Virus record (IMG/VR): IMGVR_UViG_3300032278_004258
Span: 1-43,860 of that record
Direction: 5' to 3' (one strand)
DNA from: a virus
DNA length: 43,860 nt
Shown here: in pieces, positions 1 through 43,860 of the stretch
How the letters are laid out: each line of letters starts with the position of its first letter
Position numbering within the stretch: position 1 is the first letter of the stretch
Translations under genes and position numbers: made by a program
Notes under the pieces: generated by a model
The model's input: only the letters and a program-made list of their open reading frames with translations
Told to the model about the DNA's origin: nothing
Databases searched by the model: none

Positions 1-516
1 ATGGTCCAGACACTGCAGCAGATTGAACGCGAGGCGATCCTGGCCTCGCTCGCTCGGAACGATGGCGACAAGACCAAAGTCGCCGAGGAGCTCGGCGTCT
101 CCTTGAAAACGGTCTACAACAAAATTGCTCAGTACGAGGCTGATCCGGACGGACACGCCCTCTCTCTCGACGAGCGGTTCGGCTTCATGGTGTCCCGGCT
201 CGTGAAGGATGGCCAGCAGATCGCCAGTGAGCTGACCGGCCAGGATGCTCGCATGCTTCACATGGCGATCGGGATCTCCGGAGAGGCCGGCGAACTGCTC
301 GACGCCATCAAGAAGGCCGTGATCTACCGGAAGCCGCTCGACGTCGTGAACGTCGTCGAAGAGCTCGGCGATCTGGAGTTCTACATGAACGGGCTCCGCG
401 AATCCCTCAAGGTGGCCCGCTCAACCTGCCTGGAGCAGACCATGCAGAAGCTGGCTGTGCGATATGGAACCTCTTACAGCGACCAGGCCGCACAGCAGCG
501 AGCCGATAAGGCCTGA
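1..516 (+). CDS. Fis-type HTH / MazG-like pyrophosphohydrolase fusion
   Basis: Residues 1-46 resemble the C-terminal Fis-type helix-turn-helix (HTH_8) of NtrC-family regulators (KVAEELGVSLKTVYNKI). Residues 60-160 look like a phage MazG-type nucleotide pyrophosphohydrolase: EAGE (E95, E98) followed by EELGD (E121, D124) gives the two metal-binding acidic pairs of the all-alpha NTPase fold. MazG-like enzymes hydrolyse NTPs/dNTPs to NMPs, and phages use them to adjust nucleotide or alarmone pools. Joining a DNA-binding HTH to this domain is unusual. The first base of the window is the A of the ATG, so the true start, and a possible longer N-terminus, cannot be judged. GNAT and sigma factor genes follow. 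Confidence 0.7.
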   Translation: MVQTLQQIEREAILASLARNDGDKTKVAEELGVSLKTVYNKIAQYEADPDGHALSLDERFGFMVSRLVKDGQQIASELTGQDARMLHMAIGISGEAGELLDAIKKAVIYRKPLDVVNVVEELGDLEFYMNGLRESLKVARSTCLEQTMQKLAVRYGTSYSDQAAQQRADKA

Positions 517-557
517 AGCCCGGCCAGATCATTCCTGCGGAATCCAATGAAAGGGAC

Positions 558-1112
558 ATGATGACAACGAAAGCGACGAGCGCCCCGGGCGATGCCGGGG
601 GACTGCAAATTCGATGGCTGGTGAGGCGTGATATGCCACACGTGATGGAGATTGAGGCCGCGTGTCACCAATGGGATATGTGGACCGAGGACGAATTTCT
701 TGACGTGCTGCGTCGGCGAAATGTGATCGGAATGGTCGCGGAGTTCGACGGCGTCGTCGTCGGCTTTATGGTCTACGAGCTGAACAAGCACGACCTGTTC
801 CTCATGAATCTTTGCGTGCAACCGGCGATGCAGCGGACGGGTATCGGCACAGCCATGATCGATCGACTGAAAGAGAAGCTTTCGGCGGTCAAGCGGTCAA
901 CGATGGAACTGATCGTCTCCGAGCGGAATCTGGCCTGCCATCTGTTTTTGCGGGACCTTGGATTCCTCTGCACCGAAACCATCCGCTACCCGGACGACGA
1001 CGATAATTATCGCTTCGTATTCGATATCACGGCGAAGCCCGTATCGGAACGACTTCTGCCGAAGCGTCGCGATCGCTTTGAGAACCGCATACGCCGGATC
1101 GATCCGGCCTGA
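558..1112 (+). CDS. GNAT N-acetyltransferase, RimI-like
   Basis: This 184-residue protein has the GNAT fold. An acetyl-CoA pyrophosphate-binding segment is visible as LCVQPAMQRTGIGTAMIDRL (Q/R-x-x-G-x-G/A type), followed by a C-terminal NLACHLFLRDLGF element like that of RimI-type protein N-terminal acetyltransferases. It probably transfers acetyl from acetyl-CoA to a protein alpha-amine or another amine; the substrate is unknown. Two consecutive ATGs (558 and 561) follow an AAAGGGA Shine-Dalgarno. The C-terminal tail is rich in Arg and Asp. It precedes the sigma factor gene and is probably co-transcribed with it, although a stem-loop (1132-1155) separates them. Confidence 0.75.
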   Translation: MMTTKATSAPGDAGGLQIRWLVRRDMPHVMEIEAACHQWDMWTEDEFLDVLRRRNVIGMVAEFDGVVVGFMVYELNKHDLFLMNLCVQPAMQRTGIGTAMIDRLKEKLSAVKRSTMELIVSERNLACHLFLRDLGFLCTETIRYPDDDDNYRFVFDITAKPVSERLLPKRRDRFENRIRRIDPA

Positions 1113-1131
1113 CGATCCACTTTCTCCGGTG

Positions 1132-1155
1132 CTCACTGGTGTCGTCGCCAGTGAG
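1132..1155. repeat. Intergenic hairpin repeat, copy 1
   Basis: Arms CTCACTGG and CCAGTGAG form a perfect 8-bp stem around the 8-nt loop TGTCGTCG. It lies 34 bp before the sigma factor start. The same arms recur at 12368, 24431 and 35137. No T-run follows, so it is not a classic intrinsic terminator. Confidence 0.85.
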
Positions 1156-1188
1156 AATCCGACAGATTTCCTACCCAGAGGACTTTCG

Positions 1189-1746
1189 ATGAATGAACCG
1201 TCACTGACTCCTGAGCAGCAGGCTCTGTTCGATAGCCATCTCTGGATGGCTGCCCACGCCGCGAAACATCGCTGTGTTGGCATCAGCTACGACGAAGCCT
1301 ATGCCGCCGCCTGCGAAGGTGTATTCGAAGCTGCCAAGTCGTTCGACCCCGCCAAGCAAATCCTCTTTCGAACGTACGCGAAGCGACGGGTGCACGGGGC
1401 AATCGTCGATTACGTTCGAGCTCTCCAGGGACGCAAGGGGCAGAAGCAATTCTGCCGCCTGATGACGGAGGACGAGAATGATTCCGGCAATTTGCGTTCC
1501 CGCCACGACGCCCTGGCGATCGATGACACCACCGGGCAGGACTTGGAGAACGACGAGTTCTGGGAAGTGGCCTGCGTCGGCCTCAGTGCGACCGAAAAGG
1601 CGATCGTGACCGGCTACTACCGCGACGGCCACACCATGAAGGAAGTCGCCGAGGAGCTCGGCGTCTGCGAAAGCCGCGTCAGTCAGATCAACAAGCACAT
1701 GCTGCCGCGAATGCGTCCGCGAATCGAACGGCACATGTCCCTCTAG
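1189..1746 (+). CDS. Phage-encoded sigma-70 family factor (FliA/SigB-like)
   Basis: This 185-residue protein has a region-2-like segment (YDEAYAAACEGVFEAAKSFD, then FRTYAKRRVHGAIVDYVR) for core binding and -10 recognition. It also has a C-terminal region 4 helix-turn-helix (LSATEKAIVTGYY, then MKEVAEELGVCESRVSQI) for -35 binding. The organisation is like group 3 sigma factors such as FliA/WhiG. I chose ATG 1189 because AGAGGA lies 6 nt upstream; the frame is open further upstream but that part overlaps the GNAT gene and looks non-coding. It probably directs host RNA polymerase to phage promoters; which ones cannot be seen here. An anti-sigma gene was not recognised. Confidence 0.85.
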   Translation: MNEPSLTPEQQALFDSHLWMAAHAAKHRCVGISYDEAYAAACEGVFEAAKSFDPAKQILFRTYAKRRVHGAIVDYVRALQGRKGQKQFCRLMTEDENDSGNLRSRHDALAIDDTTGQDLENDEFWEVACVGLSATEKAIVTGYYRDGHTMKEVAEELGVCESRVSQINKHMLPRMRPRIERHMSL

Positions 1747-1794
1747 TGGCCTCGCGGCCCTTGTTCTGCCAATTACTCATTCGAGGAGAGTTCA

Positions 1795-2118
1795 ATGCCT
1801 CAGCTTAAGTGGGATTTCATTCCGAGCGGCGGATTCTGGATCTCTGAGGTTCCTCCGGGTAGAGCTTGCGAAATCCGGATGACGGAGTCTGGCGAGTTTC
1901 GGGCCAGCGTGAATCTGGAAGCCGCGGGGCACTCGGCAATATTTTCAGATCTGGCCTCGGCGAAGGCTCACTTCGAGAAGATCGCTGCCAGCAAGGAGCC
2001 CGCTGAGTTCGAGGTCTTCCGGGTAAAGGTCCTCGAAGAGATCGGACTGCTCCACCAGGAGATTGACCGAAAGCTTAACGCGGCCCTCCATCGCGTCGCC
2101 AATTACCAGAAGCCGTAA
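1795..2118 (+). CDS. Hypothetical protein
   Basis: This 107-residue protein has no family I recognise. It starts at ATG 1795 behind GAGGAGAG (near 1781-1789). The N-terminal half is beta-like with aromatic residues, and the C-terminal 45 residues are amphipathic and helical (VKVLEEIGLLHQEIDRKLNA). No signal peptide or membrane segment is seen. It lies between the sigma factor and other small early genes, so it may be an early host-takeover or regulatory protein, but this is position only. Confidence 0.6.
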   Translation: MPQLKWDFIPSGGFWISEVPPGRACEIRMTESGEFRASVNLEAAGHSAIFSDLASAKAHFEKIAASKEPAEFEVFRVKVLEEIGLLHQEIDRKLNAALHRVANYQKP

Positions 2119-2171
2119 TCGCTGAAAACCTAACCACACTCCCGTCCACTAAATCACCAGGAGAACTGTAA

Positions 2172-2426
2172 GTGAACCAGAGAGACAGACAGCAAGCTGC
2201 GAAGTTGATCGAACAGGAGTTCTACTCCCGGAGATCAGAGCTAATGAAAGATCCGTGCTGCAAGAAGATCGAGGCACAGAAGCCCGCGATTCTCTCCGAA
2301 ATGGGGCTAACCCAGAAGGTTAAGCAGCTTCGAAAAGCCCAGGCAAGAGCTCAGGAGCTCGAGTCGGAGTTGAATGCAGCTTTCGAAAGTGTATCAAGGT
2401 TCTCGAAGTCCGGAACGAAGTCGTGA
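2172..2426 (+). CDS. Small charged helical protein of unknown function
   Basis: This 84-residue protein begins at GTG 2172 behind AGGAG. It is dominated by Lys, Arg, Glu and Gln with heptad-like spacing (QKVKQLRKAQARAQELESEL), suggesting a coiled coil from about residue 40 to 75. There is a CC pair at residues 28-29. No family was recognised. It belongs to a run of short early genes. Confidence 0.5.
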   Translation: MNQRDRQQAAKLIEQEFYSRRSELMKDPCCKKIEAQKPAILSEMGLTQKVKQLRKAQARAQELESELNAAFESVSRFSKSGTKS

Positions 2427-2540
2427 AGCTGGGAGTCGACGCTCCTCGCCATGTTCCCGTGCACCGGGAGGAAGTTCACCAGAAGAAACAAGCCGGCTGA
2501 CCGTCAGGCGGCACACTGTAACTCCAAGAGGATTGGTTTC

Positions 2541-2780
2541 ATGAACGAAAAGAATGCACTGGCTGCTGGGTGGCTGTTAGTCCTGTCGACGTTTGCGGGT
2601 CTTTGTATGTGGGCCGCGAAACTGATGTTCGAATACAGCCTCTACACCATCGCGGGCCGGGACGTGGCGTGGTATCTCGACTTGCTCGGTGGTCTTGCCC
2701 TGAGTGCACTCAATCTCCCGCTGTTTGTCATCTGCCTGATCGCCAGGCATTGCGACGTTGCCACTCCGTTTCTTAGTTGA
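2541..2780 (+). CDS. Small two-helix membrane protein
   Basis: This 79-residue protein has two hydrophobic stretches, about residues 8-27 (LAAGWLLVLSTFAGLCMW) and 45-68 (LLGGLALSALNLPLFVICLI), separated by a short polar loop. ATG 2541 was chosen because AGAGGA precedes it; the frame is open to 2451 but that part is not hydrophobic and has no ribosome site. Holin or superinfection-exclusion roles are possible but nothing in the sequence is specific. Confidence 0.5.
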   Translation: MNEKNALAAGWLLVLSTFAGLCMWAAKLMFEYSLYTIAGRDVAWYLDLLGGLALSALNLPLFVICLIARHCDVATPFLS

Positions 2781-2929
2781 CGCGGGAGCCCGGCAACCTC
2801 AGCCGACCGGACGAAGTCGTAGGAGCCGCTGACGAGTGGCCACCGCGATGGAAGACAACAAGGGGGTGACGTGGAGGAGAGACCCCAATTCTTAATTTTT
2901 CCCTATCGCCTCACGCCTAAGGCCTTTCC

Positions 2930-3751
2930 ATGAAAACCTCAGAACAGACCAACGATATTGCCGCGGCTCTGGCGAAGGCTCAGAAGTCGATTGAGCCCGT
3001 CATCAAGGGCAAGACGGCAACCGTGAACTCCCGCAAGGGACTCGGCTCCAGTTACTCCTACGCCTATGCCGACCTCGCGTCGATCTGGGCCGCCTGTCGG
3101 TCCTCCCTGACAGACCAGGACATCGCCGTTGCCCAGAGTCCGGAAGTTAACGGACAGCAGGTCACGATCACCACGCGGTTGATGCACTCGTCCGGCCAGT
3201 GGATCGAAGGGAGTATGCAGCTCAACGCTGGCGACACAGCCATTCAGGTTATCGGTTCGGCGATCACGTACGGCCGGCGTTATGCCCTGATGGCATTTCT
3301 GGGGATCGCACCGGAGGACGACGATGGCGGGAAAGCCCAGGCAGCCGCAGAGAATGCCGCCTCTCGACAACAGCAATCACGACAATCGTCATCACAGTCG
3401 ATCGGAAAAAGAATAGAAGAGAAACCGGCTGCGGTGTCGACAGCTCCAGAGCCGGGCTCCTCGACGAAACCTCCGAAGGACCCGCCCGCCGAGCGGATCC
3501 GCGCCGCGCTCAAGCGGGCCCACTGCCAAAAGCTGAGCCAGGCTCGACTCGTGCTGCAGTGGGCGACAGACGGAGTCTTCGGTGGTGAGGACCCGTTGAA
3601 AGCGATCGAGGACGACGCGGTCGCGAAGTCGACCCTGCAGAGAATCATCGACCTCCATAAGAAGTACGAGCTGAAGCCGGAGGACTGGCTGCCCGCAGCC
3701 GAGGCCTGGCGGGATCAGCGGGCCACGCAGACACAGGGAGAGCAGGCATGA
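2930..3751 (+). CDS. erf: ERF-family single-strand annealing protein
   Basis: Residues 5-135 carry the ERF-family core: AAALAKAQKSIEPVIKGKTA, then YSYAYADLASIWAACRSSL and SAITYGRRYALMAFLGIA, followed by the acidic PEDDDGG. ERF proteins form rings and anneal complementary single strands in phage recombination (P22 Erf and relatives). The linker (about 140-190) is rich in Gln, Ser and Pro. The C-terminal 80 residues are a separate helical part (RIRAALKRAHCQKLSQARLV) as seen in many ERF fusions. It is a natural partner of the SSB at 8832. The next gene overlaps by 4 nt. Confidence 0.9.
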   Translation: MKTSEQTNDIAAALAKAQKSIEPVIKGKTATVNSRKGLGSSYSYAYADLASIWAACRSSLTDQDIAVAQSPEVNGQQVTITTRLMHSSGQWIEGSMQLNAGDTAIQVIGSAITYGRRYALMAFLGIAPEDDDGGKAQAAAENAASRQQQSRQSSSQSIGKRIEEKPAAVSTAPEPGSSTKPPKDPPAERIRAALKRAHCQKLSQARLVLQWATDGVFGGEDPLKAIEDDAVAKSTLQRIIDLHKKYELKPEDWLPAAEAWRDQRATQTQGEQA

Positions 3752-4425
3752 CGTGGATTCAGACTTACACGGGCGGCCAATTCGATCCGCTCAATCCGCG
3801 AACAGAGGACGTGAACATCATCGATATCGCCCACGCACTGTCGATGAAATGCCGGTACACCGGACATGCTCCGCAGTTCTATAGCGTAGCTCAGCACTCG
3901 GTGCTGGCGTCGATGTTCTGTAGCGATTCGCGAGCGGCCCTGATGCACGATGGAGGAGAAGCCTATCTGCCGGATGTGGCCCGGCCGATCAAGCAGTATC
4001 TCCCAGGCTTTATGGAAATGGAGGACGCCGTTCTCTCGGTCATCTTTGATGCCTTCAAGGTGAAGAGCCTGATTCTCCCCGACTGCGTGCATGAGATCGA
4101 TCTTCGCCTGCTGGCCAGCGAGTGGGGCTGGATGGGGTGGCCACGGCTCGACTGGATGGAGTCGATTGAGCGTGTGCCACTGAACTTTGTCTCCTGGTCG
4201 CCAGGGATGGCGAAGGTGCTGTTTCTGCGACGTTTCCTTGTCCTCTTTCCGGAGTACTCCGATGCCTCAATCCTCCAAGAAATCCACGACACCGAACTGC
4301 AGCTGCGAGTCGTGCGGACGCCCCGTCGAGAGCGAAGCCGACCTCTGGACCGATCTCTGCCAGGAATGCTGGGAAAACTATTCCGCCGCCGCGTGGTGGC
4401 AGATGGTCGATCTCTACGGGCTTGA
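3748..4425 (+). CDS. HD-domain phosphohydrolase with overlapping tail
   Basis: The N-terminal 170 residues match phage HD hydrolases related to YfbR 5'-nucleotidases: FYSVAQHSVLAS (H50), MHDGGEAYLPDVARPIK (H67-D68) and a later Asp in HEIDLRLLASE supply the metal ligands. Likely substrates are (deoxy)nucleoside monophosphates. Start ATG 3748 overlaps the ERF stop (ATGA). After about residue 171 the product becomes Arg-rich and reads through 164 nt that encode a convincing zinc protein in another frame (4262-4450). The tail is therefore probably a late extension, caused by loss of a stop or a small frameshift. Confidence 0.8.
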   Translation: MTWIQTYTGGQFDPLNPRTEDVNIIDIAHALSMKCRYTGHAPQFYSVAQHSVLASMFCSDSRAALMHDGGEAYLPDVARPIKQYLPGFMEMEDAVLSVIFDAFKVKSLILPDCVHEIDLRLLASEWGWMGWPRLDWMESIERVPLNFVSWSPGMAKVLFLRRFLVLFPEYSDASILQEIHDTELQLRVVRTPRRERSRPLDRSLPGMLGKLFRRRVVADGRSLRA

Positions 4426-4450
4426 TTCGTCACCAGCTCCGGCGTTCTGA
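4262..4450 (+). CDS. Small zinc-binding protein (CxxC...CxxC)
   Basis: This 62-residue protein contains CESCGRP, then LCQECWENYS, a treble-clef or zinc-ribbon arrangement in which two CxxC knuckles are about 20 residues apart. An aromatic segment follows (AAAWWQMVDLYGL). The start is ATG 4262, inside the 3' part of the HD gene in a different frame. The regular cysteines and lack of Arg bias show that this frame, rather than the HD frame, is the constrained one here. Small phage zinc proteins often act as regulators; no specific role is visible. Confidence 0.6.
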   Translation: MPQSSKKSTTPNCSCESCGRPVESEADLWTDLCQECWENYSAAAWWQMVDLYGLDSSPAPAF

Positions 4451-4478
4451 CCTGATTAACTTCTCCGCGAGCACTTCC

Positions 4479-5783
4479 ATGGATGTGTATTACAACGAAT
4501 TCGATCCATTCGCCGTTGAATGGCTCCGATCTCTCTGTGAGAGAGCAGTCATTTCTCCCGGCCATGTTGACCCGAGGTCAATCAATGAGGTCAATCCAGA
4601 AGATCTTGCCAGCTTTCGCCGAGTCCACTTCTTCAGCGGCATCGGTGGCTGGGACCACGCCCTGCGACTCGCGGGATGGCCGGACGAATGGCCTGTCTGG
4701 ACCGGAAGCTGCCCCTGCCAGCCGTTCAGTGCCGCGGGGAAGCGACAAGGAACAGATGACGAACGACACCTCTGGCCAGAAATGCTGCGTCTCATCGCCG
4801 TCAATCTGCCTCCAGCAATCTTTGGAGAGCAGGTTGCGAGCAAGGCTGGGCGTGAATGGTTCGCCGGAGTACGTGCTGACCTGGAAACACTGGGATATGC
4901 CGTCGGGGGGGGCGATCTGTGCGCTGCGGGCGTCCAGTCGCCGCACATCCGGCAGCGACTCTACTGGGTGGCCTATCTGCACGGCTACAGATGGAAGACG
5001 ACGGGGAAGTGTCAATCAGCTTCCGAGCGCCAATGGCTGGAAGAGGGCGAGCGGAGCGAATGTCGGCTCAACCTTGAACAATGCAGTTGCCGGAATCACG
5101 GGATGGCCTTCCCCGCGAGCGGCGGACAGCCAGGGCGGCATGGAACCACCGGGAGTAACGGGCCGGAAGTTGCAGACTGTTGCGGGATGGGCAACGCCTC
5201 GAGTCTCGACGAACGGCGGATACGGCAATGCGGAGAGAACGGGAAACGCACGGCTCGAGGATCAGGTTGCCGGCTGGAACACGCCGCGGGCGACGGACGG
5301 AACGCACGGCGGTCCGAATCAGACGGGGGGATCACTTCCAGCGGATGCGGCACTGGCCGGATGGTCGACATGCAGCAGCCGGGACTGGAAGGACACGGCT
5401 GGCATGTCGACCATCGCGACGAACCCAGACGGAACGACGCGCATTCGCATGGACCAGCTGCCGAGGCAGGTACATGGGACCGCTGCGACCTCGTCGACTG
5501 CCGCGACGGGAAACGGCGGCGGGTCCCGGAATCTGAATCCGGCGTTTTCCCGCTGGCTTATGGGTTTCCCCGCAGCCTTCGACCACTGCAGTCCCGGCTG
5601 GAAGGAATGGGACACAAGCCAGCAGCAGCTCGAAGGCTGCTCCGGCAACCAAGAAGCGTTCTTGCAGCTGCTGGAAGAAACCGTGTCGGTCGCCTGAAAG
5701 GCTACGGAAACGCGATCGTTCCTCAGCTCGCGGCCGAATTTATTCGAGCCTGCATCGAAGTACTCAAGGAGCCAAACGCATGA
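4479..5783 (+). CDS. C5-cytosine DNA methyltransferase
   Basis: This 434-residue protein starts with the typical phage opening YYNEFDPFAVEWL. Motif I is FFSGIGG (51-57), motif IV GSCPCQPFSAAG with the catalytic Cys80, motif VI FGEQV (about 115-119) and motif VIII SPHIRQRLYWVAY. C-terminal motif X is RLKGYGNAIVPQLAAEFI. It should methylate C5 of cytosine in duplex DNA, either protecting phage DNA from host restriction or modifying host DNA. The frame is open back to 4422, but ATG 4479 gives the family N-terminus and follows the zinc protein stop. The middle (about 165-380) is low-complexity and is the part overlapped by a second coherent frame. The ParB-like gene overlaps by 4 nt. Confidence 0.9.
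   Translation: MDVYYNEFDPFAVEWLRSLCERAVISPGHVDPRSINEVNPEDLASFRRVHFFSGIGGWDHALRLAGWPDEWPVWTGSCPCQPFSAAGKRQGTDDERHLWPEMLRLIAVNLPPAIFGEQVASKAGREWFAGVRADLETLGYAVGGGDLCAAGVQSPHIRQRLYWVAYLHGYRWKTTGKCQSASERQWLEEGERSECRLNLEQCSCRNHGMAFPASGGQPGRHGTTGSNGPEVADCCGMGNASSLDERRIRQCGENGKRTARGSGCRLEHAAGDGRNARRSESDGGITSSGCGTGRMVDMQQPGLEGHGWHVDHRDEPRRNDAHSHGPAAEAGTWDRCDLVDCRDGKRRRVPESESGVFPLAYGFPRSLRPLQSRLEGMGHKPAAARRLLRQPRSVLAAAGRNRVGRLKGYGNAIVPQLAAEFIRACIEVLKEPNA
4483..5697 (+). CDS. Overlapping +1-frame protein within the C5 methyltransferase gene
   Basis: A 404-codon open frame lies +1 to the methyltransferase and nearly inside it. It does not look random. It has LTWKHWDMPSG, then regularly repeated tryptophan blocks (TGWPICTATDG, TGWPSPRAADS, AGWATPRVS, AGWNTPRATDG, AGWSTCSSRDWKD), and ends with LNPAFSRWLMGFPAAFD. 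I recall proteins with the same blocks in many phages, usually next to or annotated as methyltransferases. No function is known to me. It may be a genuine dual-coded protein, or conservation imposed by the methyltransferase frame. The start is uncertain; internal starts are possible. Confidence 0.4.
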   Translation: MCITTNSIHSPLNGSDLSVREQSFLPAMLTRGQSMRSIQKILPAFAESTSSAASVAGTTPCDSRDGRTNGLSGPEAAPASRSVPRGSDKEQMTNDTSGQKCCVSSPSICLQQSLESRLRARLGVNGSPEYVLTWKHWDMPSGGAICALRASSRRTSGSDSTGWPICTATDGRRRGSVNQLPSANGWKRASGANVGSTLNNAVAGITGWPSPRAADSQGGMEPPGVTGRKLQTVAGWATPRVSTNGGYGNAERTGNARLEDQVAGWNTPRATDGTHGGPNQTGGSLPADAALAGWSTCSSRDWKDTAGMSTIATNPDGTTRIRMDQLPRQVHGTAATSSTAATGNGGGSRNLNPAFSRWLMGFPAAFDHCSPGWKEWDTSQQQLEGCSGNQEAFLQLLEETVSVA

Positions 5784-6850
5784 AGATTGAGTTATCAAAA
5801 ATTGTGACGACGGCCGGCACGCAGATGCGGGGCAGCATCAGCAATGATGTGGTCGAAGAGTATCAGCAGGCCGAGTTCCTACCGCCCGTGGATGTCTTCC
5901 GCGATCCGACCGAAGCGGACGAGCGGTACTACCTGGCTGATGGATTTCATCGCCTGGAAGCGAGGCTGCGAAATGAGGCTGGCGACATCAGTGCCATCGT
6001 CCACGAAGGCACCTTGCGGGATGCCATTCTGTATGCGGCCGGGGCCAATGGAGATCACGGCCTGCGTCGCAGTAATGAGGACAAACGCCGTGCCGTGACA
6101 ACGCTGCTCAAAGATGCGGAGTGGGCCCGCTGGACCGATCGGGAGATCGCCCGGCAATGCAAGGTGCACCACACCTTCGTCGGCAAGATCCGCTCCACTA
6201 TCGCCGAGGCGGCCTGCAACGAGCGAGTCTATACGACGAAGCACGGCACGGTGGCTGAGATGAAAACCGGCAACATCGGGAAGCTGCGATCGGATTCGAT
6301 GGACAGCGACGAATCCGATCAATGGGAGCAGACATGCGGCGACGAAGCCCGGAAGGTGTCCGCTGAGCTGAACGATCGAGTGAAGATGCGGGACGATTCG
6401 TTGCGCGAGGACGAGCAACCGCTCTTCTATGACCCGCTCGCCGAGGACGAATGCTCAACGGAACCGGAGCCGATTCGCGAGAGTGTGGTTGCTGAGGTGC
6501 GTCCTGTCTGGGAGTTGCCGAGTGCCGAGTCGCCCTTGCCGGAAGATCAGGCCGTGCGATATGCCCGGGCCTCGCGAGCCGAAGCCCGCCGACTGCGACA
6601 GCTGGCAATGGATCTGCAGTCTGAAACTGACAAAGCCCTCGACAGCGAAGCCGGGCAATTCCTCCAGGAAGTGCAGCAGTCGCTCCGGACCGCCCTCGAC
6701 AAATTCGCGGGATCACTCAAGGCCGCGGAGCCCTACTGCGTCTGCTTCAAGTGCCACGGCTCCGGCTGTGTCGCCTGCAAACAGTTCGGCTGGCTGAATC
6801 GATCGAGTCACGATTCCCGCCGTACAGATGGGCCTGTCACCAAGATCTGA
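5780..6850 (+). CDS. ParB/Srx-fold domain protein with C-terminal zinc-like motif
   Basis: This 356-residue protein has a ParB N-terminal-like fold: YYLADGFHRLEARLR is the ADGFHR box of ParB/Srx domains, followed by ILYAAGANGDHGLRRSNED. An HTH-like stretch (WTDREIARQCKVHHTFVGKI) probably binds DNA. The middle is acidic and disordered. The C-terminus has CVCFKCHGSGCVACKQ, a likely zinc cluster. Relatives include phage ParB-like nucleases/NTPases that accompany DNA methyltransferases. Start ATG 5780 overlaps the methyltransferase stop (ATGA), which supports a coupled pair. Probably a DNA-binding partner in modification or replication. Confidence 0.75.
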   Translation: MKIELSKIVTTAGTQMRGSISNDVVEEYQQAEFLPPVDVFRDPTEADERYYLADGFHRLEARLRNEAGDISAIVHEGTLRDAILYAAGANGDHGLRRSNEDKRRAVTTLLKDAEWARWTDREIARQCKVHHTFVGKIRSTIAEAACNERVYTTKHGTVAEMKTGNIGKLRSDSMDSDESDQWEQTCGDEARKVSAELNDRVKMRDDSLREDEQPLFYDPLAEDECSTEPEPIRESVVAEVRPVWELPSAESPLPEDQAVRYARASRAEARRLRQLAMDLQSETDKALDSEAGQFLQEVQQSLRTALDKFAGSLKAAEPYCVCFKCHGSGCVACKQFGWLNRSSHDSRRTDGPVTKI

Positions 6851-6881
6851 TTTGTCGTTTCTTGACACCAGATATCCAACA

Positions 6882-6900
6882 CCTCACGCCTGAAGCCTCA
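6882..6900 (+). repeat. Intergenic motif of the CCTMACGCCTRA type
   Basis: CCTCACGCCTGAAGCCTCA sits 4 bp before the helicase start. Related copies are at 2908-2925, 18979-18992 and 32413-32424, plus an inverted copy at 9281-9290. All lie just upstream of start codons. Function unknown. Confidence 0.6.
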
Positions 6901-6904
6901 CATC

Positions 6905-8800
6905 ATGCGTAGTCTGTTTGACAATCCGGAGATCATCGTTCCCAGTGGCGATTTCGTTTCGCGGTTCACGCCTCGGCCGTATCAACAGCTGGCTCAGCAG
7001 AACTTCTTCCGGGAGGTCGACGGCGGGGCTGACGGGGCGCTCGTCCGACTCTGCACCGGAGGCGGGAAGACGTTCATCGGTTCCTGGATTGGAGCCGACT
7101 GGGTCAGTCGGTCGGACGATCACTATGTGATGGTAGTCGCTCACGAGCGGCAGCTCGTGCACCAGTTTGCCGAGGAGATTCGCGAGCTGCTCGGCGTCGA
7201 AGTTGGCATCGAGATGTCGGATGATGGACGGGTGCGATTCGAGTCCGGACTGGCTCCACGATTCATCGTCGCCAGTCGGGCCACCTTGCAGGAAGACGGA
7301 GGGACATCCCGCCTGTACAAGTTCGACTGGCGGAAGCACTGGCTGCTGATCTGTGATGAGTGTCACCGCTGGACCTACTCCATGAAGTCCTGCCGGCACA
7401 TCATCGACTGGTTCGAGCAGAATCCGGAATCGCGTCGCCTCGGGCTGACCGCCACGCCGGAACGTGGCGACGGAGTCACCTTTGAGCGGCTGTTTCCTTC
7501 CGTGGCACTCGATTATCGCATGTACGACCTCGACGGCGGGCCGAGTGCGGTCAATGACGGCTGGGCTGTGCCGTACGACCAGAGATTTGTCGAAGTGGCT
7601 GGTGTCGACTTCGCCAATCTCCGCGAGGTGGCCGGGGACTTCAAAGACGACGAGCTCGACGCGCTCCTGAGTCAAAAGGAACAGCTCGACTCGCTGATTC
7701 AGCCGACGCTCGACCTCGTCGAGGATCGCCGCACGATCATCTTCAATCCCGGTGTCGGCATGGCTCAGGCTGTAGCGGCTGCCATCAACGCCGAGCGCGA
7801 ATATCGCCTGGAGAACGGACTGCCATGCGAGTTTGGCGAAGCGAAGGCTCTTGACGGCTCGGCCGATGAAGTGCTGAGGAACAGTGTCTTCGAGGAGCAC
7901 AAGAGCGGGAAGATTCAGTTTCTCTCAGTCTGCGGTCTCTGCCGGGAAGGCTACAACGATCCGGGAATTCGGGCCGTGGCGATCTTTCGCCCGACGAAGT
8001 CGCGGCCGCTTGCGGAACAAATGAAGGGCCGCGGTTGCCGTCCGCTTAAGGGAATCCTGGAGGGCCTCGAAACCGCCGAGGAACGGAAGGCGGCCATCGC
8101 CGCCAGTGAGAAGCCGACCTGCATGATCATCGACCTTGTCGGGATCAGTGGCCTGGCTGATGTCGCCAGTACGGCCCATTTGCTGGCAGTCGGCAAGCCG
8201 GACTCCGTTGTCGAGCGAGCGAACGAAAACGCCCGCAAGAAAGACGGACCGGTCGATATGGCTGAAGAGCTCCGAAATGCCGAGGAGGAACTGGAGCAGG
8301 AGCGGATTGAACAGGAACAGCTCACGCTCAAGCTGAAAGCGGAGGCTGAGGCGGAAGCCGCTCGCGAGGCGGCTCGACTGGCTGAGGAGGCCCGCAAAGC
8401 CGAAGCCGAGAAGATGGCCCGGGTGCGTTCGAAGGTCCACTACAGCGAGCGAAAAGTCGAACACGGAGGCGTGGCGATCGGCGGCGGATCGAGCAGTGTC
8501 GAGCCGGGAATTATGCCATTCGGTCGGTTCGCTGGCCAGAAGCTGGCGGAACTGCCGGAGTGGTACCTGCAGTGGGGAGCCCGTGAAGTCAAACAGGCGA
8601 GCGTTCGGAAGCAGATGGAGCGGGAACTGAATCGGCGTTACGGACGTGACACGGTCGCCACGCCTTCCAGTTCTTCGCCCGCGACAGACAAGCAGATCGC
8701 TGTTTTGAAACGATTTGGATTCACCGCAGACGGGCTGACCTACGGCGAGGCCGGCCGCATCATTACGGAAAAAGTCAACTCCAAACTCACCACCGCCTAG
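6905..8800 (+). CDS. SF2 DEAD/DEAH-type helicase with DUF3820-like C-terminus
   Basis: This 631-residue protein has a Q-motif-like opening ([11 protein letters not shown]), Walker A TGGGKT (51-56), Walker B DECH (151-154), motif [13 protein letters not shown] and a motif VI-like [10 protein letters not shown]. It is therefore an ATP-dependent DNA/RNA translocase of the RecQ/UvsW/type I-III HsdR-like group. Residues about 455-515 are a Glu/Ala-rich coiled coil. Residues about 535-580 ([19 protein letters not shown]) look like the small DUF3820 domain seen in phage nucleases and helicases. A final segment [12 protein letters not shown] resembles a UBA-like tail. It lies between ParB and SSB, in the replication/recombination block. 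Confidence 0.88.
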
Positions 8801-8831
8801 TCAGGCGGATTCACAAAGGGAAGGAACAAAC

Positions 8832-9263
8832 ATGGCATCGTTCAATCGCGTCATCCTCATCGGCAATCTCACACGAGACGTCGATGTGCGTTACACGCCA
8901 GGCGGGACGGCCGTTTCCGAGCTGGGACTGGCTGTCAATCGGACCTGGTTCGACAAGCAGGCGAATCAGAAACGGGAAGAGGTCACATTCGTCGACGTGA
9001 CGCTCTGGGGGCGGACGGCCGAGTTGGCCGGAGAGTACCTAAGTAAAGGCAAGCCGGTACTAATCGAAGGCCGACTGCAGCTCGATCAGTGGGAGGACGA
9101 CCACGGACAGAAACGCAGCAAGCTGAAGGTTGTCGGCGAAACGATGCAGTTCCTCGGTAGCGGGAATGGTGGCAGCGGGAACGCCGCGCGACCCACCCAG
9201 GAGGATCGCTACAACGGCGGCGATGCGGCCGGGTTTGGTGATGACGATGATGTGCCGTTTTAG
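8832..9263 (+). CDS. ssb: Single-stranded DNA-binding protein
   Basis: This 143-residue protein has a textbook bacterial/phage SSB OB-fold: [38 protein letters not shown] and [17 protein letters not shown]. The glycine-rich linker and acidic tip ending DDDVPF form the partner-recruiting C-terminus. It coats ssDNA during phage replication and recombination and should interact with the ERF annealase and the helicase upstream. AAGGGAAGGAAC supplies a strong ribosome site before ATG 8832. Confidence 0.97.
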
Positions 9264-9316
9264 ACGATCGCAGTTGGGTATCAGGCGTTAAGAAGTTTTC
9301 TTTCACAGGAGAAGCG

Positions 9317-9532
9317 ATGAAAAAGTTCTGGTACGTGAAGGGCCCGGGCGAGCCCTCATTTCGGCATTCCACAGAGGAAGACGCGGTCAGAGAGGCCGAG
9401 CGGCTGGCGTTCAATAATCCGGGCGTCAATTTCTTCGTCCTTGAAGCAACGCTCGCTGTTCGACGGAGTGAAATTCACCGGGAAAGACTCGAAGACCCTG
9501 AGCCCTCCGAGGACGGCGAGCCGCCATTCTAA
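9317..9532 (+). CDS. Small MKKFW-family protein, paralogue 1
   Basis: This 71-residue protein begins MKKFWYVKGPGE and contains AVREAERLAFNNPGVNFFVLEA, a pattern shared with the next gene (AARLAELNPGKDIFVLEA). This is a short alpha/beta module whose function I do not know. The C-terminus is acidic (EDPEPSEDGEPPF) and, like SSB, ends in PPF/PF, so it may compete for SSB-tail-binding partners; that is inference. Its ribosome site and first codons are identical to those of the paralogue. Confidence 0.6.
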   Translation: MKKFWYVKGPGEPSFRHSTEEDAVREAERLAFNNPGVNFFVLEATLAVRRSEIHRERLEDPEPSEDGEPPF

Positions 9533-9582
9533 CGTTCATTCGAACTTGTTTTTACGACCACTAAGCCCGAATCGGAGAAGCG

Positions 9583-9819
9583 ATGAAAAAGTTCTGGAGT
9601 ATTGCCGTTGTTGACCCGTCCACGCAGTGTCGCTCGCTGACAGACGCCGAGCAGGAAGCGGCTCGACTGGCGGAGTTGAATCCGGGCAAGGACATCTTCG
9701 TCCTGGAGGCTAAGGCCTCGTGCCGTTGTGGAGACGTCGCCTGGAAGACATTCATTGAGGATCACGTCGAGGAGCCGTGGCCGCACTGTGCGGCAGTGCC
9801 CCTCCCGTCCACGAATTAG
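9583..9819 (+). CDS. Small MKKFW-family protein, paralogue 2
   Basis: This 78-residue protein shares its start context (GGAGAAGCG then ATGAAAAAGTTCTGG) and its core NPGKDIFVLEA with the preceding gene, so the two are a tandem duplication that has diverged. It adds two cysteines (CRCGD) and a His/Cys near the end. Function unknown. Planctomycetes often encode such short proteins that display a parameter-like xRLAxxNPGxxFxVLE block. Confidence 0.6.
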   Translation: MKKFWSIAVVDPSTQCRSLTDAEQEAARLAELNPGKDIFVLEAKASCRCGDVAWKTFIEDHVEEPWPHCAAVPLPSTN

Positions 9820-9828
9820 CACTGTCCC

Positions 9829-9860
9829 GACTTCCCGCTGATCGTTTGTGGCGGGAAGTC
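9829..9860. terminator. Perfect 10-bp hairpin between early transcription units
   Basis: GACTTCCCGC (9829-9838) pairs with GCGGGAAGTC (9851-9860) across a 12-nt loop. It is followed only by ATTTCCTCTC, so it is a weak intrinsic terminator or an attenuator. It lies between the paralogue pair and the SNF2 gene. Confidence 0.5.
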
Positions 9861-9891
9861 ATTTCCTCTCTCGTTCCCTCAGGAGCCTCAC

Positions 9892-11301
9892 GTGGCGACG
9901 AGCTATCAATCCTTTCTCTCCACAAAGCATATTCGGCATCAGGCCACGGGATTTGACCTCGTGTCGGAATTGCCGGCGAAGATGTGGGACTGGCAGTGTC
10001 GGGTCGCTGAGTGGTGTTGCCGCAAGGGCCGGGCGGCGATCTTTGCCGACTGCGGTCTGGGCAAGACGATCATGCAGTTGGCCTGGTGCGACCAGGTGCG
10101 ACAGTTGACTCGGAAGCCGGTGCTGCTGCTGACGCCGATTGCGGTGGGACCGCAGACGGTTCGCGAGGCGGAGACGTTCGGCGTTTCTGGTGTTCAGCTG
10201 GCGAAAGACGACAGCAATGTGACCAGGCCGGGCATCTACGTGACCAACTATCATCGCCTTGCCAAGTTCGACCTGAGTCGCTTTGCCGGCGTCTGCCTCG
10301 ACGAATCATCCATCCTAAAATCGTTCACGGGGGCGACCAAGCGCCAGCTTTGTGAGGGCTTTGCCGACACGCCCTACAAGCTGGCCTGCACGGCGACTGC
10401 GGCGCCCAACGATCACATGGAGCTCGGCAATCACTCGGAGTTTCTCGGAGTGATGCCGTCCAATGAGATGCTGAGCCGTTGGTTCATCAACGACACCATG
10501 AAGGCCGGTGGCTATCGTCTGCGAGGTCACGCTCGCGACGACTTCTGGCGCTGGGTTTCCAGCTGGGCGGTGTGCATTTCCCTGCCTTCGGACGTGGGTG
10601 GCTCGGATGGCGGTTACCGGCTGCCGGAACTTGTTCTCCATAAACACATCATCGAGGACGACACCGTTCCTCCCGGGCATCTGTTCAAGCCGGCCCAGGC
10701 AACCGTCTCGGCGACGAACGTGCACGAGATCAAACGTCAGGGCCTGGCCGCGAAAGCGAATCTCGTGGCTGAGATTGTGAATCCGTCCACGGAGGCCTGG
10801 TCCATCTGGTGCGACACCGATTACGAGGCGGATGCGTTACGGAGGACTGTTGAAAACTGTGTTGAAGTTCGAGGCTCAACTCGGGAGGACTTGAAGGTCG
10901 ACTTCTTTGAAGGGTTCACTTCGGGTCGGCACTCCCGGCTGATCACCAAACCGGAGATTGGCGGCTTCGGCATGAACTGGCAGCACTGCCGAAACACCTG
11001 CTACTTCGCCGGCTTCTCGTTTGAAAAGTGGTACCAGGCGATCCGTCGCCACTATCGCTTCGGACAGACGCAAGACGTGAACGTGCACCTGATTGCGACT
11101 GATGCGGAGGTGCCTGTTATTGAAACACTCGAACGCAAGAGTCGCGATCACCTCGCCATGCAGCGGGCGATGAGCGAAGCGATGCGAGAGGGGCTGCAGG
11201 AAGAGATCTTTGGCAAAGAACTGAAACCCTATCGACCAGTAATGGCAGCGACGCTGCCTGCCTGGTTGACACGAAAGGAGCCTCGCAGTGTTGCAATGTG
11301 A
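9892..11301 (+). CDS. SNF2-like DNA translocase
   Basis: This 469-residue protein carries SF2/SNF2 motifs: Walker A DCGLGKT, motif Ia LLLTPIAVGPQ, motif II LDESS (a DExx variant), motif III CTATAAPND and motif VI RHYRFGQT. The spacing and the lack of extra domains match the compact phage SNF2 helicases found next to DNA methyltransferases. Start GTG 9892 follows CAGGAG. It overlaps the methyltransferase gene by 14 nt, indicating translational coupling and probably a shared job in DNA modification, remodelling or replication fork handling. Confidence 0.85.
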   Translation: MATSYQSFLSTKHIRHQATGFDLVSELPAKMWDWQCRVAEWCCRKGRAAIFADCGLGKTIMQLAWCDQVRQLTRKPVLLLTPIAVGPQTVREAETFGVSGVQLAKDDSNVTRPGIYVTNYHRLAKFDLSRFAGVCLDESSILKSFTGATKRQLCEGFADTPYKLACTATAAPNDHMELGNHSEFLGVMPSNEMLSRWFINDTMKAGGYRLRGHARDDFWRWVSSWAVCISLPSDVGGSDGGYRLPELVLHKHIIEDDTVPPGHLFKPAQATVSATNVHEIKRQGLAAKANLVAEIVNPSTEAWSIWCDTDYEADALRRTVENCVEVRGSTREDLKVDFFEGFTSGRHSRLITKPEIGGFGMNWQHCRNTCYFAGFSFEKWYQAIRRHYRFGQTQDVNVHLIATDAEVPVIETLERKSRDHLAMQRAMSEAMREGLQEEIFGKELKPYRPVMAATLPAWLTRKEPRSVAM

Positions 11302-12280
11302 CCACCAGACCATCACGGACGACTACACCCTCTTCAATGGCGATTGCGTGGAAGTCCTCTCCGGACTCCCGGACGAGTCGATCGACTTCGGTATTCACTC
11401 GCCCCCCTTCTCGAATCTCTACATCTATTCCGATTCCGAGCGGGACATGGGGAACTGTTCCAGCGACGCGGAATTCATTGAACACTACAGCTTCCTGATT
11501 CGGGAGCTCTTCCGCACGACGGTGACCGGCCGGTTGTGTGCAGTACACTGCAAAGACCTGCCGATGTACGCGAATCGCGACGGCACGGCTGGACTGATCG
11601 ATTTCCCCGGCATGATCATCGCCGCGTTCGAGCGGCACGGCTGGGCTTTCCATTCGCGAGTGACGATCTGGAAATGCCCGGTGACCGAACGGGAACGAAC
11701 CAATAACAACGGCCTCCTGCACAAGACGGTGCTGCGGGATCGCTCGCAGATTCGTCAGGGGATGGCCGATTACCTGCTCGTGTTTCGGAAGCCTCCAGCG
11801 GGAACGTTGATGTCGCCGAAACCGATCCTCTTCGATGGGCCGCACGAAACCGAGGGAGGCTTTCATTTCTACATTGGCTCCTGCGATCCGCGGGACGGTG
11901 TCGAACATCCCAGTAAGTACGCCCGCAAACCGAAGGATTCGATGGCGACCTCCGTGCGGATCTGGCAGCGATATGCCGAGCCGGTGTGGTGGGACATCGA
12001 TCAGACCAATGTTCTGAACTACAAGCCGGCCCGGGCCGCGGAGGATGAACGCCACATCTGCCCGCTGCAGCTGGATGTGATCGAGCGAGCCGTGCAGCTC
12101 TGGAGCGAGCCGGGCGATGTGGTCTGTTCGCCCTTCGCCGGGATCGGCAGCGAAGGTGTTGGAGCCTTGAAACTGGAACGCAAGTTCCTCGGCGTCGAAC
12201 TGAAGCCGGAGTACTACGAATGGGCGATTCGGAATCTGAACGCCCAGGCCGACATGAACCGGCAGAAGCGGTTGTTTTAG
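11288..12280 (+). CDS. Beta-type DNA amino-methyltransferase (N6-adenine or N4-cytosine)
   Basis: This 330-residue protein has motif IV as SPPF near the N-terminus (FGIHSPPFSNLYIY) and motif I near the C-terminus (SPFAGIGSEGVGALKLERKF), the circularly permuted beta order of N4/N6 methyltransferases. SPPF resembles SPPY/SPPW of N4-cytosine enzymes, so N4-mC is plausible, but N6-mA cannot be excluded. The middle region (about 100-220) should hold target recognition. Start GTG 11288 lies 7 nt after AGGAG, inside the end of the SNF2 gene. Confidence 0.88.
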   Translation: MLQCDHQTITDDYTLFNGDCVEVLSGLPDESIDFGIHSPPFSNLYIYSDSERDMGNCSSDAEFIEHYSFLIRELFRTTVTGRLCAVHCKDLPMYANRDGTAGLIDFPGMIIAAFERHGWAFHSRVTIWKCPVTERERTNNNGLLHKTVLRDRSQIRQGMADYLLVFRKPPAGTLMSPKPILFDGPHETEGGFHFYIGSCDPRDGVEHPSKYARKPKDSMATSVRIWQRYAEPVWWDIDQTNVLNYKPARAAEDERHICPLQLDVIERAVQLWSEPGDVVCSPFAGIGSEGVGALKLERKFLGVELKPEYYEWAIRNLNAQADMNRQKRLF

Positions 12281-12317
12281 CCGCTCTCGCGGATCGACAG
12301 CCACAGAACACAGCGGC

Positions 12318-12365
12318 GAGACTGACGGCCCGGCCGTCTTTCAGGTTCGATGCCTGAGCAGTCTC
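12318..12365 (+). ncRNA. tRNA-like mini three-way junction
   Basis: GAGACTG (12318-12324) pairs perfectly with CAGTCTC (12359-12365), a 7-bp acceptor-like stem. Inside it are ACGGC-CCG-GCCGT (12325-12337) and TCAGG-TTCGATG-CCTGA (12341-12357). The second has a 5-bp stem and a 7-nt TTCGA loop like a tRNA T-arm. There is no anticodon arm and no CCA, so it is not a functional tRNA. Confidence 0.45.
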
Positions 12366-12367
12366 TT

Positions 12368-12391
12368 CTCACTGGTGTTATCGCCAGTGAG
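12368..12391. repeat. Intergenic hairpin repeat, copy 2
   Basis: Arms CTCACTGG/CCAGTGAG enclose the loop TGTTATCG. The arms are identical to copy 1, and the loop matches copy 4 read on the opposite strand except for one base. Confidence 0.85.
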
Positions 12392-12708
12392 GCGACAATT
12401 CGAAAGGGACTCAACCAAGGTTGTCCCGTACCCCGGTCTCGGTGGAACCTGGCACGTCTGCTCGCGTGGATCAATGAGCGAAGGCTTCTGAGTGCCGCAG
12501 TCTGGTAATCCGGTGCACTGCTGCGGGCGAGAGTTCACTCAGACGTTGTGTCAGGGATACCTGGGTCGAACAACGCTAAAAAATCACAGGCCCCCGTCAA
12601 CGCTCGTCCCATCGGCGGTCGACAGACTTTCCCCGGTCCTCTCAGGGACCGGTGCGCCCGAACCCTCGACAATCAACAGTTCTCGACTGCCAGTAATAGG
12701 AGTACATA

Positions 12709-13086
12709 GTGAGACGCAAGTCAGCAACTCTCGACAACTTTGACGTTCGCGAAATGCAGGATTCGTTATCTCGGCTAGGGTTTCACTTCTATGGCGACTA
12801 CCTGAAGAGTGATCTCTGGAAAACTATTCGCAGTCAGGTTCTGCAGCGAGATGGCCATAAGTGCGTTCGTTGCCAGAAGGCAGCGAATCAGGTCCACCAT
12901 GAAGCGTACGACATCCAGACGCTGTCCGGAAAATGCTTGCAACGTCTGAAGTCTTCATGCGGCAAATGTCATCGTCAGACGCATCGGCGAAACAGCAGTG
13001 CTTGCGTTCTGAAGCCGCTCACTGAAAAACAGAAGAAACACCAGTCCAAGCTGAAGGCCCGGGCAGCATGGAAGTACCAGCGATGA
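12709..13086 (+). CDS. HNH endonuclease-like protein
   Basis: This 125-residue protein has the usual lead-in of HNH proteins (YLKSDLWKTIRSQVLQRDG), a first zinc knuckle KCVRCQ, the catalytic NQVHHEAY, and a second knuckle SCGKCHRQTHRR. It probably cuts or nicks DNA using a beta-beta-alpha metal site. Start GTG 12709 lies behind TAGGAG. The next gene starts within its stop (ATGA). HNH proteins in this position can be free-standing homing endonucleases or replication-associated nucleases; the position before the primase favours neither. Confidence 0.8.
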   Translation: MRRKSATLDNFDVREMQDSLSRLGFHFYGDYLKSDLWKTIRSQVLQRDGHKCVRCQKAANQVHHEAYDIQTLSGKCLQRLKSSCGKCHRQTHRRNSSACVLKPLTEKQKKHQSKLKARAAWKYQR

Positions 13087-13868
13087 TCGACCACGCCATC
13101 TACTACCGCATCACGCATGGTTTTTCCATCTTCCCGCTCCAGCCCTCTGGCAAGCGACCGCTGTTTGACTGGGACCGCTTCAAACAGTTGCCGGCCAGCT
13201 TGCCGGAGATTCGCCGGTGGAATCCTCGCTGGAATCTGGCGCTCGCGACCGGTCACATCAGCGGCGTTGTCGTCGTCGACTGCGAGTCTCCCGAGGACGC
13301 CGAGTGGTTCCTGGCGAACCGCAAACAGACGCCGCTGCGAGTTCGAACGCCGCGCGGCTTCCATCTGTACTTCCGGCATCCGGGCGGTGGGATCACCTTT
13401 CCGAACTCCGCGAAAGTGCCCGACGAGACCGGACGGCCGCGATACGACGTTCGGGGCGATGGCGGATATGTGCTACTGCCGCCATCCGAGGTGAGCGATA
13501 CGGTTCCCGGCGTAAAGCAGAGCGGGCAGTACGAGCTGGCCGCAGGGGATTTTCGACTCCTCGACGAACTTCCCTTCTTCGACGATTCCCTGCAGCGACG
13601 CGGGCAGACTTACACGCAGGGTCGATCAACGGCGGACAGCCGCAAGGTGAGCGACGGTGTGGCCTACATCCAACAGATCCAGGCCGTCAGTGGTCAGAAC
13701 GGCCACAACAAGACCTTTCGGGCCGTCTGTCGCCTGAAGGATTCCGGCATGGATGCCGCCGAAGCGACGGCGGTCATGATGGAATGGAACCAGACCAACG
13801 CTGAGCCGCCGTGGACGATGCAGGAACTCCTGCACAAGATCCGATCTGTTTATGGAGACCAGCCCTGA
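13083..13868 (+). CDS. Bifunctional primase-polymerase (prim-pol) N-terminal domain protein
   Basis: This 261-residue protein matches the prim-pol domain of phage/plasmid primases: GFSIFPLQPSGKRPL, then a catalytic acidic box in SGVVVVDCE, TPRGFHLYFRHP and DVRGDGGYVLLPPS. The C-terminal part (GHNKTFRAVCRLKDSGMD...) resembles PriCT-like segments. It is expected to synthesise primers for phage replication. ATG 13083 overlaps the HNH stop by 4 nt and is preferred over ATG 13068. No fused D5 helicase domain is present, so the SF2 or host helicase must act with it. Confidence 0.85.
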   Translation: MIDHAIYYRITHGFSIFPLQPSGKRPLFDWDRFKQLPASLPEIRRWNPRWNLALATGHISGVVVVDCESPEDAEWFLANRKQTPLRVRTPRGFHLYFRHPGGGITFPNSAKVPDETGRPRYDVRGDGGYVLLPPSEVSDTVPGVKQSGQYELAAGDFRLLDELPFFDDSLQRRGQTYTQGRSTADSRKVSDGVAYIQQIQAVSGQNGHNKTFRAVCRLKDSGMDAAEATAVMMEWNQTNAEPPWTMQELLHKIRSVYGDQP

Positions 13869-13892
13869 CCCAACATACCCAATGGGAACTCA

Positions 13893-14252
13893 ATGATCGT
13901 TCTTCCCGCCGACCCGATAGCTGTGGTGATTCGCGCCATTCACGAACTGTACCCTAGCCTCGAAGCGGAAATCTACTGGGCCGATGACATTGATTCAGCC
14001 GCCCAGGCTGATCTCGACAGCAAGCTGATCTTACTGAACGTCAACAGTCCTCTCGGGGCGATTCCGGAGCTCATTGCTCATGAGGCCGCACACTTGATTG
14101 TTGGCCAGGAGGGAGAAACGTTCGACGCCAATGAGCATGGACCAAAGTGGGCGGAGGCCAATATGGCAATTCATTCCCGATACGTGGAACTCATGCTTGA
14201 CCTATCTCGAAGACAGGAGGAGGACAGTGGACGGAACAACGGAGACCGATAG
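13893..14252 (+). CDS. SprT-like zinc metallopeptidase domain protein
   Basis: This 119-residue protein contains LIAHEAAHLIVG, an HExxH zinc site, and 20-odd residues later EHGPKWAEA, which places the third ligand as in SprT/WLM domains (H-x-x-x-H ... H-G-x-x-W). Phage SprT-like proteins are thought to act on DNA-bound proteins or in regulation. It is short relative to cellular SprT. It follows the primase by 24 bp and overlaps the next gene by 26 nt. Confidence 0.65.
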   Translation: MIVLPADPIAVVIRAIHELYPSLEAEIYWADDIDSAAQADLDSKLILLNVNSPLGAIPELIAHEAAHLIVGQEGETFDANEHGPKWAEANMAIHSRYVELMLDLSRRQEEDSGRNNGDR

Positions 14253-14445
14253 CCAACTGCCGGCGAGGTTGTGTGCGAAGTGGATCTCAGAGTTTTGCGA
14301 ACGGGATGTCTGCACGGGCTGCGGGATCAATTTGGAGTGCCTCTCGTTAGAAGGTGGAGGCTGCGAAAACCTGAACCGGTTCCTGTCGCGTGATCATTGC
14401 CGGTCTCATCCAGAGTCGGCTGACAAGAGTCGAGTGTTGCGTTGA
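14227..14445 (+). CDS. Small cysteine-rich protein
   Basis: This 72-residue protein starts at GTG 14227 behind a very strong GGAGGAGG site that lies inside the previous gene. It has Cys at positions around CAKWISEFCERDVCTGCG, then GGCEN and DHC, suggesting one or two zinc sites. No family was recognised. It sits between the SprT-like and nuclease genes; the downstream TTG start overlaps its stop (TTGA). Confidence 0.55.
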   Translation: MDGTTETDSQLPARLCAKWISEFCERDVCTGCGINLECLSLEGGGCENLNRFLSRDHCRSHPESADKSRVLR

Positions 14446-14801
14446 CCAGCAAAGCCAAAGCCCAGGAACCGCGAGAGTCTCGGATGAACAAGACGGAGGC
14501 TCGGTATGCCGATTACCTCGAGTCTTTGCGGCAAAAGGGCGTGATTGCCAGCTGGGCGTTTGAGGCGATCAAGCTGCGGCTGGCGGATCGAACGTTCTAC
14601 ACGCCCGATTTCCTGATCGTGACCGCTGAGCGACTGATTGAACTGCACGACGTCAAAGGCAGGGCCGGCAGTGGCCCGGGTGGCTGGATGGACGATGCCC
14701 GGGTCAAGATTAAAGTCGCCGCCGAACAGTTCCCCATGTTTCTCTTCGTGGGGGCATGCCCCGATCGCCGGCGTGGCGGCTGGAAAATCGAGCAGTTTTA
14801 G
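14442..14801 (+). CDS. DUF1064 family nuclease-like protein
   Basis: This 119-residue protein matches the phage DUF1064 family: NKTEARYADYLESL, RLADRTFYTPDFLIV, then LIELHDVKG and DDARVKIKVAAEQFP. The PD...ExxDVKG arrangement is the PD-(D/E)xK nuclease core, and these proteins probably act as structure-specific endonucleases or replace RusA-type resolvases. Start TTG 14442 overlaps the upstream stop; an ATG 14 codons later (14484) is the alternative. Confidence 0.8.
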   Translation: MTSKAKAQEPRESRMNKTEARYADYLESLRQKGVIASWAFEAIKLRLADRTFYTPDFLIVTAERLIELHDVKGRAGSGPGGWMDDARVKIKVAAEQFPMFLFVGACPDRRRGGWKIEQF

Positions 14802-14884
14802 TTCGCGAGATTCTGCTCCCGTGACGAGAGCTAACACAGGGACGTGTGGCTCATGCTTCTTGACCACGGTACGCGGGGGCAACG

Positions 14885-15706
14885 GTGGTGGACTCTTCGT
14901 CGGCGGCTGCCGAACATTCAACACTACTCAGGACAGCCTACGAATGCGCTGTCTGCTCCAAGCTGGCGTATTTCTCCGCGAGCGATGCGATCTCCCATGC
15001 CGCCACTGCGGGCGTTCTGGATTGCACGCCGTTCGAGGAAGGCGAGACGCAGGGGGCTCTGTTTGAGTTTCCCGAGTACTACATCATCGCTTTCCGTGGT
15101 ACGACCCACGAAGACATCGACTCGGACCTGAGAGTCTGTCGCGTCGCCGGGCCCGATGGCCGGGGCCTCGTGCATCGTGGCTTCTACGCTTACACCATGG
15201 CCGGGATCGGCATTGTCGAGTTGCTGCTGTCTGTTCGTGATCCTGGGAAGCCGGTGATTTTTGCCGGGCATTCTCTCGGCGGTGCGGCGGCGACGCTGGC
15301 GGCCGCGTTCCTCATTACCGATCAGCGAATCACAAATCGCGTCCTGAATGTGTTCACGTTCGGTTCGCCTCGCGTGGGTGATGCAGAGTTTGCTCGCCTG
15401 CTCGACGAGATTGTCGGGCATCAGCGTTTTGTGAACGCCAACGATGGCGTCGCCTATGTCCCCTGGCTGATGGGGCTCTATCGCCATTGTGGGAACCTGC
15501 ACTACATCACGACCGGAAAACAGATCTGGCATCGACCCTGCTGGTTGTCCGTGCTGCTTGATCGCTGGGGCGGCTTCAAGCGTTCGCCGTTCCGGTGGGC
15601 CACGGATAAGGTTCAGGACCACTGGCTCGACCGGTACATCCACGCCATTGCGATCAATCTCGCCGAGGAGCTTCCGCGATCAACTCCAGTGGAGGTATCA
15701 GCGTGA
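14885..15706 (+). CDS. Class 3 lipase (alpha/beta-hydrolase)
   Basis: This 273-residue protein has the Lipase_3 layout: oxyanion-side YYIIAFRGTTHEDIDSDL, the nucleophile elbow GHSLGG with Ser130, FGSPRVGD, and VNANDGVAYVPW giving the acid. A late His (in HWLDRYIHAI) completes the triad. It should hydrolyse ester bonds of glycerides or other lipids. No signal peptide is evident. Lipases are uncommon in phages; with no recognisable murein hydrolase in the window, it may contribute to envelope disruption. The next gene overlaps by 4 nt (GTGA). Confidence 0.88.
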   Translation: MVDSSSAAAEHSTLLRTAYECAVCSKLAYFSASDAISHAATAGVLDCTPFEEGETQGALFEFPEYYIIAFRGTTHEDIDSDLRVCRVAGPDGRGLVHRGFYAYTMAGIGIVELLLSVRDPGKPVIFAGHSLGGAAATLAAAFLITDQRITNRVLNVFTFGSPRVGDAEFARLLDEIVGHQRFVNANDGVAYVPWLMGLYRHCGNLHYITTGKQIWHRPCWLSVLLDRWGGFKRSPFRWATDKVQDHWLDRYIHAIAINLAEELPRSTPVEVSA

Positions 15707-17706
15707 AGACTCCGTTGCATAAGACCTACCCTGTTGTCCTGGTGGTGGCTGCCGTTCTGTTCTGCGGGGCGGCAGCCTGCCGGGGACAATCGCCGGCGAC
15801 GCCCAACTTCATCGGGGCCGAGGCGGCCTATCTGGAGCGGGCCGAGGAATGTCGGCAGCAGCTCGGCGTATTCTGGGCGGACAAGGCATTGCCGAACTGG
15901 TCGTCCCCCTGTCCCGTTCAGGTGACGGAGCGGGAGCCTGATGACTCCGATCGCTCTGGTGGCGGCGTCACTTCAATGCATTTCGACCGCGGGGAAGTCT
16001 TCGGCTGGTCCATGCGGGTCGAGGGGACTCGTCGGCAGCTGCTGGAGGAAGTGATCCCCCACGAGGTCTGCCATACGATCGTGGCATCGCTGGCGAGGCG
16101 TCCGATTCCACGCTGGCTGGACGAGGGGGTCTCGACGCTGTTTGAGTCGGAGGACGTGCACCGAACGATGCGGCAGCATGCCCGTGGGGCGGTGGCCTCG
16201 CCCGGTTGTGCGTGGCGCCTGCTGAATGCAACGGAATACCCGGCGAATCTTGATCATGTGATGGACCTGTATGCCACCAGTTTCACGGTGGTCGAGTGGC
16301 TGATGGAGATCGGTGGCCGGGAAAAACTGCTGCAGCTCCTGATGGCCGAGGGGCCGTGTAGTGAGATTCTGCCGCGGATCTATGGTCTGTCACTCTCGCG
16401 GATGGAGCAGGAGTGGCGAACGCGACTACAGGAAGGCAGCGTCTCCTGCGAGGACCATTGCTGTTACGTGCATGGGCATGGGCACCAGTACTTTGTCTCG
16501 AAGTACTCGCCGCCTCCAGATGGGAAGCCGATTCTATATGCCGTCGGCACGGACTCCTGCTATGCCTGTCTGCCCTACGTGAATTCCTACGCCTGGCTGC
16601 CTGCATTTCGGAATGCACTCAACGCCCGGGCGACTGTCGTCAAGGTCGACGCAAATGCGTATCCGCAGTGGGTGGCGGATCGTGGCGTGCGTTGCTGGCC
16701 GGCATTCGTGCTGGAAGTCGATGGCGAATACTACGTGAAGCACGGCTTCCCGGGACGGCATGAGCTGATCGCCTGGGTCGACGCCACGATTGTGCAGCAT
16801 CGCCGGCAGGAGACACCCTCCCAATCCTCCACTCCCGCAAATCCGGTGATTGAGCCAAATCCAGAATCGGCCGCGATTGTCCGTGAGGGCGTCGACGAGG
16901 CTTACGCGGAGCCACCGACAGGACCGCCCGCCGAGCGAGCGGTTCAAGATGAACCCAGTGAATCGCCGGAGATTTACGATCCGCCTATCGAACGTGTTGA
17001 GTCTCGCGAGCCCTCACCGGAAAAAGCCACGGCATCTGCCCCGGTTGAGGAAGAACCTCATCCTTCACTGGTTTCCACGGTTGCTGATGCAGCACGAACG
17101 GCGATCACGAACTGGACGCTGACGGAGCTGGGCATCGCCAGCACGGGCTGGATTGGTGTAGCGGCAGCTGGGGGGATGTTTTTGTGGTCTCGGCGGCGAA
17201 AGCGGCGATCTAATCGGAAGCCTCCGGTAATTGCTCCTCCGCCGCCTGTAACCCCCTGCCCTCCCGCGTCGCCGGTCTGTGCTCCGGACAATTCCCGAAT
17301 GCAGAAGTCTCTCGACGAGATCATGAGGATTCTTGCGGAGCGGGAACGCGAGCGTGAACAAGATGTGATTCGCAGCTCCGCAGGTGGAGGGTCGGCTGAT
17401 GCCGGGAAATTTCAAGGCGACCCCATCACGTGCAGCAACTCGAATGAAAACCATCGCTCGCCCGCCTCAGCAGTTCCGGGACGCAACACGGACGAGCTGT
17501 CACAGGTGGTACGACTTAGCCGACTCGAGGGACATGATCCGCTACTGGATGCAGCTTTCGGGCTCGTTGTCCAGGACGAGACTAGCTCCCTCCTCGGAGA
17601 CAACGGCACTTCCGACGAAGTCCGCCGAGCCATCGAAGATCTCTTGAGGCGGGTCCGCGATCGCGTCGATCGCATGGCTCCGCTCTCAGTTACACAAGCA
17701 GGGTAA
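15703..17706 (+). CDS. Secreted gluzincin / thioredoxin-like membrane protein
   Basis: This 667-residue, multi-part protein starts with a signal peptide (VVLVVAAVLFCGAAAC, with C26 possibly lipidated). A gluzincin site follows: HEVCH (H120, E121, H124) with DEG (E141), like peptidase MA. Next is a thioredoxin-like fold with C286-Y-A-C289 and RCWPAFVLEVDGEYYVKHGF. A Pro/Glu-rich spacer leads to a membrane segment at about 478-497 (GWIGVAAAGGMFLWS), a stop-transfer RRRKRRSNRK and a cytosolic acidic helical tail. The topology places protease and thioredoxin outside the membrane. It is far from standard phage structural proteins and may act on the envelope or as a host-fitness gene. Confidence 0.75.
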   Translation: MKTPLHKTYPVVLVVAAVLFCGAAACRGQSPATPNFIGAEAAYLERAEECRQQLGVFWADKALPNWSSPCPVQVTEREPDDSDRSGGGVTSMHFDRGEVFGWSMRVEGTRRQLLEEVIPHEVCHTIVASLARRPIPRWLDEGVSTLFESEDVHRTMRQHARGAVASPGCAWRLLNATEYPANLDHVMDLYATSFTVVEWLMEIGGREKLLQLLMAEGPCSEILPRIYGLSLSRMEQEWRTRLQEGSVSCEDHCCYVHGHGHQYFVSKYSPPPDGKPILYAVGTDSCYACLPYVNSYAWLPAFRNALNARATVVKVDANAYPQWVADRGVRCWPAFVLEVDGEYYVKHGFPGRHELIAWVDATIVQHRRQETPSQSSTPANPVIEPNPESAAIVREGVDEAYAEPPTGPPAERAVQDEPSESPEIYDPPIERVESREPSPEKATASAPVEEEPHPSLVSTVADAARTAITNWTLTELGIASTGWIGVAAAGGMFLWSRRRKRRSNRKPPVIAPPPPVTPCPPASPVCAPDNSRMQKSLDEIMRILAEREREREQDVIRSSAGGGSADAGKFQGDPITCSNSNENHRSPASAVPGRNTDELSQVVRLSRLEGHDPLLDAAFGLVVQDETSSLLGDNGTSDEVRRAIEDLLRRVRDRVDRMAPLSVTQAG

Positions 17707-17716
17707 AGGAAACGAT

Positions 17717-18376
17717 ATGGCCTTTGGTGCACCAGGCGTCGAAAGCTTTCGCAACGCCATTGTCAAATGTCGCAACTATCACTTCGTGGCGCTGATCGCT
17801 CAGCTGCTGGTGTTTCGCCAGGAGGTTGTCAGTAACGACGACTTCAAGGACCGAGGCGGCATCGACACGACCACGAAGCTGCACTTCATGCGGCATGTGA
17901 TCAACTTCGACCGGATTCGCCGACGACTGACGTACAACCCGGACAACAAAGATCTCGGTCAGATTATTGCCGACGGGATCGATGCCCAGAAGGAAGTCGA
18001 GACGCCGGAGAAGCCGCTGGGCGGGGATGAAATTCAGGGCCAGAGCGGTGCGGAGTTTGATCTGCCGTTCCACTTCGACGGCACCTCCCCCGACTTCCCT
18101 CCACAGTCAAAAATTGTGCTGAATGCACCGGTCGGCATGCTGCTGCTGAACGCGATCGACACCACGATCACGCAGATCACTCGGATGGAATCGCGGCATC
18201 GGACCAAGTTTCTGACGCAGATGGACTCAATGCGAGTCTATCAGGGAGTGCAGCAGATGCACGAAGCCCTGACCGCTCTGGCGGGAGATGAGAACCGCGT
18301 CGACATCGCCAACCCGCTGCCGAGCGATGAACCGCAGGGGCCGGACAATTCGCCAAACCGCGTGACGGCGAGCTGA
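17717..18376 (+). CDS. Hypothetical protein
   Basis: This 219-residue soluble-looking protein belongs to no family I know. It has a hydrophobic helix near the start (FVALIAQLLVF), a charged middle (RHVINFDRIRRRLTYN), a second helix (PVGMLLLNAIDTTITQITRM) and a Pro/Asn-rich disordered tail. It begins 10 bp after the gluzincin gene behind a GGGTAAAGGA site. Genes around it encode exported proteins, so a structural or envelope role is possible. Confidence 0.55.
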   Translation: MAFGAPGVESFRNAIVKCRNYHFVALIAQLLVFRQEVVSNDDFKDRGGIDTTTKLHFMRHVINFDRIRRRLTYNPDNKDLGQIIADGIDAQKEVETPEKPLGGDEIQGQSGAEFDLPFHFDGTSPDFPPQSKIVLNAPVGMLLLNAIDTTITQITRMESRHRTKFLTQMDSMRVYQGVQQMHEALTALAGDENRVDIANPLPSDEPQGPDNSPNRVTAS

Positions 18377-18446
18377 CATCCAACGAACAGACCAGGCGAC
18401 AGGGTAAGAGGTGACTGAATTCAGGTTTAAGCGAAGGAGAGTTTGA

Positions 18447-18962
18447 GTGAAGAGTTGTTCTCAGTGGATGTGGTTACTGGGTGTAATGGCGTTCTGCCTG
18501 ATTCCGGCGATGGTCGCGTTTGCGGGGCCTGGCGGAAGCTTGGTGGACGTCAAACAAGTTGATGTGACCGGAATCGACGAAGTCTCTGCAGACACGGCGA
18601 TCGACGGCAGTTTCCTGCGTGAAATCGGGTGGAGAGATGAAGGAGGAGGTGTTTTGTCGCATCCCGACTGGTATCCGAGCATTACCTGGAGCAGGGTCAA
18701 TGGCGTCTCAGTCTCTGGGAAGTCGCTGCCCGACATTTCCCCACAGGATGAGCTGATGCGATTTCTGCAGAAACTCGGAAAGACGGTGACGGTCAGGTTG
18801 GAAGAACTTCCCGGCCCATCGAGCGACGCGATTGTGGTGTCAGATTCCAGGCTGGCGACAGTAGATGGGACGGCGGTTCACGCGGAGAGTTGGAGAACGC
18901 GATATGCCCCTACGTCTCAGGTGGCTGGCTTCATTTCGCTGCGGTACACGCCAAGATCCTGA
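18447..18962 (+). CDS. Exported hypothetical protein
   Basis: This 171-residue protein has a Sec signal peptide (MWLLGVMAFCLIPAMVAFAG, cleavage likely after AFA). The mature part is beta-rich with no cysteines and no known domain. Start GTG 18447 follows GAAGGAGAG. A gene for another exported protein (nuclease) follows after 47 bp, which contains one copy of the CCTAACGCC motif. Confidence 0.55.
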   Translation: MKSCSQWMWLLGVMAFCLIPAMVAFAGPGGSLVDVKQVDVTGIDEVSADTAIDGSFLREIGWRDEGGGVLSHPDWYPSITWSRVNGVSVSGKSLPDISPQDELMRFLQKLGKTVTVRLEELPGPSSDAIVVSDSRLATVDGTAVHAESWRTRYAPTSQVAGFISLRYTPRS

Positions 18963-18978
18963 CGACTACGAGCTAATG

Positions 18979-18992
18979 CCTAACGCCTAAGA
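18979..18992 (+). repeat. Intergenic motif GCCTAACGCCTAAG
   Basis: A copy of the GCCTMACGCCTRA-type element lies immediately before the strong ribosome site of the secreted nuclease. Other copies are at 2908, 6882, 9281 (inverted) and 32413. Confidence 0.55.
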
Positions 18993-19009
18993 TAGAGAGG
19001 AGGTGATCT

Positions 19010-19510
19010 TTGCCTATCAGTCAGATGCTGCGAGCCGTCCTGCTGGGCGGTCTGCTGCTGTGTCTGGCGACCGTCGTCCGTGCCGGGGAGCTTTCGCAAG
19101 AGACTCCCCGGCCGGTTGCGGTGGCCGGGCCAGCGTTGATTGATGTTCCGGTGCGAGCATCGCTGCGACTGCCGTGCGAAGTGATTGAGGTCTATGACGG
19201 CGACACGCTGACTGTCGAGATCCGGTTGCGGGCGAAGGTCCGCCTGTTGAATTGCTGGGCCCCGGAGATTCGCCGCGCGGATCCTGAAGAGATCGAGCGG
19301 GGTCTGGCCTCGCGGGACCACCTGAGTGGACTGGCTGCCGGCGAACGGGGTGTACTGGAGATCCCGCTGGATGGCCAGGGAATTCATTCGGTGGGGGATT
19401 TGTTTTCATTTGAGCGTGTGCTGGGAAATGTTTACGTCGGCGATCCGCAGATTAACCTGGGAGCGTCTCAGGTTCAGGCCGGGCACGCGACGAAGGATCG
19501 ACAGGAGTAA
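19010..19510 (+). CDS. Secreted thermonuclease (SNase-like)
   Basis: This 166-residue protein has a signal peptide (MLRAVLLGGLLLCLATVVRA, cleavage after VRA) and a staphylococcal-nuclease OB-fold: VIEVYDGDTLTVEI, VRLLNCWAPEIR (Arg and Glu of the active site) and FERVLGNVYVG (second Arg). It should cut DNA or RNA in a calcium-dependent way outside the cytoplasm. The start is TTG 19010, offset by a near-perfect Shine-Dalgarno AGGAGGTGATC. The mature domain is a little shorter than typical. Confidence 0.8.
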   Translation: MPISQMLRAVLLGGLLLCLATVVRAGELSQETPRPVAVAGPALIDVPVRASLRLPCEVIEVYDGDTLTVEIRLRAKVRLLNCWAPEIRRADPEEIERGLASRDHLSGLAAGERGVLEIPLDGQGIHSVGDLFSFERVLGNVYVGDPQINLGASQVQAGHATKDRQE

Positions 19511-19512
19511 CG

Positions 19513-19779
19513 TTGGAAATCCGCATTGAAAAAAACTGGCAGGCTGCCGGCGTGCTGATCGTACTCGTTGGCCAACTAATCGGGGCCGCATGGTGGGGAA
19601 CGCAGGTCTGGCTGGAGCTGCGAGATTCCCGAATCGCCCAGCAGAATCAGGTGCAGGTGATCACGACCTCAGTCAACAAGCTTTCGAGCGGACTGGAAGA
19701 TCTGGCGCATTCACTGGCAGATCATGAAAAGCGAATCACCGTCAACGATGTCCGGATTCGTAATCTCGAACGGGAGTAA
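19513..19779 (+). CDS. Small membrane protein with C-terminal coiled coil (holin-accessory-like)
   Basis: This 88-residue protein has one membrane helix at about 11-29 (AAGVLIVLVGQLIGAAWWG) followed by a heptad-patterned coil (VITTSVNKLSSGLEDLAHSL...RIRNLERE). Start TTG 19513 lies 2 nt after the nuclease stop. The shape resembles small phage membrane proteins of lysis cassettes (XhlA-like in reversed order), but no signature proves this. It is followed by a second tiny membrane protein, which supports a lysis pair. Confidence 0.5.
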   Translation: MEIRIEKNWQAAGVLIVLVGQLIGAAWWGTQVWLELRDSRIAQQNQVQVITTSVNKLSSGLEDLAHSLADHEKRITVNDVRIRNLERE

Positions 19780-19786
19780 CGCCAGC

Positions 19787-19927
19787 TTGACTCTTCGCAT
19801 TGTGCGGGTGGCCTTGCTGCTGCTCGCTGTCACATACGCCGGCCTGCTGCTCGGCTCCGCGGTGTATCAGTCGGGCTGGAAGGATGGATACGGCACGGCC
19901 CTGCGTGTTCTTCAGGAAAGCAAGTGA
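19787..19927 (+). CDS. Very small membrane protein
   Basis: This 46-residue protein starts at TTG 19787 behind CGGGAG. It has one membrane helix (VALLLLAVTYAGLLLGSAVY) and a short charged tail (QSGWKDGYGTALRVLQESK). The frame is open to an ATG at 19724, but that would overlap the preceding gene. It may pair with the preceding coiled-coil membrane protein as holin, antiholin or spanin-type components; this is inference from size and order. Confidence 0.4.
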   Translation: MTLRIVRVALLLLAVTYAGLLLGSAVYQSGWKDGYGTALRVLQESK

Positions 19928-20490
19928 TGCCCCAGGCAACAGTGAATGAAGCGATTCGGCGGGCTGAGGCCACTCCCGGTTATATGTCGCCCGCGGAGTT
20001 GAAGTGGCTGGTTGATCTGGCGCGTCAGTTGTCGCCGGGAGATATCTGGGTGGAGCTCGGCTGTTTTGTTGGTCGCAGTCTTTTGGCTGTCGGACTGTCT
20101 CTGCCGGATGAATGCGGCCTGATCAGTGTCGATTGCAACTGGGGTTCGATCGTCCGCCAAGGGCTGACAGCTCATGAACTATTCAGGGAGATCGGTCAGT
20201 CTCGCCAGGGTCAGCTGTCGCTGCATGCGGTCCGCGATCGTTCGGAGCAGGCGTATCGCTTTTATCCCGATCAGTCCATCGATGTCGTGTTTGTGGACGC
20301 TGATCACAGCTACGAAGCCACACGGGAATCAATTGAGGTCTGGCTCCCGAAGATTCGCCCGGGCGGTGTGATCTGCGGTCATGACTACAACTTAGAATCG
20401 TGGCCGGGAGTGGTGCGGGCGGTGGACGATTTCGGGTTCGAGCACGTGATCGGTGCGGGTTCGATCTGGGCAGGGAGAGTCGACACATGA
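19927..20490 (+). CDS. Class I SAM-dependent methyltransferase (Methyltransf_24 type)
   Basis: This 187-residue protein has Rossmann motif I WVELGCFVGRSLLAVG, acidic motif II LISVDCNW, motif IV IDVVFVDADHSYE and IRPGGVICGHDY. This is the pattern of small-molecule or sugar O-methyltransferases and cephalosporin-hydroxylase-like proteins that lie next to glycosyltransferases. It may decorate a glycan or virion component. ATG 19927 overlaps the previous stop (TGATG); GTG 19924 is the alternative. Confidence 0.8.
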   Translation: MPQATVNEAIRRAEATPGYMSPAELKWLVDLARQLSPGDIWVELGCFVGRSLLAVGLSLPDECGLISVDCNWGSIVRQGLTAHELFREIGQSRQGQLSLHAVRDRSEQAYRFYPDQSIDVVFVDADHSYEATRESIEVWLPKIRPGGVICGHDYNLESWPGVVRAVDDFGFEHVIGAGSIWAGRVDT

Positions 20491-21200
20491 GCTGCAAGAC
20501 AATGTTCCCTACAACACCGAGGCCAGGAGTTGTGCGGATTGATGCCGATCACAGCTACGGACTCGGAACGATCGACATCAAGACGGCGGATATCAAAAAG
20601 CTCACACTCACCTGGCACGATGGTACGTGCGTGCGGCTCAAGTCGGGGTCGCGACTGCGGGTTCGCCACGACATCCACACAGTTAAGCTCGCGATCGCTG
20701 AGGCAAATGATTTGTCGCGATTCGAATTCGTAGAGAAGGAAAAGAACAGCACGGAGCCACCAGGAGAGAAGCCCTCTCAATTCGACATCTATGACGTGGT
20801 CCGCCCCTCCCAGATCGCGGCGGTAACGAAGCATCGCGATCTCAAAGCGGCCGCCGAATGGTCGGAGATGATTCCCGGTCTTGGCTGTGCCTTCCTTGTG
20901 CACTGCTACATTTACCACTGCCGACACCGGCTGTTACGCCTGCTGAGCTTCAACTGCCACGCAGCCCCTGTTGTTTTGAAGGCGTTGAAGGCAGGTGAGT
21001 TTGAGGGGCGGCTTTCTGAGTTCGTCGCCGATATTGCCTGCGTCGATATCTGGGACCTGCCCGGTTTTGACGCCTATCTCCCACGTGATGAGGACACCTG
21101 GCTGCAGTACATCAAGAAGGGCGATACGCCCCAGAATTGCCCTGTCGTCGCCGAGGCTGTTCACTGGATCGAAGAGTGGCTGGAGGACGGCAAGATATGA
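20487..21200 (+). CDS. Hypothetical protein between methyltransferase and glycosyltransferase
   Basis: This 237-residue protein belongs to no known family. ATG 20487 overlaps the methyltransferase stop (ATGA) and its own stop overlaps the glycosyltransferase start, so the three are translationally coupled. The C-terminal half (AAEWSEMIPGLGCAFLVHCY, HRLLRLLSFNCHAAPVVLKA) is helical with several Cys and His residues. The frame is open upstream but the coupled start is preferred. Confidence 0.55.
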   Translation: MSCKTMFPTTPRPGVVRIDADHSYGLGTIDIKTADIKKLTLTWHDGTCVRLKSGSRLRVRHDIHTVKLAIAEANDLSRFEFVEKEKNSTEPPGEKPSQFDIYDVVRPSQIAAVTKHRDLKAAAEWSEMIPGLGCAFLVHCYIYHCRHRLLRLLSFNCHAAPVVLKALKAGEFEGRLSEFVADIACVDIWDLPGFDAYLPRDEDTWLQYIKKGDTPQNCPVVAEAVHWIEEWLEDGKI

Positions 21201-22054
21201 GTCTCGCGGTCGTTCTGGCTCACTTTAATCCGGTTGGCTTCAGTAATCTTCGCGGAAACTATCTGCGAACGCTGGCGGAGTTTCGCCTGCATCTGCCGGC
21301 CGGGTGCGTCTTCAATGGCGAGGTCGCCTATGACGATTCCCCAACGGTTGATCCGGAGGCGATTCGCATTCAGGGCAGCGAGTCGAATCGCTGGTTATGG
21401 CAGAAGGAGAACGCCTGGTCGATTATCGCCAGTCAGTTGCCCGCTGTGTTTGATCGCATCGTGTTCGTGGATGCGGATCTCTTCTTCTGCAATCCACTCT
21501 GGTACGAGCAGACGGCTGCGGCCCTGGATCACTGGGACGTCGTTCAGCCGTTCACGCGCTGTCACTGGACGAGCCGGCAGCATCAGATTGAAAAAACGCG
21601 ATTCTCAATTCCGGTTCGAGGTGTATTCCCGGACTGGAATCACGCACACCCCGGATTTGCCTGGGCATTCCGCAGAGACGTCTTCGAACGCACTGGCTGG
21701 TTCCTCCACTCTCCCAACGGTGGGGGAGATTCGTTTCTCTCCTGGGCTCTGTACGGTGACAAGCCGCCCTACTTTGCGATTCAGGTTGAGGACCAGTCGC
21801 CGGTGTATGCCTACAAGCAGCGGTTTCGTGGCATACGTGCCGCGGCGATCGATGGCGACATCGTGCATCGCTGGCATGGTGAGTACCAAGATCGACAGTA
21901 CCAGACCCGCAACGCGAAGCTGCTCGCGGCTGGGTTCAATTACTCGGCAGTTCAGCTGTCTCCCTCTGGCTTGCTGGAGTGGTCGGACTCGGCTCCGGAG
22001 GTGCTCAAGAACACGATGAAGAAGTATTTTATTCGACGACGGGAAGATGGCTGA
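21197..22054 (+). CDS. Glycosyltransferase, GT-A like
   Basis: This 285-residue protein has a GT-A core: N-terminal SLAVVLAHFNP, then RIVFVDADLFFCNPLWYEQ with the DxD metal/nucleotide-sugar motif, and HPGFAWAFRRDVFERTGWF followed by the acceptor-side GGDSFLSWALYGD. It should transfer a sugar from a nucleotide donor. With the upstream methyltransferase it forms a glycan-modifying cassette. Start ATG 21197 overlaps the previous stop. The position among putative tail-fibre genes suggests modification of the virion or of the host surface. Confidence 0.75.
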   Translation: MSLAVVLAHFNPVGFSNLRGNYLRTLAEFRLHLPAGCVFNGEVAYDDSPTVDPEAIRIQGSESNRWLWQKENAWSIIASQLPAVFDRIVFVDADLFFCNPLWYEQTAAALDHWDVVQPFTRCHWTSRQHQIEKTRFSIPVRGVFPDWNHAHPGFAWAFRRDVFERTGWFLHSPNGGGDSFLSWALYGDKPPYFAIQVEDQSPVYAYKQRFRGIRAAAIDGDIVHRWHGEYQDRQYQTRNAKLLAAGFNYSAVQLSPSGLLEWSDSAPEVLKNTMKKYFIRRREDG

Positions 22055-22056
22055 TC

Positions 22057-22740
22057 GTGAAGCAGTTCGTAAAAGGCATCTGGAAGCTGTTTGAGCTGGG
22101 ATCGTCGCCGGCGATTGTGACCGGCGTCGGCCTTGTGTACTGCAAAAATGACGGGCATCTGTACTTCAAGAACGATGCCGGGGAGGAAACGCAGCTGACT
22201 GGCCAGGAAGCCAGCGCGGCGGCCGGCGTTAACGAAGTGCAATGGGGTCCGTTTGAGCTTGAGAGCGATGATGCCGTCGTTGGCGCCGGGTTCGCGAGTG
22301 TGACATTGCCCGCTCTGCCTCTGACGAATTCGGGGGCGAATCCGCTCAATACACCGCTGTTTCGCATTCCAGCTGGGGCTGTTGATGAGATCGACAACGG
22401 TGCTGTTCATAAGATCGAGGTTGCTGTGCAGTGCTTGACGGCAACAGGGAACGCCGTGCTGTACTCGCGATGGTACCGACACCGGATTGCCAATAATGCG
22501 ATTGAGTCACAGCTCGAGTCTCAGGTTGTTTCCATCACGGCAGATCAAGTCAAAGTTGTGGAATTCACCTGGGACAAGGCCGTCGCGGACGGAGATTCGA
22601 TGTACTTCTATTTAGGCCGGAATTCTTCGGATGCCCCTGGTGTGATTATTGATGGCTCCAGCAGTACCAATGACACGCTGAACGGTCGGCTTGACGTTCT
22701 CTGGATTCGCTATTCGACGACTGAGGCTCCTAGTTCCTGA
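22057..22740 (+). CDS. Putative virion/tail structural protein
   Basis: This 227-residue protein starts at GTG 22057, 2 nt after the glycosyltransferase stop. The N-terminal VGLVYCKNDGHLYFKNDAGE is typical of phage tail-fibre and appendage proteins that open with a short GxLYFKD-like repeat. The remainder is a beta-rich domain (IEVAVQCLTATGNAVLYSRW...DSMYFYLGR) like a jelly-roll receptor-binding domain. No enzymatic motif. Probably an adsorption or appendage protein. Confidence 0.5.
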   Translation: MKQFVKGIWKLFELGSSPAIVTGVGLVYCKNDGHLYFKNDAGEETQLTGQEASAAAGVNEVQWGPFELESDDAVVGAGFASVTLPALPLTNSGANPLNTPLFRIPAGAVDEIDNGAVHKIEVAVQCLTATGNAVLYSRWYRHRIANNAIESQLESQVVSITADQVKVVEFTWDKAVADGDSMYFYLGRNSSDAPGVIIDGSSSTNDTLNGRLDVLWIRYSTTEAPSS

Positions 22741-22747
22741 GAGATAA

Positions 22748-23827
22748 ATGGCAGACACGATTCTTCAGCTTAATGGCGACTTGAGCGGCTTTTCTTCGCC
22801 AGTGGTCAAAGTCTTCAGTGGCACCGGAACTGCAGTTGCGCTCAACGGCAGTGGAGATGCCCTGTCGCTCATTTCCAATCGGCAGGGGCTGTATCAGGCA
22901 ACAATCAGTGAGTCGCTCGCCGGCGTGCACTACTTCGAAGTGGTAGATGGTAGCGTCTTCGTGGGAAGCGGATGGTGTTACCTCGAAGATACTACCGGCA
23001 CGTTCGATGGCTATGACACGCAAGCCGAGGCCATTCTCCGCAGCCAGCACTCAACCAGCGGATTCTATTCCCATCTCAAAGCCCTGAACGGAACGGCCTT
23101 GTCGCAGAAGGCGGGCTCGAACTTTGAATTATTCTTCAATAACGGCGGGGCTGACACCGCGAAAACGGTGAATGATGTTGGAAGCTCTGATGGCGGAGTC
23201 AGCAACGAAGACATTCTCGATGCCGTGGAAGCCTTGCTCGACATTTGCGACGGCTGCACCTCTCTCCCCGACTGGCTGGCACTCATTATGGGTAAGACGC
23301 CGGATGCAACCACGCTCGCCGAAGTCAATGCCCGACTGGCCGGGACCACCTACAACAACGAGCAGCATTCACTGGAAGCGACTGGCGATCGTGTGGTGTC
23401 CAACACCATCACGCTGACCGGGGGAGCGAACACCAACGTGGAAGGCACGTTGATAATCATCAGCGAGGACGACTACCACAATGCCGATGGTTTCGCCTTC
23501 ACTTTTGAATCCGCAGACTGGCCAGACCTGACCGGGTCGACGGTAACGTTTCGCTGCAAGAAGCAGGGACGAACGACGGGAACATCGCAGTTCTTCAATA
23601 CACCTGGTGTGTCGGGCGACAGTGATTACGCCGAGGTCCAGATGACGGTAATCGACGAGGGAACGGCACTTCAGAAGGTGCGTCTGCAGCTTGTGAATCC
23701 GGATTCCAACCTGGCCGCTGGAACGTACTTCATGCACATTAGAGCTGTGCTTGCCAGCGGCAGAAAGCGAACGCTGTTGAGGGCCGAGCGTGGGATGATT
23801 GTGCAGTCGATTGTGGAGGATGAATAG
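22748..23827 (+). CDS. Putative fibre or baseplate-like structural protein
   Basis: This 359-residue protein opens with repeated small beta segments (MADTILQLNGDLSGFSSPVV, VVDGSVFVGSGWCYLEDTTG) and ends with an Ig-like or BppU-like region (FAFTFESADWPDLTGSTVTF, TAGTYFMHIRAVLASG-like). Such ratios of Gly, Ser, Thr and Asp are usual for tail appendages. No catalytic motif. It closes the plus-strand operon before a hairpin at 23828. Confidence 0.5.
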   Translation: MADTILQLNGDLSGFSSPVVKVFSGTGTAVALNGSGDALSLISNRQGLYQATISESLAGVHYFEVVDGSVFVGSGWCYLEDTTGTFDGYDTQAEAILRSQHSTSGFYSHLKALNGTALSQKAGSNFELFFNNGGADTAKTVNDVGSSDGGVSNEDILDAVEALLDICDGCTSLPDWLALIMGKTPDATTLAEVNARLAGTTYNNEQHSLEATGDRVVSNTITLTGGANTNVEGTLIIISEDDYHNADGFAFTFESADWPDLTGSTVTFRCKKQGRTTGTSQFFNTPGVSGDSDYAEVQMTVIDEGTALQKVRLQLVNPDSNLAAGTYFMHIRAVLASGRKRTLLRAERGMIVQSIVEDE

Positions 23828-23868
23828 GCAAAGAAAGGACACGAACGTTATCCCTGCCCTTTCTTTGC
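23828..23868. terminator. Hairpin between convergent genes
   Basis: GCAAAGAAAGG (23828-23838) pairs with CCTTTCTTTGC (23858-23868) around a 19-nt loop. The 11-bp arm ends in pyrimidine-rich runs on the plus strand (CTTTCTTT) and purines on the other. It lies between the stop at 23827 and the minus-strand gene ending at 23879, so it may stop transcription in both directions. Confidence 0.55.
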
Positions 23869-23878
23869 AGATGCATGT

Positions 23879-24094
23879 CTATCCGTCTGACACAGTTCCG
23901 TCAGAGTTAACTGAGAATGACTTGCCCTTTAGGCTCTCAAGTGCCTCATCTGTAACCCGATATTTGATCGGACCACCCATAACCTTTGGATTCTCGGGAG
24001 GAATCACCTCGAACCCAAGGCCGTCAAAGATCCTTGCAACAAACTGCTGCTGATTCGGAACGCCGCCCTCGTCATTACCACCCTTGATGTACAT
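23879..24094 (-). CDS. Small unknown minus-strand protein (moron candidate)
   Basis: This 71-residue protein is the only gene on the minus strand in the first 40 kb. TTAAGGAG lies 5-12 nt before its ATG, a strong Shine-Dalgarno that supports it. It contains VPNQQQFVARIFDGLGFEVI and IKYRVTDEALESLKG, a short alpha/beta fold without a known family. Being independently transcribed and inserted between the fibre and packaging modules, it behaves like a moron or an early regulatory gene. A TTGACA sequence lies on the minus strand at 24142-24147 but no good -10 box is paired with it. Confidence 0.55.
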   Translation of the reverse strand: MYIKGGNDEGGVPNQQQFVARIFDGLGFEVIPPENPKVMGGPIKYRVTDEALESLKGKSFSVNSDGTVSDG

Positions 24095-24459
24095 CGCGTC
24101 TCCTTAAGAGTTAAACAGACTGCCAACTCGGCACTCAATCATGTCAACTATTCGCTCTGCAACGACCGTGCCGCTTGCACTGATTGTCGTACACAGGATA
24201 CACGCGGACATATCGACACATCACGACACTACAGAGGGGTAAGGGGGTCCCCGGACCGGGTGGGCGCCCAGTGGACACCACCGCTGAAGTTACGTCTCCA
24301 AATTTTGGCTCGTTGGTGAAACATTTCGACCGTGCCAACGCCGGATAATTTTTGCGAATTCTCTCATATTTTCAGCAACTTGTTTTTTGTTCGCCGTCGA
24401 ACTGTTAGGTAGACACGCAGTGAATCTTCGTCACTGGCTATAGCACCAGTGAGTACGCA
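24095..24459. other. Non-coding packaging-proximal region, candidate cos
   Basis: This 365-bp stretch has no credible gene. It holds GACA-based iteron-like spacing at 24207, 24215 and 24225, then a GC clamp (AGGGGGTCCCCGGACCGGG from 24242) and a very AT-rich half (TAATTTTTGCG, TTGTTTTTTG at 24348-24400), with a hairpin repeat at its right edge. Its position directly before an HNH gene plus terS/terL matches the cos site of HK97-like phages, where the HNH protein helps cut the ends. Inferred from position only. Confidence 0.35.
24431..24452. repeat. Intergenic hairpin repeat, copy 3
   Basis: Arms TCACTGG and CCAGTGA (7 bp) enclose CTATAGCA. The HNH start codon is 7 nt downstream, so the 3' arm (GTGAG) may hide the ribosome site. 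Shares the arms of the copies at 1132, 12368 and 35137. Confidence 0.75.
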
Positions 24460-24777
24460 ATGCCAAGAAAGCCGAAGTATCGACGTTCTGCTGCCACTCG
24501 GGTTCGAGCAAAGAGGCTTACTGATGAGGTGTACCATGTGAGGAATTGCCTTCGCGGCCGCCGCTGGAGAAAGACGAGAGAGCGGAAGCTGAGACAGCAC
24601 CCGCTCTGTGAAATCTGTCTGGAGTCGGGTGTTATGACGGCAGCCACGGAAGTGGACCACAAAGTCCCCTCCCGTGGCGATCCGGAGCTACACTGGGACT
24701 GGAACAACCTGCAGTCGACGTGCGCTCCCTGCCACACCGCCAAAACCCGGAAAGAGAATCGTGAAAACAAAGGCTGA
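24460..24777 (+). CDS. HNH endonuclease of the packaging module
   Basis: This 105-residue basic protein contains HPLCEICLESG, TEVDHKVP, then WNNLQSTCAPCHTAKTRKE, the CxxC...DH...NL-x-x-x-C-x-x-C-H order of HNH proteins located beside terminases. In HK97-type phages such proteins are needed with the terminase for specific cos cleavage (established for that group). TerS starts inside its 3' end. Confidence 0.88.
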   Translation: MPRKPKYRRSAATRVRAKRLTDEVYHVRNCLRGRRWRKTRERKLRQHPLCEICLESGVMTAATEVDHKVPSRGDPELHWDWNNLQSTCAPCHTAKTRKENRENKG

Positions 24778-25231
24778 TCTCGAACGCGACGGGCAGTACC
24801 GTCCGGACCGTCATCGCGACCGTCCGGACGAGGATCTTGCTATTGTCGTCACGGGGGAACCGGAACTGCTCGCAGGCAGTTGCGATAACCTCGCCAAGGT
24901 CGCCTTCAACGCCCTTGTGGAGTCACTGCCGCCTGGGGCTGTCGGGGCCGCCGATTCAATGGGGCTCACGGTCTTGGCGACGACGTGGTCTCGCTGGCTA
25001 CTCCTTTCGAGTCGACTCGACGAGTTGTCTCTCGTGCCGGAGTCGGACGATTACAACCGAGTCTTCCGGCAGGTCCTCGACTGCGAAAAGCAGATCCGCC
25101 AGTTTTCGGGCGAGTTTGGCCTGACCCCGAAGAGTCGAACGCAGATCAAACTGCAAATGATCCAGGCCAGCGAGAAGAAGTCGGCAACAGAGGAGATTGA
25201 CGAACTTCGCGATGAACTCGATCAAGACTAA
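24761..25231 (+). CDS. terS: Terminase small subunit (P27-type)
   Basis: This 156-residue protein begins at GTG 24761 within the HNH tail (overlap 17 nt). The C-terminal block EKQIRQFSGEFGLTPKSRTQ is the P27 small-terminase signature (GLTPxSR). It recognises phage DNA and brings TerL to it. The frame is open to 24674 but that part duplicates HNH sequence in another frame. It overlaps terL by 20 nt. Confidence 0.9.
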   Translation: MKTKADLERDGQYRPDRHRDRPDEDLAIVVTGEPELLAGSCDNLAKVAFNALVESLPPGAVGAADSMGLTVLATTWSRWLLLSSRLDELSLVPESDDYNRVFRQVLDCEKQIRQFSGEFGLTPKSRTQIKLQMIQASEKKSATEEIDELRDELDQD

Positions 25232-27023
25232 GTATCACGGCACGCTAAAGCTCAAGAACCAGGCGTTCCGGGACTACCTGTCGCAGGTCGAGCGATATAT
25301 GGAGGACGTGCTTGAAGGCCGCGTCTCGGTCTGTCGCTATGAGCGGCTCGCCGTGCAGCGGCATGTCAACGATCTGCAGCGAACTGACGATCGCTACTAC
25401 TTCAGTGCGAACATCGCCGCCTATCACGTCCACCTGTTCCCTGCCCTGCTCACTCACCAGACAGGCGGATTCAAGAACAAACCGTTCTATCTGTGCGGGT
25501 TCCAGGCGTTCATCGTCTGGGTTCTCTTCGGGTGGCGTCGCTCGGACAGTAAAATGCGACGATTCAAGGAAGCGTACCTTGAGTTCGCTCGAAAGAACGG
25601 CAAGACCGCTTTCGCAGCCGGCGTCGCAGAAGGACTGACGGGCTGGGACTTCCCTCACGAGGCCCGAGCTGAATCTTATTTCGCCGCCACCAAAGAAGCC
25701 CAGGCTAAGCTGTGCTGGGATGAGTGCTGGCGATTCATCCGCTACAACAAAGAAGTCCGCGACGACTTCAAGATATTGACGGCGTCGCATACGATTCGCC
25801 ACAAGCCGACCGATGCCATTCTCCGCTACGAGGGGTGTGACGGCACCACGCTCGACGGCCTGAATCCGAGCCTCGCCGTCTTCGACGAGCTGCACGAGTG
25901 GAAGGCAATGCATCGCACGCTGATGGAGAAACTGCAGACCGGCTCCGGGATGCGGCAGCAGCCGCTCTTCATCTACATTACCACCGCTGGCCATGAAGAC
26001 TCCGAAGTCTGGCTTGAGGAGAGATCCCACTCAACCAGCATCCTCGACGGCACGAAGTCTGACGATCAGCGATTCGCTATGATCTGCGCGATCGATCCAG
26101 AGGACGATCCGTTCCTGGAACGGCAGGAGCCGGAGCCCTCGCTGAAGGAGTACGAGGAGTTCCTGCAGTCGCCGAAATTCTATGACATGTGCCGGAAAGC
26201 GAATCCGACACTTGGCGAAGTCTGCCGCCTCGATTCTATCCAGGATCAGTGTAGGAAGGCATTCGGCCGCAAAGAAAAACGTCGGGAAGTGCTGCGGTAT
26301 CAGTTCAACCGCATGGTCTCGCCGACAGATCACTACATCGCTCCCGAAGACTGGAAGTCCGGCGACCTGCTCGTCGAAGTCGAAGAGGGCGACTGGGGCT
26401 GCGGCGGGGTGGACCTTGCCCGCAGCGACGACTTCGCAGCGGCAAGTTTCGTGTTTCCGCTGGAGATCGAAGAGGACAAGCTCGAGTTTCACATCATCTC
26501 GCGATCATGGACATGCCGCGAAACCTCAGTGGACCTGACGCAGGAGCCATTCCTGACCGCGATTCGAGAAGGGAATCTTGTTGTCTGCGAGGGAGATCAG
26601 ATTGATTACTCACTCATTCGCGACTTTGTTGTCGAAATGTGTAGTAAACACGACATCTGCTCTGTGGCCTACGACCCTGCGTTTGCGAGGGAAACAGCCC
26701 AGATCCTCCAGGACGAGCATCAAATCAATGTCTTCTACTTCGGTCAGTCTCCGAAGCATTACAACGAGCCGATGCGGAACTTCAGGCGGGACGTCAAGCT
26801 CGGCAAGATCGTTCATGGCGGGGAACCGCTCCTCGCCTGGCAGGCGAACAATCTGATCATGCGAATCAACGCAATGGATCAGTGGATGCCGGACAAGCGA
26901 ATCTCTCGCGGGAAGATTGACGCGATGGTCGCCACGCTCATGGCCTACTCTGAGTGCAAGTACAACGAGAAGGCTCGTCCAAGCTTCTTCCGGGGAAACT
27001 TTAGCATCAAGCTGGGTGGCTGA
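25212..27023 (+). CDS. terL: Terminase large subunit
   Basis: This 603-residue protein has an ATPase domain with Walker A-like ARKNGKT (about 124-130), Walker B LAVFDELHEW and a coupling segment (FIYITTAGHE). The RNase H-like nuclease domain shows GVDLARSDDFAA, SVAYDPAFARE and a late Asp in KIDAMVATLMAY. It translocates DNA into the prohead and cuts concatemers. ATG 25212 is preferred over TTG 25197. It belongs to the Terminase_1/HK97 group by sequence order. Confidence 0.95.
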   Translation: MNSIKTKYHGTLKLKNQAFRDYLSQVERYMEDVLEGRVSVCRYERLAVQRHVNDLQRTDDRYYFSANIAAYHVHLFPALLTHQTGGFKNKPFYLCGFQAFIVWVLFGWRRSDSKMRRFKEAYLEFARKNGKTAFAAGVAEGLTGWDFPHEARAESYFAATKEAQAKLCWDECWRFIRYNKEVRDDFKILTASHTIRHKPTDAILRYEGCDGTTLDGLNPSLAVFDELHEWKAMHRTLMEKLQTGSGMRQQPLFIYITTAGHEDSEVWLEERSHSTSILDGTKSDDQRFAMICAIDPEDDPFLERQEPEPSLKEYEEFLQSPKFYDMCRKANPTLGEVCRLDSIQDQCRKAFGRKEKRREVLRYQFNRMVSPTDHYIAPEDWKSGDLLVEVEEGDWGCGGVDLARSDDFAAASFVFPLEIEEDKLEFHIISRSWTCRETSVDLTQEPFLTAIREGNLVVCEGDQIDYSLIRDFVVEMCSKHDICSVAYDPAFARETAQILQDEHQINVFYFGQSPKHYNEPMRNFRRDVKLGKIVHGGEPLLAWQANNLIMRINAMDQWMPDKRISRGKIDAMVATLMAYSECKYNEKARPSFFRGNFSIKLGG

Positions 27024-27025
27024 CC

Positions 27026-28660
27026 TTGATCACAAAACTCGCCTCACGGAATCCTGCTCTCGACCACTTCGCCAGCGAATGCCGCCGCGAGCCCCTTGGA
27101 CATCCCAGCAATCTGAATGCCTCCGACTTCTTCATGTACTCGCCCACTGCGGCGAATGTGGAAGTGACTGAGGCCGTTGCCCTCAACTATTCCGCAACCT
27201 GGGCGGCGACGTCCTTGCTGTGTTCACTTTCCGGCATCCTTCGACTGTCTGTCTGGGCGCCGCAAAAAAAGAGCCGCACGCTCAAGCCTTCTCAGGAGCA
27301 CGACGTCAGCCAGCTGCTTCGCCGGCCGAATAACGCGATGACGCCCTATGACGTGAAGGCTCTCATGACGCGGGGGCAGGTCAACGCCGGCAATGGATAT
27401 GCCGAGATCGTTCGGGATGGCCGCGACAATCCAGTCAGCATCCTGCCGATCCGTCCGCACCGGGTGACTCCGCGCATTCTTCGAGAGCCACTCAATGGCT
27501 TCGACAAGGGCGACCTCGTCTACGAGGTATCATTTGACGAGGATGATCGATCGCTGTATCGCAAGTCGGCCGAAGACTCGAGTTCCGTCATGCTCCACTC
27601 GCGTGACGTGCTCGACTTCCGCTCCAAGCTGACGCACGAAGGAATTACAGGGCTTGGCGTCATCAGCTACGCTCGCGAGTCCATCGGCCTCGGTATTCAG
27701 GCGGAACGGTTTGGGGCCAAGTACTACGGCCGCGAGGGAATGCCGAAGATTATCATCAATGTCCTGAGCCGGATGAATGAAGCCGCTCAGCGAGACTTCC
27801 GGAAGCAGTGGAAGGATATCTACGGGCAGAACAGCAACCCGGAAGACATCGCGATCCTGCCGGATGGCGAGGCCAAGATTCACGTCCTCGATTTGAATCC
27901 GAATGATGCTGATCTGCTCAATACGCGAAAGTTTACCGTGGAGGAGATCGCCCGCTGGTATGGTGTCCCGCCGTACCTCCTGCAGCTGATGATCAACTCT
28001 GGTAGTGTCAGCCTGGAGCAGCTCGGCGTCGAGTTCGTCAATTACTCTCTCATGCCCTGGCTCTGCCGGCAGGAGGAGGAACTGGAAGCCAAGCTGCTGT
28101 CGCCGGAAGAGCAGCGAGAGGGGTTCCGGATTCGATATGACGTCGACAATCTCCAAAAGGGCGACCTGGCCAGCCGTGTCTCTGCGTACTCGAAGATGAT
28201 GCAGTACGGCTTCACGCTGAACGAGGTCCTCGAGAAGGAGGGGCTCCCTCCAATCGGCCCGGAAGGCGATGTGCGGTTCTTTCCGTCAAACATGACGACG
28301 CTCGACTCCGTCATCAAGGGGACAAACCTGAAGGCGATGCAGCGGACCGGTCAAAATACAGATGGCCGGAACACGGACCGCAAAGACTCCGATGACCCGG
28401 ACCCGCAGAACGTCGCCCAGGATGCCGAGTCGAAAACGGCTCAAGCCTGGATGGAGCGGATTCAGCAGCGATTCAATTACAAGGCGGCTCAGGCTGTCGA
28501 GAAGATGCGGAATCGCCGGGAGTCCTTCGCATCTGTTCGCGAGTTCTACGCCAAGCACACATTGCAGCACCAGGAAGAGGTCAGCCATATTCCTGACTGC
28601 GATGTAGTGATTGATTATTCGGCCGTACTGGCTGATCTGGAGAAAGAGTGGCCACGATGA
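27026..28660 (+). CDS. Portal protein (HK97 family)
   Basis: This 544-residue protein has the phage-portal core: VALNYSATWAATSLLCSLSG, GNGYAEIVRDG, LGVISYARESIGLGIQAERF, and the conserved FTVEEIARWYGVPPYLLQLM with LEQLGVEFVNYSLMPWL. It forms the dodecameric channel at one capsid vertex. The C-terminal 100 residues are charged and helical. Start TTG 27026 is 2 nt after the terL stop; a later start cannot be excluded. The protease start overlaps its stop. Confidence 0.95.
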   Translation: MITKLASRNPALDHFASECRREPLGHPSNLNASDFFMYSPTAANVEVTEAVALNYSATWAATSLLCSLSGILRLSVWAPQKKSRTLKPSQEHDVSQLLRRPNNAMTPYDVKALMTRGQVNAGNGYAEIVRDGRDNPVSILPIRPHRVTPRILREPLNGFDKGDLVYEVSFDEDDRSLYRKSAEDSSSVMLHSRDVLDFRSKLTHEGITGLGVISYARESIGLGIQAERFGAKYYGREGMPKIIINVLSRMNEAAQRDFRKQWKDIYGQNSNPEDIAILPDGEAKIHVLDLNPNDADLLNTRKFTVEEIARWYGVPPYLLQLMINSGSVSLEQLGVEFVNYSLMPWLCRQEEELEAKLLSPEEQREGFRIRYDVDNLQKGDLASRVSAYSKMMQYGFTLNEVLEKEGLPPIGPEGDVRFFPSNMTTLDSVIKGTNLKAMQRTGQNTDGRNTDRKDSDDPDPQNVAQDAESKTAQAWMERIQQRFNYKAAQAVEKMRNRRESFASVREFYAKHTLQHQEEVSHIPDCDVVIDYSAVLADLEKEWPR

Positions 28661-29577
28661 AGTTCGAATTGAATGATCTGATCGCCCCGCTAGGAACGGT
28701 TGCAGCCCGTGCCGACGACGATATCTGGATGGCCTACTTCGCTGCCGGCAAGCTGCAGGCCAGAACGAGGTGGCATGTCTCAGTTCGAGGCGAAGTGGCT
28801 GTTGTCCCGCTTCAGGGTGCGATAATCCGCGGCATGGGGCACTATGGAACGGACCCTGACGATTTCCGGAGAGCCGTCAACGCCTCGGCAGCGAATCCTA
28901 AGATTAAGCAGATCCTCCTGTATGTCGACAGTCCCGGAGGTGCCCTTCCCGGCGTTGAACTGGCGGCCCAGGCAGTCTATGCGGCTCGGCAGGTAAAGCC
29001 GGTCGTTGCCATTACCAGCGACTATAATTGCTCCGCCGCTCTGTGGATCTCGTCGCAGGCCAGCAGAGTCTATTCGACTCGCGACGGCTGGACAGGTTCG
29101 CACGGTGTCTTTCGCCAACACGTCAGTTTCGCCAAGGCGGCCGAACAGGCGGGAGTCGAATGCACGTTCATTCATGCCGGAAAGTTCAAGGTCGAGGGCA
29201 ATCTCTGGCAACCGCTCTCTGAGGAAGCGAAGTCGCACTGGCAGCAGTGTGTCAACGACACGTTCGCCGAGTTCACGGCCGCACTTGCCCGGGGCCGCGA
29301 GAAATCAACGGAGCACATCATGCAGCACTTCGGCCAGGGCCGTTCATTGACGGCTCAGCAGGCGTTGAGTGCAGGGATGATCGACGAGATTGTCGAGTCC
29401 GATCAGGTTCTGGCAAAGATGCATGGCTCATCGGGCCTTGTCGCCGTCAATGAACAGCTGACTCGCGACCTGCTCTGCGAAATTTCCGGCGACTCGCCTC
29501 AACAAAGTTCGACTTCGAGTCGACAGATTTACTATCAGAAGAAACTGAAAGTCCGCGAGCGGGAGATTGCCTCCTGA
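28657..29577 (+). CDS. Head maturation protease, S49 (SppA-like)
   Basis: This 306-residue protein matches S49 phage proteases: AVVPLQGAIIRG, ILLYVDSPGGALPGVELAAQ, the nucleophile region YNCSAALWISSQA, and GKFKVEGNLWQPL with the general-base Lys. A serine/lysine dyad should process scaffold and capsid precursors. ATG 28657 overlaps the portal stop (ATGA); GTG 28648 is 3 codons upstream. The tail after residue 270 is disordered and may hold scaffold function. Confidence 0.92.
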   Translation: MKFELNDLIAPLGTVAARADDDIWMAYFAAGKLQARTRWHVSVRGEVAVVPLQGAIIRGMGHYGTDPDDFRRAVNASAANPKIKQILLYVDSPGGALPGVELAAQAVYAARQVKPVVAITSDYNCSAALWISSQASRVYSTRDGWTGSHGVFRQHVSFAKAAEQAGVECTFIHAGKFKVEGNLWQPLSEEAKSHWQQCVNDTFAEFTAALARGREKSTEHIMQHFGQGRSLTAQQALSAGMIDEIVESDQVLAKMHGSSGLVAVNEQLTRDLLCEISGDSPQQSSTSSRQIYYQKKLKVREREIAS

Positions 29578-29658
29578 CCGACTTTCCCAGCCGTTGCTGG
29601 TCGCTTTAATTATCCGGGCCGTTGCCCTTCGCTCCTACCAGAAGGAAGTGGCAACACT

Positions 29659-30966
29659 ATGCCCAAGCTGCACGAACTCAAAGCTGAACGCGCTCAGCTC
29701 TTCGAACGCCAGAAGGAGATCCTGAAGGCCAGCGAAGAGACTGGCTTCACTACTGAAGACGAAGCCAAGTTCGACGAGATCGACGCCGACATCGAGAAGC
29801 TCGGCGATCAGATCGAACGCATCGAAAAGATGAGCTCTCGCGTTGCGGAACGCGGCAAGGTGCTGGCGGGAGCCAACTCTCGCACGCAGGATTTCTATGT
29901 CGATCACAGCGACCTCGCCGACGAGGCCGAGGAAGAGGCGAACGATCTGTTTGCCAAGGTCGACATGTTTAGCCGCAGCTCCGAGCTGGAACGCATCTCC
30001 GTTAGTCCGGCCAACAAGGCGATGCGAGCCGCATTCGACAAGTGGATGAGCACCGGGTCCATGGCGGCCATGCAGCACACTCGCCAGGGCGAGGGTGGCT
30101 ATCTGGTGATGCCCGAACAGTATGTCGCTCGGCTGATTCAGAACGTGGACGACATGGTCCAGATTCGCAAGCTGGCTACCATCATTCCGCTCACGTCCGC
30201 GGCGTCGATCGGCGTCCCCACGCGGGAAACCGACCTGAACGACGCGGACTGGACCTCGGAGATTGAAGAGGTCCAGGAGGACGAAGGGCTGACCTTCGGC
30301 AAGCGGAAGATGCAGCCGCGCCCGCTCTCCAAGCTGGTCAAGATCAGCCGCGACCTGATGAAGATCGCCGCCCTCAATCCGGAGGCCTTGCTGCGTCAGC
30401 GACTGTCGCACAAGTTCGGAGTCACCGAAGAAAAGGGCTTCATGATCGGCTCTGGCAACGAGCAGCCTCTCGGTCTGTTCACGGCCAGCGACGACGGAAT
30501 TCCGACGTCGCGCGATGTCGCGACGGAGAACGGAGCCACGGCTCTCACTCCGGAAGGCCTGATCAATGCCAAATACTTCCTCAAGCCGCAGTACATGATG
30601 TCGAAGTCTCTCCGGTGGATCTTTCACCGGGATGCGATCCGCAATCTCCGCAAGTTGCGGTACGGCGAAAACGACGAGCATTTTGTCTGGAAGCCGGGCC
30701 TGAAAGACGAGCCCGACACCATTCTGGAAGTGCCGTACATCATGAGCGAGTACTGCCCGAACACGTTCACGGCCAATCAGTATGTCGGGATTCTCGGCGA
30801 CTTCAGTTACTACTGGATCGTCGAGGTCATGAAGCTCGAAGTGCAGCGGCTGAACGAACTGTTCGCCAAAACCAACCAGGTCGGCTTCATCGGTCGGGCC
30901 TGGCTCGACGGAGCCCCGACGTTGGCCGAAGCCTTCGTGCGGGTCCAGCTTGGCTCCGGTGGCTGA
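29659..30966 (+). CDS. Major capsid protein (HK97 fold)
   Basis: This 435-residue protein has an N-terminal helical delta/scaffold domain (about 1-100, KLHELKAERAQLFERQKEIL) followed by a capsid domain: GGYLVMPEQYVARLIQN, LATIIPLTSAASIGVPTRE, GSGNEQPLGLFTASDDGIPT and AWLDGAPTLAEAFVRVQL. The length and order match HK97-type coat proteins, with the protease encoded upstream. An 81-bp gap with CCAGC-CGTT-GCTGG precedes it, and AAGGAAG serves as ribosome site. Confidence 0.95.
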   Translation: MPKLHELKAERAQLFERQKEILKASEETGFTTEDEAKFDEIDADIEKLGDQIERIEKMSSRVAERGKVLAGANSRTQDFYVDHSDLADEAEEEANDLFAKVDMFSRSSELERISVSPANKAMRAAFDKWMSTGSMAAMQHTRQGEGGYLVMPEQYVARLIQNVDDMVQIRKLATIIPLTSAASIGVPTRETDLNDADWTSEIEEVQEDEGLTFGKRKMQPRPLSKLVKISRDLMKIAALNPEALLRQRLSHKFGVTEEKGFMIGSGNEQPLGLFTASDDGIPTSRDVATENGATALTPEGLINAKYFLKPQYMMSKSLRWIFHRDAIRNLRKLRYGENDEHFVWKPGLKDEPDTILEVPYIMSEYCPNTFTANQYVGILGDFSYYWIVEVMKLEVQRLNELFAKTNQVGFIGRAWLDGAPTLAEAFVRVQLGSGG

Positions 30967-31050
30967 TTCCTTGTTGTGAACCATCCGGGGAGTTCGCTCA
31001 CCGGTCTCTTTGATGTCCTGATTATTCGGTTCAGTGAAGGAACCTCAGCA

Positions 31051-31506
31051 ATGATGAAACGCGATGGAGCTTCGAACATGCAGCCTGTCGTTTCCTGTGT
31101 CGGGAACGCGATCGGCACGTCCGGAGCGGGAGTTGAAGTAACGGGCTTGCCGGTTAGCACGGCGGGCTTCGGAGAAGTGACTTGCGTCTTGGCGACGGCA
31201 GTACTCGGCGATGCCGATGTCGTGATTACGCCAGTGATCGAAGAATCAGACACGCTCGTCGACGCTGACTTCTCTGCGGTCTCGGATGACGATCTCGTCG
31301 GACTCGAAGGCTCGCTCAATTTCGCCGATGACCTGTCGACTCGCAAGATCGGCTACGTCGGCAAGAAGAAGTACATCCGCATCAATTGCACGCCAACCGG
31401 GACGGCGGATGCAAACCCGACCACGTTCATGGGGCTGGTGATTCTCGGCTCGCCGCGACTCGCTCCGGTGGCCCAGGAACACGCCAACACCCTGACTGCC
31501 TCCTGA
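31051..31506 (+). CDS. Post-capsid conserved phage protein (possible decoration)
   Basis: This 151-residue protein lies directly downstream of the capsid gene. It contains FGEVTCVLATAVLGDADVVI and TRKIGYVGKKKYIRINCTP, a block I recall in many siphophage proteins encoded after the capsid, of the small beta-rich type. ATG 31051 has AAGGAACC upstream; the frame is open to 30976 but without a good site. Decoration or head completion is plausible; not proven. Confidence 0.6.
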   Translation: MMKRDGASNMQPVVSCVGNAIGTSGAGVEVTGLPVSTAGFGEVTCVLATAVLGDADVVITPVIEESDTLVDADFSAVSDDDLVGLEGSLNFADDLSTRKIGYVGKKKYIRINCTPTGTADANPTTFMGLVILGSPRLAPVAQEHANTLTAS

Positions 31507-31533
31507 TACGCAACCCGTGATGTGAGGTGGATG

Positions 31534-31569
31534 GACCCCCAGCGGCAATCGAGGCGGCCGCTGGGGGTC
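31534..31569. terminator. 13-bp perfect hairpin downstream of the capsid operon
   Basis: GACCCCCAGCGGC pairs with GCCGCTGGGGGTC around AATCGAGGCG. There is no T-run after it (ATTGCC). It may attenuate transcription between the abundant capsid genes and the connector genes. Confidence 0.55.
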
Positions 31570-31592
31570 ATTGCCTGAAGGATGAAAGCTCT

Positions 31593-31973
31593 ATGAAGGT
31601 TCGTTTGCTCAAACAGTCCGTTTGTCAGCTGGGAGTCTTCCCGGTCAGCAGCACTCCCGACATCCCTGAAGAGCTGGCCAGCCAGTGGATTCGCGATGGC
31701 GTCGCCGAGGCGGTCAGTCCCGGCCGATCGTCGATCGAGGCAAATGGGCCCGCCCCGAAACCCGGCCAGCCGACGACGGAAGGACCGGTCACGGAACCGG
31801 AAGAAGAACACGCCCAGGCAGCTGAAGGACCCGCTCTGAAACCCGGCCAGCCGACGACGGAAGGACCGGTCACGGAACCGGAAGAAGAACACGCCCAGGC
31901 AGCTGAAGAACCCGCTCTGAAACCCGGCCAGCCGACGACGGAAGAAAAGAGGCCGCGTCGCCGCAAGGCCTGA
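31593..31973 (+). CDS. Short head-module protein with 27-residue tandem repeat
   Basis: This 126-residue protein has an N-terminal third (MKVRLLKQSVCQLGVFPVSS, DIPEELASQWIRDGVAEAV) that resembles the small proteins following phage capsid genes. After residue 50 it is disordered and repetitive: two full copies and one partial copy of KPGQPTTEGPVTEPEEEHAQ plus seven residues, then basic KRPRRRKA. The DNA repeat unit is 81 bp. Confidence 0.65.
   Translation: MKVRLLKQSVCQLGVFPVSSTPDIPEELASQWIRDGVAEAVSPGRSSIEANGPAPKPGQPTTEGPVTEPEEEHAQAAEGPALKPGQPTTEGPVTEPEEEHAQAAEEPALKPGQPTTEEKRPRRRKA
31757..31945 (+). repeat. 81-bp tandem repeat, 2.3 copies
   Basis: Units start at 31757, 31838 and 31919 (GAAACCCGGCCAGCCGACGA each time). 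The first two units differ only near position 71 (GGACCC versus GAACCC), so the duplication is very recent. Unit length is a multiple of three, keeping the frame. Confidence 0.95.
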
Positions 31974-32024
31974 CAGCTTTCGCCGACTTGCTTCAATTTC
32001 CTCCAGATACAACTTAGGGGCAAT

Positions 32025-32387
32025 ATGCACACGCAAATCAACTCCCACAAAACTCCGGGGCTTAATAGCGAACTGGACATCGCGGTTCTCGATGGACCAG
32101 GACAGGGAGGTGCCTGTCATGAGTACCACATCATCAATTGCGAGCAAGGCGTCCACGCGGTTATCCGGTTCCAGAATGGGCCAATCGAAGAGAACGGCAT
32201 CAACGGAATCACCAATGAGTCACTCCTGGCCGTCGTAGAGCATCGACTGCAGGGTTTTCAGTCTGGTCAGTTCGCCTGCCGTGAAAACGCCGTCGCTCTT
32301 ACGAAGCTGCAGGAGGCCATGATGTGGCTCCAGAAGCGAACTCGCGATCGCCTCGCCCGTGGCGTGGAAGGCTCAAGCCAGCAATAG
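32025..32387 (+). CDS. Tad1/Acb2-like signal-sequestering protein (candidate anti-defence)
   Basis: This 120-residue protein contains RFQNGPIEENGINGITNE, LLAVVEHRLQGFQSGQFACR, then ENAVALTKLQEAMMWLQKRT and a terminal RGVEG. This matches my memory of the hairpin-domain family shared by the anti-Thoeris protein Tad1 and the anti-CBASS protein Acb2. Those proteins form oligomers that bind and sequester gcADPR or cyclic oligonucleotides. The length fits Tad1 (about 120). It stands between the capsid and connector genes behind ATG 32025. Assignment is by recalled motif, not by search. Confidence 0.65.
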   Translation: MHTQINSHKTPGLNSELDIAVLDGPGQGGACHEYHIINCEQGVHAVIRFQNGPIEENGINGITNESLLAVVEHRLQGFQSGQFACRENAVALTKLQEAMMWLQKRTRDRLARGVEGSSQQ

Positions 32388-32412
32388 CCTCGCCCTCGCC
32401 TACCGCCAAATC

Positions 32413-32424
32413 CCTAACGCCTGA
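32413..32424 (+). repeat. Intergenic motif CCTAACGCCTGA
   Basis: Copy of the repeated CCTMACGCCTRA element, 9 nt before the head-tail connector start. The other copies are also immediately upstream of genes. Confidence 0.55.
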
Positions 32425-32432
32425 ATCCATCC

Positions 32433-33086
32433 ATGCCCGTTAAGCAGGTTAACAGCCAGAACTACTGGGGAAACACCCAGGCTCACGTGACGACGAGCTA
32501 TCGTCTGACCGGCGATCCTGTGGAGTTCCTCGTCGTTTCGCTGTCGGAAGTGAAGGCCAACCTGCGAATCACGTGGGAGGATGAAGACGCCCTCCTGCAG
32601 TCGTACATCGCAATCGCCGAATCGATTGTGCAGGAAGACTTGCCGGAAGTTGTGTTTCGCGAGGTCGCGATGGAGCTGACGCTGGACGAGTTTCCCAGCG
32701 AGATTCAGATTGCCCGCCTGCCGGTGCAGTCGATCGAGTCCGTCACGTACTTCGACTTGGACAACGCAGAGCAGACGCTGACGGCCGACGAAGATTTCCA
32801 CGCCGATCTCAACTCATTCCCGGCCCGACTCTGGTCCACGGCCGATCTCAATCGCGGCGTTCGTTTCTGGCCCGACGTGAAGCAGAGGCCCGGAGCAGTC
32901 GCAGTGGCCTTCACGGCGGGCTACGCCTCCGCGTCCGATGTTCCGCTCTGCTATAAGCAGCTCCTGCATCTCTGGGTGGGGCATCTCTACAAGAACCGCA
33001 CGCCAGTTGAGCAGGGCCGGCCGTCCGCGGTCCCCTACACCCTGGAATATCTGACGCAGATGCTGAGAAAGCGGAGGCTCGGATGA
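32433..33086 (+). CDS. Head-tail connector (gp6/phiE125 gp8-like)
   Basis: This 217-residue protein has VVSLSEVKANLRITWEDEDA, LLQSYIAIAESIVQEDL, the phiE125 gp8-type alpha-helical opening, and a tail FTAGYASASDVPLCYKQLLH with WVGHLYKNRTP. It is an adaptor between portal and tail. It lies in the conserved order connector, closure, gp10, completion. The next gene overlaps by 4 nt. Confidence 0.85.
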   Translation: MPVKQVNSQNYWGNTQAHVTTSYRLTGDPVEFLVVSLSEVKANLRITWEDEDALLQSYIAIAESIVQEDLPEVVFREVAMELTLDEFPSEIQIARLPVQSIESVTYFDLDNAEQTLTADEDFHADLNSFPARLWSTADLNRGVRFWPDVKQRPGAVAVAFTAGYASASDVPLCYKQLLHLWVGHLYKNRTPVEQGRPSAVPYTLEYLTQMLRKRRLG

Positions 33087-33427
33087 ATCCAGGAAAATAC
33101 CAGGATCTGATCATCGTCCAGACGGCCGGAACGGAGATCGGCGACAGCTACGAACAGACGCCCATTTACACCGACGGTCCGCAGTTTTGGGCTGAAGTCA
33201 AATTGCTCGGCGGATTTGAGATCGCCGAGAACATGATCATGCGGGGGCAAAATCAGTATCGCGTCCGCTGCGAATGGAATCCGATCGCCGCGGGACTGAA
33301 GACTGATCAGCGGCTCAAGCTGGCCCATCGTGACAACGCCATCCTGAACATCACCTCAATGCCGGAAGACATCGACGGCAACCGCGGCCGGATCGAGTTC
33401 GTCGCCGAAAGGCTCGAACATGATTAA
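33083..33427 (+). CDS. Head closure protein (SPP1 gp16-like)
   Basis: This 114-residue beta-rich protein opens with MNPGKYQDLIIVQT and has FWAEVKLLGGFEIAENMIM, YRVRCEWNPIAAGLKTDQRL and GRIEFVAERLEHD. This is the typical pattern of head-tail joining proteins that close the portal. ATG 33083 overlaps the connector stop, and its end overlaps the next gene by 8 nt. Confidence 0.8.
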   Translation: MNPGKYQDLIIVQTAGTEIGDSYEQTPIYTDGPQFWAEVKLLGGFEIAENMIMRGQNQYRVRCEWNPIAAGLKTDQRLKLAHRDNAILNITSMPEDIDGNRGRIEFVAERLEHD

Positions 33428-34103
33428 GACAACGGTCATCAAAATCGACACGCCAAACTTCACGCTTATCAACTCGGAGATCGTGAAGGGGCTCGGCACG
33501 GCCTCCCAGCGGGTCATGCTGCGGAAGTCGGCCGTGGCTCTCAAGCCACGATATACGCCTTTGGTCAAGCTCGCTCGCACGGCCTACTCCAGCGGGTTCG
33601 GAAAACGCTCTGGAACGCTGGCCCGCGCCTTCGGCCTCAAAACCTGGTCAGCCAAACGGGGATCGCCACGAGCGGCCTTGATCTTCGGCGTGAACGACAA
33701 AAAGGGGCGTTCGCGATTCCAGTCCTGGCAGCAGAAGGCGAGAAACCGCTTCATTGAAGTTATGGGCGGCGATTATCCGCTGCCTCGCCGCCTGAGTGAT
33801 CCCAATTTTCACAAGCCATCCAAGATCCTGCATCTCGTCGACAACTCCGTCAAATCGCACACGATCCGACCCAAGTACAAAAAGGTCCTCGCGGCTCCTG
33901 AACAGGGCGAGGGGGCACTCTGGCCGGTTTCCCGAAATTCCGGTGGCTGGACAGGACGGGGCGTGCTGCCTCGCATCCGCAAGAAGGGCGAAGACATCGC
34001 CCGGCGTCGGCAGCCAGCCGCCTTCAATAAGGCGTTTGAGCAGGAAGTCGGCAAGAAGCTGAAGTCAGCCTATCGCAGTGCAGCCAGAACGACCGCGTCA
34101 TGA
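33420..34103 (+). CDS. HK97 gp10-like neck/tail completion protein
   Basis: This 227-residue, strongly basic protein with KSAVALKPRYTPLVKLARTA and RSGTLARAFGLKTW fits HK97 gp10-like neck proteins in position and composition. It is longer than the usual 130-160 residues; the central insert (about 95-170, with Trp and Pro) appears particular to this phage. It probably helps join the tail to the head. Confidence 0.7.
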   Translation: MIKTTVIKIDTPNFTLINSEIVKGLGTASQRVMLRKSAVALKPRYTPLVKLARTAYSSGFGKRSGTLARAFGLKTWSAKRGSPRAALIFGVNDKKGRSRFQSWQQKARNRFIEVMGGDYPLPRRLSDPNFHKPSKILHLVDNSVKSHTIRPKYKKVLAAPEQGEGALWPVSRNSGGWTGRGVLPRIRKKGEDIARRRQPAAFNKAFEQEVGKKLKSAYRSAARTTAS

Positions 34104-34525
34104 GCGTAACAGCAGCCCTCGTCCATCGCCTCCTGCAGTTGCCGAGCCTGACTGATCTTGTCGGCACGAAAATCGGGCGTGACCAGGCTCCATCCAGCTG
34201 GGGCGGCCAAGAACCTTACATCGTCGCCCAGGGGGAAGGCGGAACTTTCCAGTTCCATGCGAGTGGAGTTGCCCGGCCGACGGAGAGTCGACTGGAGATC
34301 GAGATCTACTCGACGAACGCAGCCACGGCCGACGCCATCCAACAAGTCATTATGAATCCCGCCAACGGCATCAACCTCGGTACCTGGACCGCCAAGGGCA
34401 TCTTCGTTCAACGGTTCATGGTCGACGGTGACAGCCACAACACAGCCGCCGAAGTTGGCGGTAAACACCACCGGGACTCACAGCGAGTCCTGAGTTGCAC
34501 AGCCTGGTGGGAGGAGGCGGTATGA
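34100..34525 (+). CDS. Tail completion protein (DUF3168-like)
   Basis: This 141-residue protein starts MSVTAALVHRLLQLPSLTDL, typical of the DUF3168 tail terminator family, and continues with RLEIEIYSTNAATADAIQQV and an Arg/Trp-rich end. Start ATG 34100 overlaps the gp10-like stop. This protein should cap the tail tube and set length with the tape measure. Confidence 0.8.
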   Translation: MSVTAALVHRLLQLPSLTDLVGTKIGRDQAPSSWGGQEPYIVAQGEGGTFQFHASGVARPTESRLEIEIYSTNAATADAIQQVIMNPANGINLGTWTAKGIFVQRFMVDGDSHNTAAEVGGKHHRDSQRVLSCTAWWEEAV

Positions 34526-34707
34526 AGCCCGTAACGCTCAAGTTCACCACCAAAGGAGGCCATGAAGGCGAGCTCGAAGTCGCCGAGCTGCTGAGCGTGG
34601 ACGGCATTCCGTACGCCGGGCCTGACCTGGACACCGGGGAACGTATCTGTCGGCTCGAAGGGGCCGTTGACCTGATTCTGGGACTGCTCCGAGGAGAAGA
34701 GGAATAA
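34522..34707 (+). CDS. Small unknown tail-module protein
   Basis: This 61-residue protein at ATG 34522 overlaps the previous stop by 4 nt and ends directly before the tube gene. Sequence: beta-like start (VTLKFTTKGGHEGELEVAEL), then DTGERICRLEGAVDLIL. No family recognised. Its fixed coupling suggests a chaperone or a stoichiometric partner of tail proteins. Confidence 0.55.
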   Translation: MKPVTLKFTTKGGHEGELEVAELLSVDGIPYAGPDLDTGERICRLEGAVDLILGLLRGEEE

Positions 34708-35112
34708 ATGTCGCAATCGACAGGAACTATTGGTTACGGGTGCGGTGTCACGTTTGGCACCACCGGGGGCACTTACGAAGTGCTCAGCATTCGAGATGCT
34801 CTCACGCGAGCCGAAATCGACCTGACGCACTCCGCGTCGCCCAACAAGTCGAAAGAATACGGGGCGGGACTGGCCGATACTCGGGTCTTCGATATCGAAC
34901 TGATCTATCGCCGAGGCGAATACGCCACGCTCTACAACGGGACCATCGGCCCGGTGGAGACGATCACATTCACGATTCCCAACCCGGGCGGCACGGACGA
35001 ATCCATCCCGATCGAAGGCTTCATCACCAACCTCGGCACGGAGATCCCCGTCGAAGACCGGATGACGCGAACGGTTACGGTCCGGGAAACGCATCGTCCT
35101 GACGTTGCATAA
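34708..35112 (+). CDS. Major tail tube protein
   Basis: This 134-residue beta-rich protein has TIGYGCGVTFGTTGGTYEVL and RAEIDLTHSASPNKSKEYGA, DIELIYRRGEYATLY. This matches the small tail-tube proteins of lambda/HK97-like phages in length and position, immediately before the frameshifted chaperones. The start codon follows the upstream stop with no spacer. Confidence 0.85.
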   Translation: MSQSTGTIGYGCGVTFGTTGGTYEVLSIRDALTRAEIDLTHSASPNKSKEYGAGLADTRVFDIELIYRRGEYATLYNGTIGPVETITFTIPNPGGTDESIPIEGFITNLGTEIPVEDRMTRTVTVRETHRPDVA

Positions 35113-35133
35113 GTAATAATCGCGATAATCGCC

Positions 35134-35163
35134 GCCCTCACTGGCGATAACGCCAGTGAGGGC
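35134..35163. repeat. Intergenic hairpin repeat, copy 4
   Basis: GCCCTCACTGGC pairs with GCCAGTGAGGGC around GATAAC: a 12-bp stem, the longest of the four copies. The shared 8-bp core is 35137-35160. It lies between the tube and chaperone genes. Confidence 0.9.
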
Positions 35164-35181
35164 GTTCCTGAAAGCACTGCA

Positions 35182-35679
35182 ATGATTGGCTTCGGAAAAT
35201 CGAAGAACGTCACCCGAAAGGATCTCTTCGGGAAATTGCCCGACGAATTCGCTCTCTGCGAAGAGTGGGTCGAGATCGAAGGGCTCGGCCGACTGCTGAT
35301 CCGCGAGATGGACTCCGGGCAGCGGGACGAATGGGAGTGGATGCTGGCCAATCGCCAGGTGGCTCGGCTGACGCCCCAGCAGAAGGAATACCATAAGCTT
35401 GACCGGGATCAGATTCCGGATCCGCGCGGGCTCAAGGCATTTGTGATCTCCTGCTGCGTCATCGACCCTACGACGCAGTCTCCGATGTTCCCTCTGGGCG
35501 ACAGGGAAATTGACCGCCTCCCCAGCGGGCTGGTGACTCAGCTCTACTGGAAGTGCCTGGAAGTCTGTGGCCTTCGCGAGGCTGACTACGAGGACGCAAA
35601 AAAAAACTCCGCGACAACCCCAGCCTCCGACGACGATTCTGGCTCGCCGCCCGCTGGGGACGAACCATTGTCGAGCTGA
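35182..35679 (+). CDS. Tail assembly chaperone, G-type (zero-frame product)
   Basis: This 165-residue protein (ADxSGQRDEWEW-like acidic helix, LDRDQIPDPRGLKAFVISCC, LYWKCLEVCGL) occupies the position of the lambda gpG chaperone between tube and tape measure. Near its end is a run of nine A at 35598-35606, after which the zero frame becomes a disordered Ser/Pro tail. It probably binds the tape measure during assembly. Confidence 0.8.
   Translation: MIGFGKSKNVTRKDLFGKLPDEFALCEEWVEIEGLGRLLIREMDSGQRDEWEWMLANRQVARLTPQQKEYHKLDRDQIPDPRGLKAFVISCCVIDPTTQSPMFPLGDREIDRLPSGLVTQLYWKCLEVCGLREADYEDAKKNSATTPASDDDSGSPPAGDEPLSS
35598..35607 (+). promoter_or_regulatory. -1 programmed ribosomal frameshift site
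   Basis: Zero-frame codons read GCA AAA AAA AAC. Both A-AAA-AAA and A-AAA-AAC heptamers fit X-XXY-YYZ. Slipping by -1 enters an open frame that continues to 35927 without a stop. Confidence 0.75.
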
Positions 35680-35927
35680 GAACCGGCCGGATCGGTGAGC
35701 CGATGGGTTCCCGGGAATGGACGTTCTGGCTCGCTTACATGGACATGTACCCCTGGGGAGATGACTGGGAGCAGGCTGCGATGGTGGCCTGGTCCGGAGT
35801 GGCTCCGCACACGAAACGAACGTGTCGCATTGATGAGTTTCTGCCGACGGGCATGCGTTCCGAGCAGACTCTGAGTCGGGCAATGACACCAGAGCAGATC
35901 AAAGCCGTGCTTGTGGGCCGAAAGTAA
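35607..35927 (+). CDS. Tail assembly chaperone T-type extension (-1 frame)
   Basis: After a -1 shift, translation yields FWLAARWGRTIVELRTGR and EWTFWLAYMDMYPWGDDWEQ, like the T domain of lambda GT proteins (LAxxxGRTVxEL... then WxAYYxxEPWG). The fused product would be 248 residues from 35182. An internal ATG at 35703 could produce a 74-residue form, but the coding signal starts well before it, which favours frameshifting. The tape measure gene follows 4 bp later. Confidence 0.75.
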   Translation, partial: LRDNPSLRRRFWLAARWGRTIVELRTGRIGEPMGSREWTFWLAYMDMYPWGDDWEQAAMVAWSGVAPHTKRTCRIDEFLPTGMRSEQTLSRAMTPEQIKAVLVGRK

Positions 35928-35930
35928 GAC

Positions 35931-37802
35931 ATGGGACAAAGCTACGAAGCCGCCACGCTCTTCATGCTCTACACCAAGGGCTACGAGGACGGTGCGAAAC
36001 AGATCGTTCACTCCAACAAGAAGATCGACGCCTCGTCCAAACGAACGAAGCTCAGTGCTGCGGAGGCGTCGGCTGGTTTCGAGTTGATGCGAGCGGAAGT
36101 CGACAAGATGGCGGCCGCGGCATCCCGGATGGACGATATCGGCGGCAAGATGGGGGCCTCGATCTCGTCCGGGATCAAGTCGGCCGCGAAAGATGCCAGA
36201 CTTTTCGGGGCCGACTTGCGGAAGATCCTCTCGCCGGAGGCCTATGAGGCCAATCTGGCCCGGCTCAGGGAAGCCAATCGCAATCGCCAGCGGAATGAAC
36301 TGGAAGCCTATCTGGCCAAAGCCTGGGGAACCTCCAACCCCGAAACACTGGCTGCGTCCCAACGAGGCCGTGGCATGGGCCGTGCCTCCAGTTTCGTCGG
36401 GCAGGCGGGATTCGCGATCGAGGACTTCTCGATCGGCATGCAGCTCGGCGGCCCGCAGATGGCCATGCGCGGTGTCAGTAACAACCTCTCGATGATGGCC
36501 ATGGCGGCCGGTGGCCTCGGCGGAGCCCTGGCGGCTCTGGCGACAGTCATCACCGTCAATGTTGTACCGGCGATCTCAAAGCTCTCGCAGAGCACGAAAG
36601 TCTTCGCGGGTCTCGAAGACCGAGTGGAAGGATTCGCCCAGAAGCTGCAGTCTGCTGCCGACAAGTTGAGCTATCAGCGGCGGAATTCTGACGAGATGTT
36701 CAACTTCAACAAACTGGACGACACCAGTGGAATTGCGGAGTCAGTTCGACAGCAACGACTCACCACTGATCGAACCGCCGAGGACCTGCAGAACGCGAAG
36801 AATGATCTTAATGAGCTGATCATGCTCCGCGAACAGTTGATCTCTGACGACTTTGAAGAGTCGCAGAAGAAGAACGCCCTGCAGAAATTCATGAGTGGCG
36901 TTAGCCCGGTCATGCAGGACATGTTCAACGCCGCCTCGGACAATCTCTTCGGAACCGACGCCCTGAGCACCGGTGGCGTATGGAACAACAGCAAAGAGAT
37001 CAAGGATGAATTCAAATCGATGGAGAAGGAGATCAACGATGAGATCTCCAAGCTGAAGATGAAGCTCAAAGCCGAAGAAGGGCTGCTCTCTTCGATGACA
37101 GAAGCCGCTCCTGGCAAGTTCGCCGAGATCCTCAAGACCACAGCGGAAGAAGGCGAACAGGCGTTCGCTCGCGAAATGGCGGGAGGGCCGCTGGAGCAGC
37201 TACAGGTTGAGTATGGTGAAACGATGCGGCAGCTGGCCGAACAGCATCAGCAGGCTCTGCGAGATGCTGTTCAGGCATCCAATGGCGATCTCGAAAAACA
37301 GAAGGAACTGATTGCTGAAGTCAATGAAACCTTCGCCGGATTGAAAGATCGGCACGAGGAGCTGCACCTGAAGAAAACCGAGGAAGTTCAGAAGGAACTC
37401 GATCGGCAGAAGCAGGGAGAAATCAAGGGCATCAACAGTGCCATCGAAGACTTTGGGCAATCACTTCTCAGTCCGTATGAGCAGGAAGTCAAATCCATTG
37501 CGGACGAAGCCGCGGCCCTGCGAGAGGCTGTTCGCCAATCGGAGGCGTTGTCGGAAGAAGACAAGAAGTCTCGACTCTTGGAGATCGACCAGCTGGAGAA
37601 GCAGCGGAAATCCAAGGTCTGGGAGGACAATCAGGAGCACAGCATGAAGTCTTCCGGACAAGGCTCTCAGCTGGGGGCCCTTTACGCCGGCTCCGACGCC
37701 ATCCTGGCCGGCATGAAAGGGGCGCCGTCGAAGCAGGAAGAGCTCCTGGCACAGATCGAGAAGAATACCGGAAAGTCGCAACTGATTGCGGAGGTAGTCT
37801 AA
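35931..37802 (+). CDS. Tape measure protein
   Basis: This 623-residue protein has a long helical/coiled-coil N-terminus (HSNKKIDASSKRTKLSAAEA), a hydrophobic patch around 180-210 (MMAMAAGGLGGALAALATVI) and a C-terminal Lys/Glu-rich coil. This is the usual tape-measure layout. Tails grow by about 0.15 nm per residue, so roughly 90 nm is expected. No lytic domain is seen. A GTG-start gene follows immediately. Confidence 0.9.
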   Translation: MGQSYEAATLFMLYTKGYEDGAKQIVHSNKKIDASSKRTKLSAAEASAGFELMRAEVDKMAAAASRMDDIGGKMGASISSGIKSAAKDARLFGADLRKILSPEAYEANLARLREANRNRQRNELEAYLAKAWGTSNPETLAASQRGRGMGRASSFVGQAGFAIEDFSIGMQLGGPQMAMRGVSNNLSMMAMAAGGLGGALAALATVITVNVVPAISKLSQSTKVFAGLEDRVEGFAQKLQSAADKLSYQRRNSDEMFNFNKLDDTSGIAESVRQQRLTTDRTAEDLQNAKNDLNELIMLREQLISDDFEESQKKNALQKFMSGVSPVMQDMFNAASDNLFGTDALSTGGVWNNSKEIKDEFKSMEKEINDEISKLKMKLKAEEGLLSSMTEAAPGKFAEILKTTAEEGEQAFAREMAGGPLEQLQVEYGETMRQLAEQHQQALRDAVQASNGDLEKQKELIAEVNETFAGLKDRHEELHLKKTEEVQKELDRQKQGEIKGINSAIEDFGQSLLSPYEQEVKSIADEAAALREAVRQSEALSEEDKKSRLLEIDQLEKQRKSKVWEDNQEHSMKSSGQGSQLGALYAGSDAILAGMKGAPSKQEELLAQIEKNTGKSQLIAEVV

Positions 37803-38963
37803 GTGGACGCAATGTTCCTCGGCATCCGCAATGGTGTTGAAGCACAACTTGGGATTTCCGACGGCAGGGCCTCGGAGAAGCGACTGTTCCAGGCCGATCC
37901 AGACCTGACGCTGGGAGACCAGCTCGCCAGCATCATGGAACTGGAGGAATATCCTCAGCAGAGCGTGACCACGCATTCTCTCTTCACGCAGTTGATCTGC
38001 GAGGATGTGCGACCCAGGCACATCGCCGATTCTCTCGGTGTCTGGGAGGTCGATGTCACCTATTCCCTGACGCCGATCAACTCCACGGCCCCAGCTCCAC
38101 AGTGGGGCGACCCGCCCGAAAAGTGGTATCCGATTCTTCGCTATGGAACCGAGTCGAGACTGGTCAACGCCGACGTTAAACGGACGTCGCTCTTGACTCG
38201 CTCCCAGATTCCCTGGGGCTCCGTGATTCCCGATCGCTATGTCTCCAAAGGCGACAGCATGGAAATCATGGCGGCCAGGCTCGACTTCACGGGCGGCGGC
38301 TTCAGTAGCGGCTTCATGACGGCGGCCGGCGAAGTCTACAGCAGCCCAGCAATTCAGGTGCGTGAAATCCTCGGCGTGATGGAGTTGACCCGCTACGAAC
38401 GCGAGTTCTTTATTGGCGACGATCAGGTCACCTGGCCTGAGTACCAACTCTTCCTGATCGACAAAGTCAACAGTAAGCCCTGGTATCGCTACCCGCCGCG
38501 AACGGTCCTTCTCGAGGATATGACCGTCGACACGATCTGGCGGTATGAGCTGGCCTACAACAAGGTGACCTACCGCTTCAAGGTCGACCAGAATTTCCCC
38601 GGCCGCGACTCATATCGCAACACCAACGACCTCTCGGAGAACGGCGGGCCATGCATGACCAGCTCGCATGATCCGATCATCATGCACGGCGGGTTTATCG
38701 ATCGCTTTGGCTTGAAGATCAAAGACGGCGACGGCAACGAGATGTCCAACCCCTGGCCGATCGCCCCGTGCAATGGCTGGGAGGCCATCATGGGGGATGC
38801 TGACTACTTGACCAATCTCGGCGCTCCATTCCCGAGAGACACTTACGATCAGTCAGAGGCCGTCTACCTGCCCTTCGTGTGTTACCGCCAGAAGGACCAG
38901 TTCGACTTCAATGCTCTCGGCTTCGACCTCGACCGTTATTACCCCACTCAGTTTGCGACGTGA
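37803..38963 (+). CDS. Putative distal/minor tail protein
   Basis: This 386-residue protein has a GTG start abutting the tape measure stop. It is aromatic- and Trp-rich with no cysteine cluster; YSLTPINSTAPAPQWGDPPE, WRYELAYNKVTYRFKV and GWEAIMGDADYLTNLGAPFP do not match a family I know. Following the tape measure in one operon places it where distal tail (Dit-like) and tail-associated proteins are found. Confidence 0.55.
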   Translation: MDAMFLGIRNGVEAQLGISDGRASEKRLFQADPDLTLGDQLASIMELEEYPQQSVTTHSLFTQLICEDVRPRHIADSLGVWEVDVTYSLTPINSTAPAPQWGDPPEKWYPILRYGTESRLVNADVKRTSLLTRSQIPWGSVIPDRYVSKGDSMEIMAARLDFTGGGFSSGFMTAAGEVYSSPAIQVREILGVMELTRYEREFFIGDDQVTWPEYQLFLIDKVNSKPWYRYPPRTVLLEDMTVDTIWRYELAYNKVTYRFKVDQNFPGRDSYRNTNDLSENGGPCMTSSHDPIIMHGGFIDRFGLKIKDGDGNEMSNPWPIAPCNGWEAIMGDADYLTNLGAPFPRDTYDQSEAVYLPFVCYRQKDQFDFNALGFDLDRYYPTQFAT

Positions 38964-38966
38964 CGC

Positions 38967-39488
38967 ATGGAAAAGATCGGTGTCTTTCCACTGGAGTTCG
39001 CCCGCAAGGCGAAGAAGCACCTGGAACGCCAAATGCGGGACGGGGGTGCGGAAACGCCCCGTCAGCCTCGCACCTCAAGCGGCCGGCAAGCAAAGTGCAT
39101 GTCCTACTGGCACATCTGGTTGCAGCGTGACGTCGGCACGCTGGCAGGCGAGCTGCCGCTCGATATTCACACATTGAACGAAGATGACCAGCGATCGGTG
39201 ACGACGATCTCAATACCGTGGAACGCCGATGACGAGATCGTCAAGGATCTCTTGCGGCACATCCCCGACCTGGGAGACGGTAACGATGATGGCGACGCCA
39301 CGAACGACAAGTTCACAGTCGAAGGGCACTGGCCCTTCGTTGCCTTCAAGATTTCAAACAAGTCGGCCACTGGCCCCAGAATCCGCGTGATACGCGGAAA
39401 CGAGGGCGGCCATTCGATCGTCGCCGCGTATCCGCACATCATACCCGTCGTGTTCAATGGTGACGAAGGTGCAGGAGTCGAGCCATGA
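38967..39488 (+). CDS. Hypothetical tail-module protein
   Basis: This 173-residue protein has a basic N-terminus (EFARKAKKHLERQMRDGG) and an acidic middle rich in Asp (LGDGNDDGDATNDKF). The second half is beta-like. No family recognised. Its stop overlaps the next start (ATGA). Confidence 0.5.
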   Translation: MEKIGVFPLEFARKAKKHLERQMRDGGAETPRQPRTSSGRQAKCMSYWHIWLQRDVGTLAGELPLDIHTLNEDDQRSVTTISIPWNADDEIVKDLLRHIPDLGDGNDDGDATNDKFTVEGHWPFVAFKISNKSATGPRIRVIRGNEGGHSIVAAYPHIIPVVFNGDEGAGVEP

Positions 39489-40177
39489 GTTGTTGCTGTG
39501 AAGCTCCGCTACCGAAGATGGTCGAAGCCTACGAACAGATCTGGGGTTCACCGGATGGGGCCCGATGTGGCTGGTGTAACTGGCCCAAGACTGACGTGCC
39601 GCAGGCCTATGAGGTCGTTGTCCCCGATTCTGATCCGGAAGAGGTCTTCACTGATGGCTTCGGCAACCCGATCGAATGGCCGTATCCGCCGCTGTGCAGC
39701 CTGTTCGCGGGGGTGTGGACCCTCGCGACGAACAACTTTATTCCGTCGTGCGGCGTCTACCAGTACACGCACCTGCTCGCCGAAGAGCAGGAGTGGTGCG
39801 GCGACATGCACATCTACGGTCTGCGTTTTCAGTTGTGGCTCTTCTCGAAGCGAGTCGAGCTGCGGCTGATTGCCCTGATGCGGGAAGGCGGGTTCTCGAA
39901 TCAGATCACGATCAAGTATTACGCCAGAACGGAGAGCGGGCCGGAGCACGGGATCGGAATCGACTGGAACCACGACGATTGCACGCAGTTCACCTTTGTT
40001 CCCGAGTCCCTCTATGTCGCCACCGGACCGGGTGAATACGAAGGCCCTCCACGCTGGTATATGCTTCCTGACGGAGCATTGTCCGGAGGCTACTGCGTGA
40101 TCTGTGCCCCGATGCCGTGGGAGATGTATGCGACGGCGGTTCCACTACCGAACGATCTGGAGGACCCGTTCCCATGA
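39485..40177 (+). CDS. Hypothetical cysteine/tryptophan-rich protein
   Basis: This 230-residue protein begins MSCCCEAPLP and holds RCGWCNWP, further cysteines (PPLCSLFAG, IPSCGVYQY, YCVICAP) and many Trp and Tyr. It looks like a beta-rich extracellular or virion surface protein stabilised by metal or disulfides. It may serve in adsorption. Function not recognised. Confidence 0.5.
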   Translation: MSCCCEAPLPKMVEAYEQIWGSPDGARCGWCNWPKTDVPQAYEVVVPDSDPEEVFTDGFGNPIEWPYPPLCSLFAGVWTLATNNFIPSCGVYQYTHLLAEEQEWCGDMHIYGLRFQLWLFSKRVELRLIALMREGGFSNQITIKYYARTESGPEHGIGIDWNHDDCTQFTFVPESLYVATGPGEYEGPPRWYMLPDGALSGGYCVICAPMPWEMYATAVPLPNDLEDPFP

Positions 40178-40572
40178 CGAACTGCCAATGCTCCGCTGCA
40201 GGATTCTGCAAGGCCCACGGGAGAACGATGAGCCATGCCGCCCATCGACTCTGTCGCGACAAGCCTGGCGTCTTCGGGGCCTACCAGAAAGCAAACGCTC
40301 ATTCGACCGCGCGGCCCTCATCACGATCCCGCGGCCTCGGCGACACGATCGAGAAGTTCACGACAGCGACTGGCATCCGGGCGGTTGTGGATTCCGTATC
40401 CGAAAAGACCGGCATCGACTGCGGTTGCAAGCGGAAGAAGGACCTTCTAAATCGAACGGTTCCCTACGGAGCCTCTGGCTCGACCTGGGCTGAGCTTTGG
40501 CAAAGTTCTCGCAGTCTCCTGAGGGCGCTCCTGAGCTCCTCTTCGGAAGGCTCCGGAACAGTGAAGCAGTAG
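40174..40572 (+). CDS. Small phage protein with CGCKRKK motif
   Basis: This 132-residue protein starts at ATG 40174 overlapping the previous stop. It contains CQCSAAGFCKAHGR and GLGDTIEKFTTATGI, then GIDCGCKRKKDLLNRTVPYG, a block I recall from short genes at the end of tail modules in many phages and in phage-like elements. Function unknown. The C-terminal 36 codons overlap a convergent gene on the other strand by 109 bp. Confidence 0.6.
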   Translation: MTNCQCSAAGFCKAHGRTMSHAAHRLCRDKPGVFGAYQKANAHSTARPSSRSRGLGDTIEKFTTATGIRAVVDSVSEKTGIDCGCKRKKDLLNRTVPYGASGSTWAELWQSSRSLLRALLSSSSEGSGTVKQ

Positions 40573-41105
40573 TAGTCGTCCCGAATTGGAATGACTTCAG
40601 CAGGGGGATCGTCTGACGCTTCCTCCTCGAAAACGAAGCTGAAGTCGCCATCCCACAAAATCCGCTCCGCGAGAAGATTAATCAGCTCTTCCCAGTCGTC
40701 GAGATCGCTCTCTCCTGCCCCGCAGTCCTTGTCGATGCACTCCTGTGCCGCCGCCAGTACAAGACTCTTCGCAGGCCACGTGCCTGCGTGGTCTGGCTCG
40801 TCAATCTCGACGGAAACCATTTCTTTCAGCATCAGGAACAGCAGGGCCACGCCCGATTCATTGAGAGCCGACAGCCGAGAGCATGAGTCCGTCTCGGTGA
40901 GTAAGCCATTGCCGACATGCTCCATGACGACTATCCGGCTCTCGTACGCCAAGGCGTCGAAATGTGGCAGCCCAAACTCCCATGGGTCACCGTTGTGGAT
41001 ACTGTCATTGCCGATCTGTTCGATGGTGTACTCCAGGGCTCTCCGGATCATCTCCGCTTCGGCACCCTGCAGGACCCGCTCGCCTTCGGGAGTTCGCCAC
41101 GTCAT
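40464..41105 (-). CDS. Acidic protein of unknown function (minus strand)
   Basis: This 213-residue, acidic, helical protein contains AEMIRRALEYTIEQI, DALAYESRIVVMEHVGNGLL, DDWEELINLLAERILWDGDF and YYCFTVPEPSEEELRSALRR. GAAGGAACAGCAG gives a ribosome site. No family known to me. It is transcribed against the tail operon and could be a host or lysogenic-conversion gene. Confidence 0.65.
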   Translation of the reverse strand: MTWRTPEGERVLQGAEAEMIRRALEYTIEQIGNDSIHNGDPWEFGLPHFDALAYESRIVVMEHVGNGLLTETDSCSRLSALNESGVALLFLMLKEMVSVEIDEPDHAGTWPAKSLVLAAAQECIDKDCGAGESDLDDWEELINLLAERILWDGDFSFVFEEEASDDPPAEVIPIRDDYYCFTVPEPSEEELRSALRRLRELCQSSAQVEPEAP

Positions 41106-41186
41106 TCTGCTGTTCCTTCAACGGGGATCGCGATTTCTGTCCGAGATGATCCGGATTGTACAGGTTAGACGACGAAGAGGGGAGCA

Positions 41187-41195
41187 TGCTATGAT
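41187..41195 (+). promoter_or_regulatory. Extended -10 element upstream of the zinc-ribbon gene
   Basis: TGC followed by TATGAT (41190-41195) is an extended -10 box. A partial -35, TTAGAC (41165-41170), lies 19 bp upstream. It would start transcription near 41202, leaving a short leader before ATG 41228. Confidence 0.45.
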
Positions 41196-41227
41196 GCCGA
41201 CGACCCACGGAAGACTCGGAGAGAACG

Positions 41228-41470
41228 ATGCCCCTGATTCACTGCCCGGAATGCGAACAAGAGATCAGCGACTCGGCGAAAGCCTGTCCCCACTGCGGAG
41301 CGACCCGAAAGCAGCCACCGTCGGTGGTCAGGCGAACCTTGATCACGCTGGCCGTTCTGGTCGCCCTCTTCGCGGTGCTAGTGTACGTGAACGACCGCAG
41401 GGCCAGCGAAAAACGGAAGCAAGATGCGGCCGAAGCCGCCGAGAGATTCCGGCAGGAACATGACCTGTAA
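41228..41470 (+). CDS. Zinc-ribbon membrane protein
   Basis: This 80-residue protein opens with a zinc ribbon (HCPECEQEISDSAKACPHCG, two CPxC knuckles) followed by one membrane helix (about 36-52, LITLAVLVALFAVLVYV) and a charged tail. Such zinc-ribbon/TM proteins are widespread and of unclear role. It sits between divergent minus-strand genes, with its own promoter, and may be bacterial rather than viral. Confidence 0.7.
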   Translation: MPLIHCPECEQEISDSAKACPHCGATRKQPPSVVRRTLITLAVLVALFAVLVYVNDRRASEKRKQDAAEAAERFRQEHDL

Positions 41471-41488
41471 AAATGCTGAACAAAAGAT

Positions 41489-41516
41489 TTGCGGTGGCCG
41501 GTACCGTTGCTATAAT
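41489..41516 (+). promoter_or_regulatory. Strong-looking promoter, no gene downstream
   Basis: TTGCGG (41489-41494), a 16-bp spacer, then TGC-TATAAT (41508-41516): a perfect -10 with extended TGn. No normal gene follows on this strand before the convergent regulator at 41731. The transcript must be a small RNA or contain tiny ORFs. Confidence 0.5.
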
Positions 41517-41623
41517 CCGCCTCGTCACGCATGACTGACGAAGCCAGGAACGGCTGCTCTGCATGTTCGGGCTGGTCCCGGCCTCGCGTCTCGGAGTATC
41601 GGAGACACCCGCGATGATTCCAA

Positions 41624-41737
41624 ATGGCACATCTCACTGACGACCCCGCTGGCTGGCAATTCAACTTCACGCTCTGGCACTTCGTGGCCTTCCGCCGCGA
41701 ACATTCCGCCCTGCTCTTCGCCTGCCGGCCTCACTGA
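41624..41737 (+). CDS. Possible 37-residue micropeptide
   Basis: Reading ATG 41624 gives MAHLTDDPAGWQFNFTLWHF and 17 more residues, with aromatic composition unlike random GC-rich reading frames. It lies downstream of the promoter at 41489-41516 and ends 7 nt into the convergent regulator gene. There is no clear Shine-Dalgarno. Speculative. Confidence 0.2.
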   Translation: MAHLTDDPAGWQFNFTLWHFVAFRREHSALLFACRPH

Positions 41738-41997
41738 CCCTCAAACTGCTCCAGGTATCGCTTCGCAGTTTCTTTCAGTAACGGATCATCCAGCTCGATG
41801 GTCCGGAGGGTCTCCACATGCATTCTCAGGGTTTCAATCGCCAAGGCAACAGATCCGTCGCGAATGATGTCCGACGCCGTTGTTTCCGCTACGACAGCGG
41901 CAAGCAGGATCGTTGCCCACTTTTCGTCGGAGCATCGAAACTTTCTCTGCGGCCCTTCGCTCGGCCGCCCCTTGCGTCCCTGCAGTTTTTTGTCCAT
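41731..41997 (-). CDS. Ribbon-helix-helix-like regulator
   Basis: This 88-residue protein has a basic N-terminus (MDKKLQGRKGRPSEGPQRKF) followed by RCSDEKWATILLAAVVAETT and ASDIIRDGSVALA, similar to the RHH opening of mobilisation and antitoxin-type regulators. I chose ATG at 41997; the open frame continues to 42069 but without a site. A perfect 24-bp palindrome lies 55 bp upstream. It may control the integrase cluster and itself. Confidence 0.55.
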   Translation of the reverse strand: MDKKLQGRKGRPSEGPQRKFRCSDEKWATILLAAVVAETTASDIIRDGSVALAIETLRMHVETLRTIELDDPLLKETAKRYLEQFEGQ

Positions 41998-42051
41998 AGC
42001 GCCGGACGATACGCGATGACCAAAATCCGGACAATCCCAGAATCCGCCCTT

Positions 42052-42075
42052 GTAATATTGTGGCCACAATATTAC
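42052..42075. promoter_or_regulatory. Perfect 24-bp palindrome (operator candidate)
   Basis: GTAATATTGTGG is followed directly by its reverse complement. It lies upstream of the RHH-like gene on the minus strand and of a stem-loop region on the plus strand. Its AT-rich halves could overlap divergent -10 elements. Confidence 0.75.
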
Positions 42076-42187
42076 GCTTTTGCATCGATTGGATGGAATC
42101 GATCAGAAAACATTCAGAAGCATCAGCATCACGCTGATCATCATGCCCGTTGCGTGGGAGCCATCCAGCCCGCGCAACGGGTTTTCT
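42076..42187 (+). ncRNA. Candidate small RNA ending in a terminator
   Basis: Downstream of the palindrome are an inverted repeat ATCGATT-N6-AATCGAT (42084-42103), CAGC-ATCAC-GCTG, and CCCGTTGCG (42146-42154) pairing with CGCAACGGG (42173-42181), followed by TTTTCTATT. The last is a good intrinsic terminator. No reading frame fits. A short RNA from the palindrome to the terminator is plausible; a TTGTAA at 42050 could be its -35. Confidence 0.35.
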
Positions 42188-42241
42188 ATTGGAAAGGGCT
42201 CTATTGCATGGGCGGTTGAATGACGCCTCGCTCGGCGCATG

Positions 42242-42274
42242 AAAAAAGCGGAAGTGATTGGCGTCACTTCCGCT
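42242..42274 (-). terminator. Minus-strand intrinsic terminator
   Basis: AGCGGAAGTGA and TCACTTCCGCT form an 11-bp stem with a 6-nt loop. On the minus strand it ends in six T. It would stop transcription coming from the integrase side. Confidence 0.65.
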
Positions 42275-42387
42275 CGATCATCGCATAGAGCGTCAATTTG
42301 TGTGCGGCCCCGGGTGAAGTTTTCGAAGGCTCTCCGAGACCGCAGGTTGAAGGAATTACCCTCCACTTTCATGGAGTATCGGTAACT

Positions 42388-42657
42388 ATGGACAGTTTGT
42401 CAACAGGCAATAGTGGACATCGGCCGGAGATTCGCGTGTTTCATCTGGAGGACGGCACGGTCCTCCGGATCGCCGAGAACGATGCCATCTTCGCCAAACG
42501 CCTAACGAAGATGTTCGGATTTGGGCCGACGGGCGTGAAGTTGCTCCGGCAGAAGGGTCTCAGGGCCAAACGGTTTGGCGTCGACTTTGTAATAACGGGT
42601 CGCAGTTTATTCGATTTCATCGATCGAGATGCGGCCGGCGAGGAAGAGGACGAGTGA
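42388..42657 (+). CDS. Small DNA-binding/excisionase-like protein
   Basis: This 89-residue protein sits 3 bp before the integrase gene. AIFAKRLTKMFGFGPTGVKL and LLRQKGLRAKRFGVDFVITG resemble a small winged-helix/MerR-like module as in excisionases. ATG 42388 is preferred, although the ribosome site is weak (GGAG 15 nt upstream). Position beside the integrase supports an Xis-like role; homology is not certain. Confidence 0.5.
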   Translation: MDSLSTGNSGHRPEIRVFHLEDGTVLRIAENDAIFAKRLTKMFGFGPTGVKLLRQKGLRAKRFGVDFVITGRSLFDFIDRDAAGEEEDE

Positions 42658-42660
42658 GAC

Positions 42661-43860
42661 ATGGCGACGATTCTGAGGCGGAAGGATAAGAAGGGCCGCA
42701 CGCTCCGGGCCGTTCAGACACGATTACCGAACGGCTCACGCCGTACGATCGGCCTCGGCCGGGCAACGGAGAAACAGGCAGGCAAGGTGCAGGCTCAGAT
42801 CGAGCACCTCGTGAAGGCCAAAATCACAGGCTTTGCCCCGGACGATGAAACGCTTCGCTGGGTCGCCTCGCTCAGTCCGCAACTGCGGCGGAAGCTGGAA
42901 GAGTTCGAGCTGATCGCGTCATCGGCCTCTGCCGGCCAGGGACTGGGGCGGCTCGCCGACTTCATTGACTTCTACATCGATCGCCGCACGGACGTGAAGC
43001 CGCTGACAAAGGTGAAGTATCAGGCCGGCCGAACAAAACTCATCGAGTACTTCGGAGAGGACAAGCCGATCGCCCTGATCACGGAGTTCGACGCCGAAGA
43101 CTGGCAGCGAACTCTCCGCGATCGGGGCTATGCGGAGAACACCGTTCGAAAGCACACCGCGACGGCGAAGCTGTTCTTCGAGGCCGCCAGGAAGAAGCGA
43201 CTCATCGAGAACAATCCGTTTAACTCCCTGAAGGCCTCCATTCGCCCGAACGCGGAGCGATTTCACTTCGTCAGTCGCGAGGTCGCCGCTCAGATCCTGG
43301 AAGCCTGCCCGGATGCGGAGTGGCGACTGATCTTCGCCCTGTCGCGATTCGGCGGCCTGAGATGCCCGTCCGAGCATCTCGCCTTGCGATGGGATCGGAT
43401 TCACTGGGACAGCAACCGCATGGAAGTCCTGAGCCCGAAGACCGAACACCACGAAGGGCACGGCAGCCGGATGGTGCCGATCTTCGACGAGCTGCGAACT
43501 CATCTCGAATCCGCATTCGATGCGGCAGAACCGGGCACCGAGTTCGTGATCAATCGCTATCGACTGCCGAACACGAACCTCCGAACGCAATTCCTGAGAA
43601 TCATCCGGAACGCCGGCGTCGAAGCCTGGCCGAAGCTCTTCCAGAACCTGCGATCAACCCGACAGACCGAACTGGAAGAGCTGTTTCCATCGCACGTCGT
43701 GTGCAGCTGGATCGGCAACTCAGAGCGAGTTGCGGCCAAGCATTACCTGCAAGTCACCGAAGACCATTTCGCCCGCGCTGCAAATGCGCTGTCGAATCGG
43801 CCGGAAGGCGAGCAAAAACCACGGAAAACCCTTAAGAACGGGAGAGCCGCAACTCACTAA
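42661..43860 (+). CDS. int: Tyrosine recombinase (integrase), planctomycete type
   Basis: This 399-residue protein has an N-terminal arm-binding/basic region, a core-binding segment (LADFIDFYIDRRTDVKPLTK, AENTVRKHTATAKLFFEAAR) and a catalytic domain: R234 in GGLRCPSE, K260 in SPKTEHH, R331 in NLRSTR and nucleophile Y362 in KHYLQV. The usual His of HxLR is Gln328, and the second His is Asn (WIGNS); I recall both as normal in planctomycete integrases. It inserts and, with a factor such as the upstream small protein, excises the prophage. It ends exactly at the window edge with TAA. Confidence 0.92.
   Translation: MATILRRKDKKGRTLRAVQTRLPNGSRRTIGLGRATEKQAGKVQAQIEHLVKAKITGFAPDDETLRWVASLSPQLRRKLEEFELIASSASAGQGLGRLADFIDFYIDRRTDVKPLTKVKYQAGRTKLIEYFGEDKPIALITEFDAEDWQRTLRDRGYAENTVRKHTATAKLFFEAARKKRLIENNPFNSLKASIRPNAERFHFVSREVAAQILEACPDAEWRLIFALSRFGGLRCPSEHLALRWDRIHWDSNRMEVLSPKTEHHEGHGSRMVPIFDELRTHLESAFDAAEPGTEFVINRYRLPNTNLRTQFLRIIRNAGVEAWPKLFQNLRSTRQTELEELFPSHVVCSWIGNSERVAAKHYLQVTEDHFARAANALSNRPEGEQKPRKTLKNGRAATH

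Follow-up and report, generated by a model that had tools for sequence, protein, structure and literature searches.

The methyltransferase gene and its frame 0 product

The gene considered here lies on the plus strand of a 43,860-nucleotide viral DNA (IMG/VR record IMGVR_UViG_3300032278_004258), referred to here as the window. Frame 0 of the gene encodes alpha, the catalytic subunit of a C5-cytosine methyltransferase (434 amino acids; 4479-5783); the frame may begin at TTG 4422 or, by homology, at ATG 4479 (MDVYYNEF...), and it ends at 5783. Alpha matches the Pfam family PF00145 (E 3e-16) and the PHROGs family phrog_363, labelled DNA methyltransferase (E 3e-70); in its AlphaFold model the catalytic domain is predicted with confidence, and fold comparison shows that the large domain resembles HhaI-type structures. 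As the sequence-only reading had proposed, frame 0 is that of a C5 methyltransferase with motif X at its end: motif I (4632), motif IV (PCQPFS, 4713), motif VI (GEQV, 4824), motif VIII (RQRL, 4950), and motif X (GYGNAIVP, 5700) occur in order on a methyltransferase fold. Motif IX is missing from the same polypeptide and is found in the +1 frame of the window. Nearly all of alpha residues 192-324 have a pLDDT <50 and form a predicted disordered stretch, in which frame 0 is unconstrained; across positions 4969-5532, the variable region of the gene, frame 0 encodes mostly low-complexity linker.

The protein encoded in the +1 frame

The +1 frame is free of stops over 404 codons (4483-5697), as noted earlier from the sequence. 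From its most likely start its product, beta, would have 370 amino acids (4585-5697, plus strand), comprising GW-x-TP-x-A-x-D cassettes and motif IX; stop avoidance, substitution patterns, and a match to phrog_1008 (E 5e-28) point to this protein. PHROGs labels phrog_1008 a DNA methyltransferase and lists it as a family separate from phrog_363, so that the two frames of the window gene match two distinct families. Beta matched no family in Pfam or NCBIfam, and no stand-alone copy of it was found. Its predicted fold had no match in the PDB, the model itself being poor (pLDDT 59, pTM 0.28), and a profile search against PDB sequences gave chance hits only. Within the AlphaFold model, blocks 71-120 of beta reach a pLDDT of 82-90 as a helix and two strands, and the remainder is poorly predicted; the confident segment (LQQSLESRLRARLGVNGSPEYVLTWKHWDMPSGGAICALRAS, 4798-4938) overlaps alpha motifs VI-VIII, where a mixed substitution pattern indicates that both frames are constrained. 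A hidden HNH-type endonuclease in the +1 frame was considered and rejected, no such family being matched.

The variable region (4969-5532) contains five GW-like cassettes in the +1 frame, beginning at 4969, 5104, 5188, 5275, and 5362. The sequence-only reading had described a regular series of GW blocks ending in LNPAFSRWLMGFPAAFD; the five blocks and LNPAFSRWLMGFPAAFD are present, but the protein does not end there and continues for 37 more residues. At 5533-5580, toward the C-terminus of beta, lies a segment (LNPAFSRWLMGFPAAF) with the pattern of motif IX of C5 methyltransferases; this stretch of DNA aligned to KLHPRECARVMGYPDSY of M.HhaI, weakly and through a frame 0 profile.

Relatives of the gene were gathered from viral contigs, by +1 patterns and by frame 0 patterns, and from bacterial genomes; the bacterial-genome set was located through the +1 motif and is therefore biased for that motif. 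Of 204 relatives, 196 have the motif IX pattern LNPxxSRWLMGxP in the +1 frame, 2 have it in frame 0, and 10 in the +2 frame; the spacing from motif IX to motif X is exactly 13 codons in most. Since motif IX lies in the +1 frame in nearly all relatives, alpha consists of motifs I-VIII and X, and beta supplies motif IX.

Constraint on the two frames

In the window alone, synonymous shuffling of frame 0 yields a +1 open reading frame of this length in about 1.4% of trials; the open frame is thus mildly unusual, which is suggestive but not decisive. Comparison with relatives decides the matter. In the 77 genes found by frame 0 patterns only, the interval from codon 45 to motif X contains 6 stops in the +1 frame versus 242 expected by synonymous shuffling, and the +2 frame shows no depletion (959 observed, 854 expected). 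Divided by region (95 genes), observed versus expected +1 stops are 144/111 from the alpha start to the beta ATG, 15/56 from the beta ATG to motif IV, 0/70 between motifs IV and VI, 0/67 between motifs VI and VIII, 0/92 in the variable region, 5/69 from the stretch before motif IX to motif X, and 119/67 from motif X to the end, with no comparable depletion in the +2 frame. Stops in the +1 frame are avoided only between approximately the beta ATG and motif X, and the data themselves therefore delimit the +1 coding region.

Substitutions were counted in frame-neutral blastn alignments; the pairwise counts reuse sequences and are not phylogenetically independent, but the majorities taken per gene agree with them. 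Mismatch rates at frame 0 positions 1/2/3 are.175/.174/.510 from the beta ATG to motif IV and.098/.112/.403 at motif X, in keeping with a position 3 peak that extends from the start through motif VI and returns from motif X onward. The variable region (.288/.157/.126; position 1 peak in 86 of 103 genes) and the interval from motif IX to motif X (.265/.154/.191; position 1 peak in 92 of 104 genes) peak instead at frame 0 position 1, which is position 3 of the +1 frame, so that constraint there falls on the +1 frame. The pattern is mixed across motifs VI-VIII and in the stretch ahead of motif IX, and the window's own gene shows the same regional differences. Selection at the protein level acts on both frames, and the regions in which it does so complement each other.

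Dcm-type monomeric methyltransferases served as controls (n = 9). They have 114 stops in the +1 frame versus 148 expected, position 3 peaks throughout, and motif IX in frame; a motif IX in frame together with an unconstrained +1 frame thus characterizes the controls but not the relatives of the window gene. The sequence-only reading had weighed two possibilities, a gene dual-coded over an unusual length and conservation imposed by a single frame; the former is correct. The opposite outcome that this reading had named, homologues with stops in the +1 frame and substitutions confined to frame 0 third positions, was looked for; the relatives keep the +1 frame open and their substitution peaks shift.

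The start of beta

A putative internal ribosome-binding site, GAGGT (4574-4578), followed by the proposed beta ATG (4585-4587) lies inside the alpha codons R-S-I-N-E (4574-4587, plus strand). The arginine codon of the D-x-R-S-I-x-D-V motif is AGG in 38 of 117 relatives versus a background of 6.5% (P = 4e-17), and a +1 ATG is found 9-12 nucleotides downstream in 37 of the 38 AGG relatives versus 36 of the 79 others (Fisher P = 7e-9). Where AGG is absent, about half of the relatives have no +1 ATG at the proposed site either, and the start of beta may differ among them. The alternative is an upstream +1 ATG (4483-4485), which overlaps the alpha ATG in the sequence ATGGATG (4479/4483); because +1 stops upstream of the 4585 site are not avoided in relatives (144 versus 111 expected), this ATG is the less likely start, and ATG 4585 is most likely the one used. 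Scans for promoters and terminators gave nothing above shuffled sequences, and neither did RNA folding around the beta start.

Exchangeable cassettes in the variable region

Most genes have 2-5 GW-x-TP-x-A-x-D blocks in beta. Single-linkage clustering of the cassettes at 50% identity chained them into one cluster, and a stricter clustering was used instead. Under the latter, one cassette family is present in 31 genes, where its position varies and it has 18 different predecessors and 14 successors; two copies of one cassette family never occur in the same gene. The cassettes are thus shared and reordered between phages and behave as exchangeable modules; the multispecific phage methyltransferases likewise have several modules located between motifs VIII and IX that can be exchanged among enzymes. 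By this analogy the cassettes may be target-recognition modules, a role put forward here only as a candidate, given the poor beta model, for which the PDB offers no match.

Distribution among phages, prophages, and plasmids

A second, distant and large phage subfamily (LNPxWVEWLMGxPxGWT) has the same organization: among 73 genes, nearly all found by frame 0 patterns for motifs I and IV but including five phage records, selected by way of the motif, which formed the query for the set, motif IX is in the +1 frame in 69 and the spacing between motifs IX and X is 13 in 68. Mismatch rates at positions 1/2/3 in the IX-X interval of this subfamily are.285/.102/.086, with a position 1 peak in all 69 genes.

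Named examples of the +1 layout include phages of Acinetobacter, Salmonella, Mycobacterium, and Synechococcus and prophages of E. coli, as well as plasmids of Leptolyngbya, Paenibacillus, and the archaeon Methanomethylovorans (35% GC). In Paenibacillus phage Leyra both overlapping genes are annotated, as cytosine methyltransferases; most other records inspected have a single annotated coding sequence. The two-frame build appears to be shared by hundreds of methyltransferase genes of phages and prophages whose annotation shows only one protein.

Several relatives deviate from the common layout. A gene of a Ca. Megaera plasmid (L362, 637-1659) has motif IX in frame 0 while its LPTP cassettes are still in the +1 frame and end before motif IX; it looks like a natural re-fusion of a split enzyme. 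Plasmid pAP1 of Paenibacillus polymyxa (L363, 233-1723) has two successive copies of motif IX in the +1 frame, with stops after the first. Komagataeibacter phage phiKX1 (L071, 1320-2951) and L095 (2-1486) have approximately 160-210 extra alpha codons between the +1 motif IX and motif X, and L029 (1-2668) contains a tandem pair of methyltransferase genes with a +1 match in each. In L019, L057, L084, and L097, indels interrupt or shift alpha and leave its N- and C-terminal parts in different frames; these may be pseudogenes or errors.

Comparison with known systems

M.EcoHK31I, with the target YGGCCR, is a two-polypeptide C5 methyltransferase; its large-subunit gene contains the coding sequence of the small subunit in another reading frame. 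The larger subunit contains motifs I-VIII and X and the smaller only motif IX, and the predicted target recognition domain has been assigned to the larger subunit (PMC3404938). The window gene has the same division, with motifs I-VIII and X in its large subunit and motif IX in the second polypeptide, and by motif layout it is of the split type; it differs in being phage-borne and in having a beta of 370 amino acids with a multi-cassette region under +1 selection. Cassettes in beta that carried all of the recognition would not fit the assignment of this domain to the larger subunit of M.EcoHK31I. No restriction enzyme was recognized near the window gene.

M.AquI, which targets CYCGRG, is another naturally split C5 methyltransferase. 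Its split is sequential, with motifs IX and X both in the smaller subunit (PMC3404938); the window gene resembles it in having motif IX in the smaller subunit but has motif X in alpha and beta inside the alpha gene. The multispecific C5 methyltransferases of Bacillus subtilis phages (M.SPR and M.phi3T type) have several short target-recognizing modules between motifs VIII and IX. These enzymes are single polypeptides read in one frame, whereas the module-like array described here is in a second frame, and the likeness is one of layout.

There is also a precedent for a phage methylase gene that conceals an out-of-frame protein: the ShiLan domain, an HNH endonuclease within the methylase of an actinophage (PMC11855218). 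In contrast to that domain, a homing insertion of some phages, beta is kept in nearly all relatives, lacks an HNH domain, and includes a methyltransferase motif. Searches of the literature for the two-frame layout in phages turned up no report.

A probable split methyltransferase encoded in overlapping frames

Very probably the gene encodes, in overlapping frames, both subunits of a split C5-cytosine DNA methyltransferase of the M.EcoHK31I kind, a reading taken to include the cassettes, the assembly, and the role of the enzyme. Alpha would bind AdoMet and provide catalysis through motifs I-VIII and X. Beta, most likely translated from its own internal ribosome-binding site and ATG 4585, would bring the parts of the small domain, namely motif IX and the row of exchangeable cassettes. 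Assembly of the two subunits would give an active enzyme for the methylation of phage or host DNA, in which every cassette would serve as one target-recognition module; the role of the enzyme would probably be to protect against restriction. The second protein, for which the sequence-only reading knew of no explanation, can be explained by its motif IX and the M.EcoHK31I architecture.

That beta is instead an independent overlapping gene, for example for an anti-restriction protein or a regulator, whose function lies outside the methyltransferase reaction, would suit its lack of Pfam, NCBIfam, and PDB fold matches but is unlikely, given that beta holds the motif IX absent from frame 0 at a fixed 13-codon spacing to motif X, that PHROGs places it with methyltransferases, and that no stand-alone copy was found. 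Programmed ribosomal frameshifting could alternatively produce one fused polypeptide (motifs I-VIII, cassettes, and motif IX) rather than two proteins; the order of the motifs along the DNA is indeed that of a monomer, and one plasmid relative has motif IX back in frame 0. A second shift would be required to reach motif X, however, and the +1 frame is open far upstream of the needed shift, from approximately the internal ATG, a site with an enriched AGG plus an ATG, which makes frameshifting quite improbable. An artefact, in which the +1 frame is open and conserved-looking merely through the composition and conservation of frame 0, is consistent with the window alone (P ~0.014 for so long an open reading frame given the frame 0 protein) but is refuted by the stop avoidance across relatives and the reversed codon-position rates, with the clean Dcm controls also against it.

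The gene exemplifies an old and widespread overlapping pair with divided work, in which alpha dictates the 5' part and motif X, and beta dictates motif IX and the variable region. If the split-enzyme reading holds, a required subunit would be absent from databases for many annotated cytosine methyltransferases of phages, and a recoded clone of the annotated open reading frame would destroy beta and could yield an inactive enzyme. It is fairly likely, on a broader view, that a substantial part of the cytosine methyltransferases of phages and prophages, now recorded as single proteins, are overlapping two-subunit enzymes whose recognition evolves by shuffling of +1 cassettes while the catalytic frame reads a tolerated disordered linker. 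Because cassettes can be removed or exchanged with alpha kept, the evolution of target specificity within an overlapping frame becomes directly testable.

Other features of the window

Genes for terminase, portal, protease, head, and integrase proteins lie at 25197-43860, and the window is from a tailed phage that is probably temperate. In bacterial genomes, the nearest matches to beta include some in Planctomycetes (Zavarzinella). At 11288-12277 on the plus strand lies a gene for a second predicted DNA methyltransferase (phrog_67), which has a helicase-family match at its C-terminus, and a 449-codon open frame on the minus strand (29635-30984) lies antisense to the major head protein gene (29659-30966).

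Follow-up and report, generated by a model that had tools for sequence, protein, structure and literature searches.

The stretch of viral DNA analysed here, 43,860 nucleotides long and called the window below, carries within its head gene cluster a gene whose product is very probably a Tad1-family sponge, one that would hold host nucleotide signals and be co-expressed with the late head genes. On the sequence evidence presented below, the protein is a clear Tad1 homologue encoded by a real gene, an ordinary member, in a new phage, of a family that is already known. The tad1-like open reading frame lies on the + strand at the exact coordinates given in an earlier note on this DNA, runs from an ATG start to a TAG stop (120 amino acids), and is preceded by the SD-like TTAGGGGC. 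From stop to stop the frame spans just 137 codons, so the start cannot be moved far upstream, where at most ∼17 residues could be added. The peptides quoted in the earlier note are all found in the protein: RFQNGPIEENGINGITNE at residues 48–65, ALTKLQEAMMWLQKRTRDR at residues 91–109, and then RGVEG at residues 112–116. The gene and two of its segments are as follows.

32025–32387, + strand: tad1-like gene, 120 amino acids (P0001), with a predicted N-terminal beta-sheet and then a C-terminal helical hairpin
32166–32219, + strand: RFQNGPIEENGINGITNE, residues 48–65, covering the final part of the last strand plus the conserved loop preceding helix 1
32280–32360, + strand: helix 2 of the hairpin, residues 86–112, with the motifs RENA, MMWLQKR, and RDR; a helix in the predicted model

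A chance open reading frame is ruled out by the Tad1 matches in the PDB, the relatives in IMG/VR, and the invariant alignment columns described below. A reverse-strand open reading frame (31353–32156, 267 amino acids) that overlaps the start of tad1 was also rejected, as all homology belongs to the + strand protein.

The earlier note had placed the protein in the Acb2/Tad1 hairpin family, an assignment that is borne out by Pfam, PHROG, and PDB sequence matches, by the predicted fold, and by conserved residues, and that can be stated more precisely as Tad1. In the HMM check proposed with that assignment, the protein scored 27.9 bits against Pfam PF24729 (Acb2_Tad1_hairpin), narrowly above the gathering cut-off of 27, over residues 83–102, and this was the only Pfam family matched. 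A match to phrog_2428 (2.6e-36) covered residues 27–119. When the single protein was used to search PDB sequences, it matched 8kbb (CmTad1) at 3.9e-24, 7uav, 8kbg, and 8kbh at ∼5e-19, and phiKZ gp184 (8y6v chain I) at 7e-12; with a profile built from 26 relatives, Tad1 chains matched at 1.6e-29. Among the phage records searched, the Tad1 of Bacillus phage SBSphiJ7, which was identified experimentally (PMC12043709), is 49.5% identical to the window protein across 95 amino acids. In IMG/VR, 30 relatives were found with the single protein as query and 405 with the profile, at up to ∼70% identity. PADLOC gave no match for the protein, and NCBIfam gave only one unrelated sub-threshold match.

In the alignment of 26 family members, 18 columns are invariant, among them F49, G52, N60, G61, and E65 in the segment of residues 48–65 and E87, L92, W101, L102, R105, T106, R109, and R112 in helix 2. 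Residues F82, N92, and R109 of cbTad1, which we take to be gcADPR-pocket residues, align with F78, N88, and R105 of the window protein, and these are conserved in at least 90% of the 26 relatives. Another cbTad1 residue, R57, presumably also in the pocket, aligns with I54; CmTad1 (8kbb) likewise reads GPIK at the matching position, and solved complexes of CmTad1 with cyclic trinucleotides are among the Foldseek matches. The window protein differs from cbTad1 in having I54 in the R57 loop, and from the solved Tad1 proteins in a shorter stretch in the region of strands 3–4.

An AlphaFold run on a single chain, with 26 sequences as input, gave a model with a mean pLDDT of 85 and a pTM of 0.49, in which strands are predicted at residues 3–5, 17–21, 33–38, and 43–48 and helices at residues 64–77 and 86–112. 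Tad1 has been described as four strands and two helices, and Acb2 as a protein of ∼94 amino acids that lacks a sheet and has two long helices plus a short one (PMC12043709). The modelled protomer has the Tad1-type order and not that of Acb2, and an Acb2 identity is ruled out by this architecture, 120 amino acids with four strands ahead of the hairpin. Each of the 20 significant Foldseek matches (E < 0.001; best 5.3e-9) was a Tad1, and they include complexes with gcADPR, cA3, and cAAG. VIA-align also ranked Tad1 first (Z 6.8–7.8 over 103–114 residues, rmsd 4–5 Å), with unrelated helical hairpins next at Z ∼6. The single-chain model deviates from Tad1 by an rmsd of 4–6 Å, so that its orientation of sheet and hairpin (pTM 0.49) does not reproduce that of Tad1, a mismatch that may reflect the absent partner chain. 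The predicted fold would be weak evidence on its own; it agrees with the evidence from sequence. From these results, we consider the homology, the Tad1-type fold of the modelled protomer, and the conservation of the family motifs to be established.

Among the closest known systems, cbTad1 (7UAV, 7UAW, 8SMD, 8KBE, 8KBF), which is identical to the window protein at 44 of 97 aligned residues, and CmTad1 (8KBB–8KBD) have four strands and a hairpin as in the window model and were the top Foldseek matches. The Tad1 of SBSphiJ7 belongs to the same hairpin family, but its neighbours are annotated as hypothetical proteins, and the homologue in P59, a phage related to SBSphiJ7, has genes for DNA polymerase I and a recombinase as neighbours, whereas the window gene lies in a head module. 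The Tad1 domain of phiKZ gp184 resembles the window protein; gp184 is 230 amino acids long, has a long N-terminal extension, and is injected from the virion, whereas the window protein is a bare domain. The gp184 of 8y6v is taken to be the phiKZ protein on the basis of its name, its length, and reports on phiKZ gp184/orf184; no paper on PDB entry 8y6v was found in the literature searched. Acb2 of the PaMx33 type has the Acb2/Tad1 Pfam hairpin and would share general signal sequestration with the window protein, but it is all-helical and ∼94 amino acids long, whereas the window protein carries the N-terminal sheet of Tad1.

The location of tad1 inside the head gene cluster, as claimed in the earlier note, was confirmed: the genes for TerS, TerL, portal, S49 protease, and capsid lie upstream, and those for the adaptor, head closure protein, and tail terminator lie downstream. 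The genes of this HK97-type head module, tad1 included, are all on the + strand, and its other members are as follows.

24674–25231, + strand: terminase small subunit (PF05119, phrog_83)
25197–27023, + strand: terminase large subunit (PF20441, PF03354, phrog_9)
27026–28660, + strand: portal protein (PF04860, phrog_12)
28648–29577, + strand: S49-type head maturation protease (PF01343, phrog_53)
29659–30966, + strand: major capsid protein, HK97 type (PF05065, phrog_10)
30976–31506, + strand: probable capsid cement protein (phrog_5707; 34% identical over 109 amino acids to the protein annotated as cementing in Streptomyces phage Chymera)
31527–31973, + strand: Pro/Glu-rich protein, adjoining tad1 upstream (no family match; in the place of Chymera gp8)
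32433–33086, + strand: gp6-like head-tail adaptor, adjoining tad1 downstream (PF05135, phrog_442)
33083–33427, + strand: head closure protein (PF05521, phrog_25)

Beyond the head closure gene lie those for the tail terminator and then a tail assembly chaperone. The Pro/Glu-rich protein contains an internal repeat, with about three copies of PALKPGQPTTEGPVTEPEEEHAQAAE-like units.

The order of these genes in Chymera (TerS, TerL, portal, protease, capsid, cement, small protein, connector) is the same as in the window, without Tad1. In a Planctomyces MAG (L032), TerL, portal, and capsid are followed by a 136-amino acid protein and, ∼100 bp further, by the connector, and a Tad1 match is absent from that genome; in a planctomycete-phylum genome (L118), capsid and connector are present without Tad1 between them. 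Because these collinear modules have no Tad1 there, tad1 looks like an accessory gene that was inserted into a working head module, a reading drawn from distant modules (capsid 23–44% identical) rather than from a clean empty-site comparison. A scan of viral contigs with the capsid protein found no close relatives of the head module.

The planctomycete host named in the earlier note is not established, as relatives of the capsid and TerL point to mixed groups. Identity of the major capsid protein to its Chymera counterpart (44%) is about as high as to a homologue from a planctomycete-phylum genome (41%, with 51% in the best segment). Relatives of TerL turned up in two MAGs, one of Planctomyces (37%) and one gammaproteobacterial (31%). 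Tad1-like matches were present in 5 of 392 planctomycete-phylum genomes, the best of them 55–56% identical, and no tRNA was found in the window. In one planctomycete-phylum genome (L122, 1183–1815, + strand), Tad1-like sequence lies within a longer open reading frame (210 amino acids) that has a possible N-terminal extension as in phiKZ gp184. Elsewhere in the window, at 6905–8800 and 9892–11301, there are two different phage-type DNA helicase genes ∼1 kb apart (best matches phrog_16 and phrog_62).

In the proposed mechanism, the window protein would most likely assemble as the Tad1 hexamer of three interlocked dimers, with pockets that would bind and hold, and not cleave, nucleotide alarm signals produced by the host. 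The predicted ligand is glycocyclic ADP-ribose (gcADPR) from Thoeris TIR enzymes, and family precedent suggests cyclic di- and trinucleotides from CBASS as further ligands. Defence effectors would then stay untriggered, and the cell would survive long enough for phage release. The sponge would be made together with the late head proteins; this is expected because tad1 runs in their direction on the same strand, and neither a promoter nor a terminator can be recognised near it. Between 29500 and 33500, the scan found nothing promoter-like and, on the + strand, nothing resembling a terminator, the sigma-70 promoter search carrying little weight for this phage. Late expression, which the earlier note had also suggested, is a reasonable inference from position alone.

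A plausible benefit of this position is that the sponge would be made alongside the capsid, portal, and protease, proteins of the kinds that TIR and CBASS systems reportedly sense (the phage protein YonE, which appears below, we take to be a portal protein). In the Thoeris systems of Staphylococcus and Streptococcus, the major capsid protein is sensed and activates the enzymes (PMC12578639). The TIR protein SpbK acts through YonE (PMC12847820), and a study of a type I CBASS screen, cited by title in PMC11722364, names the prohead protease as a key determinant. A functional link between such triggers among head genes and co-expression of a sponge is possible. A broader proposal, in which the head operon retains the sponge because capsid, portal, and protease trigger Thoeris and CBASS and the antidote would then always accompany the trigger, as a general strategy of unrelated phages, seems to us unlikely.

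Discussions of Tad1 usually treat it as a free-standing counter-defence gene, and no published survey of Tad1 gene neighbourhoods was found within the literature searched. We examined the neighbourhoods of the 30 relatives from the protein query and the best 80 of the 405 from the profile, two partly overlapping sets, and classified the nearest neighbours of Tad1 with PHROGs, so that the counts of classified neighbours are minimum values. Tad1 has head genes next to it in at least 8 groups besides the window, of roughly 75–80 distinct loci, in the following arrangements.

L004: TerL, Tad1, portal
L012: portal-like gene, two small open reading frames, Tad1, scaffold-like gene, capsid
L023/L024: portal-type head-tail adaptor overlapping Tad1, then a scaffold-like gene
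L057 (and L055, with the same spacing): portal-type adaptor, 27 bp, Tad1
L054: TerL overlapping Tad1
L079/L081: Tad1, 32 bp, TerL, portal
L096: TerL, 58 bp, Tad1
L110/L103: weak TerL match, 16 bp, Tad1

Other Tad1 loci adjoin genes for DnaB helicase, DNA polymerase, a methyltransferase, an integrase, or PAPS reductase. The head-located copies form no clade in a tree that is poorly resolved and weakly supported. Pfam searches for TerL and portal on the contigs of the relatives were mostly empty. By a rough estimate, not a computed one, a randomly chosen gene in a phage of 50–70 genes would have one of the 4–5 core head genes as its neighbour in about one case in ten, and the adjacency of Tad1 to head genes is roughly at that random-placement level; the data therefore show Tad1 outside early regions and do not demonstrate a preference for head modules. 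Tad1 is not confined to early regions, and the location of tad1 in a head module is real, recurrent in the family, and not exceptional.

Two further observations come from these neighbourhoods. In L041 (4736–6061), a phage gene for PAPS reductase, an auxiliary metabolic gene, is preceded by Tad1 at a distance of ∼360 bp. The L002 record (G001) carries two Tad1 copies on the - strand, ∼1.6 kb apart (29584–29958 and 31558–31902), that are 70% and 62% identical to the window protein and perhaps differ in ligand preference.

These neighbourhoods bear most directly on the possibility that the protein is a sponge whose position has no functional meaning, with an accessory tad1 landing at any tolerated intergenic site, maybe under its own regulation. 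We regard this possibility as evenly balanced. The differing sites at which the other head-adjacent copies lie, the loci beside replication, methylation, or nucleotide-metabolism genes, the near-random share of head adjacency, and the absence of a clade of head-located copies are all consistent with it. However, that share comes from a rough estimate, the neighbours classified give a minimum count, and, as head operons are usually co-transcribed, some late expression would be hard to avoid.

A Tad1 that travels inside the virion and enters the cell along with the DNA, soaking up signal from the first minutes of infection as is reported for phiKZ gp184, is improbable here. Such delivery, which the earlier note raised as an alternative to late expression, is not new in principle: phiKZ gp184 is an inner-body interactor whose injection has been validated (PMC10449902), and it appears in a 2026 review as an injected Tad1 that counters both CBASS and Thoeris (PMC13282480). 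In gp184, the Tad1 domain occupies approximately residues 115–227 of 230, behind an N-terminal extension of ∼114 amino acids, whereas the window protein has no such extension and could gain at most the ∼17 residues noted above; its close relatives, at ∼120–180 amino acids, have no comparable conserved extension. The architecture of the window protein thus lends the idea no support, and although tad1 lies between capsid and neck genes, packaging does not follow from a position beside head genes. Tad1 homologues in Lactococcus phage 1706 (orf71, L034) and Bacillus phage P59 (gene 140, L037) are annotated as structural or putative structural proteins, but these labels are not traceable to data, and the source of the phage 1706 label was not found in the literature searched. 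If the labels come from virion proteomics, these proteins would be examples of a bare-domain, virion-associated Tad1.

It is very improbable that the Tad1 fold was kept while the protein was recruited as a structural or neck protein and lost its sponge role: tad1 lies directly upstream of the head-tail adaptor and distant homologues are annotated as structural, but its conservation follows that of the whole family, which is mostly not beside recognised head genes, and the collinear modules of Chymera and of planctomycete-phylum genomes are without the gene, so it is dispensable for such heads.

The reading that we prefer is that of a Tad1 sponge made with the late head proteins. With 405 relatives in environmental viruses found by one profile, the family is large. 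A head-operon sponge encoded beside proteins of the kinds to which TIR and CBASS systems reportedly respond points to a simple principle of timing.
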